Source: Flavobacterium swingsii (GTDB lineage: Bacteria > Bacteroidota > Bacteroidia > Flavobacteriales > Flavobacteriaceae). From it: a stretch of DNA of 64,000 bases. Positions 1 through 64,000 of this stretch are shown here, in pieces. Under the pieces are notes generated by a model, which saw only the letters and a program-made list of their open reading frames with translations, was not told the origin of the DNA and did no database searches. The position numbers and the translations under genes are program-made. Location: NCBI RefSeq assembly GCF_900111965.1, contig NZ_FOJT01000004.1, forward strand, positions 1-64,000. The letters are read 5' to 3'. Every line of letters begins with the position of its first letter. The stretch's first letter is position 1.

Positions 1-1552
1 ACCCGACGGGAAAATACTGGTAGGAGGTGATTTTACAACATATAATGGTGGAACAGAAAATAAAATTATCCGTTTAAATAGTGATGGAACCAAAGGCTCT
101 ACTTTTATTACTGGAACAGAGTTTAATAATGCTGTTAATTCTATTGCTATTCAACCCGATGGGAAAATACTAGTAGGAGGTGATTTTGGAGTAACAAATT
201 ATATTATCCGTTTAAATAGTGATGGAACCAAAGATACTACTTTTAACACAGGAACAGGGTTTAATAATTATGTTAAGCTTATTGCGGTACAACCTGATGG
301 GAAAATCTTGCTAGGAGGTGATTTTACAACATATAATGGTGGAACAGAAAATTATATTATACGTTTAAGTAGTGATGGAACCAAAGACTCTACTTTTACT
401 ACTGGAATAGGGTTTAATGCTGGTGTTGATGACATTTCTATTCAACCCGATGGGAAAATACTAGTGGGAGGTAATTTTACAACATATAAAGGAGTAACCC
501 AAAATAGAATTATCCGATTGAATACCGATGGAACGAAAGATACTACTTTTACTACTGGAATAGGGTTTAATAGTGTTGTTGATGACATTGCTATACAATC
601 CGATGGGAAAATACTAGTGGGAGGTTTATTTACAACCTATCAAGGAGTAACCCAAAATAGAATTATCCGTTTAAATAGTGATGGCACTAAAGATACTACT
701 TTTAACACGGGAACTGGGTTTAATAATCCTGTTTATGCCATTGCTATACAACCCGATGGGAAAATACTTGTGGGAGGTAATTTTACAACATATAAAGGAG
801 TAACCCAAAATAGAATTATCCGATTGAATACCGATGGAACGAAAGATACTACTTTTAACACAGGAACAGGGTTTAATAATTATGTTTTTGCCATTGCTAT
901 ACAACCCGATGGGAAAATACTGGTAGGAGGTTATTTTACAACATATAAAGGAGTAACCCAAAATTATATTATACGTTTAAATAGTGATGGAAGCAAAGAC
1001 TCTACTTTTAATATTGGAACAGGGTTTAATAGTATTGTTGATGACATTGCTATACAATCCGATGGGAAAATACTTGTGGGAGGTAGTTTTACAACCTATC
1101 AAGGAGTAACCCAAAATGGAATTATCCGATTGAATAGTGATGGAACCAAAGATACTACTTTTAACACCGGAACAGGGTTTAATGATTTTGTTTCTACCAT
1201 TACTATACAAACCGATGGGAAAATACTAGTGGGAGGTAATTTTACAACCTATCAAGGTAATAACCAATCGGCTATGTTAATTGGATTGCATTCAGGTTTA
1301 ATTTTAGCTACTGAAAATTTTAGTGATTCAAATCGTTTTGGAATTTATCCTAACCCTGTAAAGGATATTTTAACCATAAATTCATTAGACAATGATGTAA
1401 TTACAGCTGTAAAAATTCACGACTTACAAGGAAAACTAATACAAGAAACAGCAAGTACTACAATTCCTTTAAGTAATCTTTCGGCAGGGATTTATATGGT
1501 TAAAGTTACAACTGAAAAAGGAGAAGAAACTAAAAAATTCATTAAAGAATAA
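1..1552 (+). CDS. Secreted delta-60-type repeat protein with T9SS type A sorting domain (5' truncated)
   Basis: The reading frame is open from base 2, so the gene begins upstream of the window and the start and signal peptide are not seen. At least nine copies of a roughly 50-residue unit are visible, each carrying a P-D-G-K-I-L-V-G-G core followed by F-T-T-Y and I-I-R-L-N-x-D-G-T-K-D; the second visible unit is shortened by about five codons. This is the delta-60 type repeat, expected to build beta-propeller-like folds. The last about 75 residues (I-Y-P-N-P-V then a G-I-Y-M-V-K-V core and a K-K-F-I-K-E end) are a T9SS type A sorting domain, so the protein should cross the outer membrane and be released or surface-attached. 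The substrate or ligand is unknown. A strong hairpin follows the stop codon. Confidence 0.85.
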   Translation, partial: PDGKILVGGDFTTYNGGTENKIIRLNSDGTKGSTFITGTEFNNAVNSIAIQPDGKILVGGDFGVTNYIIRLNSDGTKDTTFNTGTGFNNYVKLIAVQPDGKILLGGDFTTYNGGTENYIIRLSSDGTKDSTFTTGIGFNAGVDDISIQPDGKILVGGNFTTYKGVTQNRIIRLNTDGTKDTTFTTGIGFNSVVDDIAIQSDGKILVGGLFTTYQGVTQNRIIRLNSDGTKDTTFNTGTGFNNPVYAIAIQPDGKILVGGNFTTYKGVTQNRIIRLNTDGTKDTTFNTGTGFNNYVFAIAIQPDGKILVGGYFTTYKGVTQNYIIRLNSDGSKDSTFNIGTGFNSIVDDIAIQSDGKILVGGSFTTYQGVTQNGIIRLNSDGTKDTTFNTGTGFNDFVSTITIQTDGKILVGGNFTTYQGNNQSAMLIGLHSGLILATENFSDSNRFGIYPNPVKDILTINSLDNDVITAVKIHDLQGKLIQETASTTIPLSNLSAGIYMVKVTTEKGEETKKFIKE

Positions 1553-1570
1553 ACTTTTAAACTACCAATA

Positions 1571-1605
1571 AAAAAATTCCAACTACTTATAATTGGAATT
1601 TTTTT
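1571..1605. terminator. Bidirectional Rho-independent terminator
   Basis: A 12-bp stem (1571-1582 with 1593-1604) has A-runs on the left arm and T-runs on the right arm, so it can stop transcription from both convergent genes, the delta-60 repeat gene (+) and tex (-). Confidence 0.85.
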
Positions 1606-1611
1606 AGGTTT

Positions 1612-3738
1612 TTATAAAATCATCGTCAACTGAATGCGTTTTCTATCTTCGTCTACTTCAGTCACTTTTACGGTAACGTGTTGGTGTAACTTGACTACTT
1701 CATTTACATCGCTCACAAAACCTGCTTTGAGTTGCGAGATATGAACCAGTCCGCTTTCCTTAGTTCCAATATCTACAAAACAACCAAAATTGGTAATATT
1801 ATTGACAATTCCTGGTAAAATCATTCCGGTTCTAAGGTCTTTTATGGTTTTTACATTGGGATCAAATTCGAAAACTTTGGCCGATTTTCTCGGATCTAAA
1901 CCTGGTTTTTCGAGCTCTTTTATAATATCTTTTAAGGTTAATAAACCTATTTCTGGTGTAATATAATTGTCTGGTTTTATTAGAGCGGTTTTTTCTTTAT
2001 TGGCAATTAAATCATGAACAGAAAGTTTTAAATCTTTTGCCATTTTCTCGACAATTCCATAAGCTTCAGGATGCACCGCCGAATTATCTAACGGATTTTT
2101 CGCATTTGAAATTCTGATAAAAGCCACGCCTTGTTGGTAGGCTTTTTCGCCCAATCGTGGTACTTTTTTTAATTGTTTTCTATCTTCAAACGGTCCGTTT
2201 TCTGAACGATATTGCACAATATTTTCGGCTAGTTTTTCGCCTATTCCAGACACATAACTCAACAAATGTTTACTGGCTGTATTGATGTTTATTCCTACTG
2301 AATTTACGCAACGAATTACCGTATTATCTAGTTCTTCTTTTAGTTTTGTTTGATCTACATCGTGCTGATATTGTCCTACTCCAATAGCTTTTGGATCTAT
2401 TTTTACCAATTCTGCCAACGGATCCGAAAGTCGTCTTCCAATAGAAACAGATCCACGAACGGTAACGTCATAATTAGGAAATTCATCTCTTGCTATTTTT
2501 GATGCCGAATATACCGAAGCACCTGCTTCTGAAACTATAAAGACTTGAACTGGTTTATCAAAAGCAATTTTTTTGATAAAAAACTCAGTTTCTCGGCTCG
2601 CTGTTCCGTTTCCTATAGAAATTGCATCAATAGCATAAGCGTTTACCATCGACCGAATTTTTTTCATCGCCATCGCATCTTCGTTTTGTGGTGCGTGCGG
2701 ATAGATGGTTTCGTTGTACAACAAATCCCCTTTTTCGTCGAGACAAACTACTTTACAACCACTTCTAAAACCTGGATCGATTGCTAAAATTCGTTTTTCA
2801 CCCAAAGGTGGCGCTAATAAAAGTTGTCCTAAATTATTGGCAAAAACTTGAATAGAATTGGCATCAGCTTTGGCTTTAGCTTCTTGCAAAGCTTCGTTCG
2901 AAATCGCTGGAGTTAACAATCTTTTGTAACTGTCTTCAATAGCCAATTGAACATGAGAAATGGCAGAACTGTTGTTGTTTTTGATGATAATTTCATCAAT
3001 TAAATCATAAGCTTCATCTAGATCAACTTCGATTTTTAGTTTTACAAACCCTTCGTTTTCTGCACGAAGCATGGCGAGTAATCTGTGTGAAGCTGCTTTT
3101 GTTAAATTCTCACTCCAATCGAAATACTGACTGAATTTTTGTGCCGCTTCTTCTTCTTTTTTGGCTTTTGAAACCTTTGTTGTTATAGTAGCTTTTCGTT
3201 CGTATAATCTTCTGAGTTGTTTACGAACATATATGTTTTCATTAATCCATTCGGCAATAATGTCTCGTGCGCCTTGCAGAGCAGCTTCTTCATTAATGAC
3301 ATTTTCATTCAAATATTGTGTAGCTATAAAATCGACATCATCATTTTTCTGATCCATGATGATTTTTGCTAATGGTTCTAATCCATTTTCACGAGCGACA
3401 TCGGCTTTGGTTTTTTTCTTCTTTTTATATGGTAAATACAAATCTTCTATTTCTTGTAAATCGAAACTTTCAGAGATTTTTTTATTCAATTCTGCCGTTA
3501 ATTGTCCTTGTTCTGTAATCGCTTTTAAAATAGCTTCTTTTCGTTTTACAATTACATCATATTCCTTGTTTAACTTGGCAATTTGCTCGATAAAAACCTC
3601 ATCAAGATTTCCTGTTGTGTCTTTTCGATAACGAGAAATAAAGGGAATCGTGCAATCTTCGTCCAGTAATTTTACGGTTGCTTCAATATTTTTTGGCGTC
3701 GTTGCAACTTGTTTGGCTATAAATTGTATGTTGGTCAT
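1612..3738 (-). CDS. tex: Tex family RNA-binding protein (transcription accessory protein)
   Basis: This 708-residue protein matches the usual length and layout of Tex, a nucleic-acid-binding factor linked to transcription and RNA turnover. In order it shows an N-terminal helical region containing I-P-F-I-S-R-Y-R-K, a YqgF/RNase H-like fold (I-L-A-I-D-P-G-F-R-S-G, about residue 320), a helix-hairpin-helix part (N-I-N-T-A-S, then Y-V-S-G-I-G) and a C-terminal S1 domain (G-I-V-N-N-I-T-N-F-G-C-F-V-D-I-G, about residues 640-705). The ATG at 3738 lies 32 nt downstream of a good minus-strand -7 element. The gene is transcribed alone, divergent from the DUF1294 gene and convergent with the repeat protein to its left. 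The assignment rests on family knowledge; nothing is unusual in the protein. Confidence 0.95.
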   Translation of the reverse strand: MTNIQFIAKQVATTPKNIEATVKLLDEDCTIPFISRYRKDTTGNLDEVFIEQIAKLNKEYDVIVKRKEAILKAITEQGQLTAELNKKISESFDLQEIEDLYLPYKKKKKTKADVARENGLEPLAKIIMDQKNDDVDFIATQYLNENVINEEAALQGARDIIAEWINENIYVRKQLRRLYERKATITTKVSKAKKEEEAAQKFSQYFDWSENLTKAASHRLLAMLRAENEGFVKLKIEVDLDEAYDLIDEIIIKNNNSSAISHVQLAIEDSYKRLLTPAISNEALQEAKAKADANSIQVFANNLGQLLLAPPLGEKRILAIDPGFRSGCKVVCLDEKGDLLYNETIYPHAPQNEDAMAMKKIRSMVNAYAIDAISIGNGTASRETEFFIKKIAFDKPVQVFIVSEAGASVYSASKIARDEFPNYDVTVRGSVSIGRRLSDPLAELVKIDPKAIGVGQYQHDVDQTKLKEELDNTVIRCVNSVGININTASKHLLSYVSGIGEKLAENIVQYRSENGPFEDRKQLKKVPRLGEKAYQQGVAFIRISNAKNPLDNSAVHPEAYGIVEKMAKDLKLSVHDLIANKEKTALIKPDNYITPEIGLLTLKDIIKELEKPGLDPRKSAKVFEFDPNVKTIKDLRTGMILPGIVNNITNFGCFVDIGTKESGLVHISQLKAGFVSDVNEVVKLHQHVTVKVTEVDEDRKRIQLTMIL

Positions 3739-3770
3739 TGCGGAATTTTAGATTGTAATATTAGAATTAC

Positions 3771-3798
3771 CAAAAATAATACCTTTGCGCTTATTCAA
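3771..3798 (-). promoter_or_regulatory. tex promoter
   Basis: On the minus strand TATTTTTG (3771-3778) fits the Bacteroidetes -7 consensus TAnnTTTG, with TTG (3796-3798) 17 nt upstream as the -33 element. It lies back to back with the divergent DUF1294 promoter. Confidence 0.7.
3780..3787 (+). promoter_or_regulatory. Promoter -7 element of the DUF1294 gene
   Basis: TACCTTTG matches TAnnTTTG exactly. A TTG lies at 3753-3755 (24-nt spacer). The G is followed by 18 nt and then the ATG at 3806, a spacing shared by several genes in the window. The element includes an upstream in-frame TTG at 3785, which argues that this TTG is not the start codon. Confidence 0.65.
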
Positions 3799-3805
3799 AA
3801 AAATT

Positions 3806-4069
3806 ATGACTGTTATTTTAATTTATTTTTTCATCATCAATATTATTGGATTTTTTCTAATTGGTTATGATAAAAAAATGGCTGTTGCGAATAAATATCG
3901 AATTGCTGAAAAAACATTGTTATTAATTGTCCTTCTTGGCGGAGTTATTGGTTCCGGATTGGCGATGCTTTTCTTTAGACATAAAACTTCTAAAATCTCT
4001 TATTTATTGAAGTTTTTTGGGGTCATTGTTCTTCAAATTTTATTTATTTTTTTATTAAAAACCACCTAG
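3806..4069 (+). CDS. DUF1294 small membrane protein
   Basis: From the ATG at 3806 this is an 87-residue protein with an N-terminal hydrophobic helix and further membrane segments. Between them lies the DUF1294 signature: G-Y-D-K near the start, R-I-A-E-K-T-L, G-G-V-I-G-S, and F-F-R-H-K-T-S-K. The role of the family is not established. An in-frame TTG at 3785 would add seven residues but sits inside the -7 promoter box, so it would be at or before the transcription start; I therefore chose the ATG. The gene appears monocistronic: its promoter is immediately upstream and a strong bidirectional terminator follows the stop. Confidence 0.85.
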   Translation: MTVILIYFFIINIIGFFLIGYDKKMAVANKYRIAEKTLLLIVLLGGVIGSGLAMLFFRHKTSKISYLLKFFGVIVLQILFIFLLKTT

Positions 4070-4084
4070 TTTGTTTCTAAAAAC

Positions 4085-4116
4085 AAAAAAGTTGCTTTTT
4101 ACAAAGCAACTTTTTT
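4085..4116. terminator. Bidirectional Rho-independent terminator
   Basis: A perfect 14-bp stem (4085-4098 with 4103-4116) around the tetraloop TTAC has six A on one flank and six T on the other. It separates the DUF1294 gene (+) from pyc (-). Confidence 0.9.
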
Positions 4117-4133
4117 ATAGGAATAAAAACTAT

Positions 4134-7100
4134 TTAATTTACTTGCAACACACAATCATCTTGCTCTATCATTGCGTTTTCTTTTAGCAATATTTTAGAA
4201 ATGATTCCGTCCTTTAGGGAACAAATTGTGGTTTCCATTTTCATGGCTTCAATAACAAATAAAGGAGTATTTTTCTTTACTTCATCGTTTTCATTTACCA
4301 TAATTTTTACTAATTTTCCTTGTAACGGTGCTCCAATATCATTGGATCCAGAAATTTTAATGTTGCTTATTTTGGTAGATTTTATTGCATTATCTTTTAC
4401 AAGAACATTTCTAGTTTGTCCGTTGATTTGGAAATAAACTTCTCTAAATCCTTCCTCATTAGGCTCTCCCATGTATCTAAATTTTATCAAGAGATTTTTT
4501 CCCCAAGCTAAATTTACTAATACTTCTTCGTTCGGTTTTAAAGGGTAATAAAAGGTTGGTGTTGCCAATTTTTCGACTTTTCCGAAATGTTTTCTAAATG
4601 CATAAAAATCACTAAAAACCTTAGGAAACATGATGTAAGAAAGTAAATCTTCGGTGGTTAATTTATCATCAAATTTTTCGTGTAGTTTTTTTAATTCTAA
4701 TTTGAAATCAACTGGTTCTAGGTGTGCATTTGGCTTTTCAGTATAAGGCTTTTCGTCTTTTAATATTATTTTTTGAAGTGCTTTAGGGAATCCCCCAAAA
4801 GGTTGTCCCAAATCGCCTCTAAATAATTGTTTGACCGATTCTGGAAACGCAAGCGTATCTCCTTTTTCCATCACATCGTTTGCCGTCAGATTATTTGATG
4901 TCATAAATAAAGCCATGTCTCCAACTACTTTTGATGACGGTGTGACTTTTACAATATCACCAAACAACTCGTTGACTACAACATAATTTTGTTTAATGGT
5001 TTCAAATTTATCTTCCAATCCCAAACCACGAGCTTGCGGAAGCAGATTAGAATATTGTCCGCCTGGGATTTCGTGATTGTAAACTTCTGCCGTTCCTGCT
5101 TTTAGTTCGCTTTCAAAAGGATAATAATATTCTCTTACGACTTCAAAATAATTTGAATATTCATTTAATTTTTTTAAATCTATTGGATTTTCTCTTTCTG
5201 ATCCTTGTAAAGCAGCTACTAGTGAATTAAAATTTGGTTGTGAAGTTAATCCGCTCATAGAAGCAAGAGCAACATCGACCACATCGACACCTGCTTCAAT
5301 CGCTTTTAGATAAGTCGTAGATTGAATAGATGATGTGTCGTGTGTGTGCAAATGAATTGGGATAGAAATATGTTTCTTTAATTCTTTTATTAACACTTCG
5401 GCAGCATAAGGTTTTAATAATCCCGCCATATCCTTAATAGCTAGCATATGAGCTCCCGCCGCTTCTAATTCTTTGGCTAAATCTACATAATATTGCAAGT
5501 TGAATTTTGGTCGATCAGGGTTTAATATATCTCCTGTGTAGCAAATACAAGCTTCGGCAATGGCATTTGTTTTTTCTCGAACAATTTTAATACTGTGTCG
5601 CATCCCTTCAATCCAGTTTAGGGAATCGAAAATTCTAAAGACATCAATCCCGTTTTCGGCACTTTTAATAATAAATTGTTCTAAAACATTGTCTGGATAA
5701 GCGGCATATCCTACAGCGTTGCTTCCTCTAAAGAGCATTTGCAATAATACGTTTGGCGCTGCTTTTCTAATTAATCTTAATCTTTCCCACGGGTCTTCGT
5801 GTAGAAAACGCATGGTTACATCAAAAGTAGCGCCACCCCAAACTTCCATAGAGAATAATTGAGGAAAATTTTTTGCCATTCCTTCGGCAACTTTAAGAAT
5901 ATCGTGGTTTCTTAGTCGGGTTGCAAAAAGCGATTGGTGTGCATCACGTAAAGTAGTATCGGTATAAAATATTTTCTTTTCGTTTTTTATATATTCAATA
6001 AATTTATCTCTACCCAATTCGTTTAGTAAATCCTTTGTTCCTTTTGGATATTCTTTACTGGTAATTGCTGGAATAAGTGGTTTTCTAAAAGTTTTATTGG
6101 CATCATAGTTTTTTATATCTGGATGACCGTTTACTTTTAGTTCGGCTAAATATTTTATTAGTTTAGTTCCTCTATCCTGAGAATACTCATATCTTGGAAC
6201 AAGTAAATGCGGATTGTCTGGGATAAAATTGACTGTTGTTTCTCCGCTTCTAAAAGTATCGTTAGACATTACATTGATAAGAAATGGAATGTTTGTTTTT
6301 ACGCCTCTAATTCTAAATTCTTCTAATGTTCTACGCAAACGATCTGAAGCGCCTTTTAATGTTCTTCCGCTCGAGGAAACTTTGACCAACATTGAATCGA
6401 AAAAAGGTGAAACCACAACACCCGAATAACAACTTCCTTCGTCGAGACGAATTCCGTATCCGCCAGCGCTTCTGTAAGCGATAATGGTTCCGTAATCTGG
6501 TTTAAAATCATTCTGTGGATCTTCGGTTGTGATTCTGCATTGTATCGCCCATCCGTTGCATTTTATATCATCTTGACTGTGAATAAATATCTGATTGTGG
6601 GTAAGTGGATGTCCTGCGGCAATAATAATTTGAGATCGTACAATATCTATTCCTGTTATTTCTTCTGTAATAGTATGTTCTACCTGAATTCTTGGATTTA
6701 CTTCAATAAAATAAATATTTTCTTCTTTATCTACTAAAAATTCGACAGTACCTGCATTATTATAATTTACGTGTTTGGCGATTTTTACTGCATAATCGAA
6801 CAATCGTTTTTTTGTTTCTGGTTTTAATATTGATGGCGCTACCTCAATTACTTTTTGAAATCTTCGCTGAACCGAACAATCTCGTTCATAAAGATGCACA
6901 ATATTCCCATAATTATCTCCTAAGATTTGAACTTCAATATGTTTGGGATTGTCTATAAATTTTTCGATAAACATGGTGTCATCACCAAATGCTTTTATCG
7001 CCTCGCTTTTTGCGTTTCCAAAAGACATTTCCATCATATCTGGTGAATGAACCACGCGCATTCCTCTTCCTCCGCCTCCAGCCGCAGCTTTAAGCATAAC

Positions 7101-7580
7101 TGGATATCCTATTTCGGCTGCTTCAGACAGGGCGTCTTCTACAGAATTTAGTGGAATTTTAGAATCCTTAATTAAAGGAACGTCTACTGCTCTTGCTACT
7201 TTTTTGGCTGCAACTTTATCTCCCAATTGGAGCATAACTTCGACACGTGGCCCTACAAAAATGATTCCCTCTTCAAGACATCTTCTTGCAAAATCTACAT
7301 TTTCTGACAAAAACCCATAACCTGGATGTATTGCATCTACTTGATTCTCTTTGGCAACATTGATAATTTCTTCGATATCTAGATACGGTTTTAAAGCCTC
7401 CGATTCGTCTCCTATTTGGAAACTTTGGTCGGCTTTATACCTGTGCAAAGAATACCTGTCTTCATAAGTATAAATAGCTACTGTGTTGATTTTTAATTCT
7501 GTAGCCGCTCGTAAAACGCGAATAGCAATTTCCCCCCTGTTTGCAACAAGTAGTTTTTTGATGGTTAGATTTCCGGTCAT
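4134..7580 (-). CDS. pyc: Pyruvate carboxylase
   Basis: This 1148-residue protein has the full single-chain pyruvate carboxylase layout, making oxaloacetate from pyruvate, bicarbonate and ATP to refill the TCA cycle. Residues about 5-460 are the biotin carboxylase half with the glycine-rich ATP-grasp loop K-A-A-A-G-G-G-G-R-G-M and E-V-N-P-R-I-Q-V-E-H. About 535-1000 is the carboxyltransferase (T-L-R-D-A-H-Q-S; metal ligands in H-L-H-T-H-D) with the conserved post-CT domain. The C-terminal biotinyl domain carries E-A-M-K-M-E-T, with the biotin-accepting lysine near residue 1114. The length agrees with the family. The gene sits alone between a terminator and the CDF transporter gene; no clear TAnnTTTG box is visible in the 166 bases upstream. 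Confidence 0.97.
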   Translation of the reverse strand: MTGNLTIKKLLVANRGEIAIRVLRAATELKINTVAIYTYEDRYSLHRYKADQSFQIGDESEALKPYLDIEEIINVAKENQVDAIHPGYGFLSENVDFARRCLEEGIIFVGPRVEVMLQLGDKVAAKKVARAVDVPLIKDSKIPLNSVEDALSEAAEIGYPVMLKAAAGGGGRGMRVVHSPDMMEMSFGNAKSEAIKAFGDDTMFIEKFIDNPKHIEVQILGDNYGNIVHLYERDCSVQRRFQKVIEVAPSILKPETKKRLFDYAVKIAKHVNYNNAGTVEFLVDKEENIYFIEVNPRIQVEHTITEEITGIDIVRSQIIIAAGHPLTHNQIFIHSQDDIKCNGWAIQCRITTEDPQNDFKPDYGTIIAYRSAGGYGIRLDEGSCYSGVVVSPFFDSMLVKVSSSGRTLKGASDRLRRTLEEFRIRGVKTNIPFLINVMSNDTFRSGETTVNFIPDNPHLLVPRYEYSQDRGTKLIKYLAELKVNGHPDIKNYDANKTFRKPLIPAITSKEYPKGTKDLLNELGRDKFIEYIKNEKKIFYTDTTLRDAHQSLFATRLRNHDILKVAEGMAKNFPQLFSMEVWGGATFDVTMRFLHEDPWERLRLIRKAAPNVLLQMLFRGSNAVGYAAYPDNVLEQFIIKSAENGIDVFRIFDSLNWIEGMRHSIKIVREKTNAIAEACICYTGDILNPDRPKFNLQYYVDLAKELEAAGAHMLAIKDMAGLLKPYAAEVLIKELKKHISIPIHLHTHDTSSIQSTTYLKAIEAGVDVVDVALASMSGLTSQPNFNSLVAALQGSERENPIDLKKLNEYSNYFEVVREYYYPFESELKAGTAEVYNHEIPGGQYSNLLPQARGLGLEDKFETIKQNYVVVNELFGDIVKVTPSSKVVGDMALFMTSNNLTANDVMEKGDTLAFPESVKQLFRGDLGQPFGGFPKALQKIILKDEKPYTEKPNAHLEPVDFKLELKKLHEKFDDKLTTEDLLSYIMFPKVFSDFYAFRKHFGKVEKLATPTFYYPLKPNEEVLVNLAWGKNLLIKFRYMGEPNEEGFREVYFQINGQTRNVLVKDNAIKSTKISNIKISGSNDIGAPLQGKLVKIMVNENDEVKKNTPLFVIEAMKMETTICSLKDGIISKILLKENAMIEQDDCVLQVN

Positions 7581-7746
7581 GTGAAGTAGTAAATTGAGTT
7601 GTGTGTGTTAATTTTTGACTAAATTACAAAAAAAACAGAAACAAGCTCAAAAACGCAAATAATTTATACCTAAAAATAGGTATTAAAAATAATATCGCAA
7701 TAAAAAATGCTTTTTTTGATTAATTATTGTCAATTATATAATTTTA

Positions 7747-8646
7747 CTAATCCTGAACGATAAAATCCTTAGAATCTTCTTTCTGAAATTCAGGTTGAAT
7801 ATTAATGTGGTTAATATTGAATTTTTCTAACAAAACAGCTTCCATTTTCTCTAATAAAATATTGAATTCACTCATTTTTATATCTTCCGAACAATCTAAA
7901 TGTGCTTCGAGGTGCAATTCGTGATCGTTAAGATGCCAAACATGAATGTGATGCAGTTTGTTTACACCCGAAATTTGGTGAACCTCGCGAACCAATTCTT
8001 TAATATCAATATCGGATGGTGTAAAAAGCATCAACATTTTTGTAGATTCTTTCAGTAAATCATAACCAACATAAATTAAATAAAGTGCAATAGCGAGAGT
8101 CAAAGCGCTGTCTATCCAATAAATTTGATATAATTTCATCAGAATTCCTCCTATTAAAACCGCGACAGAAGCCATCATATCTGTAAAAAGATGAATATAT
8201 GCCGATTTTATATTTATATTATGGTCTGCATCTTTTTTGAGCATTAATGCCGAAATACCATTAATCACAATCCCTAAAATGGACATCCAAATCACTAAAT
8301 TAGATTTAATTTCTTGTGGATTTGAAAATCGATGTGAAGCTTCAAAAATTAAATATATCGCCACCACAATCAAGGTAATCGAGTTCACAAAAGCCGCAAT
8401 AAGTTCTGCTCGTTTGTAACCAAAAGTTTGGTCTAATGAGGCTTTTCTTCTTGATAAAACATTGGCGATGTAACTAAAAATTAAAGTCAAAACATCGGAA
8501 AAATTATGCAAAGCATCAGAAATTAAAGCTAAACTTCCCGAAAGAATGCCACCAATAACTTGTGCTACTGTAATGACAATATTTAAAACTATCGAAAATA
8601 AAAGGTTTTTACCTTGTACTTCGTGGTGTGAATGGTTGTGTGACAA
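7747..8646 (-). CDS. Cation diffusion facilitator (CDF) metal exporter
   Basis: This 299-residue transporter has a His-rich N-terminus (S-H-N-H-S-H-H-E), six predicted membrane helices and a cytoplasmic C-terminal domain, as in CzcD/ZitB proteins that export zinc or related divalent metals in exchange for protons. The paired H-x-x-x-D metal-site motifs are visible in helix 2 (S-D-A-L-H-N-F-S-D) and helix 5 (H-L-F-T-D). The start is a TTG two nucleotides after the stop of the preceding 83-residue gene, so translation is probably coupled. It is the last gene of the rpiB operon. The exact metal cannot be told from sequence; zinc is most likely by family. Confidence 0.9.
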   Translation of the reverse strand: MSHNHSHHEVQGKNLLFSIVLNIVITVAQVIGGILSGSLALISDALHNFSDVLTLIFSYIANVLSRRKASLDQTFGYKRAELIAAFVNSITLIVVAIYLIFEASHRFSNPQEIKSNLVIWMSILGIVINGISALMLKKDADHNINIKSAYIHLFTDMMASVAVLIGGILMKLYQIYWIDSALTLAIALYLIYVGYDLLKESTKMLMLFTPSDIDIKELVREVHQISGVNKLHHIHVWHLNDHELHLEAHLDCSEDIKMSEFNILLEKMEAVLLEKFNINHINIQPEFQKEDSKDFIVQD

Positions 8647-8648
8647 AA

Positions 8649-8900
8649 TTAATTTTTTCTTTTTTCAATTTCTATTTGTACTTTTTTTAATTCCGTAGAG
8701 TTATTAGCAAGAAAAAACATAGAACCCAATATTAAAAAAACATGCATAGCACCACTACTTTTTTTATAAATAGCAAAAAAGGTAAATACAACTGAAAATA
8801 CTGAAATAATCACAAATGTTTTATTTCTCTTCGTTAAAGCTGTTTGTTTTAATACTAACTCTTCTAGCGATAAATTTGAGTAATCTTTTTTGTCAGTCAT
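8649..8900 (-). CDS. Small two-helix membrane protein
   Basis: I do not recognise a family. The 83 residues show a short acidic/Leu-rich N-terminal helix (L-S-L-E-E-L), two adjacent hydrophobic segments (about residues 28-44 and 52-66) and a charged C-terminal helix ending K-R-K-N. This suggests a small inner-membrane protein with both ends in the cytoplasm. It lies between rpiB (36 nt upstream) and the CDF transporter (2 nt downstream) on the same strand with no terminator or promoter between them, so the three genes are probably co-transcribed. No function can be assigned. Confidence 0.7.
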   Translation of the reverse strand: MTDKKDYSNLSLEELVLKQTALTKRNKTFVIISVFSVVFTFFAIYKKSSGAMHVFLILGSMFFLANNSTELKKVQIEIEKRKN

Positions 8901-8936
8901 AAATTAATTTGATTTAAAATTAATACATTTTTTTAT

Positions 8937-9365
8937 TTAACAACTAATTTTTCCCACTCTTGTAGCGTGTCTTCCGCCTTCAAAATTGGTGTTTAAGAAA
9001 ACATCTACCATTTCTATAGCTTGCTGAATCGAAGTATATCTTGCAGGAATACTTATAATATTGGCATCATTATGTTGGCGAGCCAAGGCGGCAATTTCTT
9101 TTATCCAACACAAAGCGGTACGAATTCCTTGGTGTTTGTTTGCTGACATGGCAATTCCGTTTCCGCTTCCACAGATGACAATACCAAAATCGGCTTTTCC
9201 TTCAGAAACATCGGTAGCAACTTTATGTCCAAAATCCGGATAATCAACACTATCAAAAGTATCTGTTCCGTGGTTTGTTACAGTATGTCCTTTTGATTCT
9301 AAAAATTGAACAATTGCTTTTTTGTAATCTGGTCCTGCGTGGTCATTTCCTATTGATATTTTCAT
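8937..9365 (-). CDS. rpiB: Ribose 5-phosphate isomerase B
   Basis: This 142-residue RpiB/LacAB-family enzyme interconverts ribose 5-phosphate and ribulose 5-phosphate in the pentose phosphate pathway. The N-terminus I-G-N-D-H-A-G holds the family Asp-His pair. The active-site cysteine lies in V-I-C-G-S-G-N-G (Cys65), where many family members have C-G-T-G-I-G. A conserved R-T-A-L-C-W segment and C-terminal G-G-R-H-A-T-R-V follow. The length is normal. It is the first gene of an operon with the small membrane protein and the CDF exporter, and an exact -7 box lies 21 nt upstream of its ATG. Confidence 0.95.
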   Translation of the reverse strand: MKISIGNDHAGPDYKKAIVQFLESKGHTVTNHGTDTFDSVDYPDFGHKVATDVSEGKADFGIVICGSGNGIAMSANKHQGIRTALCWIKEIAALARQHNDANIISIPARYTSIQQAIEMVDVFLNTNFEGGRHATRVGKISC

Positions 9366-9386
9366 TGTAGTTGTGTTTTGTGATTA

Positions 9387-9394
9387 CAAATTTA
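9387..9394 (-). promoter_or_regulatory. rpiB promoter -7 element
   Basis: On the minus strand TAAATTTG fits TAnnTTTG and lies 21 nt before the ATG. No perfect TTG is seen at the expected -33 position. Confidence 0.55.
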
Positions 9395-9465
9395 AGGAAA
9401 GTATTTAGATTGAAGCTGTTCTTATCGAAGTTTAAATTGTGATGTATTAAAGCCAATAAATTTTA

Positions 9466-9473
9466 TATTTTTG
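9466..9473 (+). promoter_or_regulatory. Promoter -7 element of the seven-repeat secreted protein
   Basis: TATTTTTG fits TAnnTTTG and is followed by 18 nt to the ATG at 9492. A TTG at 9437-9439 is somewhat far upstream. Confidence 0.55.
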
Positions 9474-9491
9474 CGGCTAATTTAAATTTTT

Positions 9492-10970
9492 ATGAAAATA
9501 AAATTACTTTTTATCGCATCATTCGTTTTTAGTTTCTTTACTACTTCTTTAAACGCTCAAACACAATTAGGTACTGATATTAATGGAGAATTGGCGGGAG
9601 ACGAATCAGGTTCTCGTGTTTCAATATCTCGCGATGGTACCACATTAGCTATCGGTGCTTATAAAAACGACGGAAATGGTAATAGCTCAGGACACGCAAG
9701 AATATATCGTTATAACGGAACTAATTGGATAAAATTAGGAGCTGATCTTGATGGGGAAGCGGCAGTAGATCAATTTGGCATTGGAATTAGTTTGTCTGAT
9801 GATGGAAATATTGTTGCAATTGGCTCTAATCAAAATAGTCAAAGCGCACCTGCATCTGGACATGTTAGAATATATTCATATAATGGAACTGAATGGGTAC
9901 AATTAGGTGCTGATATAGATGGTTTACCACACGCAGAAAATCTTTCTGTTCCAGCTCTTTCTGCAGACGGAACAATTGTAGCCATTGGCGCTTTAAACCA
10001 TGATGGGACAGGAGATGGAATAGGAAGGGTTGTTGTTTACAATTATGACGGAAGTCAATGGGTACAAATGGGAAATAATATTTATGGAGAAGCAAACGCA
10101 GATTTCTCTGGCGAATCAGTTTCTATAGCGGCAAATGGTTTAAGGTTAGCAATTGGAGCAACAGGTAATGATGATAATGGATCGAGTTCTGGACAAGTAA
10201 GAGTATATGACTATAACGGAACTAATTGGGTACAAACGGGAAACGATATTAACGGAGAAGGAATAAGTGATTTTTCTGGATATGTTTCTTTTTCTGGTGA
10301 CGGAACTACTTTAGCTGTTGGAGCTCGATTTAATAATGGTAATGGTGTTGATTCTGGTCAAGTTAAAGTATATCGTTACAATGGCACAAACTGGGTGCGA
10401 ATAGGAAATAATATTTATGGAGAAGCTGCAGGTGACGCTTTAGGAAGTAGCGTAAGTTTGTCTTTTGATGGGACAATATTAGCTGCTGGAGCTCCTCGAA
10501 ACAACGGAAATGGTACCCGTTCTGGAAGCACCCGAATCTATCAATACAATGGCACTAATTGGATTCAAAGAGGGATAGATATTAATGGTGAAGCTGCTGA
10601 TGATTATTCTGGATTTGGAGTGTCATTATCATCTAACGGAACAAGAGTAGCAATTGGAGCTTTATTAAATGATGGAAACGGTACAGATTCTGGTCATGTT
10701 CGTGTATATAATTTATCTGCAATTTTATCTTCTGATAGTTTTGTTTTAGAGAATTTTAAAATATTCCCTAATCCTACTTCAGAAAAAGTAATCATTACAT
10801 TACAGGAAAACCTACAACTAGAAAAAGTAACTATTTACAATACGTTAGGACAATTCATTAAAACCGAAAAAAACAATATTATTAATGTAACTGGTTTTGC
10901 AAAAGGAAGCTACTTTTTTGAAATAATTACCAATAAAGGAAAAGCAACTAAAACCATTGTAATTCAATAA
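9492..10970 (+). CDS. Secreted seven-repeat (propeller-like) protein with T9SS type A sorting domain
   Basis: This 492-residue protein starts with a signal peptide (hydrophobic run, then S-L-N-A-Q). Residues about 24-410 hold seven units of roughly 56 residues with a shared pattern: G-x-D-I-x-G-E, S-G-x-x-V-S-L-S-x-D-G-T, A-I-G-A, N-D-G-N-G, S-G-x-V-R-V-Y, and Y-N-G-T-N-W-V-Q. Exactly seven units fits a single closed seven-bladed beta-propeller, resembling FG-GAP/integrin-like blades. The last about 80 residues (I-F-P-N-P-T-S, then K-T-I-V-I-Q) are a type A T9SS sorting domain. The protein should be exported to the cell surface or medium; its ligand is unknown. It has its own promoter and terminator. 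Confidence 0.85.
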   Translation: MKIKLLFIASFVFSFFTTSLNAQTQLGTDINGELAGDESGSRVSISRDGTTLAIGAYKNDGNGNSSGHARIYRYNGTNWIKLGADLDGEAAVDQFGIGISLSDDGNIVAIGSNQNSQSAPASGHVRIYSYNGTEWVQLGADIDGLPHAENLSVPALSADGTIVAIGALNHDGTGDGIGRVVVYNYDGSQWVQMGNNIYGEANADFSGESVSIAANGLRLAIGATGNDDNGSSSGQVRVYDYNGTNWVQTGNDINGEGISDFSGYVSFSGDGTTLAVGARFNNGNGVDSGQVKVYRYNGTNWVRIGNNIYGEAAGDALGSSVSLSFDGTILAAGAPRNNGNGTRSGSTRIYQYNGTNWIQRGIDINGEAADDYSGFGVSLSSNGTRVAIGALLNDGNGTDSGHVRVYNLSAILSSDSFVLENFKIFPNPTSEKVIITLQENLQLEKVTIYNTLGQFIKTEKNNIINVTGFAKGSYFFEIITNKGKATKTIVIQ

Positions 10971-10990
10971 ATTGAAAAAATAATTTAAGG

Positions 10991-11019
10991 AAAAGCCGAG
11001 TAAATACTCGGCTTTTTTT
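10991..11019 (+). terminator. Rho-independent terminator
   Basis: A GC-containing hairpin (AAAAGCCGAGT, loop AAAT, ACTCGGCTTTT) followed by a T-run ends the 9492-10970 gene. Confidence 0.9.
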
Positions 11020-11040
11020 ATACAAAAAACATTAAAAATT

Positions 11041-11590
11041 TACATTGTTAACAACCAAACGCAATTCCTTGATATTCAGTTAACGCTAACTTAACAACTT
11101 TTGTTGACAACTTTAGAAAGAATTTTAGAAGTTTTTTTTGGAAGTTTAAATTTAAATTGTAATCCAAAACCGAGAATCAAAATCCTAATTTAGTTTGGTG
11201 TTTTTTTATGAAACTTATCATTATAAAAAAGTAGTTTATCAACAAAATTTCACGAAAATCTTATTTACAAAAAGTATAATTTTTTAATTATTAACAGTTG
11301 TTAATAGCTTTTTAAAATAAGTTTAAAATCAACATTTTAACTATTTAAAAACATGTTGATAAGTCATTATAAAATCATACAACTCAAATATGACAGCAAA
11401 TAAAATTAAAGTTATAGTAACTATTAACACGCTATCATAACCATTAATAAATTATTTAAATTTAAATTTTCTTTTTGTAATATTTAATAAATGTTGACAA
11501 CTTTAAAAAAATCTAAAAGTTATATTTTCTTTAAAACTGAATTCTAAATTCTGAAATCTAATATCTTATTCGTAAATTTCAACTTTATAA
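11041..11590. other. Gene-free AT-rich region with DnaA-box-like repeats; candidate oriC
   Basis: No plausible gene lies between the terminator at 11019 and rnr. The stretch is very AT-rich and holds TTATCAACA (11236-11244) and its reverse complement TGTTGATAA (11354-11362), each one base from the DnaA box TTATCCACA. A 14-base direct repeat, TGTTGACAACTTTA, occurs at 11102-11115 and 11492-11505. There is a palindrome TTGTTAACAA (11045-11054) and an inverted repeat TATTAAC/GTTAATA (11289-11306). A-T runs such as TTTAAATTTAAA near 11144-11159 and 11455-11469 could unwind. The rpiB operon runs leftward and the rnr block rightward. The oriC call is inference; skew analysis or DnaA binding would be needed. 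A possible rnr -7 box (TAAATTTC, one mismatch) is at 11573-11580. Confidence 0.45.
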
Positions 11591-11599
11591 AAATGAATT

Positions 11600-13777
11600 A
11601 TGAGTAAAATGCCAAAAAAGTTTGGAAAAAAAGAGAAAACGTTCTCTGAGAAAATATTAAAAATACTATCACAAAATGCCAATAAACCGTTTAATTATAA
11701 ACAAATATGTGCTGTTTTAGAATTAGATGATACTAAAAGTAGAAATGAAATTATTAAGGATTTAAAAATTCTAGCTTCACAAAAAGTTATTATTGAAACC
11801 GAACCAGGAAAATATCTTGTAAAAGCCATTTCACAAGACTATTACGAAGGAAAAATAGACATGACTTCTCGAAAAACAGCTTATTTTATCTGTCCTGATT
11901 TCGGAGAAGATGTATTTATTCCAACCAATAACTTAAATCACGCTTTAGATAAAGACATTGTAAAAGTTTACGTCTATAACCGAAGAAAAGGAAAACGTCC
12001 TGAAGGAGAAGTTATAGAAGTCGTAGAACGAGCCAAAACCGATTTTGTAGGTGTAATAGATATTCAGAAGAATTTTGCCTTTGTAAGCACTGCAAATCCT
12101 AAAATGTATACGGATATTTTTATTCCGTTAGCAAAAATTGGAGAAGCAGAACAAGGTGATGTCGTTTTAGTTCATATCGAAGATTGGCCTAAAAAAGCCG
12201 ATTCTCCTTTTGGATCAGTTATTAAAGTTTTAGGAAAACCAGGAGAACACGATACCGAAATTCATGCAATTTTAGCAGAATATGGTTTACCAGCAGAATT
12301 CCCTGTAGAAATAGAAGTTTTTGCCCAAAAAATAGATACTTCAATACAAGAAAGCGAAATTGCAAAACGTCGCGATATGCGAGATACATTAACTTTTACT
12401 ATCGATCCAAAAGATGCTAAAGATTTTGATGATGCACTTTCGTTCAAAAAATTAGAAAACGGAAACTACGAAATAGGAATTCACATTGCCGATGTTTCTC
12501 ATTATCTTCAAGAAGGAACAATTCTAGATGACGAAGCGTATCAACGTGCAACATCAGTTTATTTAGTTGATAGAGTTGTACCAATGTTGCCAGAAGTTTT
12601 ATCAAATTTTGCTTGTTCATTACGACCAAATGAAGAAAAATATACGTTTTCAGCTATTTTTGAAATTGATGAAAAAACAAACGTTGTTAACCAATGGTTT
12701 GGAAGAACAGTAATCAATTCGAACCAACGTTTTGCTTACGAAGAAGCGCAATATATCATAGAAACCAAAGACAATACTATTCCTATCGAAACTTCAATTA
12801 CAGGAAGTTCTTATGTAGTTTCGGATGAAATTGTAGCTGCAACATTAAAATTAGATGATTTAGCAAAAATTATGCGTCGCAAACGTATGAATGACGGAGC
12901 TATTTCTTTTGATAAAGTAGAAGTAAAATTCAATTTAAGCGAAGACGGAGAACCAGAAGGTGTCTTTTTTAAAGTTTCTAAAGATGCCAATCATCTTATC
13001 GAAGAATTCATGTTATTAGCCAACAGAAAAGTGGCTGAATATATTGGTAAACAAAAGAAAACCTTTATTTACAGAATTCACGACGAACCAAATGAAGATA
13101 AATTATTTGCAATGCAAGCTGTAATTGCAAAATTTGGTTATAAAATAGATTTTAGAGGTGGCGAAATCTCTAAATCTCTAAACGCTTTAATGGAAGAAGT
13201 AAACGGAAAAAAAGAGCAAAATCTTATTGATACTTTAGCGATTCGAACGATGAGTAAAGCTAAATATTCGACAGATAATATTGGTCATTACGGTTTAGCT
13301 TTCGATTATTATTCTCATTTTACTTCACCAATTCGTCGTTATCCAGACGTTATGGTTCATAGATTATTGCAATTTTATTTAGATGGAGGAAAATCTGTCG
13401 ACGAGGAAACGTACGAAACAAAATGCCAGCATACATCAAATATGGAAGGTTTAGCAACCAATGCCGAACGTGATTCTATAAAATATATGCAAGTAAAATA
13501 TATGCAAAATCATCAAGATCAGGAGTTTTTGGGTGTAATTTCTGGCGTGACTGAATGGGGAATTTATGTAGAAATCATCGAAAATAAATGCGAAGGAATG
13601 GTTCGTATTCGTGATATAAAAGACGATTATTACACTTTCGATGAAAAACAATATGCTTTGGTTGGCGAAATTTCTAAATCTTTATTACAATTAGGTGACG
13701 AAGTTTGGGTTAAAGTAAAAAATGCCGATTTAGTGAAGAAACAATTAGATTTTAATTTCTTAAGAAGAAAAGAGTAA
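11600..13777 (+). CDS. rnr: Ribonuclease R
   Basis: This 725-residue protein is a 3'-to-5' exoribonuclease of the RNase II/R family, which degrades structured RNA. It has an N-terminal winged-helix segment (about residues 15-70), two cold-shock-like OB domains (about 75-220), the RNB catalytic domain starting near 260 with T-I-D-P-K-D-A-K-D-F-D-D-A, whose aspartates bind the metals, and a C-terminal S1 domain (about 640-720). F-T-S-P-I-R-R-Y-P-D is the conserved RNB segment. An ATG at 11593 is out of frame; 11600 starts M-S-K-M-P-K-K. The DUF2807 gene follows after 6 nt and is probably co-transcribed. The gene borders the candidate replication origin. Confidence 0.96.
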   Translation: MSKMPKKFGKKEKTFSEKILKILSQNANKPFNYKQICAVLELDDTKSRNEIIKDLKILASQKVIIETEPGKYLVKAISQDYYEGKIDMTSRKTAYFICPDFGEDVFIPTNNLNHALDKDIVKVYVYNRRKGKRPEGEVIEVVERAKTDFVGVIDIQKNFAFVSTANPKMYTDIFIPLAKIGEAEQGDVVLVHIEDWPKKADSPFGSVIKVLGKPGEHDTEIHAILAEYGLPAEFPVEIEVFAQKIDTSIQESEIAKRRDMRDTLTFTIDPKDAKDFDDALSFKKLENGNYEIGIHIADVSHYLQEGTILDDEAYQRATSVYLVDRVVPMLPEVLSNFACSLRPNEEKYTFSAIFEIDEKTNVVNQWFGRTVINSNQRFAYEEAQYIIETKDNTIPIETSITGSSYVVSDEIVAATLKLDDLAKIMRRKRMNDGAISFDKVEVKFNLSEDGEPEGVFFKVSKDANHLIEEFMLLANRKVAEYIGKQKKTFIYRIHDEPNEDKLFAMQAVIAKFGYKIDFRGGEISKSLNALMEEVNGKKEQNLIDTLAIRTMSKAKYSTDNIGHYGLAFDYYSHFTSPIRRYPDVMVHRLLQFYLDGGKSVDEETYETKCQHTSNMEGLATNAERDSIKYMQVKYMQNHQDQEFLGVISGVTEWGIYVEIIENKCEGMVRIRDIKDDYYTFDEKQYALVGEISKSLLQLGDEVWVKVKNADLVKKQLDFNFLRRKE

Positions 13778-13783
13778 TTAAGT

Positions 13784-14461
13784 ATGAGAAAACTATTTAT
13801 AATTTCATTTTTCATTTTAGCCAATGTAATCTCAGCTCAAGTAACTAAAAACCTTGGCGATTTTACTAAAGTAACCGCTTTTGATAAAATTTCGGTTCAG
13901 TTAATAAAAATAGATTCAACTGAAAATAAAATAGAAATTTCAGGAGATTTAGCTAATGAAGTAGAAATTATAACTATCAAAAATGAATTAAAAATAAGAA
14001 TGTCTTTATCAAAAGCATTAAAAGGAAATGATATTGTTGCAAAAGTTTATTTTAAAAATTTAGAAGCACTTGAAGCAAATGAAGGAAGTTATATTTCTTG
14101 CGATTCGGTACTTTCTGCGACAAATTTTAATCTCATTGCGAAAGAAGGATCTCAGATAAAAGTTAACATTTCTTCCAAAAAAATATCAGTAAAATCGATG
14201 CAAGGTTCGGTTATAAAATTAGAAGGAACCACTCAAAATTTAGAAGCAATACTAAATACAGCAGGAGCTTTGCAAGCAAAAAACTGTACAACATCTCAAG
14301 CAACAGTATCAATAACTGCTGGTGGCGATGCAGATTTTACCGCAACAGATTATGTAGATGCAAAGGTAAAAGCCGGCGGAACAATAACTATTTACGGTAA
14401 TCCAAAACAAGTAGATGAGAAAACAATTTTAGGAGGAAGTATCATAATAAGCAAACGATAG
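13784..14461 (+). CDS. Secreted DUF2807 (head GIN-type) beta-helix protein
   Basis: This 225-residue protein has a signal peptide (ending V-I-S-A-Q) and a body typical of the head GIN/DUF2807 family of Bacteroidetes envelope proteins. It opens with D-F-T-K-V-T-A-F-D-K-I-S-V-Q-L, continues with many short strand-turn repeats rich in Ser/Ala/Gly (E-G-S-Y-I-S-C-D, K-E-G-S-Q-I-K, M-Q-G-S-V-I-K-L) and ends G-G-x-I-x-x-Y-G-N-P-K-Q-V. These repeats suggest a beta-helix or stacked beta-fold in the periplasm or on the outer membrane. Its role is unknown, and database names suggesting an autotransporter adhesin are not supported by anything here. It starts 6 nt after rnr. Confidence 0.8.
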   Translation: MRKLFIISFFILANVISAQVTKNLGDFTKVTAFDKISVQLIKIDSTENKIEISGDLANEVEIITIKNELKIRMSLSKALKGNDIVAKVYFKNLEALEANEGSYISCDSVLSATNFNLIAKEGSQIKVNISSKKISVKSMQGSVIKLEGTTQNLEAILNTAGALQAKNCTTSQATVSITAGGDADFTATDYVDAKVKAGGTITIYGNPKQVDEKTILGGSIIISKR

Positions 14462-14517
14462 TTATTTTAAAATTTAAATTTTAACTTGCGTCATCGGAAT
14501 ATTAATTAAAAAACTTT

Positions 14518-15201
14518 ATGATTCAATATATTTTAGGTAACGGAATCCCATTAGGAATATTTTTAAGTTTCATGATAGGACCAGTATTTTTTGTACTCCT
14601 AGAAATTAGTATTACCAAAGGTTTTCGTGCTGCTTTAATCTTTGATTTAGGCGTTATTCTTGCCGATGTTTTTTTTATAGGTGTGGCCTATTTAGGAAGT
14701 TACCGATTAATTCAGAGTCTAAAAGACGATCCAGCTTTGTTTATTTTCGGAGGTATTATCATGGTAACTTATGGATTAATTTCTTATTTCAAACTTCGTA
14801 AAGCACACAAAGCCGAAGTAGAAGAAGAAGCAGTCGAATTAATCAAAAAAGACTATTTAAACCTATTTATAAAAGGATTTTTACTCAATTTTATCAACAT
14901 AGGAGTTTTGGGTTTTTGGTTGTTAATCATTATAACCTTTGTACCTAAAATGCACATGGAACTTTCTAATGTTATTTGGTTTTTTACCACGGTTATCGTT
15001 ACTTATATCATTACAGATATTGGTAAAATACTTTTATCTAAACAATTAAGAAACAAATTAACTACAGAGAATATTATAAAAATTAAAAAAGTAAGCAGTA
15101 TTTTATTAATTGTTTTTGGTATTTTTTTGTTATCACAAGGCTGGTTTCCTAGTGACAAAACCTTTGTAACCAATACAATTGAGAAGATTGAGAAAAAGTA
15201 A
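14518..15201 (+). CDS. LysE family translocator
   Basis: This 227-residue integral membrane protein has about six hydrophobic helices and the LysE/RhtB hallmark near the N-terminus (L-G-I-F-L-S-F-M-I-G-P-V-F-F-V-L-L, then I-S-I-T-K-G-F-R-A-A-L). The family exports amino acids or related small molecules across the inner membrane; the substrate here cannot be predicted. A charged cytoplasmic loop (K-L-R-K-A-H-K-A-E-V-E-E-E) lies between helices 3 and 4, which is usual for the flavobacterial branch. It lies 56 nt after the DUF2807 gene with no terminator between, so it may be read through from rnr. Confidence 0.88.
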   Translation: MIQYILGNGIPLGIFLSFMIGPVFFVLLEISITKGFRAALIFDLGVILADVFFIGVAYLGSYRLIQSLKDDPALFIFGGIIMVTYGLISYFKLRKAHKAEVEEEAVELIKKDYLNLFIKGFLLNFINIGVLGFWLLIIITFVPKMHMELSNVIWFFTTVIVTYIITDIGKILLSKQLRNKLTTENIIKIKKVSSILLIVFGIFLLSQGWFPSDKTFVTNTIEKIEKK

Positions 15202-15273
15202 ATTTTATTATTTTGCACCCAATTTATGCTGAATTAATTTCAGTGATTTTATAAAATTTGATTAACACCAACT

Positions 15274-15951
15274 ATGAAAAAACTTTTACTTTTATTATTA
15301 TTTTCTTTACCCCTTTTTGCTCAAAACGATTCAATTCCAGTAGTAAAACCAAACTTATCATTAATTGGATTAAACAAACTAAATTTTGTTTATAAAGGGA
15401 TTTTAAATCCTTTTTTGGTTAATGTAAAAGATTCGAAACCTTTCAAAGTTAAAGGGGAATCGGTTTTACAAAACATTGATGGTACTTATAGTATCAAACC
15501 TAAAACATTAAAAGACACTAAAGTTCAGGTTGAAATACAAACATCCGATTCTACTAAAGTTATCGAAGAACACATTTTTAGAACAAAAGAATTACCCTAT
15601 GCCGCTTTACTTGTAAACAAAAAAGGTTGTATTAATGGAGAGTGTACGATTGAAATGTCAAGTAAAGAGCTTTTAAATGCTGAAATTACAGTTAAATTAA
15701 TCGACTATCTGTTAGATTATAACATCACGGTTACAAGCTTTAGAATTCATTTATCAAATTCAAATGGTGATTTCTTAGACAGTTTTGAAGTAAAAGGAGA
15801 CAAAATACCACAAGATATTTATGAAGCTATTGCCGCTAACGATAAAGCTACTTTAATTGTGATTCATAAGTTTACTTTCGCCTCCGATATTGGTTTATCC
15901 ATCATGAAAACTCCTGTGGTGAAGATTAGGAGAATATTGGAAACTAAGTAG
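15274..15951 (+). CDS. Secreted GldM C-terminal-domain-like protein, copy 1
   Basis: This 225-residue protein has a signal peptide (M-K-K-L-L then L-P-L-F-A-Q). The rest resembles only the two last periplasmic domains (D3-D4) of GldM/PorM, the T9SS motor shaft. Landmarks are L-N-K-L-N-F-V-Y-K-G-I-L-N-P-F in the place of GldM's V-V-Y-R-G-x-x-N-P-I, then E-E-H-I-F-R-T-K-E-L-P, a second beta domain (about 110-215) and K-T-P-V-V-K-I-R-R at the end. The N-terminal membrane helix and D1-D2 of GldM are absent. It contains a Cys pair (K-G-C-I-N-G-E-C) not seen in its neighbour. It is a paralogue of the next gene, 62 nt downstream. The family match is clear; a T9SS-related role is inference. Confidence 0.72.
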   Translation: MKKLLLLLLFSLPLFAQNDSIPVVKPNLSLIGLNKLNFVYKGILNPFLVNVKDSKPFKVKGESVLQNIDGTYSIKPKTLKDTKVQVEIQTSDSTKVIEEHIFRTKELPYAALLVNKKGCINGECTIEMSSKELLNAEITVKLIDYLLDYNITVTSFRIHLSNSNGDFLDSFEVKGDKIPQDIYEAIAANDKATLIVIHKFTFASDIGLSIMKTPVVKIRRILETK

Positions 15952-16013
15952 TTTTTAACTCTTCAAACAAATAATAAAAGGGAATTTCTAGAGTATATAA
16001 ATAAAGTCTTATT

Positions 16014-16670
16014 ATGAAAAAACTATTGTTTTTATTACTATTTCCTATTGTAGTATTTCCTCAAAATGACTCCATTTCTCCTGTTAAAAAAGGTAATATT
16101 TCTGTCGTTTCTGCTGATAGAATGAATGTAGTTTATCGAGGTATTCAAAATCCTATTTCTATTGCTGTAAATAATGCCAAATCTTATAAAATTACTGGCG
16201 ATGGTGTTTCACAAAATGAAGATGGAAAATATGTCTTACGTGCTGGAGCAGGAACGGAAACAAAAGTGATTGTTGAGATTGAAAAATTAGATGGTGCTAA
16301 AGTTACTGAAGAACATATTTTTAGGATAAAAGGTTTACCAAAACCGATTGGTACTTTAAATGATGAATATTCTACAAACGGTAGTGTTTTGAGATTTACC
16401 AAAGAAGAATTAAAAAAAGCCATAGTTAATTATAAAATGATTGATTTTTTATTTAATATTAATCCTGAAGTAACTCAATTCAATCTATCAATTAACAATA
16501 AATCAATTACTGTTGAAGGAAATAAATTTAATAATGAGGCTCTAAAAATTATTAATTCTGCGAAAAAGAGAGATTATTTAATAATTTCAAATATTAAAAC
16601 AAATTATATGAGTCCTGAGGCATGTTTTCCCCGTTCGCCAGCACCTATATCTTTTAAAGTTGTTAATTAA
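16014..16670 (+). CDS. Secreted GldM C-terminal-domain-like protein, copy 2
   Basis: This 218-residue protein carries a signal peptide (M-K-K-L-L then V-V-F-P-Q), followed by a near-textbook GldM D3 start: S-V-V-S-A-D-R-M-N-V-V-Y-R-G-I-Q-N-P-I-S-I. V-T-E-E-H-I-F-R-I-K-G-L-P-K-P-I-G-T-L marks the D3-D4 hinge, and D4 (about 118-218) ends S-P-A-P-I-S-F-K-V. As in copy 1, the membrane helix and D1-D2 are missing, so it is a stand-alone periplasmic form of the part of GldM that contacts the outer-membrane-side ring. It is closer to GldM than copy 1. It could be a binding partner or competitor of GldM, or serve another system; sequence alone does not decide. Confidence 0.78.
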   Translation: MKKLLFLLLFPIVVFPQNDSISPVKKGNISVVSADRMNVVYRGIQNPISIAVNNAKSYKITGDGVSQNEDGKYVLRAGAGTETKVIVEIEKLDGAKVTEEHIFRIKGLPKPIGTLNDEYSTNGSVLRFTKEELKKAIVNYKMIDFLFNINPEVTQFNLSINNKSITVEGNKFNNEALKIINSAKKRDYLIISNIKTNYMSPEACFPRSPAPISFKVVN

Positions 16671-16683
16671 ATCCCATAAAAAA

Positions 16684-16714
16684 ACCTCTAAATTTCTTTG
16701 AAGGTTTTAGAGGT
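16684..16714 (-). terminator. Hairpin with minus-strand T-run, probably ending tRNA-Cys transcription
   Basis: A 9-bp stem (ACCTCTAAA 16684-16692 with TTTAGAGGT 16706-16714) is preceded on the plus strand by a run of A, which reads as T on the minus strand. This fits termination of leftward transcription from tRNA-Cys or folB. Confidence 0.5.
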
Positions 16715-16718
16715 ATCT

Positions 16719-16749
16719 CCCGCGATAGCCATCGGGACGGATTCGAACC
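16719..16749 (-). pseudogene. tRNA T-arm fragment next to a GATAGCC/ATCGGG palindrome
   Basis: On the minus strand GGTTCGAATCC (16739-16749) is a perfect T-arm core, yet the bases upstream of it (ATATAT) show no anticodon or D-arm. It runs directly into an imperfect palindrome, CCCGCGATAGCCATCGGG (16719-16736, plus strand). This looks like the 3' remnant of a tRNA gene fused to a short palindromic repeat. It is 70 nt downstream of the intact tRNA-Cys, on the same strand. The call is tentative. Confidence 0.4.
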
Positions 16750-16818
16750 ATATATTTAATTAATTTTTTCTAAAAATTTTCCACAAAAAAAAGAGACACA
16801 TTTCTGTATCTCTTCTTG

Positions 16819-16889
16819 AGGCATCGTCCGGATTCGAACCGGAGTAGGAGCTTTTGCAGAGCCCAGCCTAGCCGCTCGGCCACGACGCC
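16819..16889 (-). tRNA. tRNA-Cys (anticodon GCA)
   Basis: The minus strand folds as a complete 71-nt cloverleaf. The acceptor is GGCGTCG with CGATGCC (one G-T pair), the D-arm contains GGCCGAGCGGCTAGGC, the anticodon stem GGGCT/AGCTC encloses loop CTGCAAA with anticodon GCA, and the T-arm is CTCCGGTTCGAATCCGGAC. The discriminator is T and no CCA is encoded (CAA follows). A promoter with -33 and -7 elements lies just upstream. Confidence 0.95.
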
Positions 16890-16906
16890 CTTTGTTTAGC
16901 GGATTG

Positions 16907-16936
16907 CAAATATAAGAAACTATTAATAATTAACAA
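16907..16936 (-). promoter_or_regulatory. tRNA-Cys promoter
   Basis: On the minus strand TATATTTG (16907-16914) is an exact -7 box with TTG (16934-16936) 19 nt upstream, the best-fitting promoter in the window. Its -33 element lies inside the palindromic repeats between tRNA-Cys and folB. Confidence 0.75.
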
Positions 16937-16976
16937 TTGATAATTACAAATTTTTAAAAATTATCAATTGATAATT
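16928..16976. repeat. AATTATCAATTG palindromic repeats downstream of folB
   Basis: AATTATCAATTGATAATT (16959-16976) is a perfect 18-base palindrome. CAATTGATAATT (16934-16945) and AATTATCAATTG (16959-16970) form a 12-bp hairpin with a 13-nt loop. It may end folB transcription. Confidence 0.7.
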
Positions 16977-16994
16977 ATCATTTATCAATTAATT

Positions 16995-17354
16995 CTAGTT
17001 TCTATATTCTTCCATTTCAATCGTAACCGCTTCAACATCACCACCAATAGGCGGATTTAATTTAGAAACAGCCACAATAATTCTAGAAACAGAAGCTATT
17101 TCTGAAAAGATTCTTGTTATAATTCTGTTGGCTACATGTTCTAATAAATGCGAACGAATCGCCATTTCTTCGACTACAATTCGGTTCAAAAGTACATAAT
17201 CGACCGTATCTTTTAAGTTATCTGACAAAGAAGAACGGCGTAAATCGGTTTTTATCTCTAAATCAACTTTGTAATCCGAACCAATTTTTCCCTCTTCGAT
17301 CAAACAACCATGATAAGAAAAAGTACGTATGTTTTTTAGTTTTATAATGCCCAT
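16995..17354 (-). CDS. folB: Dihydroneopterin aldolase
   Basis: From the ATG at 17354 this is a 119-residue FolB, which cleaves 7,8-dihydroneopterin to 6-hydroxymethyl-dihydropterin in folate synthesis. The family start I-I-K-L-K-N-I-R-T-F-S-Y-H-G-C is seen, with the Y-H-G motif, then D-T-V-D-Y-V-L-L-N and L-L-E-H-V-A-N-R-I containing the conserved Leu-Glu-His, and K-L-N-P-P-I-G-G-D near the end with the catalytic-site lysine. An in-frame ATG at 17396 would add 14 polar residues (N-K-Q-I-H-K-S-T-N) not typical of FolB; I prefer the shorter form. It is divergent from glnS. Confidence 0.92.
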   Translation of the reverse strand: MGIIKLKNIRTFSYHGCLIEEGKIGSDYKVDLEIKTDLRRSSLSDNLKDTVDYVLLNRIVVEEMAIRSHLLEHVANRIITRIFSEIASVSRIIVAVSKLNPPIGGDVEAVTIEMEEYRN

Positions 17355-17445
17355 TTTGAGTTTATTTGTGGATTTGTGAATTTGTTTATTCGACAATATT
17401 GCTTAAATACTCGATTTTTAGTCATCATTTATCAAATAACCAAAC

Positions 17446-17461
17446 CAACGATTAACCAAAT
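17446..17461. repeat. Dispersed 16-mer CAACGATTAACCAAAT
   Basis: The same 16 bases occur at 38096-38111, inside a short tandem repeat. Both lie shortly before plus-strand genes. Confidence 0.5.
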
Positions 17462-17475
17462 AGCCAACATTTATT

Positions 17476-17483
17476 TATCTTTG
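17476..17483 (+). promoter_or_regulatory. glnS promoter -7 element
   Basis: TATCTTTG fits TAnnTTTG and is 18 nt before the ATG at 17502. No clear TTG is seen at -33. Confidence 0.6.
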
Positions 17484-17501
17484 CTAAAATTATACAAAAT
17501 T

Positions 17502-19184
17502 ATGTCAACTGAAGAGAAAGCACTCAATTTTATTGAACAAATTATAGAAGAGGATTTAAAAAAGGGTTTGCCTCAGGACAAATTACGTTTTCGTTTCCCA
17601 CCAGAACCAAATGGGTATTTACACGTCGGTCATGCCAGTGCAATTTGCCTTAATTTTGGTTTAGGAATAGATTATAAAGCACCTGTTAATTTACGTTTTG
17701 ACGATACAAATCCTTCAAAAGAAGAGCAAGAATTTGTTGATGCGATTAAAAAAGACGTAGAATGGCTAGGTTATTCTTGGGATAAAGAATGTTATGCTTC
17801 CGATTATTTCCAACAATTATATGATTGGGCGGTCGAATTAATCAAAAAAGATAAAGCTTATGTGGATAGTCAATCTTCTGAAGATATGGCTATTCAAAAA
17901 GGAACACCAACAACTTCAGGAACAGATTCTCCTTTTAGAACTCGTTCTGTCGAAGAAAATTTAGACTTATTTACACGTATGAAAAACGGAGAATTCGAAA
18001 AAGGAACTCATGTTTTGCGTGCTAAAATTAGTATGAATGCCAACAATATGCTCATGCGTGATCCTATTATTTATCGTATTATGCACGCGCATCACCACCG
18101 CACAGGAAACGATTGGTGTATTTATCCGATGTATGATTGGGCACATGGCGAAAGTGATTATTTAGAACAAATTTCACATTCATTTTGTACGTTAGAATTT
18201 TTACCTCATAGAGAATTATACGATTGGTTTTTGAACCAAATTTATGATGAAACTAAAGTGCGACCAAAGCAAAGAGAATTTGCTCGTAGAAACTTATCTC
18301 ACACCGTTGTTTCGAAACGAAAATTAGCTCAATTAGTAGAAGAAAAACACGTTACCAGCTGGGACGATCCTCGTATGAGTACTATTTCTGGAATGAGAAG
18401 ACGAGGAATTACCGCTACAGCGATTCGTAATTTTGCGAACACTATTGGTATAGCAAAACGTGATAATTTAATCGATGTTTCGTTATTAGATTTCTGTGTT
18501 CGTGAAGATTTAAATAAAATAGCACCACGTGTTATGGCAGTTTTAAATCCAATTAAATTAGTAATTACGAATTATCCTGAAGGAAAAGAAGAATGGTTAA
18601 CAGCCGAAAATAATTCTGAAGAAGAAGTAATGACTTACAGAGAAGTTCCTTTTTCTAAAGAATTATATATCGAAAGAGAAGATTTTAAAGAAGAAGCAGA
18701 TAAGAAATTTTTCCGTTTGACTTTAGGAACAGAAGTACGTTTAAAAAATGCTTATATTATTAAAGGTGAATCAGTTGTAAAAGATGCTGAAGGAAATATT
18801 ACAGAAATTCATTGCACGTACGATGTAGATTCTAAATCTGGAAGCGGAACAGAAGCCAGTAATCGTAAAGTAAAAGGAGTTATTCATTGGGTTTCTATCG
18901 CTCATGCAAAAGAAGCAGAAGTTAGAGTTTACGACCGACTTTTCACACATGAAAATCCGGATGGAAATAAAGATGTGGACTTCAAAGAATACATCAATCC
19001 AGAATCCTTAAAAGTGATTACAGGTTATGTAGAACCAAGTTTACAAACTTCAAATGAATTGGATCATTTCCAATTTCAACGTTTGGGTTATTTCTGTGTT
19101 GATAGAGATTCTTCATCTGAAAAATTAGTTTTTAATAAAACGGTTGGCTTGAGAGATACTTGGGCAAAAGTAGAAAGTAAATAA
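17502..19184 (+). CDS. glnS: Glutaminyl-tRNA synthetase
   Basis: From ATG 17502 this is a 560-residue class I aminoacyl-tRNA synthetase charging tRNA-Gln. It shows the HIGH-type motif P-P-E-P-N-G-Y-L-H-V-G-H-A, R-F-D-D-T-N-P-S-K-E, the GlnRS-type W-C-I-Y-P-M-Y-D-W-A-H block and the KMSKS-type V-V-S-K-R-K-L. The C-terminal anticodon-binding beta-barrels occupy about residues 340-560. The frame is open to an earlier start at 17376, but that would overlap folB and read through the promoter; the ATG just before S-T-E-E-K-A gives the family length. A terminator follows. Confidence 0.96.
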   Translation: MSTEEKALNFIEQIIEEDLKKGLPQDKLRFRFPPEPNGYLHVGHASAICLNFGLGIDYKAPVNLRFDDTNPSKEEQEFVDAIKKDVEWLGYSWDKECYASDYFQQLYDWAVELIKKDKAYVDSQSSEDMAIQKGTPTTSGTDSPFRTRSVEENLDLFTRMKNGEFEKGTHVLRAKISMNANNMLMRDPIIYRIMHAHHHRTGNDWCIYPMYDWAHGESDYLEQISHSFCTLEFLPHRELYDWFLNQIYDETKVRPKQREFARRNLSHTVVSKRKLAQLVEEKHVTSWDDPRMSTISGMRRRGITATAIRNFANTIGIAKRDNLIDVSLLDFCVREDLNKIAPRVMAVLNPIKLVITNYPEGKEEWLTAENNSEEEVMTYREVPFSKELYIEREDFKEEADKKFFRLTLGTEVRLKNAYIIKGESVVKDAEGNITEIHCTYDVDSKSGSGTEASNRKVKGVIHWVSIAHAKEAEVRVYDRLFTHENPDGNKDVDFKEYINPESLKVITGYVEPSLQTSNELDHFQFQRLGYFCVDRDSSSEKLVFNKTVGLRDTWAKVESK

Positions 19185-19203
19185 TAATTATTTAATAGCA
19201 TTC

Positions 19204-19228
19204 AAAAGCCTTGTTAATCAAGGCTTTT
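19204..19228 (+). terminator. glnS terminator
   Basis: A 10-bp stem (AAAAGCCTTG 19204-19213 with CAAGGCTTTT 19219-19228) and loop TTAAT follow glnS by 20 nt. Confidence 0.85.
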
Positions 19229-19261
19229 ATTTTAATTTTCAACAATTTTCAAATATATAAA

Positions 19262-21637
19262 ATGAAAAAAATATTACTTATCAGTTTGCTTTTAACACGT
19301 ATTACACTTTTTGCACAAGACGATTGGAGGCCTATTGGTCCAGATGATTATAATCAGCCATCTCTTAGTTATTCATATTATACCAAAATTGCAATCGATA
19401 ATAATAATACTCCTTATGTAGTATGCAGTGATCAAAATAATGCTAAAAAAATATGTGTTAGAAAATATAATGGAACTAATTGGGAATATGTAGGTTCTGC
19501 TGGATTCTCAACAGGTCAGGCCGATTATACTTCCATAGTAATTGATAACAATAATATTCCCTACGTTGCTTACAAAGATGTTGCCAATAGTAATAAAATT
19601 ACGGTGCAAAAATTTAATGGAACATTTTGGGAAGTAGTCGGAACGCTTGGTTTTTCAACAGATCAAGCAGATTATACAGCTATTGCAATTGACAATAATA
19701 ATGTGCCTTTTGTAACATACAAAGACGCAAGTAACGTTAATAAAATAACCGTGCAGAAATTTAATGGTGCTGCATGGGAATTTGTAGGAACAGCTGGATT
19801 TTCAGTTGGTGGAGCTGACTATACCTCTATTGTTTTTGATAATACTAACACTCCTCTTGTTTCCTATAAAGATGCTTCAAATAGCAATAAAGTTACTGTT
19901 CAGAAATTTAATGGTGCAGCTTGGCAAGTAGTTGGCCTTTCAGGATTTTCAGCCGGTGGAGCAGATTACATAGCTATAGCAACAGACGTTAATAATTTAC
20001 CGTATGTTGTTTATAAAGATATCGCAAACGGAAATAAGGCTACTGTGCAAAAATTTGATGGTATAAACTGGCAGGTAGTTGGAACTGTGGGCATATCAGC
20101 AGGTACAGCCGATTATACATCGATAGCGATCAATAGTAGTAACCAGCCTTATATAGTTTATAAAGATGTGCTGAATAATGATAAAACCACAATTAGAAAA
20201 TTTAACGGAACAGCCTGGCAACCTGTAGGTACGGGTGTAATATCTGTTGAAATGGCAGATTATACCTCCATTGCAATAGATAACAACAATGTTCCCTATG
20301 TGGTCTACAGTAAAACGTATTATGGAGGAAAAGCAAGAGTACAGAAATTCAACGGAACATCTTGGGAAATGGTTGGTAATTATGGTTTTGCTGAAACTTC
20401 AGATGCAATTTATACTAATTTTTTAGCAATTGATAATAACAATGTTCCGTATTTTATATACAGGGAGCTTACTAATGGTAATAAAGCAACAGTAAAAAAG
20501 TATAATGGAACAACCTGGCAAACAGTTGGAACAGCTGGTTTTTCTAACGGACAGGCTGATTTTGTTTCTATCGATATAGACAATAATAATATTCCATATG
20601 TAGCCTACAGAGACAACCCGCTATCCTATAAAATAACCGTTAAAAAATTTAATGGTACTAGTTGGGTAACTGTTGGATCACAAGGATTTTCTACTGGGTT
20701 TGCAGGGTATATTTCATTAACAATTGATAATAATAACGTACCTTATGTTGCTTATAAAGATGATTCATTTGGAGGAAAAATTGTTGTTAAAAAATACAAT
20801 GGCACAAGTTGGGTATTGGTTGGAACTTCAGGCTTTTCTGCGGGATATGCGAGCTATATTACATTGAAGTTTGATTCTAATAATATTCCTTATGTTGCCT
20901 ATGACGATTCAAGTGTTGGAAATAAATCATTTGTTCAAAAATTTAATGGAACTAATTGGGAAGTTGTAGGAGTGTCAGGTATATCTGCCGGATATACCAA
21001 TAATACATGCCTTGCTTTTAACAGCAGTAACATCCCCTTTATTGCTTATACTGACTGTACCGTAAGCTGTAAAGCAACTGTTCAAAAATTTAACGGAACA
21101 GCTTGGGAAGTTGTTGGATTACAAGGATTTTCTTCCGGTTATGCCGAATTTATTACCTTAAAAATAAATGGAAATAATATTCCTTATGTTTCTTACAGTG
21201 ATTTAAATAATGGCAACCATGTATTTGTACAAAAATTTAATGGTACAGCATGGGAAATGGTTGGAACAAGTGTTTCATCAGGGCATTCGAGAGGTGTTTC
21301 TATGGTTTTTAACAGTAATAATATTCCTTATGTTGCCTATGAATCTACTGGTGCTTACGCTAAATATTTTGGTATTGAAAACGCTCTAAGCACAAAGGAA
21401 AACACCTATTCTCTAAACAAAACATCAATTTACCCAAACCCAGTTAAAAACAGTTTTTCAATTTCTGGTAATGAAGCTGTAAACGAAATTGATATTTTCG
21501 ATTTAGTTGGGAAAAAAGTATTACATCAGCAAAATCCAAACAAAGAAATTAATATTCAATTTTTACCGAACGGAATTTACGTTGCAAAAATAAAAACCGA
21601 AAAAGGCATTACTTCTTTGAAGTTAATTAAAGAATAA
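19262..21637 (+). CDS. T9SS-secreted 14-repeat protein, tandem paralogue 1
   Basis: From ATG 19262 the protein has 791 residues: a signal peptide (ending L-F-A-Q), the start D-D-W-R-P-I-G-P-D-D, then fourteen units of about 47 residues. Each carries I-D-N-N-N-x-P-Y-V-x-Y-K-D, K-x-T-V-Q-K-F-N-G-T-x-W, and V-G-T-A-G-F-S-x-G. Fourteen is twice seven, so two seven-bladed beta-propellers are a natural model; this is inference. The last about 75 residues are a type A sorting domain (S-I-Y-P-N-P-V-K-N-S-F, ending S-L-K-L-I-K-E). The annotated-looking upstream start at 19211 lies inside the glnS terminator and is rejected. The next gene is a paralogue. The function is unknown. Confidence 0.85.
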   Translation: MKKILLISLLLTRITLFAQDDWRPIGPDDYNQPSLSYSYYTKIAIDNNNTPYVVCSDQNNAKKICVRKYNGTNWEYVGSAGFSTGQADYTSIVIDNNNIPYVAYKDVANSNKITVQKFNGTFWEVVGTLGFSTDQADYTAIAIDNNNVPFVTYKDASNVNKITVQKFNGAAWEFVGTAGFSVGGADYTSIVFDNTNTPLVSYKDASNSNKVTVQKFNGAAWQVVGLSGFSAGGADYIAIATDVNNLPYVVYKDIANGNKATVQKFDGINWQVVGTVGISAGTADYTSIAINSSNQPYIVYKDVLNNDKTTIRKFNGTAWQPVGTGVISVEMADYTSIAIDNNNVPYVVYSKTYYGGKARVQKFNGTSWEMVGNYGFAETSDAIYTNFLAIDNNNVPYFIYRELTNGNKATVKKYNGTTWQTVGTAGFSNGQADFVSIDIDNNNIPYVAYRDNPLSYKITVKKFNGTSWVTVGSQGFSTGFAGYISLTIDNNNVPYVAYKDDSFGGKIVVKKYNGTSWVLVGTSGFSAGYASYITLKFDSNNIPYVAYDDSSVGNKSFVQKFNGTNWEVVGVSGISAGYTNNTCLAFNSSNIPFIAYTDCTVSCKATVQKFNGTAWEVVGLQGFSSGYAEFITLKINGNNIPYVSYSDLNNGNHVFVQKFNGTAWEMVGTSVSSGHSRGVSMVFNSNNIPYVAYESTGAYAKYFGIENALSTKENTYSLNKTSIYPNPVKNSFSISGNEAVNEIDIFDLVGKKVLHQQNPNKEINIQFLPNGIYVAKIKTEKGITSLKLIKE

Positions 21638-21811
21638 AAAAATTATAACTTTTATATATAAAAAATCCACTTTCGAGTGGATTTTTCTATTATAGATATT
21701 TATTATTAAAACTTAAATAAAAATAGATTTTTTATTAAAAAAGTAACCTTCATAAATTAATTTTAAGGCATTTTCTAAATTTTTAGACGCAATATATATT
21801 TTCAGAAAAAC
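21602..21811. repeat. 3'-flank direct repeat, copy 1
   Basis: Bases 21602-21743 are identical to 24285-24426 (142 bases, offset 2683), covering the last codons, the stop and the terminator. Similarity continues with scattered changes to about 21811. This marks the unit of a tandem gene duplication. Confidence 0.9.
21661..21686 (+). terminator. Terminator with TTCG tetraloop, copy 1
   Basis: An 11-bp stem, AAAAATCCACT (21661-21671) with AGTGGATTTTT (21676-21686), closes on TTCG and ends the first tandem paralogue. Confidence 0.9.
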
Positions 21812-21875
21812 AATTACTGTAAATAACTTAAATACAATACATAAAATACAAAAAACACCAAAAAAAATTTAATTT

Positions 21876-21902
21876 TTGTAAGAATTTTAATCATTATATT
21901 TG
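21876..21902 (+). promoter_or_regulatory. Promoter of tandem paralogue 2
   Basis: TTG (21876-21878), a 16-nt spacer and TATATTTG (21895-21902) fit the flavobacterial promoter. The predicted leader is about 30 nt. Confidence 0.65.
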
Positions 21903-21938
21903 TATAAACATTTTTAAATAACTTTAATATTTTTGTCA

Positions 21939-24320
21939 ATGAAAAAAACTTTTCTCTTATGTTTATTTTTAATAAACACTCTTTTAGTGGCTCAAGAGGC
22001 TTGGAGGCCTATTGGTCCTGATGATTTTAATCAAGCGTCATATAATGGAGTCGATTTCACTACTTTAGTTCTAGACAGTAACAATGTGCCATATGTGGCG
22101 TATCAAGATGATGGAAATGGAGATAAAATTACGGTTCAAAAATACAACGGTACCTCTTGGGAATTGGTTGGTAATGCAGGTTTTTCTGCTGGAGTAGCTA
22201 ATGGAATTTCCCTAGCTCTAGACAGTAATAATGTGCCGTATGTTGTGTATAGAGATGCTGCAGCTGGAGATAGAGGTATAGTTCAAAAATTCAATGGTAC
22301 GTCATGGGTATTGGTTGGTGCTGTTTCTAATGGAGTTGCCTATTATACTTCAATAACCATAGACAGTAACAATATACCGTATGTTGTGTTTAGTGATGTT
22401 TCAAATGGATATAGAGCCACGGTTCAAAAATATAACGGTACGTTATGGGAATTGGTTGGTACTGCGGGTTTTTCAGTTGGTATAGCCTATGATACTTCCC
22501 TAGCTCTAGACAGTAACAATGTACCATATGTGGTGTATAGAGATTATGCAAATGGACAAAAAGCCACCGTTAAAAAATTCAACGGTACGTCATGGGATTT
22601 TGTAGGTACTGCGGGTTTTTCTACTGGAGTAGCCAAATCTCCTTCCCTAGTTCTAGGGAGTAACAATGTGCCGTATGTTGCGTATCAAGATGTTGCAAAT
22701 GGAGATAAAGCCACGGTTCGAAAATTCAACGGAACTTCATGGGTATTGGTGGGTTCTGCGGCTTTTTCAGCTGGATTAGCTTATGATACTTCCTTAGCAT
22801 TAGATAGTAATAATGTGCCGTATGTGGTGTATCAAGATGGTGTAAATGGATCAAAAGCCACAGTTCAAAAATTAAACGGTTCGTCATGGCAATTGGTGGG
22901 TACTGTGGCTTTTTCTACTGGAGAAGCACATACTCCTTCTATAGCTTTAGACAGTAACAATGTGCCGTATGTGGTGTGTAAAGATTTTGGAAATGGATTT
23001 AAAGCTACGGTTCGAAAATACAACGGTACGTTATGGGAATTAGTTGGAACTGCGGGTTTTTCTACTGGAACAGCCACTTATACTTCCCTAGTTCTAGACA
23101 GTAACAATATGCCGTATGTGGTGTATCGTGATAATGTAAATGCAAGTAAATCCACGGTTCTAAAATACAACGGTACGTCGTGGGATTTTGTAGGTACTGC
23201 AGGTTTTTCAGATGGAGGAGCCCGTAACACTTCCCTTGCACTAGACAGTAATAATGTACCGTATGTGGCTTATATAGATGAACTAAATGGAAGTAAAATT
23301 ACGGTTCAAAAATTCAACGGTACATCATGGGTATTGGTTGGTACTGCAGGTTTTTCAACTGGAGGAGCCCTTTCCACTTCTTCCCTTTCCCTAGTTTTAG
23401 ACAGTAACAATGTGCCATATGTGGCGTATCCAGATACTACAAATGGAGATAAAATTACGGTTCAAAAATACAACGGTACCTCTTGGGAATTGGTTGGTAA
23501 TGCAGGTTTTTCTGCTGGTACAGCCAATTACACTTACCTTGCTCTAGACAGTAATAATGTGCCGTATGTGGTGTATCAAGATAGTATAAATGGACATAAA
23601 GCCACGGTTCAAAAATACAACGGTACGTCATGGGTATTGGTTGGTACTGCAGGTTTTTCTACTGGAATGGTCCTTTATACTTCCCTAGCTCTAGACAGTA
23701 ACAATGTACCGTATGTAGTGTATTCAGATGCTGTAAATGGTAATGCTGCCACAGTTCATAAATACAACGGTACGTCATGGGAATTGGTGGGTACTTCAGG
23801 TTTTTCTGCTGCTGGAGCCATTTACATTTCCCTAGCTCTAGACAGTAACAATGTGCCGTATGTTGTGTATCAAGATGCAGCAAATGGAAATAAAGCTACG
23901 GTTCAAAAATACAACAGTACTTTATTGGATTGGGAATTGGTGGGTACTGTGGGTTTTTCTGCTGGAGCAACTACTTACACTTCCCTTGCTCTAGGTAGTA
24001 ACAATGTGCCGTATGTAGTGTATAGTTCAACTAGAGCTTTTGCTAAATATTTCGGAGTTGAAAATGCTCTAAGTACAAACGAAAACACCTATTCTTTAAA
24101 TCAAACAACCATTTACCCTAACCCAGTTAAAAACAGTTTTTCAATTTCTGGTAATGAAGCGGTAAACGAAATAGAAATTTATGATTTAATTGGTAAAAGA
24201 GTTTTGCACCAACAAAACACTACTAATGAAATTAACATCGAATTTTTACCTAAAGGAATTTATGTTGCCAAAATTAAAACCGAGAAAGGCATTACTTCTT
24301 TGAAGTTAATTAAAGAATAA
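21939..24320 (+). CDS. T9SS-secreted 14-repeat protein, tandem paralogue 2
   Basis: From ATG 21939 this is a 793-residue protein with a signal peptide (ending L-L-V-A-Q), then W-R-P-I-G-P-D-D-F-N as in the previous gene. It has fourteen repeats of about 47 residues with L-D-S-N-N-V-P-Y-V-V-Y, K-A-T-V-Q-K-Y-N-G-T-S-W, and V-G-T-A-G-F-S-x-G. The repeats are more uniform than those of paralogue 1 (many identical DNA stretches such as GACAGTAACAATGTGCC), which suggests recent internal homogenisation. A type A sorting domain closes the protein. A TTG at 21933 belongs to a promoter-like box and is not used here. Function unknown; surface exposure is inferred. Confidence 0.85.
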   Translation: MKKTFLLCLFLINTLLVAQEAWRPIGPDDFNQASYNGVDFTTLVLDSNNVPYVAYQDDGNGDKITVQKYNGTSWELVGNAGFSAGVANGISLALDSNNVPYVVYRDAAAGDRGIVQKFNGTSWVLVGAVSNGVAYYTSITIDSNNIPYVVFSDVSNGYRATVQKYNGTLWELVGTAGFSVGIAYDTSLALDSNNVPYVVYRDYANGQKATVKKFNGTSWDFVGTAGFSTGVAKSPSLVLGSNNVPYVAYQDVANGDKATVRKFNGTSWVLVGSAAFSAGLAYDTSLALDSNNVPYVVYQDGVNGSKATVQKLNGSSWQLVGTVAFSTGEAHTPSIALDSNNVPYVVCKDFGNGFKATVRKYNGTLWELVGTAGFSTGTATYTSLVLDSNNMPYVVYRDNVNASKSTVLKYNGTSWDFVGTAGFSDGGARNTSLALDSNNVPYVAYIDELNGSKITVQKFNGTSWVLVGTAGFSTGGALSTSSLSLVLDSNNVPYVAYPDTTNGDKITVQKYNGTSWELVGNAGFSAGTANYTYLALDSNNVPYVVYQDSINGHKATVQKYNGTSWVLVGTAGFSTGMVLYTSLALDSNNVPYVVYSDAVNGNAATVHKYNGTSWELVGTSGFSAAGAIYISLALDSNNVPYVVYQDAANGNKATVQKYNSTLLDWELVGTVGFSAGATTYTSLALGSNNVPYVVYSSTRAFAKYFGVENALSTNENTYSLNQTTIYPNPVKNSFSISGNEAVNEIEIYDLIGKRVLHQQNTTNEINIEFLPKGIYVAKIKTEKGITSLKLIKE

Positions 24321-24495
24321 AAAAATTATAACTTTTATATATAAAAAATCCACTTTCGAGTGGATTTTTCTATTATAGATATTTATTATTAAAACTTAAA
24401 TAAAAATAGATTTTTTATTAAAAAAGCGACCTTCATAAATCGATTTTAAGGCGTTTTCTAAATTTTCAGACGCCAATATGTGTTTTCAGAAAAAC
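24285..24495. repeat. 3'-flank direct repeat, copy 2
   Basis: This is the partner of 21602-21811; the first 142 bases are identical, and similarity ends near 24495. The region from 24496 to the YtxH gene contains nothing I recognise apart from a weak promoter-like TATCTTTA (24581-24588). Confidence 0.9.
24344..24369 (+). terminator. Terminator with TTCG tetraloop, copy 2
   Basis: It is identical to the hairpin at 21661-21686 and ends the second tandem paralogue. Confidence 0.9.
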
Positions 24496-24617
24496 ATTTT
24501 AAAAAATCAGCTGTATTTACTTTTTGTGTAATAAAAATGTAGTTTAACGCGTTGTTAACATAGAAATATTAATAAAGCGCTATCTTTATGAGAAGTAACT
24601 TTTAAAATTTAAAAAAT

Positions 24618-24947
24618 ATGGAAACTACCACAAAAAAAGCAATGTATGCTCTTTTGGCAGGAGCCGCAGTTGGAGCTACACTTGGAATTTTGTTTGCACC
24701 AGATAAAGGTTCTAAAACAAGAGAAAAAATTAAAGAAGGTTTCGACGAAACTAAGAATAATATAAAACATAAATTCGAAAGTATTGCCGATGAATTGAAA
24801 CATAAGTTTTCAAGTAATAATCACGATTTAGAAGAAACGTACAAAGAACTACTTTCTCATACTAATCATAAAACGGAAGAAGTAATTTCTTTTTTGGAAG
24901 ATAAATTGAAAGATCTTAAAAAACACAATGCCAAACTTCAAAACTAA
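24618..24947 (+). CDS. YtxH domain protein
   Basis: This 109-residue protein has a Gly/Ala-rich hydrophobic N-terminal segment ([24 protein letters not shown]), the YtxH hallmark, followed by a long charged helix likely to form a coiled coil ([12 protein letters not shown] then repeated K/E). YtxH proteins are small membrane-anchored proteins often tied to envelope or general stress; a precise role is not known. It is the first gene of a three-gene run with the holin-like protein 9 nt downstream and the 84-residue gene after that. Confidence 0.85.
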
Positions 24948-24956
24948 ATTTAGCGT

Positions 24957-25307
24957 ATGGCTTTCGAAGAATTAAAAGAAAATACCGAAAATATTCAAGA
25001 TCAGGCTCAAGCTTATATCGATAGCCATTTGGCTTATTATAAATTGTGGGGTTTTAAGGTGGCAATGAAATCTACTACAATGATTTTGAAATTCACTTTA
25101 ATTTTATTGTGTTTTTTAATGGTGTTGTTGTTTTGTTCGATTGCTGGGGCATTGACGATTGGCAAATCGTTAGAAAATTATCCTATGGGATTCTTGATTG
25201 TTGGTGGTATTTATTTTGTTCTTTCATTGTTTTTATTTTTGATAAAAGACAAAATTGTAGAAGGAACCATTTTGGAGAAATTTTCAGAAATCTTTTTTAA
25301 CGATTAG
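24957..25307 (+). CDS. Holin-like (phage holin superfamily III type) membrane protein
   Basis: This 116-residue protein has a soluble N-terminal helix (F-E-E-L-K-E-N-T-E-N-I-Q-D-Q-A), two hydrophobic segments (about residues 43-65 and 75-96) and a charged C-terminus. The layout matches the holin-X-like proteins that often accompany YtxH genes in Bacteroidetes. Despite the name there is no phage context here, so a housekeeping envelope role is more likely than lysis. It overlaps nothing and is followed after 2 nt by the next gene. Confidence 0.7.
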   Translation: MAFEELKENTENIQDQAQAYIDSHLAYYKLWGFKVAMKSTTMILKFTLILLCFLMVLLFCSIAGALTIGKSLENYPMGFLIVGGIYFVLSLFLFLIKDKIVEGTILEKFSEIFFND

Positions 25308-25309
25308 TT

Positions 25310-25564
25310 ATGGGAACCAAGAAATATGCTTCTTACGCCGAAATAGAAAGAGAACTGGAAATCTTGAAATTAGAAAAAGAAATCAATTATCAGAAACTGG
25401 TTCTAAGTGTTCAAAAAACCAAGGAAAGTTTTACGCCTCAAAATATAGTGAGTGGATTTTTAGGTTCTTATAAAGAAATAATTTCTGATTCCTATGTAAC
25501 AATGGGTAAAATGGCAATTCCCTATATTATCAATTGGTTATTAAACAGAAAAAGAGGCGATTAA
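25310..25564 (+). CDS. Small conserved protein of the YtxH operon
   Basis: This is an 84-residue protein with a charged N-terminal helix (Y-A-S-Y-A-E-I-E-R-E-L-E-I-L-K-L-E-K-E-I) and a weakly hydrophobic C-terminus (A-I-P-Y-I-I-N-W-L-L-N). It starts 2 nt after the holin-like gene, so translation is probably coupled. I do not assign a function; a peripheral membrane partner of the two upstream proteins is a reasonable guess. Its stop codon lies in the loop of a terminator hairpin. Confidence 0.75.
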   Translation: MGTKKYASYAEIERELEILKLEKEINYQKLVLSVQKTKESFTPQNIVSGFLGSYKEIISDSYVTMGKMAIPYIINWLLNRKRGD

Positions 25565-25574
25565 GCCTCTTTTT
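25549..25574 (+). terminator. Terminator overlapping a stop codon
   Basis: A 10-bp stem (AAAAAGAGGC 25549-25558 with GCCTCTTTTT 25565-25574) is followed by T. The TAA of the preceding gene lies in the 6-nt loop and the left arm is coding. Confidence 0.85.
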
Positions 25575-25592
25575 TTGTAAATAACATTCCAG

Positions 25593-26585
25593 TTATTTTA
25601 TTTCACCTGCTTCATTTGCTTCAGATGTGTCCGATGGATTATAATCAGTCGAAGTATGATTTTTAGATTTTACTCTTGGTGTTTGTTTTTTCATTTGTTC
25701 ACCAATTATGCTTGAAGCTGTAAAACTTGTCACCATACTATTTAACATTTCACTTGCAGCTTGCGGAGAATTAGGTAATAAAATCAAATTCGAATTCGTA
25801 TCAGCTCCAATCGCTTGTAAAGTATCGTAATGTTGAGTGATTACAATAAGTGCCGATGCTTCTTGCGAATTGATTCCTACTTCATTCAAAACCGCTACAC
25901 TTTCTACCAATCCTTTAGCAATTTCACGACGTTGGTCTGCAATACCTTGACCTTGTAATTTTTTACTTTCGGCTTCAGCTTTTGCTTTAGCAACAATTCT
26001 AATTCTTTGTGCTTCAGATTCGAACATAGCAGCCGTTTTTTCTCTTTCGGCAGCATTGATACGGTTCATGGCATTTTTCACCTGAATATCTGGATCAATA
26101 TCGGTAACTAAAGTATTAATAATATCGTATCCATAAGTAGTCATGGCTTCGTTCAACTCACGTTTTACCGCTACGGCAATATCGTCTTTACGAAGAAAAA
26201 CATCATCAAGAATTAATTTTGGAACTTCGGCACGAACAACATCAAAAACATAAGCTGTAATCTGATCGTGTGGATATTCTAGTTTGTAAAAAGCTTCGTA
26301 AACATGTTCTGGAATAACTTTAAACTGTACCGAAACTTTCATTTTAATAAAAACGTTGTCTTTGGTTTGTGTTTCGATCATGACATCTAATTGTTGAATT
26401 TTTAGATTTACACGACCTGCAATTTTGTCGATAATAGGCAATTTGAGTTGTAATCCAGATTGTCTTATTCCAATAAATTTACCAAAACGCTCTACAACAA
26501 CAGCAGTTTGTTGTTTGACTGTAAAAAAACTAGAGAAGAAAATAAATAATCCGAAGATTAAAAAAGCATAAAAAATAACGTCCAT
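25593..26585 (-). CDS. SPFH/Band 7 domain protein (stomatin/paraslipin-like)
   Basis: This 330-residue protein has one N-terminal membrane helix (residues about 4-22), then the SPFH domain from V-K-Q-Q-T-A-V-V-V-E-R-F-G-K-F through about residue 200. An Ala/Glu/Lys coiled-coil follows (A-K-A-K-A-E-A-E-S-K-K-L-Q-G-Q-G-I-A-D-Q-R-R-E). The C-terminal tail (about 285-330) is polar and low-complexity. Such proteins oligomerise on membranes and organise lipid microdomains or regulate proteases. No NfeD partner gene is adjacent, which is common for stomatin-type genes. It is convergent with the YtxH operon, and no exact -7 box is seen upstream. Confidence 0.9.
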   Translation of the reverse strand: MDVIFYAFLIFGLFIFFSSFFTVKQQTAVVVERFGKFIGIRQSGLQLKLPIIDKIAGRVNLKIQQLDVMIETQTKDNVFIKMKVSVQFKVIPEHVYEAFYKLEYPHDQITAYVFDVVRAEVPKLILDDVFLRKDDIAVAVKRELNEAMTTYGYDIINTLVTDIDPDIQVKNAMNRINAAEREKTAAMFESEAQRIRIVAKAKAEAESKKLQGQGIADQRREIAKGLVESVAVLNEVGINSQEASALIVITQHYDTLQAIGADTNSNLILLPNSPQAASEMLNSMVTSFTASSIIGEQMKKQTPRVKSKNHTSTDYNPSDTSEANEAGEIK

Positions 26586-26689
26586 TGTAATAGTTTTTAG
26601 TTTGTTATATTGGTTATACGTGATAATATTCTAAAAGTTACATTCGTATGTAAAGATTAATATTTACTTTCGCAAAAAATTCCCAAGAC

Positions 26690-27349
26690 ATGAAAAAGAT
26701 ATTTTTAGTACTAACATTCATTTTTTCACTTACAATTACCGCACAGCATAGTCGTCGTGATGGAAACCGTATAGGAATAATGGGAGGAATTACCCAAACG
26801 ACATTAACAACATCAAATTTTGCTTCAAAACCAGCAAATGGTTGGGTTGCAGGAATGGCTGTAAGAGGAAATTACTATAATGATTTTAGTGCAATTTTTG
26901 GAATGCAATTTTTCGAAAATAACATTATAGTTGCTACAACCAAACCGCTATCACTCGCTTCGGAAGATGTAAATTTTAAAACAATGGGTGTTCAAGTACG
27001 GTTATTGGCTAGTTATAATTTGATAAAAAACCATCTTTCGTTAGATTTTGGACCTGTTTTACAAATAAATGACAAACTAAAAATAAATAGTAAATCAGAA
27101 CTAAATAATGTTACTGGAACTTTGTTAACGGCTAAAGAAATTACCGATGTTACAAAGCTTAACGGAAATGCTTATGTTGGTATTTCGGCAGGAACAAAAA
27201 GAATTCGTGCCGTTGTTAATTACCAATATGGTTTGAATAATTTCCTGAATAATCTGAATAATAATGAAGAATTAAAATTGAAAAACAACAACAGTAATTT
27301 CAAAGGTCATTTAGGAATTATAAGTGGGCAAGTGTTGTTTAATTTGTAA
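26690..27349 (+). CDS. Outer-membrane beta-barrel protein (PorT-like fold), copy 1
   Basis: This 219-residue protein has a signal peptide (ending T-I-T-A-Q) and alternating strand patterns ending in V-L-F-N-L, typical of a small outer-membrane barrel. It contains I-G-I-M-G-G-I-T-Q-T-T-L-T-T-S-N-F near its start, which recurs in the gene at 28799 (A-G-I-T-Q-T-E-L-K-S-S-D-L), so the two are paralogues. A near-consensus -7 box (TACTTTCG, 26665-26672) precedes it. Specific function unknown; the barrel call rests on pattern, not on an identified family member. Confidence 0.7.
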   Translation: MKKIFLVLTFIFSLTITAQHSRRDGNRIGIMGGITQTTLTTSNFASKPANGWVAGMAVRGNYYNDFSAIFGMQFFENNIIVATTKPLSLASEDVNFKTMGVQVRLLASYNLIKNHLSLDFGPVLQINDKLKINSKSELNNVTGTLLTAKEITDVTKLNGNAYVGISAGTKRIRAVVNYQYGLNNFLNNLNNNEELKLKNNNSNFKGHLGIISGQVLFNL

Positions 27350-27375
27350 GAAAAAACATTTTCTAAAATTAATAT

Positions 27376-27409
27376 AAAATCGCGCAAATAATTATATTTG
27401 CGCGATTTT
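27376..27409 (+). terminator. Terminator with 15-bp stem
   Basis: A perfect 15-bp stem (27376-27390 with 27395-27409, containing CGCGCAAATA/TATTTGCGCG) and loop ATTA follow the barrel gene. The arms end in A- and T-runs. Confidence 0.85.
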
Positions 27410-27452
27410 GTATTTTACAAAACCTCAATTTTATTTTTAACCTATTTTATTT

Positions 27453-28181
27453 ATGAAAAAAGTATTACTTGTATCCCTTTCATTGGGAGCAATTTTGTTT
27501 TCAAGTTGCCAAAAAGAAGAACCTGTTAGATGTATTCTTCCAGAAATTTCTTCTTCAACTAATTCACCAGTTATTCAAACAGGAACAATTGTTCTTGAAG
27601 CACCAGTTTCTGAAGACACTGCTGTTACTTACAAATGGACTGGACCAAACGGATTTGAGTCTAATTTAGCTAATCCAACAATTTCGAATGTAACTTCAGC
27701 TATGGCCGGAGAATATAAAGTAAAAATGATAAAAGGTATTTGTGAAACTCCAGAATCTTCAAATATTGTTGAAGTTATTCCGGCTGTTGTAAGTTGTACG
27801 CCAAACAATAACACATTGGCTTTTACTCGTTCATCACTTACAGGTATGACTTTTAATTCAGTTTACACAAGTACGAGTGGAGGAAGTTTCGAAATTAGAG
27901 CTGGAGCATCTAACGGTGATTTAACAATCGAATTTGCATCTGCTTCAACTCCATTACCTGGATATTATGATCTTAGTAACGATTGTCCAACTTCATTTTT
28001 ATCTGATAATGAAGTATGTGTTTCAATAGTATATTCAGGTTATTTCTGCCGAGCAAATTCTGGAAAAATACTTGTTACAAATGTAGGTGGAAAATTATCT
28101 GCAGTTTTTTGTGATGTTTTATTTACTAATTCGGATTTACCGTTTGATATGACAGCGATGTCTAAAGTTACTCAACCATAA
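27453..28181 (+). CDS. Lipoprotein with an immunoglobulin-like domain
   Basis: This 242-residue protein has a lipoprotein signal (I-L-F-S-S-C, lipobox Cys near residue 19), so it should be lipid-anchored in the envelope. Residues about 30-110 look like an immunoglobulin/PKD-type beta-sandwich (Y-K-W-T-G-P-N-G-F, then A-G-E-Y-K-V). The C-terminal half (about 115-240) is a separate beta-rich domain with several cysteines (N-D-C-P-T-S, N-E-V-C-V-S, Y-F-C-R-A) that I do not recognise. It is followed 5 nt later by another secreted protein, suggesting an operon. Confidence 0.7.
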   Translation: MKKVLLVSLSLGAILFSSCQKEEPVRCILPEISSSTNSPVIQTGTIVLEAPVSEDTAVTYKWTGPNGFESNLANPTISNVTSAMAGEYKVKMIKGICETPESSNIVEVIPAVVSCTPNNNTLAFTRSSLTGMTFNSVYTSTSGGSFEIRAGASNGDLTIEFASASTPLPGYYDLSNDCPTSFLSDNEVCVSIVYSGYFCRANSGKILVTNVGGKLSAVFCDVLFTNSDLPFDMTAMSKVTQP

Positions 28182-28186
28182 TAGTT

Positions 28187-28771
28187 ATGAAAAAATTATT
28201 TATTTTACTTTGTTTTTTAAGCCTATCATCTTTTGCACAAACCGCTTATTTTTTTAATAAAAAAGGCGAAAAAATAGTTATGCGTGATGACACGGTAGAA
28301 ATTTTAGTTGTAGACGATAGAATATCTTATGCAGAAGTTGGAAAGAGTTGGGAAAAATATATCAGATTCAAAGATCTTGATTATGCTATTGTAGGACCAC
28401 ATTATTTTAAATCTTTCAAACTAATAAATGCAAAAGGTAAGTCAGAAAAAGAAACCGCTTTTTTTGTTTTAGCCGAAACTAAGGAAAGAAAACTATTATC
28501 TTATACAGTAACGGTAATAGGGAAGTATGGTTCTTCAAAATACTACAATATCTATTGCATAGATAACAATAATAACATTCTGGATTATGTAAAACTTAAT
28601 GAAAGTTTTGTTTACAAAGGAGCAAGAATGAAAATTTCGCCAATGATAAACAAACATTTTTCTGATTGTCCGGAAGTAATGAGCGAATTTTCAAAATTTG
28701 AAGACACAGACGAAAAACACTTAAACGTTTTAGGTTTTTTTGATAGTCAGAGATATATAAAATGTAATTAA
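28187..28771 (+). CDS. Secreted protein of unknown function
   Basis: This 194-residue protein has a clear signal peptide (M-K-K-L-F-I then S-S-F-A-Q). The mature part is mixed alpha/beta with K-S-F-K-L-I-N-A-K-G and a conserved-looking Y-Y-N-I-Y-C-I-D-N-N-N, and three cysteines, two of them in the C-terminal half. I recognise no family. It starts 5 nt after the lipoprotein gene and 27 nt before the second barrel gene, so it belongs to the same small envelope cluster, and may interact with the barrel or lipoprotein. Confidence 0.6.
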   Translation: MKKLFILLCFLSLSSFAQTAYFFNKKGEKIVMRDDTVEILVVDDRISYAEVGKSWEKYIRFKDLDYAIVGPHYFKSFKLINAKGKSEKETAFFVLAETKERKLLSYTVTVIGKYGSSKYYNIYCIDNNNNILDYVKLNESFVYKGARMKISPMINKHFSDCPEVMSEFSKFEDTDEKHLNVLGFFDSQRYIKCN

Positions 28772-28798
28772 AATATAAAAAATAGAAATAAAACAAAA

Positions 28799-29542
28799 AT
28801 GAAAAAAGCATTATTATTTGCTATCTTTTTAGCAACATTCGCAGGATATAGCCAAGCTCCAAGAGGATTTTATGTAACTGCCGGAATAACTCAAACAGAG
28901 CTAAAATCTTCCGACTTGCAGTCTACGCCAGGAATCGGTTATAAGGCAGGTCTTAATTTTAATATGGGTTATCATGAAAATTATAATTACCAAATAGAAA
29001 TGTTGTTTAATCATAGAGCATTAAATTTTAAAACTGTCTCTGCCGATTATCAAACAGTGGGTGAACAAAAATATATATCAGAGACAATAGATATTGGTTT
29101 TTACTTTAATTATTATATACTAAAACCAGAAGAAGATAAATTCTTTTTAGGACCGCAAATAGGATTTGCAACAGCTATTACAGGGCAGTTTACACCTGCA
29201 AAAACAAAAAATGTTGGGTATGATTTTAATAACTACTCAGAAGAGTCATATAATGAGTACAACCACACAGAAGGCAAATATTTATTACCTTATTTATTAG
29301 ACGAAGGAAGTTTCGAAAACACGCCACAAGTAAATTTAGACGCAGGTCTTGGTTTAACAGGAGGTTATAATGATTTTAGATTTGATTTACGTTACACAAA
29401 GGGTCTAAATAATCGTCTTAAAGGTGTTGAAACAAATAACCATGATGAGTATAACAGATATACAGGTCCAACACTTAGCGGAAAACTAAACACCATTTCT
29501 TTTTCTGTTTCTTATATTTTTTGGAAAAGAATAAGAAAATAG
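28799..29542 (+). CDS. Outer-membrane beta-barrel protein (PorT-like fold), copy 2
   Basis: This 247-residue protein has a signal peptide (ending A-G-Y-S-Q) and a barrel-like body: L-G-P-Q-I-G-F-A-T-A-I, D-A-G-L-G-L-T-G-G-Y-N-D-F-R-F-D-L-R-Y, and a C-terminal F-S-V-S-Y-I-F-W-K. The family resembles the PorT-type outer-membrane barrels of Bacteroidetes, but this is not the T9SS PorT itself as far as can be judged. The N-terminal segment is shared with the gene at 26690. It ends a cluster of four envelope proteins; a bidirectional terminator follows. Confidence 0.75.
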   Translation: MKKALLFAIFLATFAGYSQAPRGFYVTAGITQTELKSSDLQSTPGIGYKAGLNFNMGYHENYNYQIEMLFNHRALNFKTVSADYQTVGEQKYISETIDIGFYFNYYILKPEEDKFFLGPQIGFATAITGQFTPAKTKNVGYDFNNYSEESYNEYNHTEGKYLLPYLLDEGSFENTPQVNLDAGLGLTGGYNDFRFDLRYTKGLNNRLKGVETNNHDEYNRYTGPTLSGKLNTISFSVSYIFWKRIRK

Positions 29543-29550
29543 TTTTAATA

Positions 29551-29577
29551 AAAAAGCCTCGAATTTCGAGGCTTTTT
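29551..29577. terminator. Bidirectional terminator
   Basis: An 11-bp stem (AAAAAGCCTCG 29551-29561 with CGAGGCTTTTT 29567-29577) sits between the barrel gene (+) and gltX (-). Confidence 0.88.
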
Positions 29578-29582
29578 CTTTT

Positions 29583-31088
29583 TTATAAACTTGCTATTGC
29601 TTTTTCAATTCGCTTGATTGTTTCTTCTTTCCCTATCATTTCTACGATATCAAACAAATGTGGTCCCATCATTTTTCCTACCAAACTTAATCGGAAAGGT
29701 TGCATAACTTTTCCCATTCCTATTTCGTTTTGAGTCATCCAATCTTTTACAATAGTTTCAATATTAACAGATGTAAAATTTTCTATAGCATTTAAAACCA
29801 CGATTAATTGTTTCATTAATTCTGGCGTTTCTTCTTTCCAGTTTTTTGCTGCTTTCTCATCATAAGAAGTTGGCGCTACAAAGAAATAATCAGATAAATC
29901 CCAAAGTTCGTTTACAAAATGAGCACGTTCTTTTACTGATGCAACTACTTTAGTTACATAATCTAAATTTGAAGAAACTCCTTTCGATTCAACAATTGGT
30001 AAGAATAATTCAGCCAAGGCTTTATCTTCTTTCTTAACCAAATATTGATGATTAAACCATTTGTTTTTCTCAGGGTCAAACTTCGCTCCCGCTTTGTGAA
30101 TTCTATTTAAATCAAATTTTTCGGTTAGTTCTGTTAATGAAAAAAGCTCTTGTTCCGTTCCGTCATTCCAACCCAACATAGCTAAGAAATTAATTACAGC
30201 TTCTGGGAAAAATCCATTTTCTTTATAACCTAATGAAGTTCCTTCCTCAGTTTTCCATTGCAATGGAAATACAGGAAAGCCTAGTTTTTCGCCATCACGT
30301 TTGCTTAATTTTCCGTTTCCTACAGGTTTTAATATCAATGGTAAATGCGCAAATTCAGGCGCTTCCCAACCAAATGCTCTGTATAACAAAACATGCAGTG
30401 GCATAGAAGGCAACCATTCTTCCCCACGAATTACGTGAGAAGTTTCCATCAAATGATCATCGACAATATTGGCCAAATGATACGTTGGCATTCCATCGCT
30501 TTTAAATAAAACCTTATCGTCTAACAAATTACTTTCAAACTTAATATCACCACGAATAATATCTGTTAAATGTAAAGTTTCATTAACAGGAGTTTTAAAA
30601 CGAATTACAAAATCTTCTCCAGCGGCAATTCTTTCCGCCACTTTTTCAGGAGAATTGGTTAACGAATTATCTAATGTTTCACGAACGGTATGATTGTAAA
30701 TAAAGGTATTTCCTGCTGCTTCAGTCGTTTTTCGTAAAGTATCTAAATCTTCAGATGTATCAAATGCATAATAAGCCCAACCAGAATGTATCAGTTGGTC
30801 AGCATATTGTTTGTATAAATGTTTTCTTTCAGATTGTCTGTAAGGACCAAATTTTTCGTTCTTACCCATCGTTTCATCAGGAGAAATTCCTAACCATTCT
30901 AATGATTCCATGATATATTCTTCGGCACCAGGAACAAAACGATTTTGGTCGGTATCTTCTATTCGTAAAAAGAAAACACCGTTGTGTTTTTTGGCAAATA
31001 AATAATTAAATAAAGCAGTACGAACACCGCCTATATGCAAAGCTCCTGTTGGGCTTGGTGCAAAACGCACACGAACTTGTTTAGACAT
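29583..31088 (-). CDS. gltX: Glutamyl-tRNA synthetase
   Basis: This 501-residue class I synthetase charges tRNA-Glu. The HIGH motif is P-S-P-T-G-A-L-H-I-G-G-V-R-T-A and the KMSKS motif is G-K-L-S-K-R-D-G (about residue 264). R-I-E-D-T-D-Q-N-R and H-V-I-R-G-E-E-W-L are in place. The C-terminal helical anticodon-binding domain occupies about residues 340-501. With a glnS also in the window, this organism has a direct route to Gln-tRNA. It has an exact -7 promoter box 17 nt upstream of its ATG and is divergent from the DUF4175 gene. Confidence 0.97.
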   Translation of the reverse strand: MSKQVRVRFAPSPTGALHIGGVRTALFNYLFAKKHNGVFFLRIEDTDQNRFVPGAEEYIMESLEWLGISPDETMGKNEKFGPYRQSERKHLYKQYADQLIHSGWAYYAFDTSEDLDTLRKTTEAAGNTFIYNHTVRETLDNSLTNSPEKVAERIAAGEDFVIRFKTPVNETLHLTDIIRGDIKFESNLLDDKVLFKSDGMPTYHLANIVDDHLMETSHVIRGEEWLPSMPLHVLLYRAFGWEAPEFAHLPLILKPVGNGKLSKRDGEKLGFPVFPLQWKTEEGTSLGYKENGFFPEAVINFLAMLGWNDGTEQELFSLTELTEKFDLNRIHKAGAKFDPEKNKWFNHQYLVKKEDKALAELFLPIVESKGVSSNLDYVTKVVASVKERAHFVNELWDLSDYFFVAPTSYDEKAAKNWKEETPELMKQLIVVLNAIENFTSVNIETIVKDWMTQNEIGMGKVMQPFRLSLVGKMMGPHLFDIVEMIGKEETIKRIEKAIASL

Positions 31089-31105
31089 TTTTGTAAATTT
31101 TGATG

Positions 31106-31113
31106 CAAAGATA
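31106..31113 (-). promoter_or_regulatory. gltX promoter -7 element
   Basis: On the minus strand TATCTTTG fits TAnnTTTG and is 17 nt from the gltX ATG. Confidence 0.6.
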
Positions 31114-31197
31114 AAGTTTAAAAATCTGTTTAATATATTTTTAACTCATTAGAATTTTAAAATTACTACTTTTATAGGTTAAAAAGATTGCTTTATT

Positions 31198-34100
31198 TTG
31201 GAAAATTCAAAACTCATATTTCAAAAATTAGAAGATTTCATCAAGAAATTCTATACCAATGAATTGTTACGTGGAACAATTTTCTTTGTTGGTTTGGGAT
31301 TACTGTATCTTTTTGTAACCAGTTTTATCGAATATTTCCTTTGGTTGAAGCCAACAGGAAGAACATTTTTGTTTTTGATGTTTGTTTTGGTTCAATTATT
31401 CTTGTTGGTCAGATTTATAGTATTTCCAATATTCCAATTATTTAAACTTAAAAAAGGAATAGATTATACCGAAGCTTCTAAAATTATTGGGAATCATTTC
31501 ACTGAGGTGAATGATAAACTGACTAATTTCCTTCAATTATCAGAAGACAAAAACCAATCAGAATTACTTTTAGCATCAATAAACCAAAAAGCAAATTCAC
31601 TACAACCGATACCTTTTTCTAATGCTATCGATTTTAAAAAGAACAGAAAATTTTTGCCATTAGCATTAATTCCTTTGTTTTTTGTTTTGTTTCTAATGCT
31701 TTCAGGACAACAAAAACTGATTACCGAAAGTATGAATCGTGTGGTAAATTACAAACAACAATTTTTGCCACCAGCGCCGTTTGCATTTACTTTGGTAAAC
31801 AAAAACCTGCAAACCGAACAAAACAAAGATTTTATTCTCAAGGTAAAAACCGTTGGAAATGTTGTTCCAGAAAAAGCCATGATTTTTATTGGTGACGAAA
31901 GTTATTTTATGAAAAACACCAAGCAAGGAGAATTTCAGTTTGTATTGACGAAACCGATGCAAAACATCGATTTTCATATTGAAGCCAACGAAGTTTCATC
32001 AATCAATTATACTTTGAATGTGATTACCGTTCCTGCCATTGCAAATTTCGAGATGTTGCTTAATTTCCCTAATTATCTGAATAAGAAATTTGAAATTATC
32101 AAAGGAACTGGGAATGCCATTGTTCCCGAAGGCACACAAATCACTTGGAGAATTAATACGGTTGCAACTCAAAGCATCAATCTAATTGAAGCCAATAAAT
32201 CGTATTCGTTTGTAAATTCTGGAAATACATTCAATTTAAGTAAAAGTATCTTTCAAAATACAGAATATCAGATATTTACTTCTAATAAATCGATAAAAAA
32301 CTACGAAAAACTCAATTATGCTATCAATGTAGTAAAAGATCAGTTTCCAACCATCAAAGTGGAGATGGCTGCCGATAGTTTAAAAGGCTCTAAAGAATAT
32401 GTTTTAGGCCAAATCTCGGACGATTATGGGTTTTCGAAGCTGAGTGTTGTTTATTTTCCAAAAGACAATCCAGAAGCTGCTAAACGTGGAACCATCGCTG
32501 TAAAGCAAAGTAATTTCGATCAGTTTGTGTTTTCTTTTCCAAGCACGTTGCCAATTGTAGATGGTGTGGCGTATGAATATTATTTTGAAGTTTTTGATAA
32601 CGATGCCATTCATCATTATAAAAGCACAAAGTCATCTGAGTTTTCATATCGTGAATCTACTGTCGAAGAAAAGGAAAATGAAAATTTGCAACAGCAAAAC
32701 GAAAACATCAATGCTTTAGAAAAGTCATTAAGCAAGCAAGACAAACAACTTTCTGAGTTAGAAAAATTACAAAAAACTAATAAAGAGAAAAAAGATTTAG
32801 ATTATAAAGACAAGCAAAAATTAGATGACTTCGTAAAACGTCAGAAACAACAAGACGAAATGATGAAGGAATTTTCTGAAAAGATTAAAGATAATTTAGA
32901 AAAATTTAAAGCTGAAGAAAATGATCCGAAGAAAGAATTATTAAAACAACGTTTAGAAAAATCGAAAGAAGAATTAGAAAAAAATCAAAAGCTTCTGGAC
33001 GAATTGAAACGATTGAACGAAAAATTAGATCAAGAAGAAATACAAGAAAAATTAGAAAAGTTTCAACAAAAAAGTAAAAACCAAACCAAGACCTTAGAAC
33101 AATTGGTTGAGTTAACTAAAAGATATTATGTCGAGAAAAAAGCAGAACAACTAGCTGATAAGTTAGATAAGCTTTCTGAAAAAGAAGACAAGTTAGCTGA
33201 TGATAAAAAAGAAAATTCTGAAGAAAAGCAAAACGAGATTAACAAAGAGTTTGATAAAATTCAGGAAGAATTAAAAGAATTAGATAAAGAAAATAAAGAA
33301 CTTAAATCGCCATTAGATATTCCTCAAGATAAAGAAAAGGAAGAAAGCATCGATAAAGATTTGCAAAAAGCATCGGAAGAATTACAAAAGAAACAGCAAG
33401 ACAAAGCTTCGCCTAAACAAAAAAGTGCCGCTAAAAAAATGAAAGAAATGAGCGAAAAAATGGCTCAAGAAATGGAAGGTGGAGAGAAAGAGCAAATGGA
33501 AGAAGACGTAGCAATGCTTCGTCAAATTCTAGATAATTTGTTGGCGTTTTCTTTTTCGCAAGAATCGTTAATTAAAAATTTTAAAGCGATAACCAATACA
33601 TCAAATGCATTTTCGAAACACTTAAAAACACAACAAGATTTAAAACAACAATTCAAACATGTTGATGATAGTTTGTTTGCGATGTCATTGCGTAATCCAA
33701 AAATAAGCGAACAAGTAACAACCGAAATTGGAAAGGTTCATTATAATATTGATAAAAGTATCGACTTGCTTTCCGACAATCAAATCGCGAGAGGAACATC
33801 AAGTCAGCAATTTTCTTTAACAAGCGCCAATAATTTAGCCAACTTTTTAAGTGATGTTTTAAACAGTATGCAAATGTCACTTTCTGGAATGGGCAAAGGA
33901 AAACCGAAACCAGGAAAAGGAAAAGGCAGCGGAATGCAATTACCAGATATTATCAAAAAGCAGCAAGGTCTTGGTGAGAAAATGAAAGATGGAAAAGCCA
34001 AAGGAGAAAAACCAGGTGACAAACCGGGAGATAAGCCCGGAGAAAAACCAGGCGAAGGAAAAGACGGCAAGTCTGGAAAAGAAGGAAAATCTAGTCAAGG

Positions 34101-34554
34101 AAGTGACGGAAAAGGAGAAGGCGAAAATGGACAAGATGGTGAAGGGAATGCAAAAGCAGTTTTAGAAATTCTTAAAGAGCAACAACAATTGCGTGATGCT
34201 TTGCAAAAAGAACTCGAGAAAAATGGTTTGGGCGGAGCTGGGCAAAATGCTTTAGAGCAAATGAAACAGATAGAAAAGCAATTAATCAACAAAGGGTTTT
34301 CTAACGATGCGATTCAGAAAGCACTTAATTTGAAGTATGAATTACTCAAATTAGAGAAAGCAATTCAGGAACAAAATCAAGATTCGAAAAGACAATCTAA
34401 CACAAATAAAAAAGATTTTAACAATACTGCAAATCCCCTACCGCAAAAGCTTCAAGAATATTTGAATAGTATTGAAATTTTAAATAGACAAACACTACCT
34501 TTGCGCTCGAATTTTGACCGCAAGGTTCAAGAATATTTTAAGAAAAATGATTAG
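31198..34554 (+). CDS. DUF4175 large coiled-coil membrane protein
   Basis: This 1118-residue protein has two or three N-terminal membrane helices (about 20-80 and 150-170), a beta-rich stretch (about 190-480) and a long highly charged coiled coil (about 490-770, many K/E/Q heptads). A low-complexity Gly-Lys-Pro-rich segment (about 895-985, G-K-P-K-P-G-K-G-K-G) and a helical tail follow. This is the DUF4175 layout of Bacteroidetes; the function is unknown, and its size and coiled coil suggest a structural envelope role. The start appears to be TTG 31198, because the N-terminal F-I-K-K-F-Y-T-N-E-L-L-R-G begins here and the next ATG is about 60 codons in. It overlaps ybeY by 8 nt. Confidence 0.82.
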   Translation: MENSKLIFQKLEDFIKKFYTNELLRGTIFFVGLGLLYLFVTSFIEYFLWLKPTGRTFLFLMFVLVQLFLLVRFIVFPIFQLFKLKKGIDYTEASKIIGNHFTEVNDKLTNFLQLSEDKNQSELLLASINQKANSLQPIPFSNAIDFKKNRKFLPLALIPLFFVLFLMLSGQQKLITESMNRVVNYKQQFLPPAPFAFTLVNKNLQTEQNKDFILKVKTVGNVVPEKAMIFIGDESYFMKNTKQGEFQFVLTKPMQNIDFHIEANEVSSINYTLNVITVPAIANFEMLLNFPNYLNKKFEIIKGTGNAIVPEGTQITWRINTVATQSINLIEANKSYSFVNSGNTFNLSKSIFQNTEYQIFTSNKSIKNYEKLNYAINVVKDQFPTIKVEMAADSLKGSKEYVLGQISDDYGFSKLSVVYFPKDNPEAAKRGTIAVKQSNFDQFVFSFPSTLPIVDGVAYEYYFEVFDNDAIHHYKSTKSSEFSYRESTVEEKENENLQQQNENINALEKSLSKQDKQLSELEKLQKTNKEKKDLDYKDKQKLDDFVKRQKQQDEMMKEFSEKIKDNLEKFKAEENDPKKELLKQRLEKSKEELEKNQKLLDELKRLNEKLDQEEIQEKLEKFQQKSKNQTKTLEQLVELTKRYYVEKKAEQLADKLDKLSEKEDKLADDKKENSEEKQNEINKEFDKIQEELKELDKENKELKSPLDIPQDKEKEESIDKDLQKASEELQKKQQDKASPKQKSAAKKMKEMSEKMAQEMEGGEKEQMEEDVAMLRQILDNLLAFSFSQESLIKNFKAITNTSNAFSKHLKTQQDLKQQFKHVDDSLFAMSLRNPKISEQVTTEIGKVHYNIDKSIDLLSDNQIARGTSSQQFSLTSANNLANFLSDVLNSMQMSLSGMGKGKPKPGKGKGSGMQLPDIIKKQQGLGEKMKDGKAKGEKPGDKPGDKPGEKPGEGKDGKSGKEGKSSQGSDGKGEGENGQDGEGNAKAVLEILKEQQQLRDALQKELEKNGLGGAGQNALEQMKQIEKQLINKGFSNDAIQKALNLKYELLKLEKAIQEQNQDSKRQSNTNKKDFNNTANPLPQKLQEYLNSIEILNRQTLPLRSNFDRKVQEYFKKND

Positions 34555-34966
34555 TTTTAATTACGAAATAGATTTCGAAATACAAGAAGAAACCATTTAT
34601 ACCAATTGGATTTCTAGTGTTATAGTTTCAGAAAACAAATCCGAAGGCGAGATAAATTATATCTTTTGCGACGATGATTACTTGGTTGAAATTAACCAAC
34701 AATATCTAAATCACGACACACTAACGGATATTATAAGTTTCGATTATTCTTTAGGAAATGAAATACACGGAGATATTTATATCTCTATCGAAAGAGTCCG
34801 TGAGAACGCAGAAGAGTTTAAGGTCCCTTTCGAAGAAGAATTAAAACGCGTTATGATTCATGGTGTTTTACACTACTGCGGTTACAAGGATAAATCTGAA
34901 TCTGACGAGTTGTTAATGCGCTCTAAGGAAGACGAAAAAATAAAATTGTTTCACGTGAAACAATAA
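34547..34966 (+). CDS. ybeY: Endoribonuclease YbeY
   Basis: From ATG 34547 this is a 139-residue YbeY, the metal-dependent endoribonuclease of 16S rRNA maturation and ribosome quality control. The signature appears as R-V-M-I-H-G-V-L-H-Y-C-G-Y-K-D-K: the first two metal-binding histidines are present, but the third position of the usual H-G-x-L-H-x-x-G-Y-D-H is lysine-aspartate, a variant I recall from other Bacteroidetes. D-I-I-S-F-D-Y is also conserved. The ATG overlaps the DUF4175 stop by 8 nt, so translation is coupled. The last codons (L-F-H-V-K-Q) are encoded by a perfect parS site. Confidence 0.93.
   Translation: MISFNYEIDFEIQEETIYTNWISSVIVSENKSEGEINYIFCDDDYLVEINQQYLNHDTLTDIISFDYSLGNEIHGDIYISIERVRENAEEFKVPFEEELKRVMIHGVLHYCGYKDKSESDELLMRSKEDEKIKLFHVKQ
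34947..34962. promoter_or_regulatory. parS site 1 (inside ybeY 3' end)
   Basis: TGTTTCACGTGAAACA matches the 16-bp parS consensus TGTTNCACGTGAAACA at every defined position, and the palindrome extends to 18 bp (34946-34963). ParB/Spo0J is the expected ligand. Confidence 0.88.
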
Positions 34967-34989
34967 CGCAAAATCTAAATCACGAATTA

Positions 34990-35005
34990 TGTTTCACGTG
35001 AAACA
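34990..35005. promoter_or_regulatory. parS site 2
   Basis: TGTTTCACGTGAAACA is a second perfect consensus match, 43 bp from site 1 (start to start), in the ybeY-mnmG gap. Confidence 0.88.
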
Positions 35006-35034
35006 ATTTTTTAATTCATGATTTTTAATTGAAA

Positions 35035-35050
35035 AGTTCCACGTGGAACA
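35035..35050. promoter_or_regulatory. parS-like site 3
   Basis: AGTTCCACGTGGAACA has two differences from the consensus but is a perfect 14-bp palindrome (GTTCCACGTGGAAC). It lies 45 bp after site 2. Confidence 0.65.
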
Positions 35051-35117
35051 AAGCATAATTTGAATTACAAAAACGATTAGAAGACGTAATTTGTAATTCG
35101 CAATTCACAATCAAAAA

Positions 35118-36989
35118 ATGTTTTTAGAAGAATATGATGTTATAGTTGTTGGTGCTGGTCACGCAGGTTGCGAGGCTGCTGCGGCATCAGCAAATCTAGG
35201 TTGCTCCACCCTATTAGTTACAATGAGCTTGCAAAACATTGCGCAAATGTCTTGCAATCCTGCTATGGGCGGAATTGCTAAGGGACAAATAGTTCGTGAG
35301 ATTGATGCGCTTGGTGGTTATTCAGGAATTGTTTCAGATAAAACCGCTATTCAATTCAAGATGCTCAACAAGTCGAAAGGACCTGCGATGTGGTCGCCAA
35401 GAGTTCAAAGTGACCGTATGCGTTTTTCTGAAGAATGGCGATTGATGCTTGAAGGAACTCCTAATCTTGATTTTTATCAAGAAATGGTTTCGGGAATGGT
35501 TATCGAAAACAATAAAGTTTTGGGTATTAAAACTTCTTTGGGATTGACTATTCGTGCCAAATCTGTTGTGCTTACTAATGGAACTTTTCTTAATGGATTA
35601 ATACATATTGGCGACAAACAATTTGGTGGTGGCCGTGCTGGAGAAAGTGCCGCTTACGGAATTACCGAAGATTTGGTTAAAGCTGGTTTCGAATCTGGAA
35701 GGATGAAAACAGGAACACCACCTCGAGTAGATGGTCGTTCGTTAGATTATTCTAAGATGAATGTAGAAGCAGGAGATATAAACCCATCTAAATTTTCGTA
35801 TTCAGATATAACAAAACCATTGGCGCACCAGAGAGATTGTCACATGACTTACACCTCTCTTTTGGTTCATGATATATTGCGTGAAGGTTTCGAACGTTCG
35901 CCAATGTTCAACGGTCGAATTAAAAGTTTAGGCCCAAGATATTGCCCTTCTATCGAAGATAAAATAAATCGTTTTGCAGATAAAGACCGTCATCAATTGT
36001 TTGTTGAACCGGAAGGTTGGAATACTTGTGAGGTTTATGTAAACGGATTCTCAACTTCTTTACCAGAGGATATTCAATTTAAAGCATTGCGTTCGGTGGT
36101 TGGTTTCGAGAAAGTAAAATTCTTCAGAGCTGGTTATGCTATCGAATATGACTACTTCCCTCCTACGCAACTCAAACATACTTTAGAAACCAAATTAGTC
36201 GAAGGTTTGTATTTTGCAGGGCAAATAAATGGAACAACTGGTTACGAAGAAGCGGCTTCTCAAGGATTGATGGCAGGAATAAATGCTGCACTCAAGGTGA
36301 AAGAACAAGAGCCTTTAATCTTAAAACGTGACGAAGCTTATATCGGAGTTTTAATAGATGATTTGATTACCAAAGGAACTGAAGAACCTTACAGAATGTT
36401 TACTTCTCGTGCCGAATTCAGAACTTTATTGCGTCAGGATAATGCAGATTTTAGATTGACTCCAATGTCGAATAAAATTGGTTTGGCATCTGATGCGCGT
36501 TTGAAACGAATGGAGCACAAACTGAATGAATCAGAAAAAATGGTGGCTTTCTTTAGAGAAACTAGCATTACTCCTGCTGAAGCAAATCCGGTTTTAATTG
36601 CTAAAGAAACTGCCGAAGTAAATCAGACAGATAAGATTTTTAAAATACTTTCTCGTCCGCAAATAGAGTTAGCAGATGTTTTAAAATTTAATAATGTCGC
36701 AGAATATGTTGCTAATAGTGATGTAGATCAAGAAATTCTTGAACAAGCAGAAATTCAAGTAAAATATTCTGGTTATATCGATAAAGAAAGAGCCAATGCC
36801 GAAAAGCAAACACGTTTGGAAGATTTAAAAATCCCAGAAAACTTCGATTACCATCAAATCAAATCGATGTCTATAGAAGCAAAACAAAAATTATCTAAAA
36901 TTAGACCTGTTACCATTTCGCAAGCGTCAAGAATATCTGGAGTTTCGCCAAGTGATATTTCGGTATTGTTGGTTTTCCTTGGAAGATAA
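35118..36989 (+). CDS. mnmG: tRNA uridine-5-carboxymethylaminomethyl modification enzyme MnmG
   Basis: This 623-residue flavoprotein, with MnmE, modifies the wobble uridine of several tRNAs. The FAD-binding start V-V-G-A-G-H-A-G-C-E-A-A (residues 10-21) is followed by S-C-N-P-A-M-G-G-I-A-K-G, and G-T-F-L-N-G and F-A-G-Q-I-N-G-T-T-G-Y-E-E-A-A-S-Q-G are conserved. The C-terminal helical domain ends I-S-G-V-S-P-S-D-I-S-V-L-L. The length is normal. In many bacteria mnmG (gidA) sits beside parAB near oriC. Here no parAB is in the window, but parS sites lie on both sides of the gene. Confidence 0.97.
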   Translation: MFLEEYDVIVVGAGHAGCEAAAASANLGCSTLLVTMSLQNIAQMSCNPAMGGIAKGQIVREIDALGGYSGIVSDKTAIQFKMLNKSKGPAMWSPRVQSDRMRFSEEWRLMLEGTPNLDFYQEMVSGMVIENNKVLGIKTSLGLTIRAKSVVLTNGTFLNGLIHIGDKQFGGGRAGESAAYGITEDLVKAGFESGRMKTGTPPRVDGRSLDYSKMNVEAGDINPSKFSYSDITKPLAHQRDCHMTYTSLLVHDILREGFERSPMFNGRIKSLGPRYCPSIEDKINRFADKDRHQLFVEPEGWNTCEVYVNGFSTSLPEDIQFKALRSVVGFEKVKFFRAGYAIEYDYFPPTQLKHTLETKLVEGLYFAGQINGTTGYEEAASQGLMAGINAALKVKEQEPLILKRDEAYIGVLIDDLITKGTEEPYRMFTSRAEFRTLLRQDNADFRLTPMSNKIGLASDARLKRMEHKLNESEKMVAFFRETSITPAEANPVLIAKETAEVNQTDKIFKILSRPQIELADVLKFNNVAEYVANSDVDQEILEQAEIQVKYSGYIDKERANAEKQTRLEDLKIPENFDYHQIKSMSIEAKQKLSKIRPVTISQASRISGVSPSDISVLLVFLGR

Positions 36990-36995
36990 ATCAAT

Positions 36996-37011
36996 TGTTC
37001 CACGTGAAACT
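36996..37011. promoter_or_regulatory. parS-like site 4
   Basis: TGTTCCACGTGAAACT differs from the consensus only in the last base. It lies 7 bp after the mnmG stop. Confidence 0.75.
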
Positions 37012-37050
37012 TAATTAAAATTAAAACAAACATTCATTGCAAATTATAAT

Positions 37051-37899
37051 ATGAATTTCGAAAACAAATCCATTTTTATTAAAGTAAAAGACAATTCAGT
37101 ATCCAAAGAAAATTTCGAATTACTTCTCGATAAAGAATTACAATTACTAAAAACATATCCACAACCTTCGCTAGATGTTCTTCCAAAATATTACGAAAGT
37201 GAAGATTATATTTCACATACTGATGGTAAACGATCTTTGTTCGAGAAATTATACCAGATTATCAAATCGTATTCTTTAAATAAAAAAGTAAGTTTAATAA
37301 ATTCTTTTCATCCACAAAAAGGAAGCTTGTTGGATATTGGAGCTGGAACGGGCGATTTTTTAGCTACAGCAAAAAAAGCTGGTTGGCAAATTACAGGAAT
37401 CGAACCTAATGAAAAGGCAAAAACCATTTCAATTTCAAAAGGTGTATCATTTGCAGAAAATTTGGAAAGTATCGAATCTCATTCTTTCGATGTAATTACG
37501 ATGTGGCATGTTCTAGAACATGTTCCTGATTTAGAAAATCAAATTAAAATTTTAAAGAGATTAGTAAAACCAAACGGAACCATAATTATTGCAGTTCCAA
37601 ATTACAAATCATTTGACGCAAAATATTATGGAGAATTTTGGGCAGCTTATGATGTGCCAAGACATTTGTGGCATTTCTCTAAAATTTCCATCGAAAAATT
37701 ATTTGCTAAGGAGAATATGAATCTTATAAAAATCCTTCCAATGATTTTCGATAGTTTTTATGTGTCACTTTTATCAGAAAAATATAAAAACGGAAAAATG
37801 AATTTCATAAAAGCCTTTTACATCGGTTTGAAGTCAAATCTGAAAGCAAAACAAAATTTAGAGTATTCTTCCCACATTTATGTGATAAAAAACAACTAA
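37051..37899 (+). CDS. Class I SAM-dependent methyltransferase
   Basis: This 282-residue protein has a Rossmann-type methyltransferase core: motif I L-L-D-I-G-A-G-T-G-D-F (about residue 92), acidic I-E-P-N-E (about 116), and H-V-L-E-H-V-P-D (about 155), as in the Methyltransf_23/11 families. The extra N-terminal about 85 residues include K-Y-Y-E-S-E-D-Y-I-S-H-T. Related proteins act on small molecules or surface sugars; the substrate is unknown. It follows mnmG by 61 nt with a parS-like site between. Confidence 0.85.
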   Translation: MNFENKSIFIKVKDNSVSKENFELLLDKELQLLKTYPQPSLDVLPKYYESEDYISHTDGKRSLFEKLYQIIKSYSLNKKVSLINSFHPQKGSLLDIGAGTGDFLATAKKAGWQITGIEPNEKAKTISISKGVSFAENLESIESHSFDVITMWHVLEHVPDLENQIKILKRLVKPNGTIIIAVPNYKSFDAKYYGEFWAAYDVPRHLWHFSKISIEKLFAKENMNLIKILPMIFDSFYVSLLSEKYKNGKMNFIKAFYIGLKSNLKAKQNLEYSSHIYVIKNN

Positions 37900-38082
37900 A
37901 AATGATTTTAAAGCATTTTTAGAAACGTTTTAGGTTAAAAACATATAAATTAGTGCAAGAAAAAAATATTTCTTTTAAAACGAGTTTATAAAAGCCTGTT
38001 TTAATAGCAAAAAACTATATTTTTAAATTAAATTATAAGATTTTACTATAATAAAAAGATTGGCATAATTTTTCCAAATAAC

Positions 38083-38114
38083 CGATTAACCAAATCAACG
38101 ATTAACCAAATCAA
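38083..38114. repeat. Short tandem repeat of CGATTAACCAAATCAA
   Basis: Two exact 16-base units occur at 38083-38098 and 38099-38114. Part of it matches 17446-17461. It lies 57 nt upstream of the OmpH-like gene. The rest of the 37900-38170 gap holds no recognisable feature. Confidence 0.8.
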
Positions 38115-38170
38115 CATTTCAAAAAAAAGATTACTTTTACCAAAATTTAAAAATCAACAAAAAAATAAAA

Positions 38171-38743
38171 ATGAAAAAATTAGTATTATTAGCAGCAATT
38201 GCATTTTCAATAATTTCTTGTAACAAAACTACAGAAGCAAAAGAATATAAAACAGCTTACATCGACACTCAGAAAATGATGGAAGATTATACTGAAGCAA
38301 AAGAACTTGACGAAAAGTATAAAACCAAAGGAGAAGTAATGGGACGTGAGCTTGAAGTAGCTGCAAAAAACTTGAAAGCTGAAATGAACGGTTTCCAACA
38401 AAATGCGATGGCAAAGGGTCAAGCATGGGCACAACAAAAAGGAGCTGAATTGCAACAAAGACAACAAGAATTGCAATATGCGCAACAAGCGATGATGCAA
38501 CAATTGCAAGGTGAAAGCGGAAAAGAAATGGATACTTTAGTAAAATCTGTAAAACAACTTATCAAAGATTACGGAAAAGAAAAAGGGTACGATTATATTT
38601 ATGGTACGGGAGATGCAGCAACTGTTTTATACGCAAAAGACAGTTATGATATTACAAAAGATGTAGTAAAAATGATTAACGATAAATATGCTGCAAAGCC
38701 AAAAACGGATAAAAAAGAAGAAAAAGCAGCAGAGAAAAAATAA
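38171..38743 (+). CDS. OmpH/Skp-like periplasmic lipoprotein
   Basis: This 190-residue protein has a lipoprotein signal (A-F-S-I-I-S-C, Cys near residue 17) and an OmpH/Skp body: Y-I-D-T-Q-K-M-M-E-D-Y, a long Gln/Lys/Glu coiled coil (about 45-120, with Q-Q-R-Q-Q-E-L-Q), and V-K-Q-L-I-K-D-Y-G-K-E-K-G-Y-D-Y-I near the C-terminus. Skp proteins chaperone outer-membrane proteins. Lipid anchoring and a Lys/Glu-rich tail (K-T-D-K-K-E-E-K-A-A-E-K-K) are extra features; lipidated Skp-like proteins are not rare in Bacteroidetes. A weak terminator follows. Confidence 0.88.
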   Translation: MKKLVLLAAIAFSIISCNKTTEAKEYKTAYIDTQKMMEDYTEAKELDEKYKTKGEVMGRELEVAAKNLKAEMNGFQQNAMAKGQAWAQQKGAELQQRQQELQYAQQAMMQQLQGESGKEMDTLVKSVKQLIKDYGKEKGYDYIYGTGDAATVLYAKDSYDITKDVVKMINDKYAAKPKTDKKEEKAAEKK

Positions 38744-38763
38744 TTTCTTTCAAAAATAATTTC

Positions 38764-38799
38764 AAAAAACCTTCATCTTTAATTAGTTGGAGGTTTTTT
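38764..38799 (+). terminator. Terminator after the OmpH-like gene
   Basis: Arms AAAAAACCTTCA (38764-38775) and TTGGAGGTTTTTT (38787-38799) pair over 12 bp with one G-T pair. A T-rich tail is built into the right arm. Confidence 0.75.
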
Positions 38800-38810
38800 A
38801 TTATTTAAAA

Positions 38811-38889
38811 AATTCCACAGAGATACACGAAGAAAATTAAAAAACTTTGTGAATCTCTGTGTTTTTTCTTCGTGAATCTCTGTGTAATT
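38811..38889. repeat. Intergenic inverted/direct repeat (CACAGAGAT... type)
   Basis: A 26-base left arm (38811-38836) and right arm (38864-38889) are inverted repeats with two mismatches. GTGAATCTCTGTGT occurs twice directly (38849-38862 and 38872-38885). It could fold as a long hairpin; the function is unknown. Confidence 0.8.
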
Positions 38890-38926
38890 AGTTTCAATCT
38901 AAGATTAAACATTAAAATAAATTCAA

Positions 38927-38934
38927 TATTTTTG
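38927..38934 (+). promoter_or_regulatory. Helicase gene promoter -7 element
   Basis: TATTTTTG fits TAnnTTTG and is 20 nt before the ATG at 38955. Confidence 0.55.
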
Positions 38935-38954
38935 CCCAATACATACAAGCCAAA

Positions 38955-41228
38955 ATGGAAAACATCTCAGCCGAAGCCAATTACACTCTACAATTCATCA
39001 ACCAAACCCAGCGAAATATCTTCCTTACAGGAAAAGCAGGAACAGGAAAAACGACACTTTTACGGGAAATTATTCAAACCACACACAAAAATTGTGTTGT
39101 AGTGGCACCCACAGGAATTGCTGCGCTAAATGCTGGTGGTGTTACGATTCACTCGATGTTTCAGTTGCCTTTTGGCGGATTTATTCCAGATAATACTGTT
39201 CCACAATTTTCAGAATATATAAAATTTGAATCGAAAGCGACTTTAAATCGCAATTTTAAAATGAGTGGTTTGAAAAAATCAGTTATCAAAAATATGGAAT
39301 TGCTAATTATCGATGAAGTCAGTATGCTTCGTGCCGATTTACTCGACGGAATTGATCATATGTTGCAATCTATTCGCAAGAAAAAAATCGCTTTTGGTGG
39401 CGTTCAAGTGCTTTTTATTGGAGATTTATTGCAATTACCGCCTGTAATTAAAGACGAAGAATGGAAAACATTACGCAATTATTACAAAGGAAAATTCTTT
39501 TTTCATTCGCACGTTATTCAGCAAAATCCGCCGTTATATATCGAATTATCAAAGATTTTTCGTCAAACCGATGAAGTTTTTATTTCCATTTTAAATAATT
39601 TACGAAACAACAGGATTTCGCCACAAGATATTGAGAATTTAAACGAATATGTAAAACCAAATTTCGATCTCAAAGCCAATAAAGGCTACATCACACTAAC
39701 GACGCACAACGCAAAAGCTGATGGTATGAATGCTAAAGCGCTGGAAGAATTAGAAGGAAAACAATACCAGTACAAACCAGAAATAACAGGCGATTTTCCA
39801 GAAAAAATTTACCCAATAGATCAGAATTTGCAACTAAAAATAGGTGCGCAAGTTATGTTTGTAAAAAATGATTTGGCTTTCGAAAAACGTTATTTTAATG
39901 GAAAAATGGGAATTATCAAATCCTTATCGGAAGCAGAAATTTTAGTACATTTTCCTGAAGAAAACACCACGATTGAAGTCGAAAAATACGAATGGCAAAA
40001 CATCCGCTATTCGGTAAATGCCAATACAAAAGAGATTGAAGAAGAAACTTTGGGAACCTTTGTCCACTACCCTATTAAGTTGGCTTGGGCGATTACAGTG
40101 CACAAAAGTCAAGGATTAACTTTTGATAAAGCGGCGCTCGATGTATCGCAAGTTTTTCAGCCAGGACAAGCCTACGTTGCGTTATCGCGTTTACGCTCGT
40201 TAGAGGGCTTGGTTTTACTTTCTCCGTTACAAATGAATGGTATTTCGAACGATATCGATGTGATGGATTATGCCGAAAATAAAGCATCGGAAGAAAAATT
40301 AGAAAAATCATTGCAACAAGAAACCACCAGATTCTTGCATAATTTCCTAAAATCTACTTTCGATTGGGCCGATTTGGCTCAAGAATGGCGCAATCATTTG
40401 TATAGTTATAACGAAAAAGGCGAAGCATCAACAAAATCGAAACATTCGATTTGGGCAAAAAAACAAACCGATAGTATTACCGAAATTCAGGAACCAGCCA
40501 GAAAATTCTTGAGTCAGTTAGACAAACTTTTTAACACAGAACCTTTTGATATTCATTTTGTTAAAGAAAGAGTCGATGCTGCTTATAATTATTTTTTCAA
40601 ACAAATGGACAGCATTGTTTATGATGTTTTATGGAAAATAGAAGAAGTAAAACGCATCAAAAAAGCAAAAATGTTGTTCGATGAATTATCAGTTTTAGAA
40701 GAAGTACAAATCAATGCTATTTTTAAATTGATGAAAGCCAAATTGCTGGTAAAAACAATAGCTTCGGGCGATATAATTTCTAAAGAAAATTTGACTTCCA
40801 AAGAAATTAAATCTTACAAAATCAATAAAATTGATGCGATTCACGAAGAATTCAAAAGATTAAACATCACCCTAATTGATGATGATCTCGACGTGGAACG
40901 TTATGCAAAAAAGAAAAAAGAACCGAAAGAAGCTAAAAAATCGACGGTGCAAGAAACCTACGAATTGTGGATTGAAAAAAATTCTATCAAAGAAATTGCA
41001 GCAATTAGAAAACTCACACCACAAACCATTGGCGGACATTTCGCAAAGCTTATAGAATCTGGAACTGTCGCCATTACCGATGTTTTGCCAGAAGACAAAA
41101 TCGCAGCTTTAGCCGAAGCTTTTTTTGGTTACAAAGAAGAAACCCTAAACCCGCTCAAGGAAAAATACGGCGACGAATTTACTTGGGACGAGTTAAAAAT
41201 GTACAAATCGAGTTTGAATGCGGGTTAA
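38955..41228 (+). CDS. Pif1-like superfamily 1 helicase with C-terminal HTH domain
   Basis: This 757-residue protein shows Walker A G-K-A-G-T-G-K-T-T (residues 26-34), Walker B I-I-D-E-V-S-M-L, Q-V-L-F-I-G-D-L-L-Q-L-P-P-V, and the UvrD_C_2 motif A-I-T-V-H-K-S-Q-G-L-T-F. This identifies a Pif1/RecD-like 5'-to-3' DNA helicase. The C-terminal part (about 650-757) contains an HTH_40-type helix-turn-helix (A-A-I-R-K-L-T-P-Q-T-I-G-G-H-F). Pif1-type helicases help replication past G-quadruplexes and stalled forks; the precise role in Bacteroidetes is not known. It is convergent with the anti-sigma factor, with only 9 bases between stops. Confidence 0.92.
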   Translation: MENISAEANYTLQFINQTQRNIFLTGKAGTGKTTLLREIIQTTHKNCVVVAPTGIAALNAGGVTIHSMFQLPFGGFIPDNTVPQFSEYIKFESKATLNRNFKMSGLKKSVIKNMELLIIDEVSMLRADLLDGIDHMLQSIRKKKIAFGGVQVLFIGDLLQLPPVIKDEEWKTLRNYYKGKFFFHSHVIQQNPPLYIELSKIFRQTDEVFISILNNLRNNRISPQDIENLNEYVKPNFDLKANKGYITLTTHNAKADGMNAKALEELEGKQYQYKPEITGDFPEKIYPIDQNLQLKIGAQVMFVKNDLAFEKRYFNGKMGIIKSLSEAEILVHFPEENTTIEVEKYEWQNIRYSVNANTKEIEEETLGTFVHYPIKLAWAITVHKSQGLTFDKAALDVSQVFQPGQAYVALSRLRSLEGLVLLSPLQMNGISNDIDVMDYAENKASEEKLEKSLQQETTRFLHNFLKSTFDWADLAQEWRNHLYSYNEKGEASTKSKHSIWAKKQTDSITEIQEPARKFLSQLDKLFNTEPFDIHFVKERVDAAYNYFFKQMDSIVYDVLWKIEEVKRIKKAKMLFDELSVLEEVQINAIFKLMKAKLLVKTIASGDIISKENLTSKEIKSYKINKIDAIHEEFKRLNITLIDDDLDVERYAKKKKEPKEAKKSTVQETYELWIEKNSIKEIAAIRKLTPQTIGGHFAKLIESGTVAITDVLPEDKIAALAEAFFGYKEETLNPLKEKYGDEFTWDELKMYKSSLNAG

Positions 41229-41237
41229 TTATACAAA

Positions 41238-41849
41238 TTAAGCAGCCACTCTTTGCAAAATAATTTTACAAGCAATATCCGAAGTTACCGCTACGCTATG
41301 ACCTATAAACAAAGGAATAGATAAATAACTTCCAGCAACAAGATCATGTGCTTCTTCTCCGATTGTTATGGTACAACTACCTTCAACTATTAGAAAATGC
41401 TCGTATTCTTTGTCGTGAACTTCAATTGGAGCTCCGTGTTTTAGCCAAACGATAAGCGTTGTTGCTTCTTCGCTAGCACTAATAATTTTTGCATCTATGG
41501 TTTCATAATCTTCAGAAACCTGCATATTGGGTCTGTTAATCCATGTTTTAAAATCGGCAACAGTACTATTTTTATTTAACAATGGTGCAATTGCATACTC
41601 TTCGCCATTTTTCAAACGTTCAGTATAGTCAATAGTAGCCATTATCATTGCTTTTGAAGCTGGAGAAATTTCTGGAGCAAACGCTTCTGAAGTTATTTGT
41701 AAGGCTTTTGAAATAGAATCAATTTCTTCTTTTATTTCAATATTTTCTTCAGCAAATTTTGTGATTTCAATATTTTCTTCATCAGTAGTCATGCCTAACA
41801 CATACAACTCTAGTATTCCTGAATTTATATAATTTTGTATAGTATCCAT
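41238..41849 (-). CDS. Cupin-domain anti-sigma factor
   Basis: This 203-residue protein begins with a helical N-terminal domain (Y-I-N-S-G-I-L-E-L-Y-V-L-G-M-T-T-D-E-E) of the kind found at the start of Bacteroidetes anti-sigma factors. Residues about 115-200 are a cupin beta-barrel (K-E-Y-E-H-F-L-I-V-E-G, then G-S-Y-L-S-I-P-L-F-I-G-H). It begins 2 nt after the stop of an ECF sigma factor on the same strand, so the two should form a sigma/anti-sigma pair, as with ChrR-type regulators. The N-terminal zinc-binding Cys motif of classical ZAS domains is not seen. The signal sensed is unknown. Confidence 0.82.
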   Translation of the reverse strand: MDTIQNYINSGILELYVLGMTTDEENIEITKFAEENIEIKEEIDSISKALQITSEAFAPEISPASKAMIMATIDYTERLKNGEEYAIAPLLNKNSTVADFKTWINRPNMQVSEDYETIDAKIISASEEATTLIVWLKHGAPIEVHDKEYEHFLIVEGSCTITIGEEAHDLVAGSYLSIPLFIGHSVAVTSDIACKIILQRVAA

Positions 41850-41851
41850 TT

Positions 41852-42409
41852 TTATTGTACTTGTGTTTTTTCTTTTAGTTGTCCTCTCAAAATTAGAAGC
41901 GCTTTTCGCATCCTTGTTTTTACAGTTCCTATGGGAATGTCTAGTTCTTTGCTTATTTCTTCCTGCGTATATCCCTTATAATAAGCTAGCTCTATAAGAA
42001 TTAAATGTTCAGATTTTAATTTTCCAACTACTTTTTTCAATCCAATTGTATCTAACGAATCTTCTTCAGTAGTAAGATTGTTTAAGGTATATACGTTTTG
42101 ATTGGTGTTTTGGATTTTGTTTTTATTATGTTTAGACCTTTTGTAGTCTATACTCATATTTCTAGAAATATTAAGCATCCAAGTATATAACCTTCCTTTT
42201 GACGTGTCATAACTATCAAAATTATCCCAGATTTTTAAAAATGTTTTTTGCAAAATATCTTCAGACTCCTCGACATCTTCAATAATAGAATGTATGACAC
42301 CAAATATTGCTTTAGCATAATTGTCGTATAAATAAGCAAATGCCTTTTGATCTCGATTTTTTATTAAAATCACCAAATCATCATGATTATAGACTATTTT
42401 TTCTCTCAA
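41852..42409 (-). CDS. RNA polymerase sigma factor, ECF family
   Basis: This 185-residue sigma-70 family protein has region 2 (Y-D-N-Y-A-K-A-I-F-G-V, D-I-L-Q-K-T-F-L-K-I-W, R-L-Y-T-W-M-L-N-I-S-R-N) and region 4 (Y-Y-K-G-Y-T-Q-E-E-I-S-K-E-L, I-P-I-G-T-V-K-T-R-M), with no regions 1 or 3. It controls a regulon that cannot be read from here, probably including itself. No in-frame ATG is suitable; the start is most likely TTG 42409, preceded by AGGG about 5 nt upstream. It lies 48 nt downstream of the DoxX-like gene and directly before its anti-sigma gene. Confidence 0.92.
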   Translation of the reverse strand: MREKIVYNHDDLVILIKNRDQKAFAYLYDNYAKAIFGVIHSIIEDVEESEDILQKTFLKIWDNFDSYDTSKGRLYTWMLNISRNMSIDYKRSKHNKNKIQNTNQNVYTLNNLTTEEDSLDTIGLKKVVGKLKSEHLILIELAYYKGYTQEEISKELDIPIGTVKTRMRKALLILRGQLKEKTQVQ

Positions 42410-42457
42410 AATTACCCTGTGTTAATTGATTTTTTATGCTTGTTTTTCACATCTTAC

Positions 42458-42841
42458 TTAACTCAACCAATAAACGCCCATTATTGCAGGAATAAAATAA
42501 ATAACAATAGTTCTGGCTCCGTCATAATCTTTGGCAATGCGTTGTCCAAAAAGCAACATAAGTAAAGTAACGCAAGACAAACAAGCACCGTATTTTCCAA
42601 AAGTTGTTCCGCCACTTATAGACATTTCTATCATACCAACTACACATAAAATCCCTGCGAGAATCTCGAAAACCAAAACAGTTTTTAGCGCAAGAGGCAC
42701 TTTGTTAGCAAAGATAGTTCCTGAGAAATGCTCGGTGAGCCAAGACAAATTTCCGTTCCAGTCGGTATATTTATCATATCCTGATTGCAAGAAAGTAATG
42801 GCAAGAAAAAGTAAAACAAAAAGTGAGGCAAGGTTTTCCAT
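42458..42841 (-). CDS. DoxX-like small membrane protein
   Basis: This 127-residue protein has four hydrophobic segments and begins M-E-N-L-A-S-L-F-V-L-L-F-L-A-I-T-F-L-Q-S-G-Y-D-K, as in DoxX/DoxD-type membrane proteins. Two cysteines are visible (I-L-C-V-V-G and A-C-L-S-C-V). Family members are thought to take part in redox or quinone-related processes, but few are characterised. It starts 4 nt after holB and precedes the ECF sigma gene, suggesting a holB-doxX-sigma-anti-sigma transcript. Confidence 0.78.
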   Translation of the reverse strand: MENLASLFVLLFLAITFLQSGYDKYTDWNGNLSWLTEHFSGTIFANKVPLALKTVLVFEILAGILCVVGMIEMSISGGTTFGKYGACLSCVTLLMLLFGQRIAKDYDGARTIVIYFIPAIMGVYWLS

Positions 42842-42845
42842 GGGT

Positions 42846-43994
42846 TTATTTTTTATGAATTAATCGTGTTAGTTTTATCGACAAATCGGTTAAGATTATT
42901 TTAGCATTTCCGTTGCGTTCTATGTGGTAAATTGCATCAGAAAGTTCTTTAAATATATCATTTATATTGTTTCCGTTTACAAACGGTGCAAATTTTTCGA
43001 AACTAAATTTTTCGACCGCCGTTTCTAGATAAACTAGTTTTTCGGTTTCGTAATTTAATAATAAAGCTTGACGAAACATTTCGATGCAAAAATGCAAGAA
43101 TTTCTTTTGTGTTTCACGTCCCAAACCAGCAATTTGCTCGCTCCACAAAATTAAATCCTGAATTGCCGCAGCGTTTCCTTTGGCTCTAAAAGCGGCACGA
43201 ACCCAAGTTACGAACCATTCTTCGAACGGTAAATCGTCATTTATTTCGTGAGAAAAGTGCAATGCTTTGTTGTAATTTCCTTGCGATTTGTGCGCAATTT
43301 TTTGTGCTTTTTTGACTTCGATATTTTCATTAGCAATCAATGATTCAGCAATTGCATTTTCACTTAATGCCGAAAAATGCAAGACTTGACATCGGGAACG
43401 AATCGTTTGTATAATATCTTCTTCGTTTTCGGTAATAAGAATAAATAACGTTTTATCGGTAGGTTCTTCGAGTAGTTTTAGCAATTTGTTAGAAGCGGCA
43501 ATATTCATCTTGTCGGCCATCCAAACAATCATGATTTTATAACCACCTTCATAAGCTTTTAGCGAAAGCGATTTGAGAACTTCTTGAGCGTCTTCTACCC
43601 TAATTTCTCCTTGTTTATTTTTTACATCAAGAATATTGTACCAATCGAAAATGCTTCCGTAGGGTTTTTCGATAAGAAATTTTCGCCAATCGGTAAGAAA
43701 ATCTAAGCTTTTAGGTTTGGTTTTTACTTCGTCGGTAGTTACCGTTGGGTAAACAAAATGTAAATCTGGATGCGAAAAATGTTCAAATTTTAAGTTGCAA
43801 CTTTCGTTTCCGCCAGCGTTTTCACCACCAATATTATTACACAAAATATATTGTGCGTAAGCAATGGCGGTAAGTAAAACGCCAGATCCTTCTGGACCAA
43901 CAAATAGCTGGGCATGCGGAATTCGTCCAGCGGTTGCGCTTTGTACTAAATGACTTTTGATGTGTTCGTGACCTACGATTTGGCTAAACTGCAT
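42846..43994 (-). CDS. holB: DNA polymerase III delta' subunit
   Basis: This 382-residue clamp-loader subunit helps load the sliding clamp. It starts M-Q-F-S-Q-I-V-G-H-E-H-I-K-S-H-L, with a P-loop-like site R-I-P-H-A-Q-L-F-V-G-P-E-G-S-G. The Walker A lysine is missing (G-P-E-G-S-G-V-L-L), as expected for delta', which does not hydrolyse ATP. V-Q/V-W-M-A-D-K-M-N-I-A-A-S-N-K-L-L-K-L-L-E-E-P and R-S-R-C-Q sensor motifs follow. The promoter's -7 box ends only 4 nt from the ATG, so the mRNA may be leaderless or nearly so. Confidence 0.92.
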   Translation of the reverse strand: MQFSQIVGHEHIKSHLVQSATAGRIPHAQLFVGPEGSGVLLTAIAYAQYILCNNIGGENAGGNESCNLKFEHFSHPDLHFVYPTVTTDEVKTKPKSLDFLTDWRKFLIEKPYGSIFDWYNILDVKNKQGEIRVEDAQEVLKSLSLKAYEGGYKIMIVWMADKMNIAASNKLLKLLEEPTDKTLFILITENEEDIIQTIRSRCQVLHFSALSENAIAESLIANENIEVKKAQKIAHKSQGNYNKALHFSHEINDDLPFEEWFVTWVRAAFRAKGNAAAIQDLILWSEQIAGLGRETQKKFLHFCIEMFRQALLLNYETEKLVYLETAVEKFSFEKFAPFVNGNNINDIFKELSDAIYHIERNGNAKIILTDLSIKLTRLIHKK

Positions 43995-43998
43995 AGTG

Positions 43999-44028
43999 CA
44001 AATATAGGGAATACAATAAATTTTACAA
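43999..44028 (-). promoter_or_regulatory. holB promoter
   Basis: On the minus strand TATATTTG (43999-44006) and TTG (44026-44028) are 19 nt apart, an excellent fit. The predicted start falls at or within a few bases of the holB ATG. Confidence 0.65.
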
Positions 44029-44157
44029 TATGATTATTGTTAATAAGAAATTTTATAGGGTAATAAAAAATTATCAGATAACAAGTTGTTTTTTGTTTTT
44101 TGTAAATTTTTTAACAACAAATTTAACTCAATATTAGGAAGTTATCATAATAAAAAA

Positions 44158-44165
44158 TATTTTTG
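44158..44165 (+). promoter_or_regulatory. Promoter -7 element upstream of the gliding locus
   Basis: TATTTTTG fits TAnnTTTG. It is 31 nt before a 23-codon ORF and about 270 nt before the first secreted accessory gene. The rest of the 441-base gap is AT-rich with no other recognisable feature. Confidence 0.5.
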
Positions 44166-44196
44166 CAACCGCTAAAAAATAAAAAAGACAGTAAAA

Positions 44197-44268
44197 ATGC
44201 GTATTTATAAAATAAATTTGTATATTTTTATTGTTCAAATAATTTTTGGCACGCTTTTAGCAACGTAG
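44197..44268 (+). CDS. Possible 23-residue leader peptide
   Basis: ATG 44197 opens a short frame coding for M-R-I-Y-K-I-N-L-Y-I-F-I-V-Q-I-I-F-G-T-L followed by L-A-T and TAG. It is strongly hydrophobic after two basic residues, like a membrane peptide or an isolated signal sequence. It lies between a promoter and the spr-locus genes. It could be chance in an AT-rich region; only its position supports it. Confidence 0.25.
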   Translation: MRIYKINLYIFIVQIIFGTLLAT

Positions 44269-44435
44269 TTTAAAAACACAAAATCAGTTTTAATTAATAC
44301 GGCTTTTAAATTTTTAAAACAAGTAAATTTAATTTTTTTTATTAAAAAGTTATTAGAATCTTGCAAGTGTAATTTAAAAGTTTGTTTTTCGAAACGATTT
44401 AAACCTTAAATTATTAAAATTTTAAACAAATTACC

Positions 44436-44873
44436 ATGAAGAAAATTATCTTTTTTAGCTTATTCTTATTATTTGCAGTAAGCGACGCAAACGCTCAAAA
44501 AACAACTAAACCAGTAGGGATTATTAGTTCTGGCGCTGCAGTAAAAAAATTCTATGAAAAAAGTGAATTAGACACAATGAACAAAGGACAGTTGTTAGAA
44601 TTGTACATTGAGCGTATCAAAGTACTAGTAAATACACTACCTTACATCGCCTTAACAACAAAAGCAGGGGTAACTATGCAAGATGTTGGTGTTCCTGAGA
44701 GCGCGGAGAACAATAAAGTATTATCTTTACAAAAACAAAACACAGAGACTTTTCTTAATTCGACTGTAGATTTCCAAAGAGCCATGACTCCTTATGCGGA
44801 TAAAGGTAACTTAGTAAGCTCTATATTATATTACGAATCAATGTTGAAGGAATTGAGTCAAATTAACGAGTAA
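44436..44873 (+). CDS. Secreted accessory protein of the spr locus (unknown family)
   Basis: This 145-residue protein has a signal peptide (M-K-K-I-I-F-F then V-S-D-A-N-A-Q). The mature part is mostly helical: F-Y-E-K-S-E-L-D-T-M-N-K-G-Q-L-L-E-L-Y-I, then T-E-T-F-L-N-S-T-V-D-F-Q-R-A-M. No cysteines and no sorting domain are seen, so it is probably periplasmic. It is followed 34 nt later by the beta-helix-like gene, and then sprC. In F. johnsoniae small secreted proteins also precede sprC, so a role in SprB secretion or anchoring is plausible but unproven. Confidence 0.65.
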   Translation: MKKIIFFSLFLLFAVSDANAQKTTKPVGIISSGAAVKKFYEKSELDTMNKGQLLELYIERIKVLVNTLPYIALTTKAGVTMQDVGVPESAENNKVLSLQKQNTETFLNSTVDFQRAMTPYADKGNLVSSILYYESMLKELSQINE

Positions 44874-44907
44874 TTATCCCAAGTAATAACTTTTAAATCC
44901 TACCCAC

Positions 44908-46200
44908 ATGAAAAACCTAGTACAAATTAAATGGATGTTGCTTTTTGTAGTTTTTACTGCAAGTGCACAACAAGAAAAAGGTATAATTGGAGCCAGCAAT
45001 TGGCTAAACAATTGGACGGAATTTAAGCCACAAAACGCTGAGTACAACGAAACGAATCAGATTTTGTATGGTAAGATAACCACTAACACTACTTTATTCA
45101 AGAAGAACACCTATCTTTTGCAAGGACCAGTATATGTGACAAACAATGCGATACTTACTATCGAACCTGGTACGGTTATAAAAGGAGATTACGAAACAAA
45201 TGGTGCCTTAATTATTACTAAAGGAGCACAAATCATGGCAAATGGTTTGGAAACTGATCCAATTATCTTCACATCAAACAGACCACAACGTAAAGCTGGG
45301 GACTGGGGAGGAATTGCGATTCTTGGAGACGCTCCAATGAATAAGTTTGGTGGCGCTTCGTCTTTAAACTTCGATTTAGATCCAAGTCAAACAATTTATG
45401 GAGGTACCAATTCTGCAAGTAATTCTGGAGTTGTAAGATTCCTTAGAATAGAATTTGCAGGAAAAAAAATAAAAGGATTTAAAGATTACAATGCTTTTTC
45501 TTTAGCAAGTGTAGGAAATAAAACAGTTATCGAAAACGTAATGTGTAGTTTTGCTGCAGGAAATTCTTTCGAGATATTAGGAGGAGACCTTACAGTAAGC
45601 AAATTAGTGTCGTTAAGAGCTAGTGGAGATGACTTCGAGTTTACACAAGGAACACAGTGCAGAATAGATAATTCATTAGCAATTAGACACTCACTTTATT
45701 CTTCATCAACAAGATCAAGATGTATGAAAATTGCTTCTTATGAGAAAAAAGAAGAAGCAGATCTTTCTAAAAACCAAACAAATGTAGTAGCTATAAATTG
45801 TACACTTGTAAACACTACTCAAACATTAAGCGATGATATTGCTAAAGGATTAGTAAAAGAAGCTGTTTACGTAGGAAATAATTCATCTTTTTCTATTAAA
45901 AGAAGTGTAGTATCTGGGTTTTATCCAGCAGCAATTTTATCTAACGAGATCAAGTTAGAAGCAAGCACATTTAAGAAAATTAAATTCGAAGAAGTATATT
46001 TTAACAATTGTAAAGGAAATATTTTTGTTGAAAATACAACAACAAACGAAGACCTAGAAGATTATTATGGTATGGGAGCTTTTTATAATTTGTATCAAAA
46101 CACAGACAATAAAGAAATGTTTTTAGACTTATATAACGCTAAAAACAATCCAGATTTTAGAATAAAAATCAGTAAAATTACCGCTTCTAATTCGAAATAA
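44908..46200 (+). CDS. Secreted right-handed beta-helix-like protein of the spr locus
   Basis: This 430-residue protein has an N-terminal signal (W-M-L-L-F-V-V-F-T-A-S-A-Q). The mature part looks like a right-handed parallel beta-helix: L-L-Q-G-P-V-Y-V-T-N-N-A-I-L-T-I-E-P-G-T-V-I-K-G, G-A-L-I-I-T-K-G-A-Q-I-M-A-N-G, D-P-I-I-F-T-S-N-R-P, and G-D-W-G-G-I-A-I-L-G. This is typical of Bacteroidetes surface or cargo-associated proteins. No clear T9SS sorting domain is visible at the C-terminus. It forms a unit with the preceding gene, ended by a hairpin, and lies directly upstream of sprC. Confidence 0.75.
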   Translation: MKNLVQIKWMLLFVVFTASAQQEKGIIGASNWLNNWTEFKPQNAEYNETNQILYGKITTNTTLFKKNTYLLQGPVYVTNNAILTIEPGTVIKGDYETNGALIITKGAQIMANGLETDPIIFTSNRPQRKAGDWGGIAILGDAPMNKFGGASSLNFDLDPSQTIYGGTNSASNSGVVRFLRIEFAGKKIKGFKDYNAFSLASVGNKTVIENVMCSFAAGNSFEILGGDLTVSKLVSLRASGDDFEFTQGTQCRIDNSLAIRHSLYSSSTRSRCMKIASYEKKEEADLSKNQTNVVAINCTLVNTTQTLSDDIAKGLVKEAVYVGNNSSFSIKRSVVSGFYPAAILSNEIKLEASTFKKIKFEEVYFNNCKGNIFVENTTTNEDLEDYYGMGAFYNLYQNTDNKEMFLDLYNAKNNPDFRIKISKITASNSK

Positions 46201-46224
46201 ATCAATAAATATATCCGATTTAAA

Positions 46225-46258
46225 AAATCCATTAAGAGATAATTCTCTTAATGGATTT
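46225..46258 (+). terminator. Hairpin between the accessory genes and sprC
   Basis: A perfect 15-bp stem (46225-46239 with 46244-46258) and loop TAAT lie 25 nt after the stop. The T-tract after it is short, so termination may be partial. Confidence 0.7.
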
Positions 46259-46335
46259 CTTGGATTTTATTAAATTTCGATTTAAAAAAGTAGTCGGGCT
46301 TAAATTTTTTTGTGTAAAAAATAAAATGAATTGTT

Positions 46336-47796
46336 ATGAAAAGTAAAATTACTACTCTTATAAATAAGTATATTTTCGTTTTTGTCTTAGTGACATTTTT
46401 TTCGTCAACAAAAACTTTTGGGCAAATCGGATTTCCAACTTACGGTGGTTTTTCCCAAATCTGTGCTGGTGGTTCAATTCCAACCCCACCATTTATTTTT
46501 AATTCATATACTATAAATTTTACATTTACAACAGCAAACACTTATGTTTTAGAAATGTCTGACGCAAACGGATCTTTCGCCACATTAACAGGTATAACGA
46601 TACTTTCATCACAATTAGCGACGAGTCCCGGAAGCTTTACTTTTAGAGTTCCAACAACAACAGCGGGACAAAGTTACAGATTTAGAGTACGAGGTGTATC
46701 TCCCGCAGAAACGGGCCCTCAAAGTTCACCAGCAATAGCCGCTTATTATAAATCACATAACATAGATTTTACTTTAAACGGAGGAGTGTCGCCATTAAAC
46801 GTTTGTAGTAGCGGAAGCTTTCTGCTTCTTATAGACAACGGTCCATTATCCAATGATTCTCCAGTAGATTTTCCAGCCTTAAAATACAGATGGAAAAAAA
46901 ATGGGGTATTTGTTCCAGGCGAAACAGGTTCTTCTTTAAGTATTAATTCATCAGGAGATTACCAAGCCTTTATAGATTATGGTGATTGCTCCACTTTTGA
47001 TGATGGACAAATAGAAAAATCAGCAAAAGTAACCGTAAACATTGCTGCAACAGGATCTACATTTACAATAGCTTCGAGTGGAGGAAATACAATTTGTCCC
47101 TCAAGCCCAACAACACTAAGTGTTGATGCAGGATATCAGTATCAGTGGTCTCGAGATGGTGTTGCAATATCTGGTGCAACAGCTAATACTTATGTGACTG
47201 GTCAAGCAGGATCTTACACGGTTGTTGTTAATCAAGGGTGTTTGTCTACTTCAGCGCCATTTGTTTTGTCAACCACAGGTTTTAACTCAAGTATCGATGT
47301 GCAGCAAGAACCACTTGTAAATATTATTGCGGCCGGAGAAACCAAAACCATTACAGTCACTACAGACGCCGCAAGCCCTACTTTCGAGTGGTATCTAAAT
47401 GGAGCTTTAATCCCTTTAGCAACAACAAATTCTTACAGTACTCCAGATGTTGGTCATTATAAAGTGAAAATAAGACAAACTACGGGCTGTGATGTTACTA
47501 AAGAATATTTATTTGAACTTAAAGAAGGAATAAATCCAAAAGAAGTTCCAAACCTTATTAGCCCAAATGACGATGGTAAAAACGACACTTGGATACTTCC
47601 GCAAGAATACATAAATGCAACTACCGAAGTTTTGATTATTAGTCCACAAGGAAATGTAGATCTTCAAACGGTTAATTATCAAAACGATTGGCCTATCAAG
47701 GAAATCGTTTTCAAATCGACAAATCCGGTATATTATTACATTATTTCTAAAGACGGAAGCCCAGTAAAAAAAGGGTCAATCACAATCATAAAATAA
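46336..47796 (+). CDS. sprC: SprC-like gliding motility protein with T9SS type B sorting domain
   Basis: This 486-residue protein has a signal peptide (ending F-G-Q), several Ig-like beta-sandwich domains (Y-R-W-K-K-N-G-V-F-V-P-G, Y-Q-W-S-R-D-G-V-A-I-S-G, E-W-Y-L-N-G-A-L-I) and a C-terminal type B gliding-associated domain starting N-L-I-S-P-N-D-D-G-K-N-D-T-W. In Flavobacterium johnsoniae sprC, sprD, sprB and sprF lie in this order and are needed for normal SprB function. The match here is by domain make-up and gene order. The next gene begins after a single base, so the pair is co-translated. Confidence 0.75.
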   Translation: MKSKITTLINKYIFVFVLVTFFSSTKTFGQIGFPTYGGFSQICAGGSIPTPPFIFNSYTINFTFTTANTYVLEMSDANGSFATLTGITILSSQLATSPGSFTFRVPTTTAGQSYRFRVRGVSPAETGPQSSPAIAAYYKSHNIDFTLNGGVSPLNVCSSGSFLLLIDNGPLSNDSPVDFPALKYRWKKNGVFVPGETGSSLSINSSGDYQAFIDYGDCSTFDDGQIEKSAKVTVNIAATGSTFTIASSGGNTICPSSPTTLSVDAGYQYQWSRDGVAISGATANTYVTGQAGSYTVVVNQGCLSTSAPFVLSTTGFNSSIDVQQEPLVNIIAAGETKTITVTTDAASPTFEWYLNGALIPLATTNSYSTPDVGHYKVKIRQTTGCDVTKEYLFELKEGINPKEVPNLISPNDDGKNDTWILPQEYINATTEVLIISPQGNVDLQTVNYQNDWPIKEIVFKSTNPVYYYIISKDGSPVKKGSITIIK

Positions 47797-47797
47797 T

Positions 47798-50700
47798 ATG
47801 AGAAAAGAATTTATAAGTTTATTACTGATTTTAGGTTTCATTTTGCCCAACCACTCACAAACAACAGGAGGTGTGGTTTCGTTCGATGTGCCTGCAAAAA
47901 ATTCATTAAAATTTAATAAATTCTTAATAAACCCAACTTTTAGTTATGTTCGTGAAGACGAATCTTTTGTTAGCATGTATAACAAAAGACAATTTTCAGG
48001 ACTCGAAAACGGACCACAAGCTTATTTTGCAAGTTATTCAGGAAAATTTAGAGAAGACAACGGAATCGGTTTCGGATTATTTCAAAGAAATTATGGTGTG
48101 CTAACCACATTCGGAATCGTCGGAAACTTTGCAAGAAATGTAGAACTTTCAAACGACAGTAACTTTACTTTCGGATTAAATTTGGCTTACGTAAATAGCG
48201 GACTAAATACAGGAAAAGTTGTCACAGGAGAAGCTGAACCATTGTTAGAAACCGTACCAAAAAATTCATTAATTACTATTAATCCAGGATTAAATTATAG
48301 CTCTGGTTTTATGGATTTTGGTATATCTGCAAACAATATTTTTACCTATAATTTCTCAGGCTCAGATATAGTTTCCGATGATCCAGCAAGAAGTTTTGCA
48401 GGACACATTATGTACACAGGTTATATGTACAATTCTGGGTTTTTAGAAAACGGTAAATTTTCGATGATAGTAAAAGGAGAAGCCGCAAAAGGAAAAACCA
48501 TTTTCGGAACTAATTTACTTCTAAACGCACCAAAAGCAGGTTGGATACAAGCAGGATATAATAGCCTTTACGGAATTTCTGGAGGAATAGGTGTTACAAT
48601 CTCAAAAAAATTAGCTTTAGGATATACTATAGAAAAAGGAATAGGAAATTTATCAAACTTTGGTTTATCACACGAAATTACGTTAGCATACAAACTAAAA
48701 GGTTACGGAGATTTCGAAGACTACAAACCAATAGTTAAAGCAACGAAAAAAACAAATTCTGGAACAAAATCAACTGCGGTTAAGAGAAAATCATCTGCCG
48801 AACTTCACAAAGAAAGATTAGCAGCACTAGCACTAAAACAAGAACAAGACAAAGCAAAATTAGAAGCAGAACGTTTGCGTAAAGAAAAAGCAATAGCCGA
48901 TGCTAAAGAAAAAGCAGAGGCATTAGCTGCGCTTAAAAAAGCCGAAGCCGATAGATTATTAGCATTGCAAGGAAAAGACAAAGCAGTTCTAGAGGCCGAA
49001 AGACAAAGAAAACTAAAAGAAGCTGCAGACGCAAGAGCCAATGCAGCCAACGAAGCCAGACTTAAAGCAGAACAAGACAAAGCAAATGCACTAGCAGAAT
49101 CACAAAGATTGAAAAACGAAAAAGCAGCAGCTGACGCTAAAGCTAAAGCTGATGCAATTGCAAAAGCCAAAGCAGACGCGGAACGTTTACTGAAAGAAAA
49201 AGCAGATGCAATTGCACAAGCAAAAGCCGATGCAGAAGCGAATGCGAGAGCAAAAGTTGAAGCAGACAAAGCTAGAGCAGAAGCCGAACGTTTGCGTAAA
49301 GAACAAGCTGATGCGAACGCCAAAGCACTTGCGGATGCAAATGCGAGAGCCAAAGCCGAAGCCGACAAAGCCAAAGCCGAAGCGGATCGCTTACTTAAAG
49401 AAAAAGCCGAAGCTAATGCAAAAGCACTAGCTGATGCAAATGCACGAGCAAAAGCCGAAGCAGATAAACTAAAAGCAGAACAAGATAAAGCCAATGCAGA
49501 AGCTGAGCGTTTGCGTAAAGAAAAAGCCGAAGCTGATGCCAAAGCGTTAGCTGATGCGAATGCAAAATCAAAAGCCGAAGCAGACAAACTAAAAGCAGAA
49601 CAAGATAAAGCCAATGCAGAAGCGGAACGTTTGCGTAAAGAAAAAGCTGATGCTGATGCCAAAGCGCTAGCTGATGCAAATGCACGAGCAAAAGCCGAAG
49701 CAGATAAACTAAAAGCAGAACAAGATAAAGCCAATGCAGAAGCTGAGCGTTTGCGTAAAGAAAAAGCTGATGCTGATGCCAAAGCGCTAGCTGATGCGAA
49801 TGCAAAATCAAAAGCCGAAGCCGACAAACTAAAAGCAGAACAAGATAAAGCCAATGCAGAAGCCGAACGTTTGCGTAAAGAACAAGCTGATGCGAACGCC
49901 AAAGCACTTGCGGATGCAAATGCGAGAGCCAAAGCCGAAGCCGACAAAGCCAAAGCCGAAGCGAATCGTTTACTGAAAGAAAAAGCAGATGCTGATGCGA
50001 AAGCACTTGCCGATGCGAAAGCACAAGCAAAATCTGAAGCAGATAGACTAAAATTAGAAGCGGCTGCAAAAGCCAAAGCTGCTGCCGAAAAAGCTGCTGC
50101 TGACGCTGCAAATGCTAAAGCCGAAGCGGAACGTTTACTGAAAGAAAAAGCAGATGCCGTTGCAAAAGCCAAACTTGATGCTGAAAAAGCAGCAGCTGAT
50201 GCAGCAAATGCTAAATCAGAAGCAGAACGTTTGCGTAAAGAAAAAGAAACCGCTGACGCTAAAGCCAAAGCTGATGAAGAAGCAGAACGTTTACGTAAAG
50301 AAGCCGAAGCTAAAGCTAAAATTGATGCAGCCAAAACTGCTGAAGACAAAGAATTAGATAATTTAAGCCAAGTTTTAGAAGACTCTAAGAAAAATCAGAA
50401 ACAATCATTATCTAGATTGGACTCTATTGCGAAAGCAAAAGACGATGAACTAAAAGAACTGAGAAGAATAAATGACTTGTCTGATAAAGGTATTGTGAGC
50501 GAAGCCAAAGAGTTTCAAAGTACTGCTGGAGCAAATAGAGCACTAGAATCTTTAAAAACAGAAATTGCTGAAAGCTCGAAAAACCAAAGTAATTTCATCA
50601 AAGAATTTGAAACACTTACAAACGAAAGGTTGAAAAAAGTACCTAATAAAAATGATGTTGTCAACCAAAGTAATTTGAAAAACCTTGAAAAATTAAAACA

Positions 50701-51202
50701 AGATAAATTAATTAGCGACAGGCAAAATGCAGATTTATTAGCCAAATTAGAAACAATCAAGGCAGAAACTGATATCGAAAAGAAAAGAAGAATCAAACGA
50801 GCTCAATTTGATAGTGATGATACAAAATTCCAAAAAGACAGAGAAACATTAAAACAAATAAAATTAAGTACTGCGCCAACAGGACAAACCTATACGTCAA
50901 CAGATTTTGATTATGGAGAAGAACAAGCCGGAACTCAAATTATCAAAAACAATGATAATATTGCTGAAGGATACTATCTTGTTGTAGCGGCTCATAAAGA
51001 TGTTGCAAAAAGAGATGCTTTTGTTAAAAAAGCAATAGAAGCTGGTCAAACAAATATAGATTTCTTCTATAACGCAAGTAACGGAACCTACTATATCTAT
51101 TATCAAAAATTAACTGAAATACAAGATGCTACAAGCGCCATGGAAACCAAAGGGAGTAAACCTTACAACGGAAAAATGGTAATTGTTAAGGTAGAAAAAT
51201 AA
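47798..51202 (+). CDS. sprD: SprD-like protein: PorP/SprF barrel plus repetitive coiled coil
   Basis: This 1134-residue protein begins with a signal peptide and a PorP/SprF-type outer-membrane domain (about 25-310: S-V-Y-type strands, N-P-T-F-S-Y-V-R-E-D-E-S-F-V, G-L-E-N-G-P-Q-A-Y-F-A-S-Y-S-G). A long helical region follows (about 340-850), built of Ala/Lys/Glu/Asp repeats such as A-E-A-E-R-L-R-K-E-K-A-D-A. A more varied coiled coil (about 850-1030) leads to a compact C-terminal domain (Y-Y-L-V-V-A-A-H-K-D-V-A-K-R-D, about 1060-1134) that looks SPOR-like. The match to SprD is by position and layout. The coiled coil might span the periplasm while the barrel is in the outer membrane. Confidence 0.72.
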   Translation: MRKEFISLLLILGFILPNHSQTTGGVVSFDVPAKNSLKFNKFLINPTFSYVREDESFVSMYNKRQFSGLENGPQAYFASYSGKFREDNGIGFGLFQRNYGVLTTFGIVGNFARNVELSNDSNFTFGLNLAYVNSGLNTGKVVTGEAEPLLETVPKNSLITINPGLNYSSGFMDFGISANNIFTYNFSGSDIVSDDPARSFAGHIMYTGYMYNSGFLENGKFSMIVKGEAAKGKTIFGTNLLLNAPKAGWIQAGYNSLYGISGGIGVTISKKLALGYTIEKGIGNLSNFGLSHEITLAYKLKGYGDFEDYKPIVKATKKTNSGTKSTAVKRKSSAELHKERLAALALKQEQDKAKLEAERLRKEKAIADAKEKAEALAALKKAEADRLLALQGKDKAVLEAERQRKLKEAADARANAANEARLKAEQDKANALAESQRLKNEKAAADAKAKADAIAKAKADAERLLKEKADAIAQAKADAEANARAKVEADKARAEAERLRKEQADANAKALADANARAKAEADKAKAEADRLLKEKAEANAKALADANARAKAEADKLKAEQDKANAEAERLRKEKAEADAKALADANAKSKAEADKLKAEQDKANAEAERLRKEKADADAKALADANARAKAEADKLKAEQDKANAEAERLRKEKADADAKALADANAKSKAEADKLKAEQDKANAEAERLRKEQADANAKALADANARAKAEADKAKAEANRLLKEKADADAKALADAKAQAKSEADRLKLEAAAKAKAAAEKAAADAANAKAEAERLLKEKADAVAKAKLDAEKAAADAANAKSEAERLRKEKETADAKAKADEEAERLRKEAEAKAKIDAAKTAEDKELDNLSQVLEDSKKNQKQSLSRLDSIAKAKDDELKELRRINDLSDKGIVSEAKEFQSTAGANRALESLKTEIAESSKNQSNFIKEFETLTNERLKKVPNKNDVVNQSNLKNLEKLKQDKLISDRQNADLLAKLETIKAETDIEKKRRIKRAQFDSDDTKFQKDRETLKQIKLSTAPTGQTYTSTDFDYGEEQAGTQIIKNNDNIAEGYYLVVAAHKDVAKRDAFVKKAIEAGQTNIDFFYNASNGTYYIYYQKLTEIQDATSAMETKGSKPYNGKMVIVKVEK
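49279..49985 (+). repeat. Tandem 120-base (40-residue) repeats in sprD
   Basis: Four near-identical stretches recur exactly every 120 bases at 49441, 49561, 49681 and 49801 (each reading AAACTAAAAGCAGAACAAGA). A second block of about 105 bases (near 49279-49385) recurs 579 bases later. The array is likely to change length by recombination. Confidence 0.9.
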
Positions 51203-51209
51203 GAGCATA

Positions 51210-51258
51210 AAGATTTTTTTAGCATTTTATTTGAAAAATAAAATGTTAAAAAAATCTT
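51210..51258. repeat. Long AT-rich hairpin between sprD and sprB
   Basis: Arms 51210-51232 and 51236-51258 form about 23 bp with one G-T pair and a 3-nt loop. It contains long T- and A-tracts but no T-run after the right arm on the plus strand. It may attenuate transcription or mark mRNA processing between sprD and sprB. A near-consensus -7 box (TAACTTTA, 51277-51284) follows it. Confidence 0.7.
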
Positions 51259-51314
51259 AATTACATAAAAAATAAATAACTTTAGTCCCATTTCTGAATC
51301 AAAAAGTTGTCCCC

Positions 51315-54300
51315 ATGAGAATAAGAAACTACATATTATTGACTTTAGTGTTCATACTAAACACAATAAGCGCAAATGCCCAACTAGCAAGACCTTTTGC
51401 TGTTAGAAACAATCAGAGTTTAAGAGGTGATATGCATCTCATAGGAAATAATATTCTTAATTTTCCCGCAGGACCAGGAAACAGCACTCCCTATAATTTA
51501 ACAGGAGCAGCAGCAACAGCTAATGATGCCATCAATATGAGTTATATTGATGTCGATTCTGACGCTTCAACCTTTAGTTCAAGTAGCGCAACACTTACCA
51601 TACCTGCCGCTAGTGCATCGTGTTATAGAATAAGATATGCAGCATTGTATTGGTCTGCAACATATATAGATAACAATAGAGCACCTATTTCTAATGTGAA
51701 ACTAAAATTACCAACGAGTGCCACTTACGTGGATATTGCCGCTGATAATTTAATATATGATGAGTTTGCAGGTAATTTATTAGGGTCATCATGTAAGCCT
51801 TATGCTGCTTATAAAGACATAACGGCTATGGTCGTTGCACAAGCCAATCCACAAGGGGTTTATACCGTTGCGAATGTAACTGCGACGACAGGAGATGGTT
51901 CATGTCCTGGAGGTTATGCCGCAGGTTGGAGTATTTATATTGTATATGAAGACCCTAATTTGCCAGGTAGGTATTTTACCACTTTTGATGGATTTGCAGG
52001 AATAAACGGAACAAACACACAAGATATTGATATTGTTGGATTTACAACAATTCCCATAGGCCCAGTTAGAGCAAAAACAGCTTTTTCAGCATTAGAAGGA
52101 GATAATAAAATAACTGGAGACAGATTGCGAATTCGTGGTGTATCATCAGTTCCTCTCACCACCTATTGGTCGATAATAACACCAGCCAGAGTTACTGGAA
52201 GTGCTACAGTAACAAATGCATCAGATAACTTTTTTAATAGTACCATTACCGACCCAGTGGGTATAATGCCAGCAAGAACGCCAAACAGTACAAATACTTT
52301 GGGTTATGATGCTGGGGTTGCGATTATTAACAACGGAGGAAATCTTGTAATTAACAACGGAGAAACTGCCGCTAAATTACGAATGGAAACCGATGGTGAC
52401 CAATATTATATGTTTTTTAGTGCTTTTGCAATCGATATTATCGAGCCAAATATTGTACTTACTAAAACAGTACAAAATTTAGCCGGTGTAGATATTGGTG
52501 GAGCAGATGTAAATTTATGTCAAGATTTAGTTTATACTATTGGTTTTCAAAATATAGGAAATGATGACGCAACTAACTTTACAATTAGAGATGTACTTCC
52601 AATAAATGTAACTTTTAATCCAGCAGATTTAGCACTACCTGGCGCTTTACCTCCTGGTGTAACTTTTGTTTATACAGCAGCAACAAGAACAATCGTTTTT
52701 AGCATACCGCCAGGCTTAGTTAATGTAAACGATCCAAGGTTAGAAATAAAACTAAGAGTAAGAGTGGTTTGTACTTGTGATCAGCTAGATGACGCTTGTT
52801 CTAATGTGGTGACAAATCAAGCTTTTGCAAGTTATCAAGGTGTTATCAATACAGCACAAATAACAGACGATCCTAGTTTATCCTCTTTCTCATCATGTAA
52901 TTTAAGTCCACCAAGTCCAACCAACTTCTTAGTAGGACTAGATGATTGTAATTTTACTACAGATGTTGTTCTTTGTGGAAACAATCCAATTACATTAACT
53001 GCAGCCAATGGTTATACAAGTTATGTGTGGAGTGGCCCAGGAACAATTACTCCAGTAGCGGGAACAAATAATCAATCAGTAATAGTAAACCAAATAGGGA
53101 CATATACTGTAAATAATATTATTAGTCTTACGCCTTGTAAATCGATTGTACAAACATTTAATGTTACAGATTTTGGCGCAGGAGCACTAACAAATCCAGT
53201 TATTCCTTATGCAGATTCTGTTGTAATTTGTCCAAATGACGGTGTGCAATTACCACTCATATTTTTGTGTGGTGCCGGAGATCATACACTCATTCAAACG
53301 AATATTTCGGGAGCAACATCTATTACTTGGGAACAACTAAATCTAGGAGGAGCTTGTGTTGCAGTAGTAAATCCTAATTGTGCAAACACTAGCCCTGCTT
53401 GTAATGGAAATTGGATTAATCCAGTAACAGGACCAAATTTTGATGCTACAACAGCAGGAGAATATAGAGTAACTGTAAATTTTAACGGATGTTCTCGTAT
53501 ATTTTATTTTAATGTTTTTCAAAACACATTAAATCCAATAGCTACACCAAGAGATGTTGTTTGTACTACTCAAGGACAAATAACAATTACAGGTGTTCCA
53601 GCAGGATATGAATACCAATTAAATTGTGCAGGAGCATGGCAAGCAGGTAATGTTTTCACAGGTCTTTCAGCGGGAATTTATTCGGTATGTATTCGTCAAA
53701 TAGGAATAGTAGGTGGTTGTGTTTTTACAGTGTCAAATATTCCTATTGTAAACAGAGTGTTTTCAGTTTCGGCAATTATTACACAACCTATTTGTAGTAC
53801 AGATAAAGGAACTATAAACTTGGCAGCAAATGGTGTTTTACCACAATATACTTTTACTATAAACCAAATGCCAAGTAATGCACTGGTTAGCACTTTTGGC
53901 CCTACAAATAGCAGTAGTACTGTATTTAATAATCTAAATCCAGGGAATTATACTTATACTGTATCAACACAAGATGGTTGTACACAAACCACACCTTTTA
54001 CAATTAATCAGCCACCATTGCTAACAGCTATGGTTACCTTAACAAAACCTTTAGCATGTACTGATGGAGAAATTACAGTTACTCCAACAGGCGGAACACC
54101 TCAATATAGTTATATTGTTACAGGAGCAGTTAGTGTTACTCAAGTAAGTCCAGGAAGCACAGTAATTGCAGCACCAGTTGCAGGAACATATAATATTCAA
54201 GTAGTAGATGATAATAACTGTTTTGTAAATGTATCAATAACAGTAGCGGTATCACCACCACCAGTATTTAATATTGTAAAAACAGATGTTGTTTGTTCAA

Positions 54301-57300
54301 CTCCAGCAAATACAGGAACTATTACTATAAATGTGACTAATCCAAACGGCAATACATTACTATATAGTATAGATAATGGTGTTACATTCTCAAACTCAAA
54401 TGTATTTAATAATCTTGTAGCCGGAACATATAATGTTGTGGTTCAATATACTTTAGGAACTTCGGTTTGTACTACGGTTGCGCAAGCTATAATTATTGCA
54501 CCAGCTACTGCAATAGTAGGAATAGCAACACTAACTACTGATTATACCTGTACACATCCAGGAATTATTACCGTATCTGGAGTTGGTGGAGGAACACCAG
54601 GTTATACTTATAGTATAGATGGTGGCTCTACTTATCAGGCTGGTACTACATTTACTATAACAGCAGCAGGTACTTATATCATTATAATTAGAGATTCTAG
54701 AGGCTGTACTTTTGCAACCAACACAATCGTTGTGCCAGCACTAAATGGACCAAGAGATCTAGATATTAGAATTACAGATAAAATTACTTGTCCAACAATG
54801 ACGGGGAATCTTAATGCACAACTTATTGCAGGAGGACTTGCACCTATAAGATTTAGAATTATTTCTCCTTTTGTTTCACCATATAACTCTTCAGGAAACT
54901 TTCTTGGTCTGACAGCTGGAACTTATTGTTTTGAAGTAATTGATAGAAACGATTGTACCTATACCGAATGTTTCACATTCGCTGCCGCACCACCTGCGGT
55001 TATCACACCACAAGTAACAAACAATGTTAGATGCTTTGGTACAAACACAGGTAACGGACAATTTACAATTACAGGGATTCTAAATAGTACAAATTATAGT
55101 TATACCCTTACGCCTCCAGGGACAACAGTAAATGGTACTACACCAGCTGCTGGATCTACAACAATCGTAGTTCCTTTAAACAATGTGGCAGCAGGAACTT
55201 ATACAATTTCGGTATATAATGATGCAAACGAATGTACTTATACTTCATCTCTTACCATAGCTGGACCAGCATCAGCTTTGTTAGCACCTATTACACCAAG
55301 CCCAATAACTTGTTTAGCTAATGGTCAGGTAGTTGTAAATGCTTCTGGCGGTTGGGGCGGTTATACATATACGATTGCACCACCTACACCAGGAATAACA
55401 CAAGCAGGAAATGTATTTTCTAATATTCCTGCAGGAACTTATACAGTTACCACTACCGATTCAGGTGGTTGTGCAGTATCAAACACGTTTACACTAGTAG
55501 GAGCAACGCCACCAACCGCGACTATATCGGCAGCATCAAACTTCTGTTATTCTAGTCCAGCGGGAGCAACTATTGTGGTTACACCATCAGGAGGAGTTGC
55601 GCCTTATACTTATACTATAAATGGTGCTACAAACCCATCAAACGTATTTTCAAACTTAACACCAGGTACTTATACTATTATAGTAACAGATGCTTTTGGT
55701 TGTACGGTAACATTACCAGTACAAACTATTGCGCCACAACTTACATTAAGTACAGTACTTACTAAAGATTTAGATTGTACGGCTTCGCCTAATGCAGTTA
55801 TTACGGGAACAATAGGGAACGGTTATCCACCATATACTTATCAAGTAAGAATTCTTCCAGCGGTAGTATTTACTAATTTAGGTGCAGTTCCAGCAGTTCC
55901 AGGAAATATTTTCACTTATTCTACTGCAACAGCGGGAAGTTATCAATTTCAAGTTACTGATTCAAGAGGTTGTATAGTACAATCTGTTGTACACACAATT
56001 AATGCACTTGTTCCAGTAGCAGCAACATTTACTCAAGTAAATAATCTTTGTTTTGGAGATACTGCAGGAAGTGTAACTATTACGCCTTCAGGTGGCGTTC
56101 CAGCTTATGTTATAAGTTTTAACGGTAGTCCTTTTACTTCTACATTTACATATTCAGGATTAGCGGCAGGAACTTACCCATATATAGTAAGAGATACTAA
56201 GTTTTGTACTTTCAACGGAAGTGTTACTATAACAGCACCACTCCAAATTGCTTATACCGCTGTAGTAAATCCTATTGCATGTGCAACACCTCCTGCAACA
56301 GGATATGTTTTGGGATCGATTTGTGTAAATACATTAACAGGAGGAACAGCACCTTTTACTTATACTTTAGTAGATTTAACAAATGGTGGTGCAGCGCAAA
56401 CTCACGTTGATCCAACGGGGGCTAATTATTGTTTCATTAACATAGATTTTGGAATATATGAGCTTAGTGTTACAGACGCTAATGGTTGTACGATTGTAAA
56501 ATCGAATTTAATAATGTCTAATCCAGTTGACGATCTTGTTTTCGGATTTACATCGGTTGCCAATTGTGCATTGGGAGCTAGTTTAACAGCTACAATTTCG
56601 GGTGCTATTGGCCCAGGACCTTATCAATTTGGTATTCTTGATTTAACCATACCAAATTGGGCAAGTATATTTTTCACAGAACCTTTAGGAGTCTTCTCAC
56701 ACACATTCACTGGATTAACACCAGGGGCTATTTATACAATAGTAGTAAGAGATACAACTACAGGATGTTTATATCTTGAAACTGCTTCAGCGACATCTAC
56801 AAATTCTACTATGAATGTAACACCATTAGTAGCTAATCCTGTACCATGTAGAGGAGGCGCAAATGGAACAGTAACATTTAGTTTAACAGGAATAAATGCA
56901 GGAACAACGTCTATTAGTTATAGTGTTCATTATGCTTCAAATAACCTACCGGTAGGTGCTGCAACAAATGGTACATTATTTGCGCCATTTGTATTTCCAG
57001 TAACCGTAGGGCCATTGGCACTAGGAACATATAATATACAGTTTACAGAAAATGGAGGTCCAATTTCTGGTTGTGGTGTGACATCGGCTAATTTTACGAT
57101 AGTAGAATCAGCAACGCCCTTAAATTTATCTGCAACGACTACAAATGACAATTGTAATGTAAATGCGGGACGAATTAATCCTACTGCTTCAGGTGGAACA
57201 GGACCATATTTATATCAATATTTGCCTTCGCCAAGTGTTGCTCCAACGGCTACTTTGCCAGGAGCTTGGACTGCTACTAATCCATTCAATGGAGAAAGTG

Positions 57301-60300
57301 GAACATATGATGTATATGTAAGAGACGCTTACGGTTGTATTAGAATGGTAACAGTTGTTATTGGTTTAGATCCTACTCCAGTTATTACTGCAACTTTATT
57401 AGATGCTTGTGTGGCTCAAGGAACTTACCAAATTCGTGTTGATATGCCTACAGCAGGTATTGCACCTTATACTTTTAGTATAGATGGTGGTGCTTTTGTA
57501 CCTAATACTACACCATTTACCATTTCAGGATTGTCTTCAGGCGTGCATACGGTACAAGTAAGAGATAGAAATGGTTGTGGAAATACAGTTTCGGTAACTA
57601 TACTAACGCCACTTATCGTTTCGGCAGCATTTACATTACAACCAACTTGTTTTAATCCTGATGGAGAAATTACAGTAACTGCTACAGGTGGTTCAGGTAA
57701 TTATGAATATACTTTATTAACGCCACCTGCAACGGTTGTTCAAGGACCACAAGCAAGTAATATTTTTATTGGTTATGCCGCAACAGTAGCAGGTTATATT
57801 GTTAGAGTAAGAGATTTAACTACAAATTGTATTGTAAATATTCCTTTTAATCCAACACCTGCAACACCAATATCATTTAATGCAACAACAACTCCGGTTA
57901 ATTGTAATGCTGGTAGTGATGGTACCATTACAATAACTTTAGGTGCAGGAAATAACAATCCGGTTTATACGTATCAAATTACTACTGGACCAGTTACTAC
58001 CCCAGTACCACAAAATTCGAATGTGTTTACAGGATTGCCAGCAGGAAGTTATTCTGTTGAAGTAGTTTCAGGTAGAGATTGTAGACTTACACTTAGCAAT
58101 ATTATTGTAGGAACACCGACACCAGTAGTTGCTACTGGGTCTGCAACAGCATTTGGTTGTAATCCAGATAATACAGTTAGAGTTTCGGTAATTACTGTAA
58201 GCGGAGCAGGAGGAACACCGGCTTATACTTATAGTATTGATGGAATAAATTATTTAACAACCAATACTTTTAATATTATCGATAATGGATTAATTCAAAA
58301 CTTTACGGTTTATGTAAAAGATTTGAAAGGTTGTATTGATACTGATACAGTTACAATAAACCCATTACCAACAATTACAAATGTTACTATTTTAGGATTA
58401 CCAAGAATTACATGTACTAATCCAGAATTAGTGACGCTTACTGTAACTGGTGGTTCAGGAAACTTTACTTATCAAATATTGCCTTCTGGAGCTGCAAATG
58501 TTACGCAAGTAGGGACTACAAATCAGTTTAATATTTCGGCACCAGGAACTTATAACTTCCAGGTTACGGATACTACTACGCTTTGTACTTTTGCAGTCGT
58601 ACCTTATGTAGTTGCACCATTTAATAATATTGATGTTTTGGCAACTGCAACTGCGCCAGTTACTTGTTTTAATGGAACTGACGGTGCAATTTCGATAAAT
58701 GTTACAGGTTATTCAGGCGCTTATACTTATACTATTTTTGATAGTTTAGGCAATCCTGTTTTACCAATAAACAGACCAGGAAACACAGCAACTAACCCTC
58801 AGACTGTTGGACCACTAGCTCCATTTGGTTTACCAGCAGGAAGTTATACGGTGCAAGTTTCTGAAACAGGAACACCTTTCTGTGTTAAAGTTTCTAACGT
58901 AGTTACCGTAGCAGGACCTTCGGCAGCATTAACATTAACAGCGATTGAAACTGCAAATGTTACTTGTACTAATAACCAAGGTGTTATTAACGCAAGTGCA
59001 ACAGGCGGTTGGGGATCTTATGTTTACACTATAGCACCAGGCTTACCAGCAGGAGCGGTACAAACAGGAGGCGTATTCACTAATATGCCAGCAGGTGCTT
59101 ATACTATAACAGTTAGAGATTTACTAACTTGTTCTGATTCAGAACCTGTTACGCTTGTTTTGCCATCACCTATTGCGGCTAATGTTAATGCAACATCACC
59201 GTTATTGGCTTGTTTTGGAGATAGTACATCTATCAATATCTCGAATGTGACCGGTGGACAAGGAAGTAATTATACGTATACAATAAAAGGACCATTGCCT
59301 TCAACAATAGCTTCTGGACCATTCCCTTTACCAGCTTCTGGTACAGTGACTATTTCAGGTATTACAATAGGAAATTATGATGTTGAAATAAGAGATGGTT
59401 GGAATTGTTTTAGTAATTTCCCAGTAGTTATTACACAACCTAATCAGTTGACATCAGCTTTAAATACTACAACAGCTATATCTTGTACGCAACCAACAGT
59501 GTTAACCTTAACTGGTTTTGATGGAACGCCTCCATATAGTTATAGCACCACCCTAGGAGGAGTATATACTCCGTTTATGTTTCCAACATCAACCGAAATT
59601 AGTATTCTTCCAGTCGGAACAACAGGAGTGTTTTGTTATTATGTACAAGATGCAAATGGTTGTAAAACCAGCACTCCATCTTGTGTGACGATTTCACCTT
59701 TAGATACATTGTCACTAACGTTAATATCAAAAGTAGATGTAAATTGTTTTGGTGATACGACTGGTGCAATCAATGTTTCTGCTCAAGGAGGTTTAGGTAA
59801 TTACCAATATATATTACTAAATACAGGAACAGGTATTACTACAGGTCCTCAGGTCTCAGGTAATTTCCTAAATTTACCATTTGGAAATTATGAGGTTAGT
59901 GTGGTTAGTGGTGATTGTGTAATACCACCACTTTTAGTAACATTAACACAACCAACGGCACCATTTAATGTAACCGCTACAACAACAGGAGCTACTTGCT
60001 TTGGAAATACCGATGGTGAAATCATACTTACAATAACAGGCTATGTAGGGCCACTAACGTATGTTATAACAACATCAACAGCTATACCACCGGTTTATAA
60101 CTCGCAAACTATACAGTTGCCAGTTACTGAAACAGCACCAGGTTCGGGTGTGTGGACTGCTACAATATCTAATTTGGCTGCTAATACAGTTTCCTCTCCT
60201 CCGGGAGTAACGCCAGTGGTATATTCAAATTGGTATTCTATCTTATTGCAAAACGGACCATTGGGTTGTAGTGATGAATTACGAAATCTAGTTATTACGA

Positions 60301-61253
60301 GACCAGAGCCAATAACGCTAACACTTAATACTACTACACCACCTGTTGTTCAGGCACTATGTTTAGGAGATACAGCTACTTTCAGTATTACTGTTGCAGG
60401 AGGTACTCCGCAATACAGTTATAGTTTAGATAGCAGTACAGGTCCATTTATTTTAGGTGCGGTTGGACAAACAGTATTCCCTTTTTCAGTGCTTAACGGA
60501 GGTACACATATTGTTTATATTAGAGATGCAAACGATTGTACTGATAGAATAACAGTTGTTCTAAACACACCGGCAAATTTTGCACCTGATTATGACTCTG
60601 AATGTATTTTGAATGCACGTCAGTATACAGTTAATGTAAACAGTACGCCACCTAATCAAGTAGCTACCTATAGTTTAGACGGTGCGTTACCATATAATTC
60701 AGTAAGCACATTCACCGGACTTACGCCTGGAGCACACTTTGTTGATGTTAATGTTGCAGGTTGTATTAAACGAGTTCCGATTACTGTAGTACAACCAATA
60801 GTGCTAACAGTAAGCAATGGAGGTCTTAATGAAATTGTTGCCACTTCAACAGGGGGATCAGGCGGAAATTCATATACTTTCAACGGATATGATAATGGTA
60901 CCAATAGTTACATAATAACTGAAACAGGTGTTTATACAGTTAGAGTTACTGATAGCGATGGATGTTATGATGAGAAACTATTCCCAAAAACTTTCATACC
61001 AATAAGAATTATCAACGTGTACACACCAGGTGATGGTGGCGGATGGTCTCCACTAAACACGTCTAATTATCCTAAATTAATGACAAGAATTTATGATAGA
61101 TATGGTCGTATGGTAGCGGAATTACCAGAAGGACAACAATGGTATGGTAAGTATAACGGACAAGAATTGCCATCAGGAGATTACTGGTATGTTGTAAAAG
61201 TTGACGAAAGCAACGCCGAGGAATTTGTAGGTCACTTTACATTGTACAGATAA
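51315..61253 (+). CDS. sprB: SprB, giant repeat adhesin for gliding motility
   Basis: This 3312-residue secreted protein has a signal peptide (ending A-N-A-Q). An N-terminal domain (about 25-375, N-N-Q-S-L-R-G-D-M-H-L-I-G-N) leads to a DUF11-type domain (about 395-500, Y-T-I-G-F-Q-N-I-G-N-D-D). Roughly thirty repeats of about 80-100 residues follow, each with a cysteine near the start, a G-G-x-x-P-Y-x-Y segment, G-T-Y-T-I-x-V and D-x-x-G-C. The C-terminal part (last about 85 residues, P-K-L-M-T-R-I-Y-D-R-Y-G-R-M, G-D-Y-W-Y-V-V, F-V-G-H-F-T-L-Y-R) is a T9SS type B sorting domain. SprB moves along the surface to drive gliding. The F. johnsoniae protein is about twice as long. The identification rests on layout and neighbours. 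Confidence 0.82.
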   Translation: MRIRNYILLTLVFILNTISANAQLARPFAVRNNQSLRGDMHLIGNNILNFPAGPGNSTPYNLTGAAATANDAINMSYIDVDSDASTFSSSSATLTIPAASASCYRIRYAALYWSATYIDNNRAPISNVKLKLPTSATYVDIAADNLIYDEFAGNLLGSSCKPYAAYKDITAMVVAQANPQGVYTVANVTATTGDGSCPGGYAAGWSIYIVYEDPNLPGRYFTTFDGFAGINGTNTQDIDIVGFTTIPIGPVRAKTAFSALEGDNKITGDRLRIRGVSSVPLTTYWSIITPARVTGSATVTNASDNFFNSTITDPVGIMPARTPNSTNTLGYDAGVAIINNGGNLVINNGETAAKLRMETDGDQYYMFFSAFAIDIIEPNIVLTKTVQNLAGVDIGGADVNLCQDLVYTIGFQNIGNDDATNFTIRDVLPINVTFNPADLALPGALPPGVTFVYTAATRTIVFSIPPGLVNVNDPRLEIKLRVRVVCTCDQLDDACSNVVTNQAFASYQGVINTAQITDDPSLSSFSSCNLSPPSPTNFLVGLDDCNFTTDVVLCGNNPITLTAANGYTSYVWSGPGTITPVAGTNNQSVIVNQIGTYTVNNIISLTPCKSIVQTFNVTDFGAGALTNPVIPYADSVVICPNDGVQLPLIFLCGAGDHTLIQTNISGATSITWEQLNLGGACVAVVNPNCANTSPACNGNWINPVTGPNFDATTAGEYRVTVNFNGCSRIFYFNVFQNTLNPIATPRDVVCTTQGQITITGVPAGYEYQLNCAGAWQAGNVFTGLSAGIYSVCIRQIGIVGGCVFTVSNIPIVNRVFSVSAIITQPICSTDKGTINLAANGVLPQYTFTINQMPSNALVSTFGPTNSSSTVFNNLNPGNYTYTVSTQDGCTQTTPFTINQPPLLTAMVTLTKPLACTDGEITVTPTGGTPQYSYIVTGAVSVTQVSPGSTVIAAPVAGTYNIQVVDDNNCFVNVSITVAVSPPPVFNIVKTDVVCSTPANTGTITINVTNPNGNTLLYSIDNGVTFSNSNVFNNLVAGTYNVVVQYTLGTSVCTTVAQAIIIAPATAIVGIATLTTDYTCTHPGIITVSGVGGGTPGYTYSIDGGSTYQAGTTFTITAAGTYIIIIRDSRGCTFATNTIVVPALNGPRDLDIRITDKITCPTMTGNLNAQLIAGGLAPIRFRIISPFVSPYNSSGNFLGLTAGTYCFEVIDRNDCTYTECFTFAAAPPAVITPQVTNNVRCFGTNTGNGQFTITGILNSTNYSYTLTPPGTTVNGTTPAAGSTTIVVPLNNVAAGTYTISVYNDANECTYTSSLTIAGPASALLAPITPSPITCLANGQVVVNASGGWGGYTYTIAPPTPGITQAGNVFSNIPAGTYTVTTTDSGGCAVSNTFTLVGATPPTATISAASNFCYSSPAGATIVVTPSGGVAPYTYTINGATNPSNVFSNLTPGTYTIIVTDAFGCTVTLPVQTIAPQLTLSTVLTKDLDCTASPNAVITGTIGNGYPPYTYQVRILPAVVFTNLGAVPAVPGNIFTYSTATAGSYQFQVTDSRGCIVQSVVHTINALVPVAATFTQVNNLCFGDTAGSVTITPSGGVPAYVISFNGSPFTSTFTYSGLAAGTYPYIVRDTKFCTFNGSVTITAPLQIAYTAVVNPIACATPPATGYVLGSICVNTLTGGTAPFTYTLVDLTNGGAAQTHVDPTGANYCFINIDFGIYELSVTDANGCTIVKSNLIMSNPVDDLVFGFTSVANCALGASLTATISGAIGPGPYQFGILDLTIPNWASIFFTEPLGVFSHTFTGLTPGAIYTIVVRDTTTGCLYLETASATSTNSTMNVTPLVANPVPCRGGANGTVTFSLTGINAGTTSISYSVHYASNNLPVGAATNGTLFAPFVFPVTVGPLALGTYNIQFTENGGPISGCGVTSANFTIVESATPLNLSATTTNDNCNVNAGRINPTASGGTGPYLYQYLPSPSVAPTATLPGAWTATNPFNGESGTYDVYVRDAYGCIRMVTVVIGLDPTPVITATLLDACVAQGTYQIRVDMPTAGIAPYTFSIDGGAFVPNTTPFTISGLSSGVHTVQVRDRNGCGNTVSVTILTPLIVSAAFTLQPTCFNPDGEITVTATGGSGNYEYTLLTPPATVVQGPQASNIFIGYAATVAGYIVRVRDLTTNCIVNIPFNPTPATPISFNATTTPVNCNAGSDGTITITLGAGNNNPVYTYQITTGPVTTPVPQNSNVFTGLPAGSYSVEVVSGRDCRLTLSNIIVGTPTPVVATGSATAFGCNPDNTVRVSVITVSGAGGTPAYTYSIDGINYLTTNTFNIIDNGLIQNFTVYVKDLKGCIDTDTVTINPLPTITNVTILGLPRITCTNPELVTLTVTGGSGNFTYQILPSGAANVTQVGTTNQFNISAPGTYNFQVTDTTTLCTFAVVPYVVAPFNNIDVLATATAPVTCFNGTDGAISINVTGYSGAYTYTIFDSLGNPVLPINRPGNTATNPQTVGPLAPFGLPAGSYTVQVSETGTPFCVKVSNVVTVAGPSAALTLTAIETANVTCTNNQGVINASATGGWGSYVYTIAPGLPAGAVQTGGVFTNMPAGAYTITVRDLLTCSDSEPVTLVLPSPIAANVNATSPLLACFGDSTSINISNVTGGQGSNYTYTIKGPLPSTIASGPFPLPASGTVTISGITIGNYDVEIRDGWNCFSNFPVVITQPNQLTSALNTTTAISCTQPTVLTLTGFDGTPPYSYSTTLGGVYTPFMFPTSTEISILPVGTTGVFCYYVQDANGCKTSTPSCVTISPLDTLSLTLISKVDVNCFGDTTGAINVSAQGGLGNYQYILLNTGTGITTGPQVSGNFLNLPFGNYEVSVVSGDCVIPPLLVTLTQPTAPFNVTATTTGATCFGNTDGEIILTITGYVGPLTYVITTSTAIPPVYNSQTIQLPVTETAPGSGVWTATISNLAANTVSSPPGVTPVVYSNWYSILLQNGPLGCSDELRNLVITRPEPITLTLNTTTPPVVQALCLGDTATFSITVAGGTPQYSYSLDSSTGPFILGAVGQTVFPFSVLNGGTHIVYIRDANDCTDRITVVLNTPANFAPDYDSECILNARQYTVNVNSTPPNQVATYSLDGALPYNSVSTFTGLTPGAHFVDVNVAGCIKRVPITVVQPIVLTVSNGGLNEIVATSTGGSGGNSYTFNGYDNGTNSYIITETGVYTVRVTDSDGCYDEKLFPKTFIPIRIINVYTPGDGGGWSPLNTSNYPKLMTRIYDRYGRMVAELPEGQQWYGKYNGQELPSGDYWYVVKVDESNAEEFVGHFTLYR

Positions 61254-61299
61254 TTTTAATTCAAGAACTATGACAACGTCACTAAATAAAATATTTAAA

Positions 61300-62271
61300 A
61301 TGAAAAAGTTCCTGATTGCGATTGTTTTACTATCGTTTACAAAGAATTTTGCACAAGAGTTAAATGTTCCGCCAGCAACACAATATCTGGCGGACAACCC
61401 TTTTGTTATTGCGCCAGTTTATGCAGGAATAGGTGATAATTTTAGGATAAGACTAAACGGTTTCGCCCAATGGGTTGGTATAAAAGACGCGCCTAGAAAC
61501 CAAGCATTATATGCCGATTTTAGAATTGCCAATCAATCGGGAGTTGGACTTTCGTTATACAACGATAAGAATGGTTACACAAGACAAACAGGTCTAAAAC
61601 TTTCGTTTGCACACCATATTATCTTAGATTATTATTCGAAACAATATTTGTCTTTTGGTATTTCTTATAACTTTAATAGTTTTAGAATTGACACTCAAAA
61701 TTTAGATTACAATCCTTTAGTCCTAAACGACAGATATACAGGAAATGATAACTTTGATGTCAGTTTGTTGTACAGACGAAAAGCTTTTTATGCCGCTTTT
61801 AATACAGCCAATTTGTTAAATAAAAATATCGAAAAGTTCAAATCTTCTCCCATAAACTTAGAACCTAACTTGTTAAGAAATTACCAACTATACACAGGAT
61901 ATACGTTTAGAGGAAACAGAGATAGTAGAACGGAAATCGAACCATCTGCATTTTTTCAATATTTTCAAAGTGACGGACGTTCTAGCACCGATTTGAACGT
62001 TAAACTTAGATATTTAGACGCTCAACGAACTGGTTATTTCTGGTTAGGAGCAACCTATCGTTTCCTTAACGACCAACCGATGAAACCACTTACTGTGGGG
62101 CCAATGTTAGGTATCAAAAAAGGAGGTTTTTATATGGGTTATTCGTACCAATTAACACTAAACGAATTAGCAGCCTATAACTCAGGAACACACATGGTAA
62201 CCTTAGGTTTCGATTTCTTACAAAAAGCAAGCAATTGTCCTTGTACCCAAAAAGAAAACAATGACGAATAG
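61300..62271 (+). CDS. sprF: SprF, PorP/SprF-family protein for SprB export
   Basis: From ATG 61300 this is a 323-residue protein with a signal peptide (M-K-K-F-L-I-A then K-N-F-A-Q). The body is the PorP/SprF outer-membrane fold: P-A-T-Q-Y-L-A-D-N-P-F-V-I-A-P-V-Y-A-G-I-G, W-V-G-I-K-D-A-P-R, and Y-S-Y-Q-L-T-L. An alternative ATG at 61270 would add ten residues before the same signal sequence. In F. johnsoniae SprF is required for SprB secretion and its gene follows sprB, as here (46 nt after the sprB stop). A large inverted repeat follows. Confidence 0.85.
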   Translation: MKKFLIAIVLLSFTKNFAQELNVPPATQYLADNPFVIAPVYAGIGDNFRIRLNGFAQWVGIKDAPRNQALYADFRIANQSGVGLSLYNDKNGYTRQTGLKLSFAHHIILDYYSKQYLSFGISYNFNSFRIDTQNLDYNPLVLNDRYTGNDNFDVSLLYRRKAFYAAFNTANLLNKNIEKFKSSPINLEPNLLRNYQLYTGYTFRGNRDSRTEIEPSAFFQYFQSDGRSSTDLNVKLRYLDAQRTGYFWLGATYRFLNDQPMKPLTVGPMLGIKKGGFYMGYSYQLTLNELAAYNSGTHMVTLGFDFLQKASNCPCTQKENNDE

Positions 62272-62293
62272 GTTTTTGAATAATTAAAAACAA

Positions 62294-62364
62294 TTTGAAC
62301 CATTAAATTATTAAGTCAAATTAAGTAAAGCACTTAACATTTCTTAATAATTTAATGGTTCAAA
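62294..62364. repeat. 22-bp perfect inverted repeat with nested hairpin
   Basis: Arms 62294-62315 and 62343-62364 are perfect inverted repeats of 22 bases. The 27-base loop contains a second palindrome, TTAAGT/ACTTAA (62321-62326 with 62332-62337). It lies between sprF and pgk and may end sprF transcription, but lacks a T-run. Confidence 0.85.
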
Positions 62365-62396
62365 ATTTATATAACAACAAGTAATAGCATAACAGA

Positions 62397-63584
62397 ATGA
62401 AAACAATATACGACTTCAACTTCCATAATAAAAAAGCCCTAATAAGAGTAGATTTTAATGTTCCCTTAAATGAAAGCCACCACGTTACCGATGCGACTCG
62501 TATTGAAGCTGCAAAACCTACAATCGACAAAATCCTTGCTGATGGTGGAAGCGTAATCCTAATGTCACATTTAGGAAGACCAAAAGGAGTTCAAGCTCAG
62601 TTTTCATTAAAACATATTGTTGCTAAAGTATCCCAAATTTTAGGAGTTTCAGTTCAGTTTGCTTCCAATTGTATTGGTGAAGAAGCAGAAAATGCAGCAT
62701 CAGATTTAAAACCAGGAGAGGTTTTATTATTAGAGAACCTTCGTTTTTATGAAGAAGAAGAAGCTGGTGATATCGAATTTTCGAAAAAACTAGCCAAACT
62801 GGGTGATATTTATGTCAATGATGCCTTTGGGACAGCACACAGAGCACATGCTTCGACGACAATAATTGCACAATTTTTCCCTAATGATAAATGTTTCGGA
62901 GCGCTTTTAGCCAAAGAGATAGAAAGTTTAAATAAAGTACTTAAAAATAGCGAAAAACCAGTTACAGCAGTTTTGGGTGGAAGCAAAGTTTCCTCAAAAA
63001 TTACAGTAATTGAAAATATTCTAGACAAAGTAGATCACATGATTATTGGAGGTGGAATGACTTTTACTTTTGTAAAAGCATTGGGCGGAAAAATAGGAAA
63101 TTCACTTTGTGAAGATGATAAAATGGAATTGGCTTTAGAAATTTTGCGTTTGGCGAAAGAAAAAAATGTACAAATTCACCTTCCGGTCGATGTTGTTGCT
63201 GCCAATGCATTTTCTAATGAAGCAGAAACTCAAATTATCGATATCAATACTATTCCCGACGGTTGGCAAGGACTTGATGCTGGACCAAGATCCTTAGAAA
63301 GCATCAAAGAAGTAATATTAGCATCAAAAACGATACTTTGGAACGGACCTTTAGGTGTTTTCGAAATGTCAAATTTCGCAAACGGAACCATCCAATTAGG
63401 TGAATTTATTGCCGAAGCTACTCAAAACGGAGCGTTCTCGCTTGTGGGCGGAGGCGATAGCGTTGCAGCAGTAAAACAATTTGGTTTTGAAGACAAGATG
63501 AGTTACGTTTCTACAGGCGGTGGCGCCATGTTAGAAATGTTAGAAGGAAGAGTTTTACCAGGAATTGCAGCTATTTTAGACTAA
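62397..63584 (+). CDS. pgk: Phosphoglycerate kinase
   Basis: This 395-residue glycolytic enzyme makes ATP and 3-phosphoglycerate from 1,3-bisphosphoglycerate. The N-terminal substrate loop reads I-R-V-D-F-N-V-P-L and D-A-T-R-I-E-A-A, followed by [18 protein letters not shown] and [12 protein letters not shown]. The nucleotide-side motifs are [17 protein letters not shown] and G-G-G-D-S-V-A-A. The length is normal. No exact -7 box is seen in the short gap upstream. Confidence 0.98.
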
Positions 63585-63632
63585 AAAACACAACTTTAAC
63601 AATATTTTTGCTTTTTTTCCGTTTTAAGATTT

Positions 63633-63640
63633 TATGTTTG
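63633..63640 (+). promoter_or_regulatory. Promoter -7 element of the last gene
   Basis: TATGTTTG fits TAnnTTTG, with TTG (63608-63610) 22 nt upstream. It is 50 nt before the ATG at 63691. Confidence 0.55.
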
Positions 63641-63690
63641 CACCCAAATCGCAACGTATTGAAATACAATGTTTTATAAAACCTACTGTT

Positions 63691-64000
63691 ATGATGAATA
63701 AAAAATTTGCTTTTTTACTGTTTCTATTTTCAGTCACAAATATATTCGCTCAAGATATTGTTTCACACGATTCTATAAAAAAACCAGAGCTAAAACTCTC
63801 CTTTTTAGACTCGCTAAAAACCACTTACGTGATAGACGAAATGTCTGCTTGCGTAGATGAAAAATGTTTTGCAGAACTTACAAATCAAGATATCTCTCAG
63901 GAATTATTAGCCGATTTTAAAAATATTGATTTAGATAAAACGGTCGATTTCGAATTATCAACAGAACTCTTGAAAGAAAGACTGAGATTAATGGACGAGA
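63691..64000 (+). CDS. Probable lytic transglycosylase (MltD-like), 3' truncated
   Basis: The first 103 codons are in the window. They show a signal peptide (L-F-S-V-T-N-I-F-A-Q), then S-L-K-T-T-Y-V-I-D-E-M-S-A-C-V-D, L-T-N-Q-D-I-S-Q-E-L-L, and T-E-L-L-K-E-R-L-R-L-M-D-E. This N-terminal pattern resembles flavobacterial membrane-bound lytic murein transglycosylases (MltD type, with C-terminal LysM repeats), which cut peptidoglycan. The catalytic domain lies beyond the window, so the call is provisional. ATG 63694 is an equally possible start. Confidence 0.6.
   Translation, partial: MMNKKFAFLLFLFSVTNIFAQDIVSHDSIKKPELKLSFLDSLKTTYVIDEMSACVDEKCFAELTNQDISQELLADFKNIDLDKTVDFELSTELLKERLRLMDE

Follow-up and report, generated by a model that had tools for sequence, protein, structure and literature searches.

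Replication origins beside rpiB or mnmG are already known in print, as predictions, for other Flavobacteriaceae. For Tenacibaculum, the accessible text of PMC9864904 places the Ori-Finder prediction of oriC directly beside rpiB in six of the seven circular chromosomes and near it in the seventh. For Mariniflexile and Algorimicrobium oriC was predicted beside mnmG and stated to be consistent with the GC skew (PMC11278836 and PMC12843772, accessible text), with one figure legend in the accessible part of PMC11278836 labelling mnmG as ter, contradicting its own text. In Bacteroidetes oriC is commonly located far from dnaA (PMC4755523, accessible text). Ori-Finder 2022 uses the default box TTATCCACA and lineage motifs are selectable (PMC10225481); the main texts of Ori-Finder 2022 and of DoriC 10 (PMC6323995) contain no word starting with Bacteroid or Flavobacter. 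The base-contacting residues of E. coli DnaA are 399, 423, 432-435 and 438-439 (PMC5043019, accessible text).

The stretch analyzed here, called the window throughout, comprises 64,000 nucleotides at the beginning of contig C7 of a draft Flavobacterium genome (2.57 Mb, 10 contigs). Its Rnr is 95% identical to that of F. psychrophilum DSM 3660, the top of 80 loci kept, and 71-90% identical to those of the remaining Flavobacterium-titled loci; the window's Flavobacterium is near F. psychrophilum. The initial annotation had proposed a candidate chromosomal origin, which is supported by the skew switch and the box conservation in relatives, and the block 11032-11514 is very probably the replication origin (oriC) of the Flavobacterium chromosome. 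The object is ordinary in kind, i.e., a chromosomal oriC; uncommon are its private DnaA box and its apparent relocation between two fixed sites.

Results

The gap upstream of rnr

The gap reaches from the stop of the ORF 9492-10970 to the rnr start at 11600 (10971-11599, 629 bases, GC 0.199), in agreement with the gene-free AT-rich stretch described initially. The terminator postulated at its left border was found as a 14-pair hairpin with T's (Table 1), which is missing from the output of the pattern scanner. The leftward genes are rpiB, a cation-efflux gene, pyruvate carboxylase and tex, and rnr runs rightward. The claimed divergence of a leftward rpiB operon and rnr holds, but the operon does not border the gap directly: the plus-strand FG-GAP/T9SS gene intervenes, and the distance from the rpiB start to rnr is therefore 2235 bases, more than in most relatives. 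In most Flavobacterium loci examined a minus-strand ORF of 77-80 amino acids separates the origin from rnr; the one scanned is weakly DUF2007-like, below the Pfam cut-off, and no such ORF was found in the window (11500-11600) or in F. psychrophilum (L037).

Elsewhere in the window, tandem paralogous T9SS-sorted proteins are encoded at 19211-21637 and 21933-24320 (56% identity across 797 aligned positions), two adjacent short proteins (15274-15951 and 16014-16670) match the C-terminal part of GldM/PorM only, below the curated cut-off, and a SprB-repeat protein of 3312 amino acids with a CHU_C T9SS signal is encoded at 51315-61253.

Table 1. Features of the origin region and its surroundings (positions in the window; relatives are the 64 dereplicated modules where a fraction of 64 is given; box matches refer to TTATNAACA).
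Feature	Position	Strand	Evidence
rpiB, left neighbor in most relatives	8937..9365	-	LacAB_rpiB 1e-56; positions in relatives
FG-GAP, T9SS-sorted gene between rpiB and origin	9492..10970	+	
T-tailed hairpin, terminator of FG-GAP gene, bordering module on the left	10988..11019 (approximate)	+	RNA fold -18.2 kcal/mol, z -7.2
Conserved module (very probably oriC), ~480 bases	about 11032..11514		long DNA matches, 66-77% identity, upstream of rnr in relatives; nhmmer 65/80 titled loci
DnaA-box-like site TTGTTAACA; reads on + strand too, from 11045	11046..11054	-	at most one mismatch 60/64, 11 exact
DnaA-box-like site TTGTCAACA; first copy of 14-base repeat	11102..11110	-	64/64, 51 exact
DnaA-box-like site TTATCAACA	11236..11244	+	62/64, 27 exact
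Variant site TTATTTACA	11261..11269	+	at most one mismatch 55/64, 0 exact
DnaA-box-like site TTATTAACA, weakly conserved	11288..11296	+	37/64, 5 exact
DnaA-box-like site CTATTAACA	11299..11307	-	53/64, 18 exact
DnaA-box-like site TTATCAACA	11354..11362	-	63/64, 47 exact
Right arm, 109 bases, nearly ungapped among relatives; basis of model R1	11404..11512	+	alignment of 38/64 dereplicated modules
DnaA-box-like site CTATTAACA, edge of melting region	11421..11429	+	56/64, 8 exact
Conserved element CTATCATAACCA, consensus CTATAATAACCA	11432..11443	+	10/12 columns invariant or >=90% in 38 sequences
Probable DNA unwinding element	11443..11492		least stable 50-mer of the gap; ranks third in the 64-kb window
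DnaA-box-like site TTGTCAACA; second copy of 14-base repeat	11492..11500	-	at most one mismatch 64/64, 3 exact
Pre-rnr stretch, probably rnr promoter region, conserved separately from module	11514..11599	+	blastn and DNA matches upstream of rnr
rnr (RNase R), right neighbor	11600..13777	+	RNB domain 2.2e-109
Site B (gltX|DUF4175-like gene), empty in window, occupied in some relatives	31089..31197		gap of 109 bases, free of sites up to one mismatch
Four parS sites flanking mnmG	34947..37011		sole places with at most one mismatch to the pattern in the window's genome

DnaA-box-like sites

Both boxes named in the initial annotation are present exactly, TTATCAACA at 11236 and TGTTGATAA at 11354, as is the 14-base direct repeat TGTTGACAACTTTA at 11102 and 11492. 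The conservation of the two boxes, which had been suggested as a check, was seen in 62/64 and 63/64 dereplicated relatives, respectively, with at most one mismatch. Of 2000 shuffles of the gap, 134 contain a 14-mer repeat, and the repeat was for this reason rejected as evidence by itself; both of its copies are box sites with at most one mismatch in 64/64 relatives.

The gap contains three exact copies of TTATNAACA, a number reached in 0/2000 shuffles. The pattern TTDTNAACA has seven sites in the gap (shuffle mean 0.88, maximum 4), counted as six places because the palindromic place 11045/11046 was scored on both strands, and this group is the densest of the 64 kb (500-base steps). Altogether, the module has nine DnaA-box-like sites, the last two of which flank the conserved element CTATNATAACCA and a 50-base melting region. 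Eleven positions are occupied, in at least 12 of the 64 modules each, by a site with one mismatch or none; the window has nine and is devoid of the two conserved places near 11215 (42/64) and near 11479 (19/64).

The gapped 9-mer that is repeated within most modules is TTATNAACA, with at least two copies in 55/64 and a sum of 173 copies in the 64 modules vs. 12.2 expected from shuffles. TTATNCACA is found once in the 64 modules vs. 3.0 times in shuffles, i.e., it is rarer than expected. This strict E. coli consensus has no copy in the window gap, and a DnaA-box cluster is therefore present only in a lineage-specific form. Canonical DnaA boxes were rejected, as the window shows no enrichment of TTWTNCACA (9 sites vs. 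12.3 expected). Judged by their letters, the putative boxes of the module are of the TTATNAACA type and not of the TTATNCACA type. Genome-wide, exact TTATNAACA occurs 280 times vs. 472 times for the reversed control pattern, and further loose TTATNAACA groups are found elsewhere in the genome among the first 100 places listed.

Right arm and melting region

In the 38/64 modules aligned, the right arm shows the order box TATTAACA, two bases, CTATAATAACCA, AT-rich run and TGTTGACAACTTT. The least stable 40-mer is centered at 11440-11479 in 44/64 relatives. By analogy, the succession of boxes, edge box, melting region and closing box matches the construction of known oriCs. DnaA-trios of the B. 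subtilis type are not enriched by our own simplified score (mean 6.12 vs. 7.34 in scrambled controls), which exceeds the control in only 13/64 modules. By this score the arrangement taken to define a basal unwinding system (BUS), three or more consecutive trios within 16 bases of a box, is not supported, and the element CTATAATAACCA accommodates, by eye, at most one DnaA-trio.

Conservation among relatives

As DNA query, the gap gave some match in 38 of 60 genomes searched, and 28 of 36 same-genus genomes were matched at E <=1.3e-10. By nhmmer, 89 of 105 upstream regions of rnr were matched, with the window itself counted and some regions shortened by contig ends; 84 long upstream regions were aligned, 64 of which were left after dereplication. 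The whole gap was matched by nhmmer in 65/80 titled loci compared with 0, 1, 0, 0 and 1 of 80 for five control gaps or gap parts, which are less sensitive because they are short (59-290 bases). The control gap 16671-17375 was matched in 76/80 loci and is no fair control, because folB is inside. The stretch 11515-11599 (1/80 as control) had been read as unconserved; this was dropped, as blastn limited to the 250 bases before rnr yielded matches in 52/80 titled loci. The gap 3739-4133, between the tex and pyruvate carboxylase genes, is conserved as well (38/80 loci).

R1, a sequence-only model of the right arm, has a match at E<=0.01 in 139 of 150 genus genomes, 128 of them at E<=4.1e-9 with one strong match each; 11/150 show weak matches only and 11/150 have no match at E<=0.01. 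The rpiB-rnr gap of Maribacter, Allomuricauda and Flagellimonas contains 3-5 TTATNAACA-type sites vs. 0.4-0.8 expected. The window gap as nhmmer query matched none of the rpiB-rnr gaps of these three genera; R1 matched that of two Maribacter (1.5e-5, 1.8e-5) and gave no match in Allomuricauda or Flagellimonas, where the evidence for an origin is the box count. Outside the family, divergent adjacency of rpiB and rnr was not found in the 20 genomes examined from other families of the order.

Strand composition

As raw GC skew (20-kb stretches) is confounded by gene direction, it was replaced by third-position skew split by gene strand. Twenty stretches of 20 kb were sampled from each of three closed relatives with the module at site A, i.e., rpiB|rnr (G010, G036 and G061); the two sides are delimited by the far sign change, which was read off the data and is near the opposite side of each chromosome. 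Over these 60 stretches, the coding-corrected GC3 skew is negative in 32/34 left of the locus (G010 11/12, G036 11/11, G061 10/11) and positive in 25/26 right of it (8/8, 9/9 and 8/9, respectively). The local cumulative GC-skew minimum (80-kb spans) is at 1,040,057 in G010, inside the block 1,040,016-1,040,516, at 871,230 in G036, within 0.2 kb of the block 870,570-871,053 (R1 to 871,054), and at 989,292 in G061, within 0.2 kb of the box group 989,348-989,880.

The GC-skew check proposed with the initial annotation thus came out in favor of an origin in three closed relatives, with the minimum in the block or at most 0.2 kb away, but not in the window's own draft genome, in which the skew is weak and partly contrary. 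There, the corrected skew is slightly negative over 11.6-31.6 kb (r -0.083), mixed to 180 kb and positive in 5/5 stretches beyond 210 kb; the raw skew in the window has its minimum at 9269, within rpiB, left of the plus-strand FG-GAP gene. In the fourth closed genome, G022, the corrected skew is noisy and the raw minimum (974.5 kb, 160-kb span) is 25 kb from its boxes; the cumulative skew has a low plateau at the boxes and is far higher at rnr.

parS sites and dnaA

The parS sites, described initially as about 24 kb away, were located as four sites 23-26 kb from the module; they were identified by a pattern that we take to be that of parS. In the stretches sampled, the distance between clusters of this pattern and the block is 15-21 kb in G010, G036 and G061 and ~0.5 kb in G022. 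At 1.51 Mb G036 has one more match with 0 mismatches, and elsewhere in the stretches sampled there are single matches with two mismatches.

That the window holds no dnaA and the origin lies apart from it was claimed correctly: the genome's one dnaA match is on contig C6 (G000:C6, 173707-174192, L001), an arrangement common in Bacteroidetes, as stated above. The genes next to dnaA are presumably a low-molecular-weight phosphatase-like gene on one side and a thioesterase-like gene on the other. In G010 and G036 dnaA is at position 1, 1.04 Mb and 0.87 Mb from the locus, and the origin is not dnaA-linked. In the gap preceding dnaA, exact TTATNAACA is absent and there are two one-mismatch sites only, so that dnaA autoregulation is unsupported; boxes of the dnaA promoter were discarded as independent motif evidence, with no exact site.

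Two sites for one module

The module occupies either site A or site B (gltX/ybeY-mnmG), with at least two apparent moves on the Rnr tree. In nine genomes, eight with a weak R1 match (G018, G020, G022, G066, G083, G101, G109, G148) and G097 (4.1e-9), the match is separated from rnr by 9-405 kb or is found on a different contig, and it falls within a group of boxes adjoining gltX and/or ybeY-mnmG. In G101, a closed genome like G083 and G148, sites A and B are 45 kb apart. In G022, rpiB and rnr are still divergent and only 180 bases apart; its seven boxes are at 999.2-999.8 kb, directly before ybeY-mnmG and 72-75 kb from rnr, no group within 160 kb is denser, and the skew minimum is also far from rnr. 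In Myroides indicus the boxes adjoin gltX. In the Rnr tree F. enshiense falls among site-A Flavobacterium. Its R1 match is strong (3e-15) and located between gltX and the DUF4175-like gene, and the 1000 bases preceding its rnr contain no box; its site-B module shows at most ~70% identity over its length to site-A modules. In L107-L110 (Myroides and two uncultured) rnr is present with no box near it, and the boxes of L107 and L108 are at site B.

For 110 rows, the site labels are A in 93, B in 12 and U (neither A nor B assigned) in 5 (G027, G132, L109, L110, L063), with the B labels assigned by hand from match positions. L060, L082, L102, L054 and L305 (inserted genes or short contigs) were relabelled A, and L098 and L108 were relabelled B. 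The Rnr tree needs three site changes in a quick and two in a careful version, the bootstrap of which had not settled.

The DnaA protein

Aligned to the E. coli domain (1J1V), the DnaA of the window's genome has alanine at P423 and at T435. Both P423A and T435A are found in 10/10 intact Flavobacterium DnaAs examined, from which the broken DnaA of G060 was excluded. A435 is also present in 15/19 DnaA loci from other families of the order and is therefore not private to Flavobacterium. The exchanges P423A and T435A may be responsible for the change at box position 6. In G060, the genome holding L102 (CP096136.1, titled MAG, complete genome), dnaA is seemingly split by a frame change and stops (C1:794913-796339; L124, L125), possibly a sequencing error.

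Discussion

The reading of the block as oriC is based on the strand switch in three relatives, the box array, the melting region, the conservation, the single strong copy per genome and the proximity of parS, as well as on the fact that the module keeps its boxes when located elsewhere. The features of an oriC that were found are a box cluster, an AT-rich melted element, one conserved copy per chromosome and parS in the region, together with a skew switch in the three closed site-A relatives that is coarse in the site-B genome G022. From this architecture, binding of DnaA, unwinding and initiation would be expected at the module. DnaA, encoded elsewhere in the genome, would bind the TTATNAACA-type boxes on either strand (those at 11046-11362 plus the one at 11421), and its assembly would proceed toward the box at 11421. 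It might then open the AT-rich 11443-11492 from the 11421 side, with the box at 11492 as closing boundary, and helicase loading at the opened stretch would send two forks outward. The ParABS sites beside mnmG, 23-26 kb off, would separate the copied origins.

We favor, with some reservation, the broader view that the Flavobacteriaceae oriC is a self-contained module of ~420-490 bases with a private box, TTATNAACA (position 6 C to A), recognised by a DnaA whose recognition helix is re-tuned (P423A, T435A). In this view the whole module changed place repeatedly, always between the same two divergent-promoter gaps, rpiB|rnr and gltX|ybeY-mnmG, at a distance of ~20 kb from each other, while the gene string is otherwise conserved and parS is fixed. 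A rather unlikely but serious alternative accepts the origin and explains the A/B pattern without movement, by an ancestor with two copies and later loss of either of them. Differential loss would yield just such repeated use of the same two sites; however, among the matches listed no genome has two strong modules, second R1 matches having E >=7e-4. The low identity of the F. enshiense site-B module to the site-A modules, despite the nesting of the species among site-A genomes, decides for neither history.

That the block is no origin and instead a conserved regulatory region of the divergent rpiB and rnr, comprising promoters, operators or a leader RNA, is very improbable. Its location in a divergent promoter gap would fit, promoter-like matches are commoner than in shuffles (15 vs. 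5.6) and the pre-rnr stretch is conserved as well (52/80 loci), but the module departs from rpiB and rnr in site-B genomes and coincides with the skew switch in three site-A chromosomes. Moreover, the five Rfam matches are each below the gathering score, and in most Flavobacterium a small ORF lies between the module and the pre-rnr stretch. A true origin at the parS-mnmG site in this genome, with the rpiB-rnr block as a relic or secondary origin, is hardly credible: published predictions beside mnmG in Mariniflexile and Algorimicrobium (as far as their accessible text goes), the parS sites and the site-B modules of some relatives point there, but site B of the window is 109 bases long and box-free, and G010, G036 and G061 have their skew minima at site A though mnmG/parS are 15-21 kb away.

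If the module is the mobile oriC that we favor, several consequences arise. Origin-finding software defaulting to the E. coli box could misplace or miss the origins of a lineage nearly without such a box, and both the rotation of genomes and the growth estimates from copy number would then start at a wrong point. A private box combined with specific DnaA substitutions would offer a direct test of the co-evolution of initiator and origin, and an origin shifting its place while the surrounding genes and parS stay would be a natural experiment on what fixes origin position. No report of the TTATNAACA box or of a two-site relocation was recognised among the papers listed, a coverage outside of which most subscription journals and supplements lie, and this is weak evidence of novelty.

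Compared with the described systems, the Tenacibaculum origin has the family and the neighboring gene rpiB in common with the origin in the window; the prediction served to orient chromosomes, and the accessible text names no box motif, module anatomy or movement (PMC9864904). The mnmG site of Mariniflexile and Algorimicrobium corresponds, by its published description, to site B, and the accessible parts of these papers do not connect it with the rpiB-rnr site as one module that changed place. The E. coli oriC with its TTATCCACA boxes shares with the module a 9-mer array in two orientations by an AT-rich melting region, apart from dnaA, and gidA (mnmG) is the neighbor of both E. coli oriC and site B; box position 6, however, is A in Flavobacterium and C in E. 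coli. As in the B. subtilis-type basal unwinding system (PMC8287927), a box directly flanks the conserved element and melting region in the window, whereas trio runs are not enriched in window-type modules. Epsilonproteobacteria likewise have their own box consensus and altered DnaA helix-5 residues (PMC5043019, accessible text), but their hallmark is T at box position 5, while the Flavobacterium change is at position 6 and accompanied by P423A and T435A. The cyanobacterial box TTTTCCACA (PMC6323995) is a lineage consensus as well, with T at position 3 as its hallmark.
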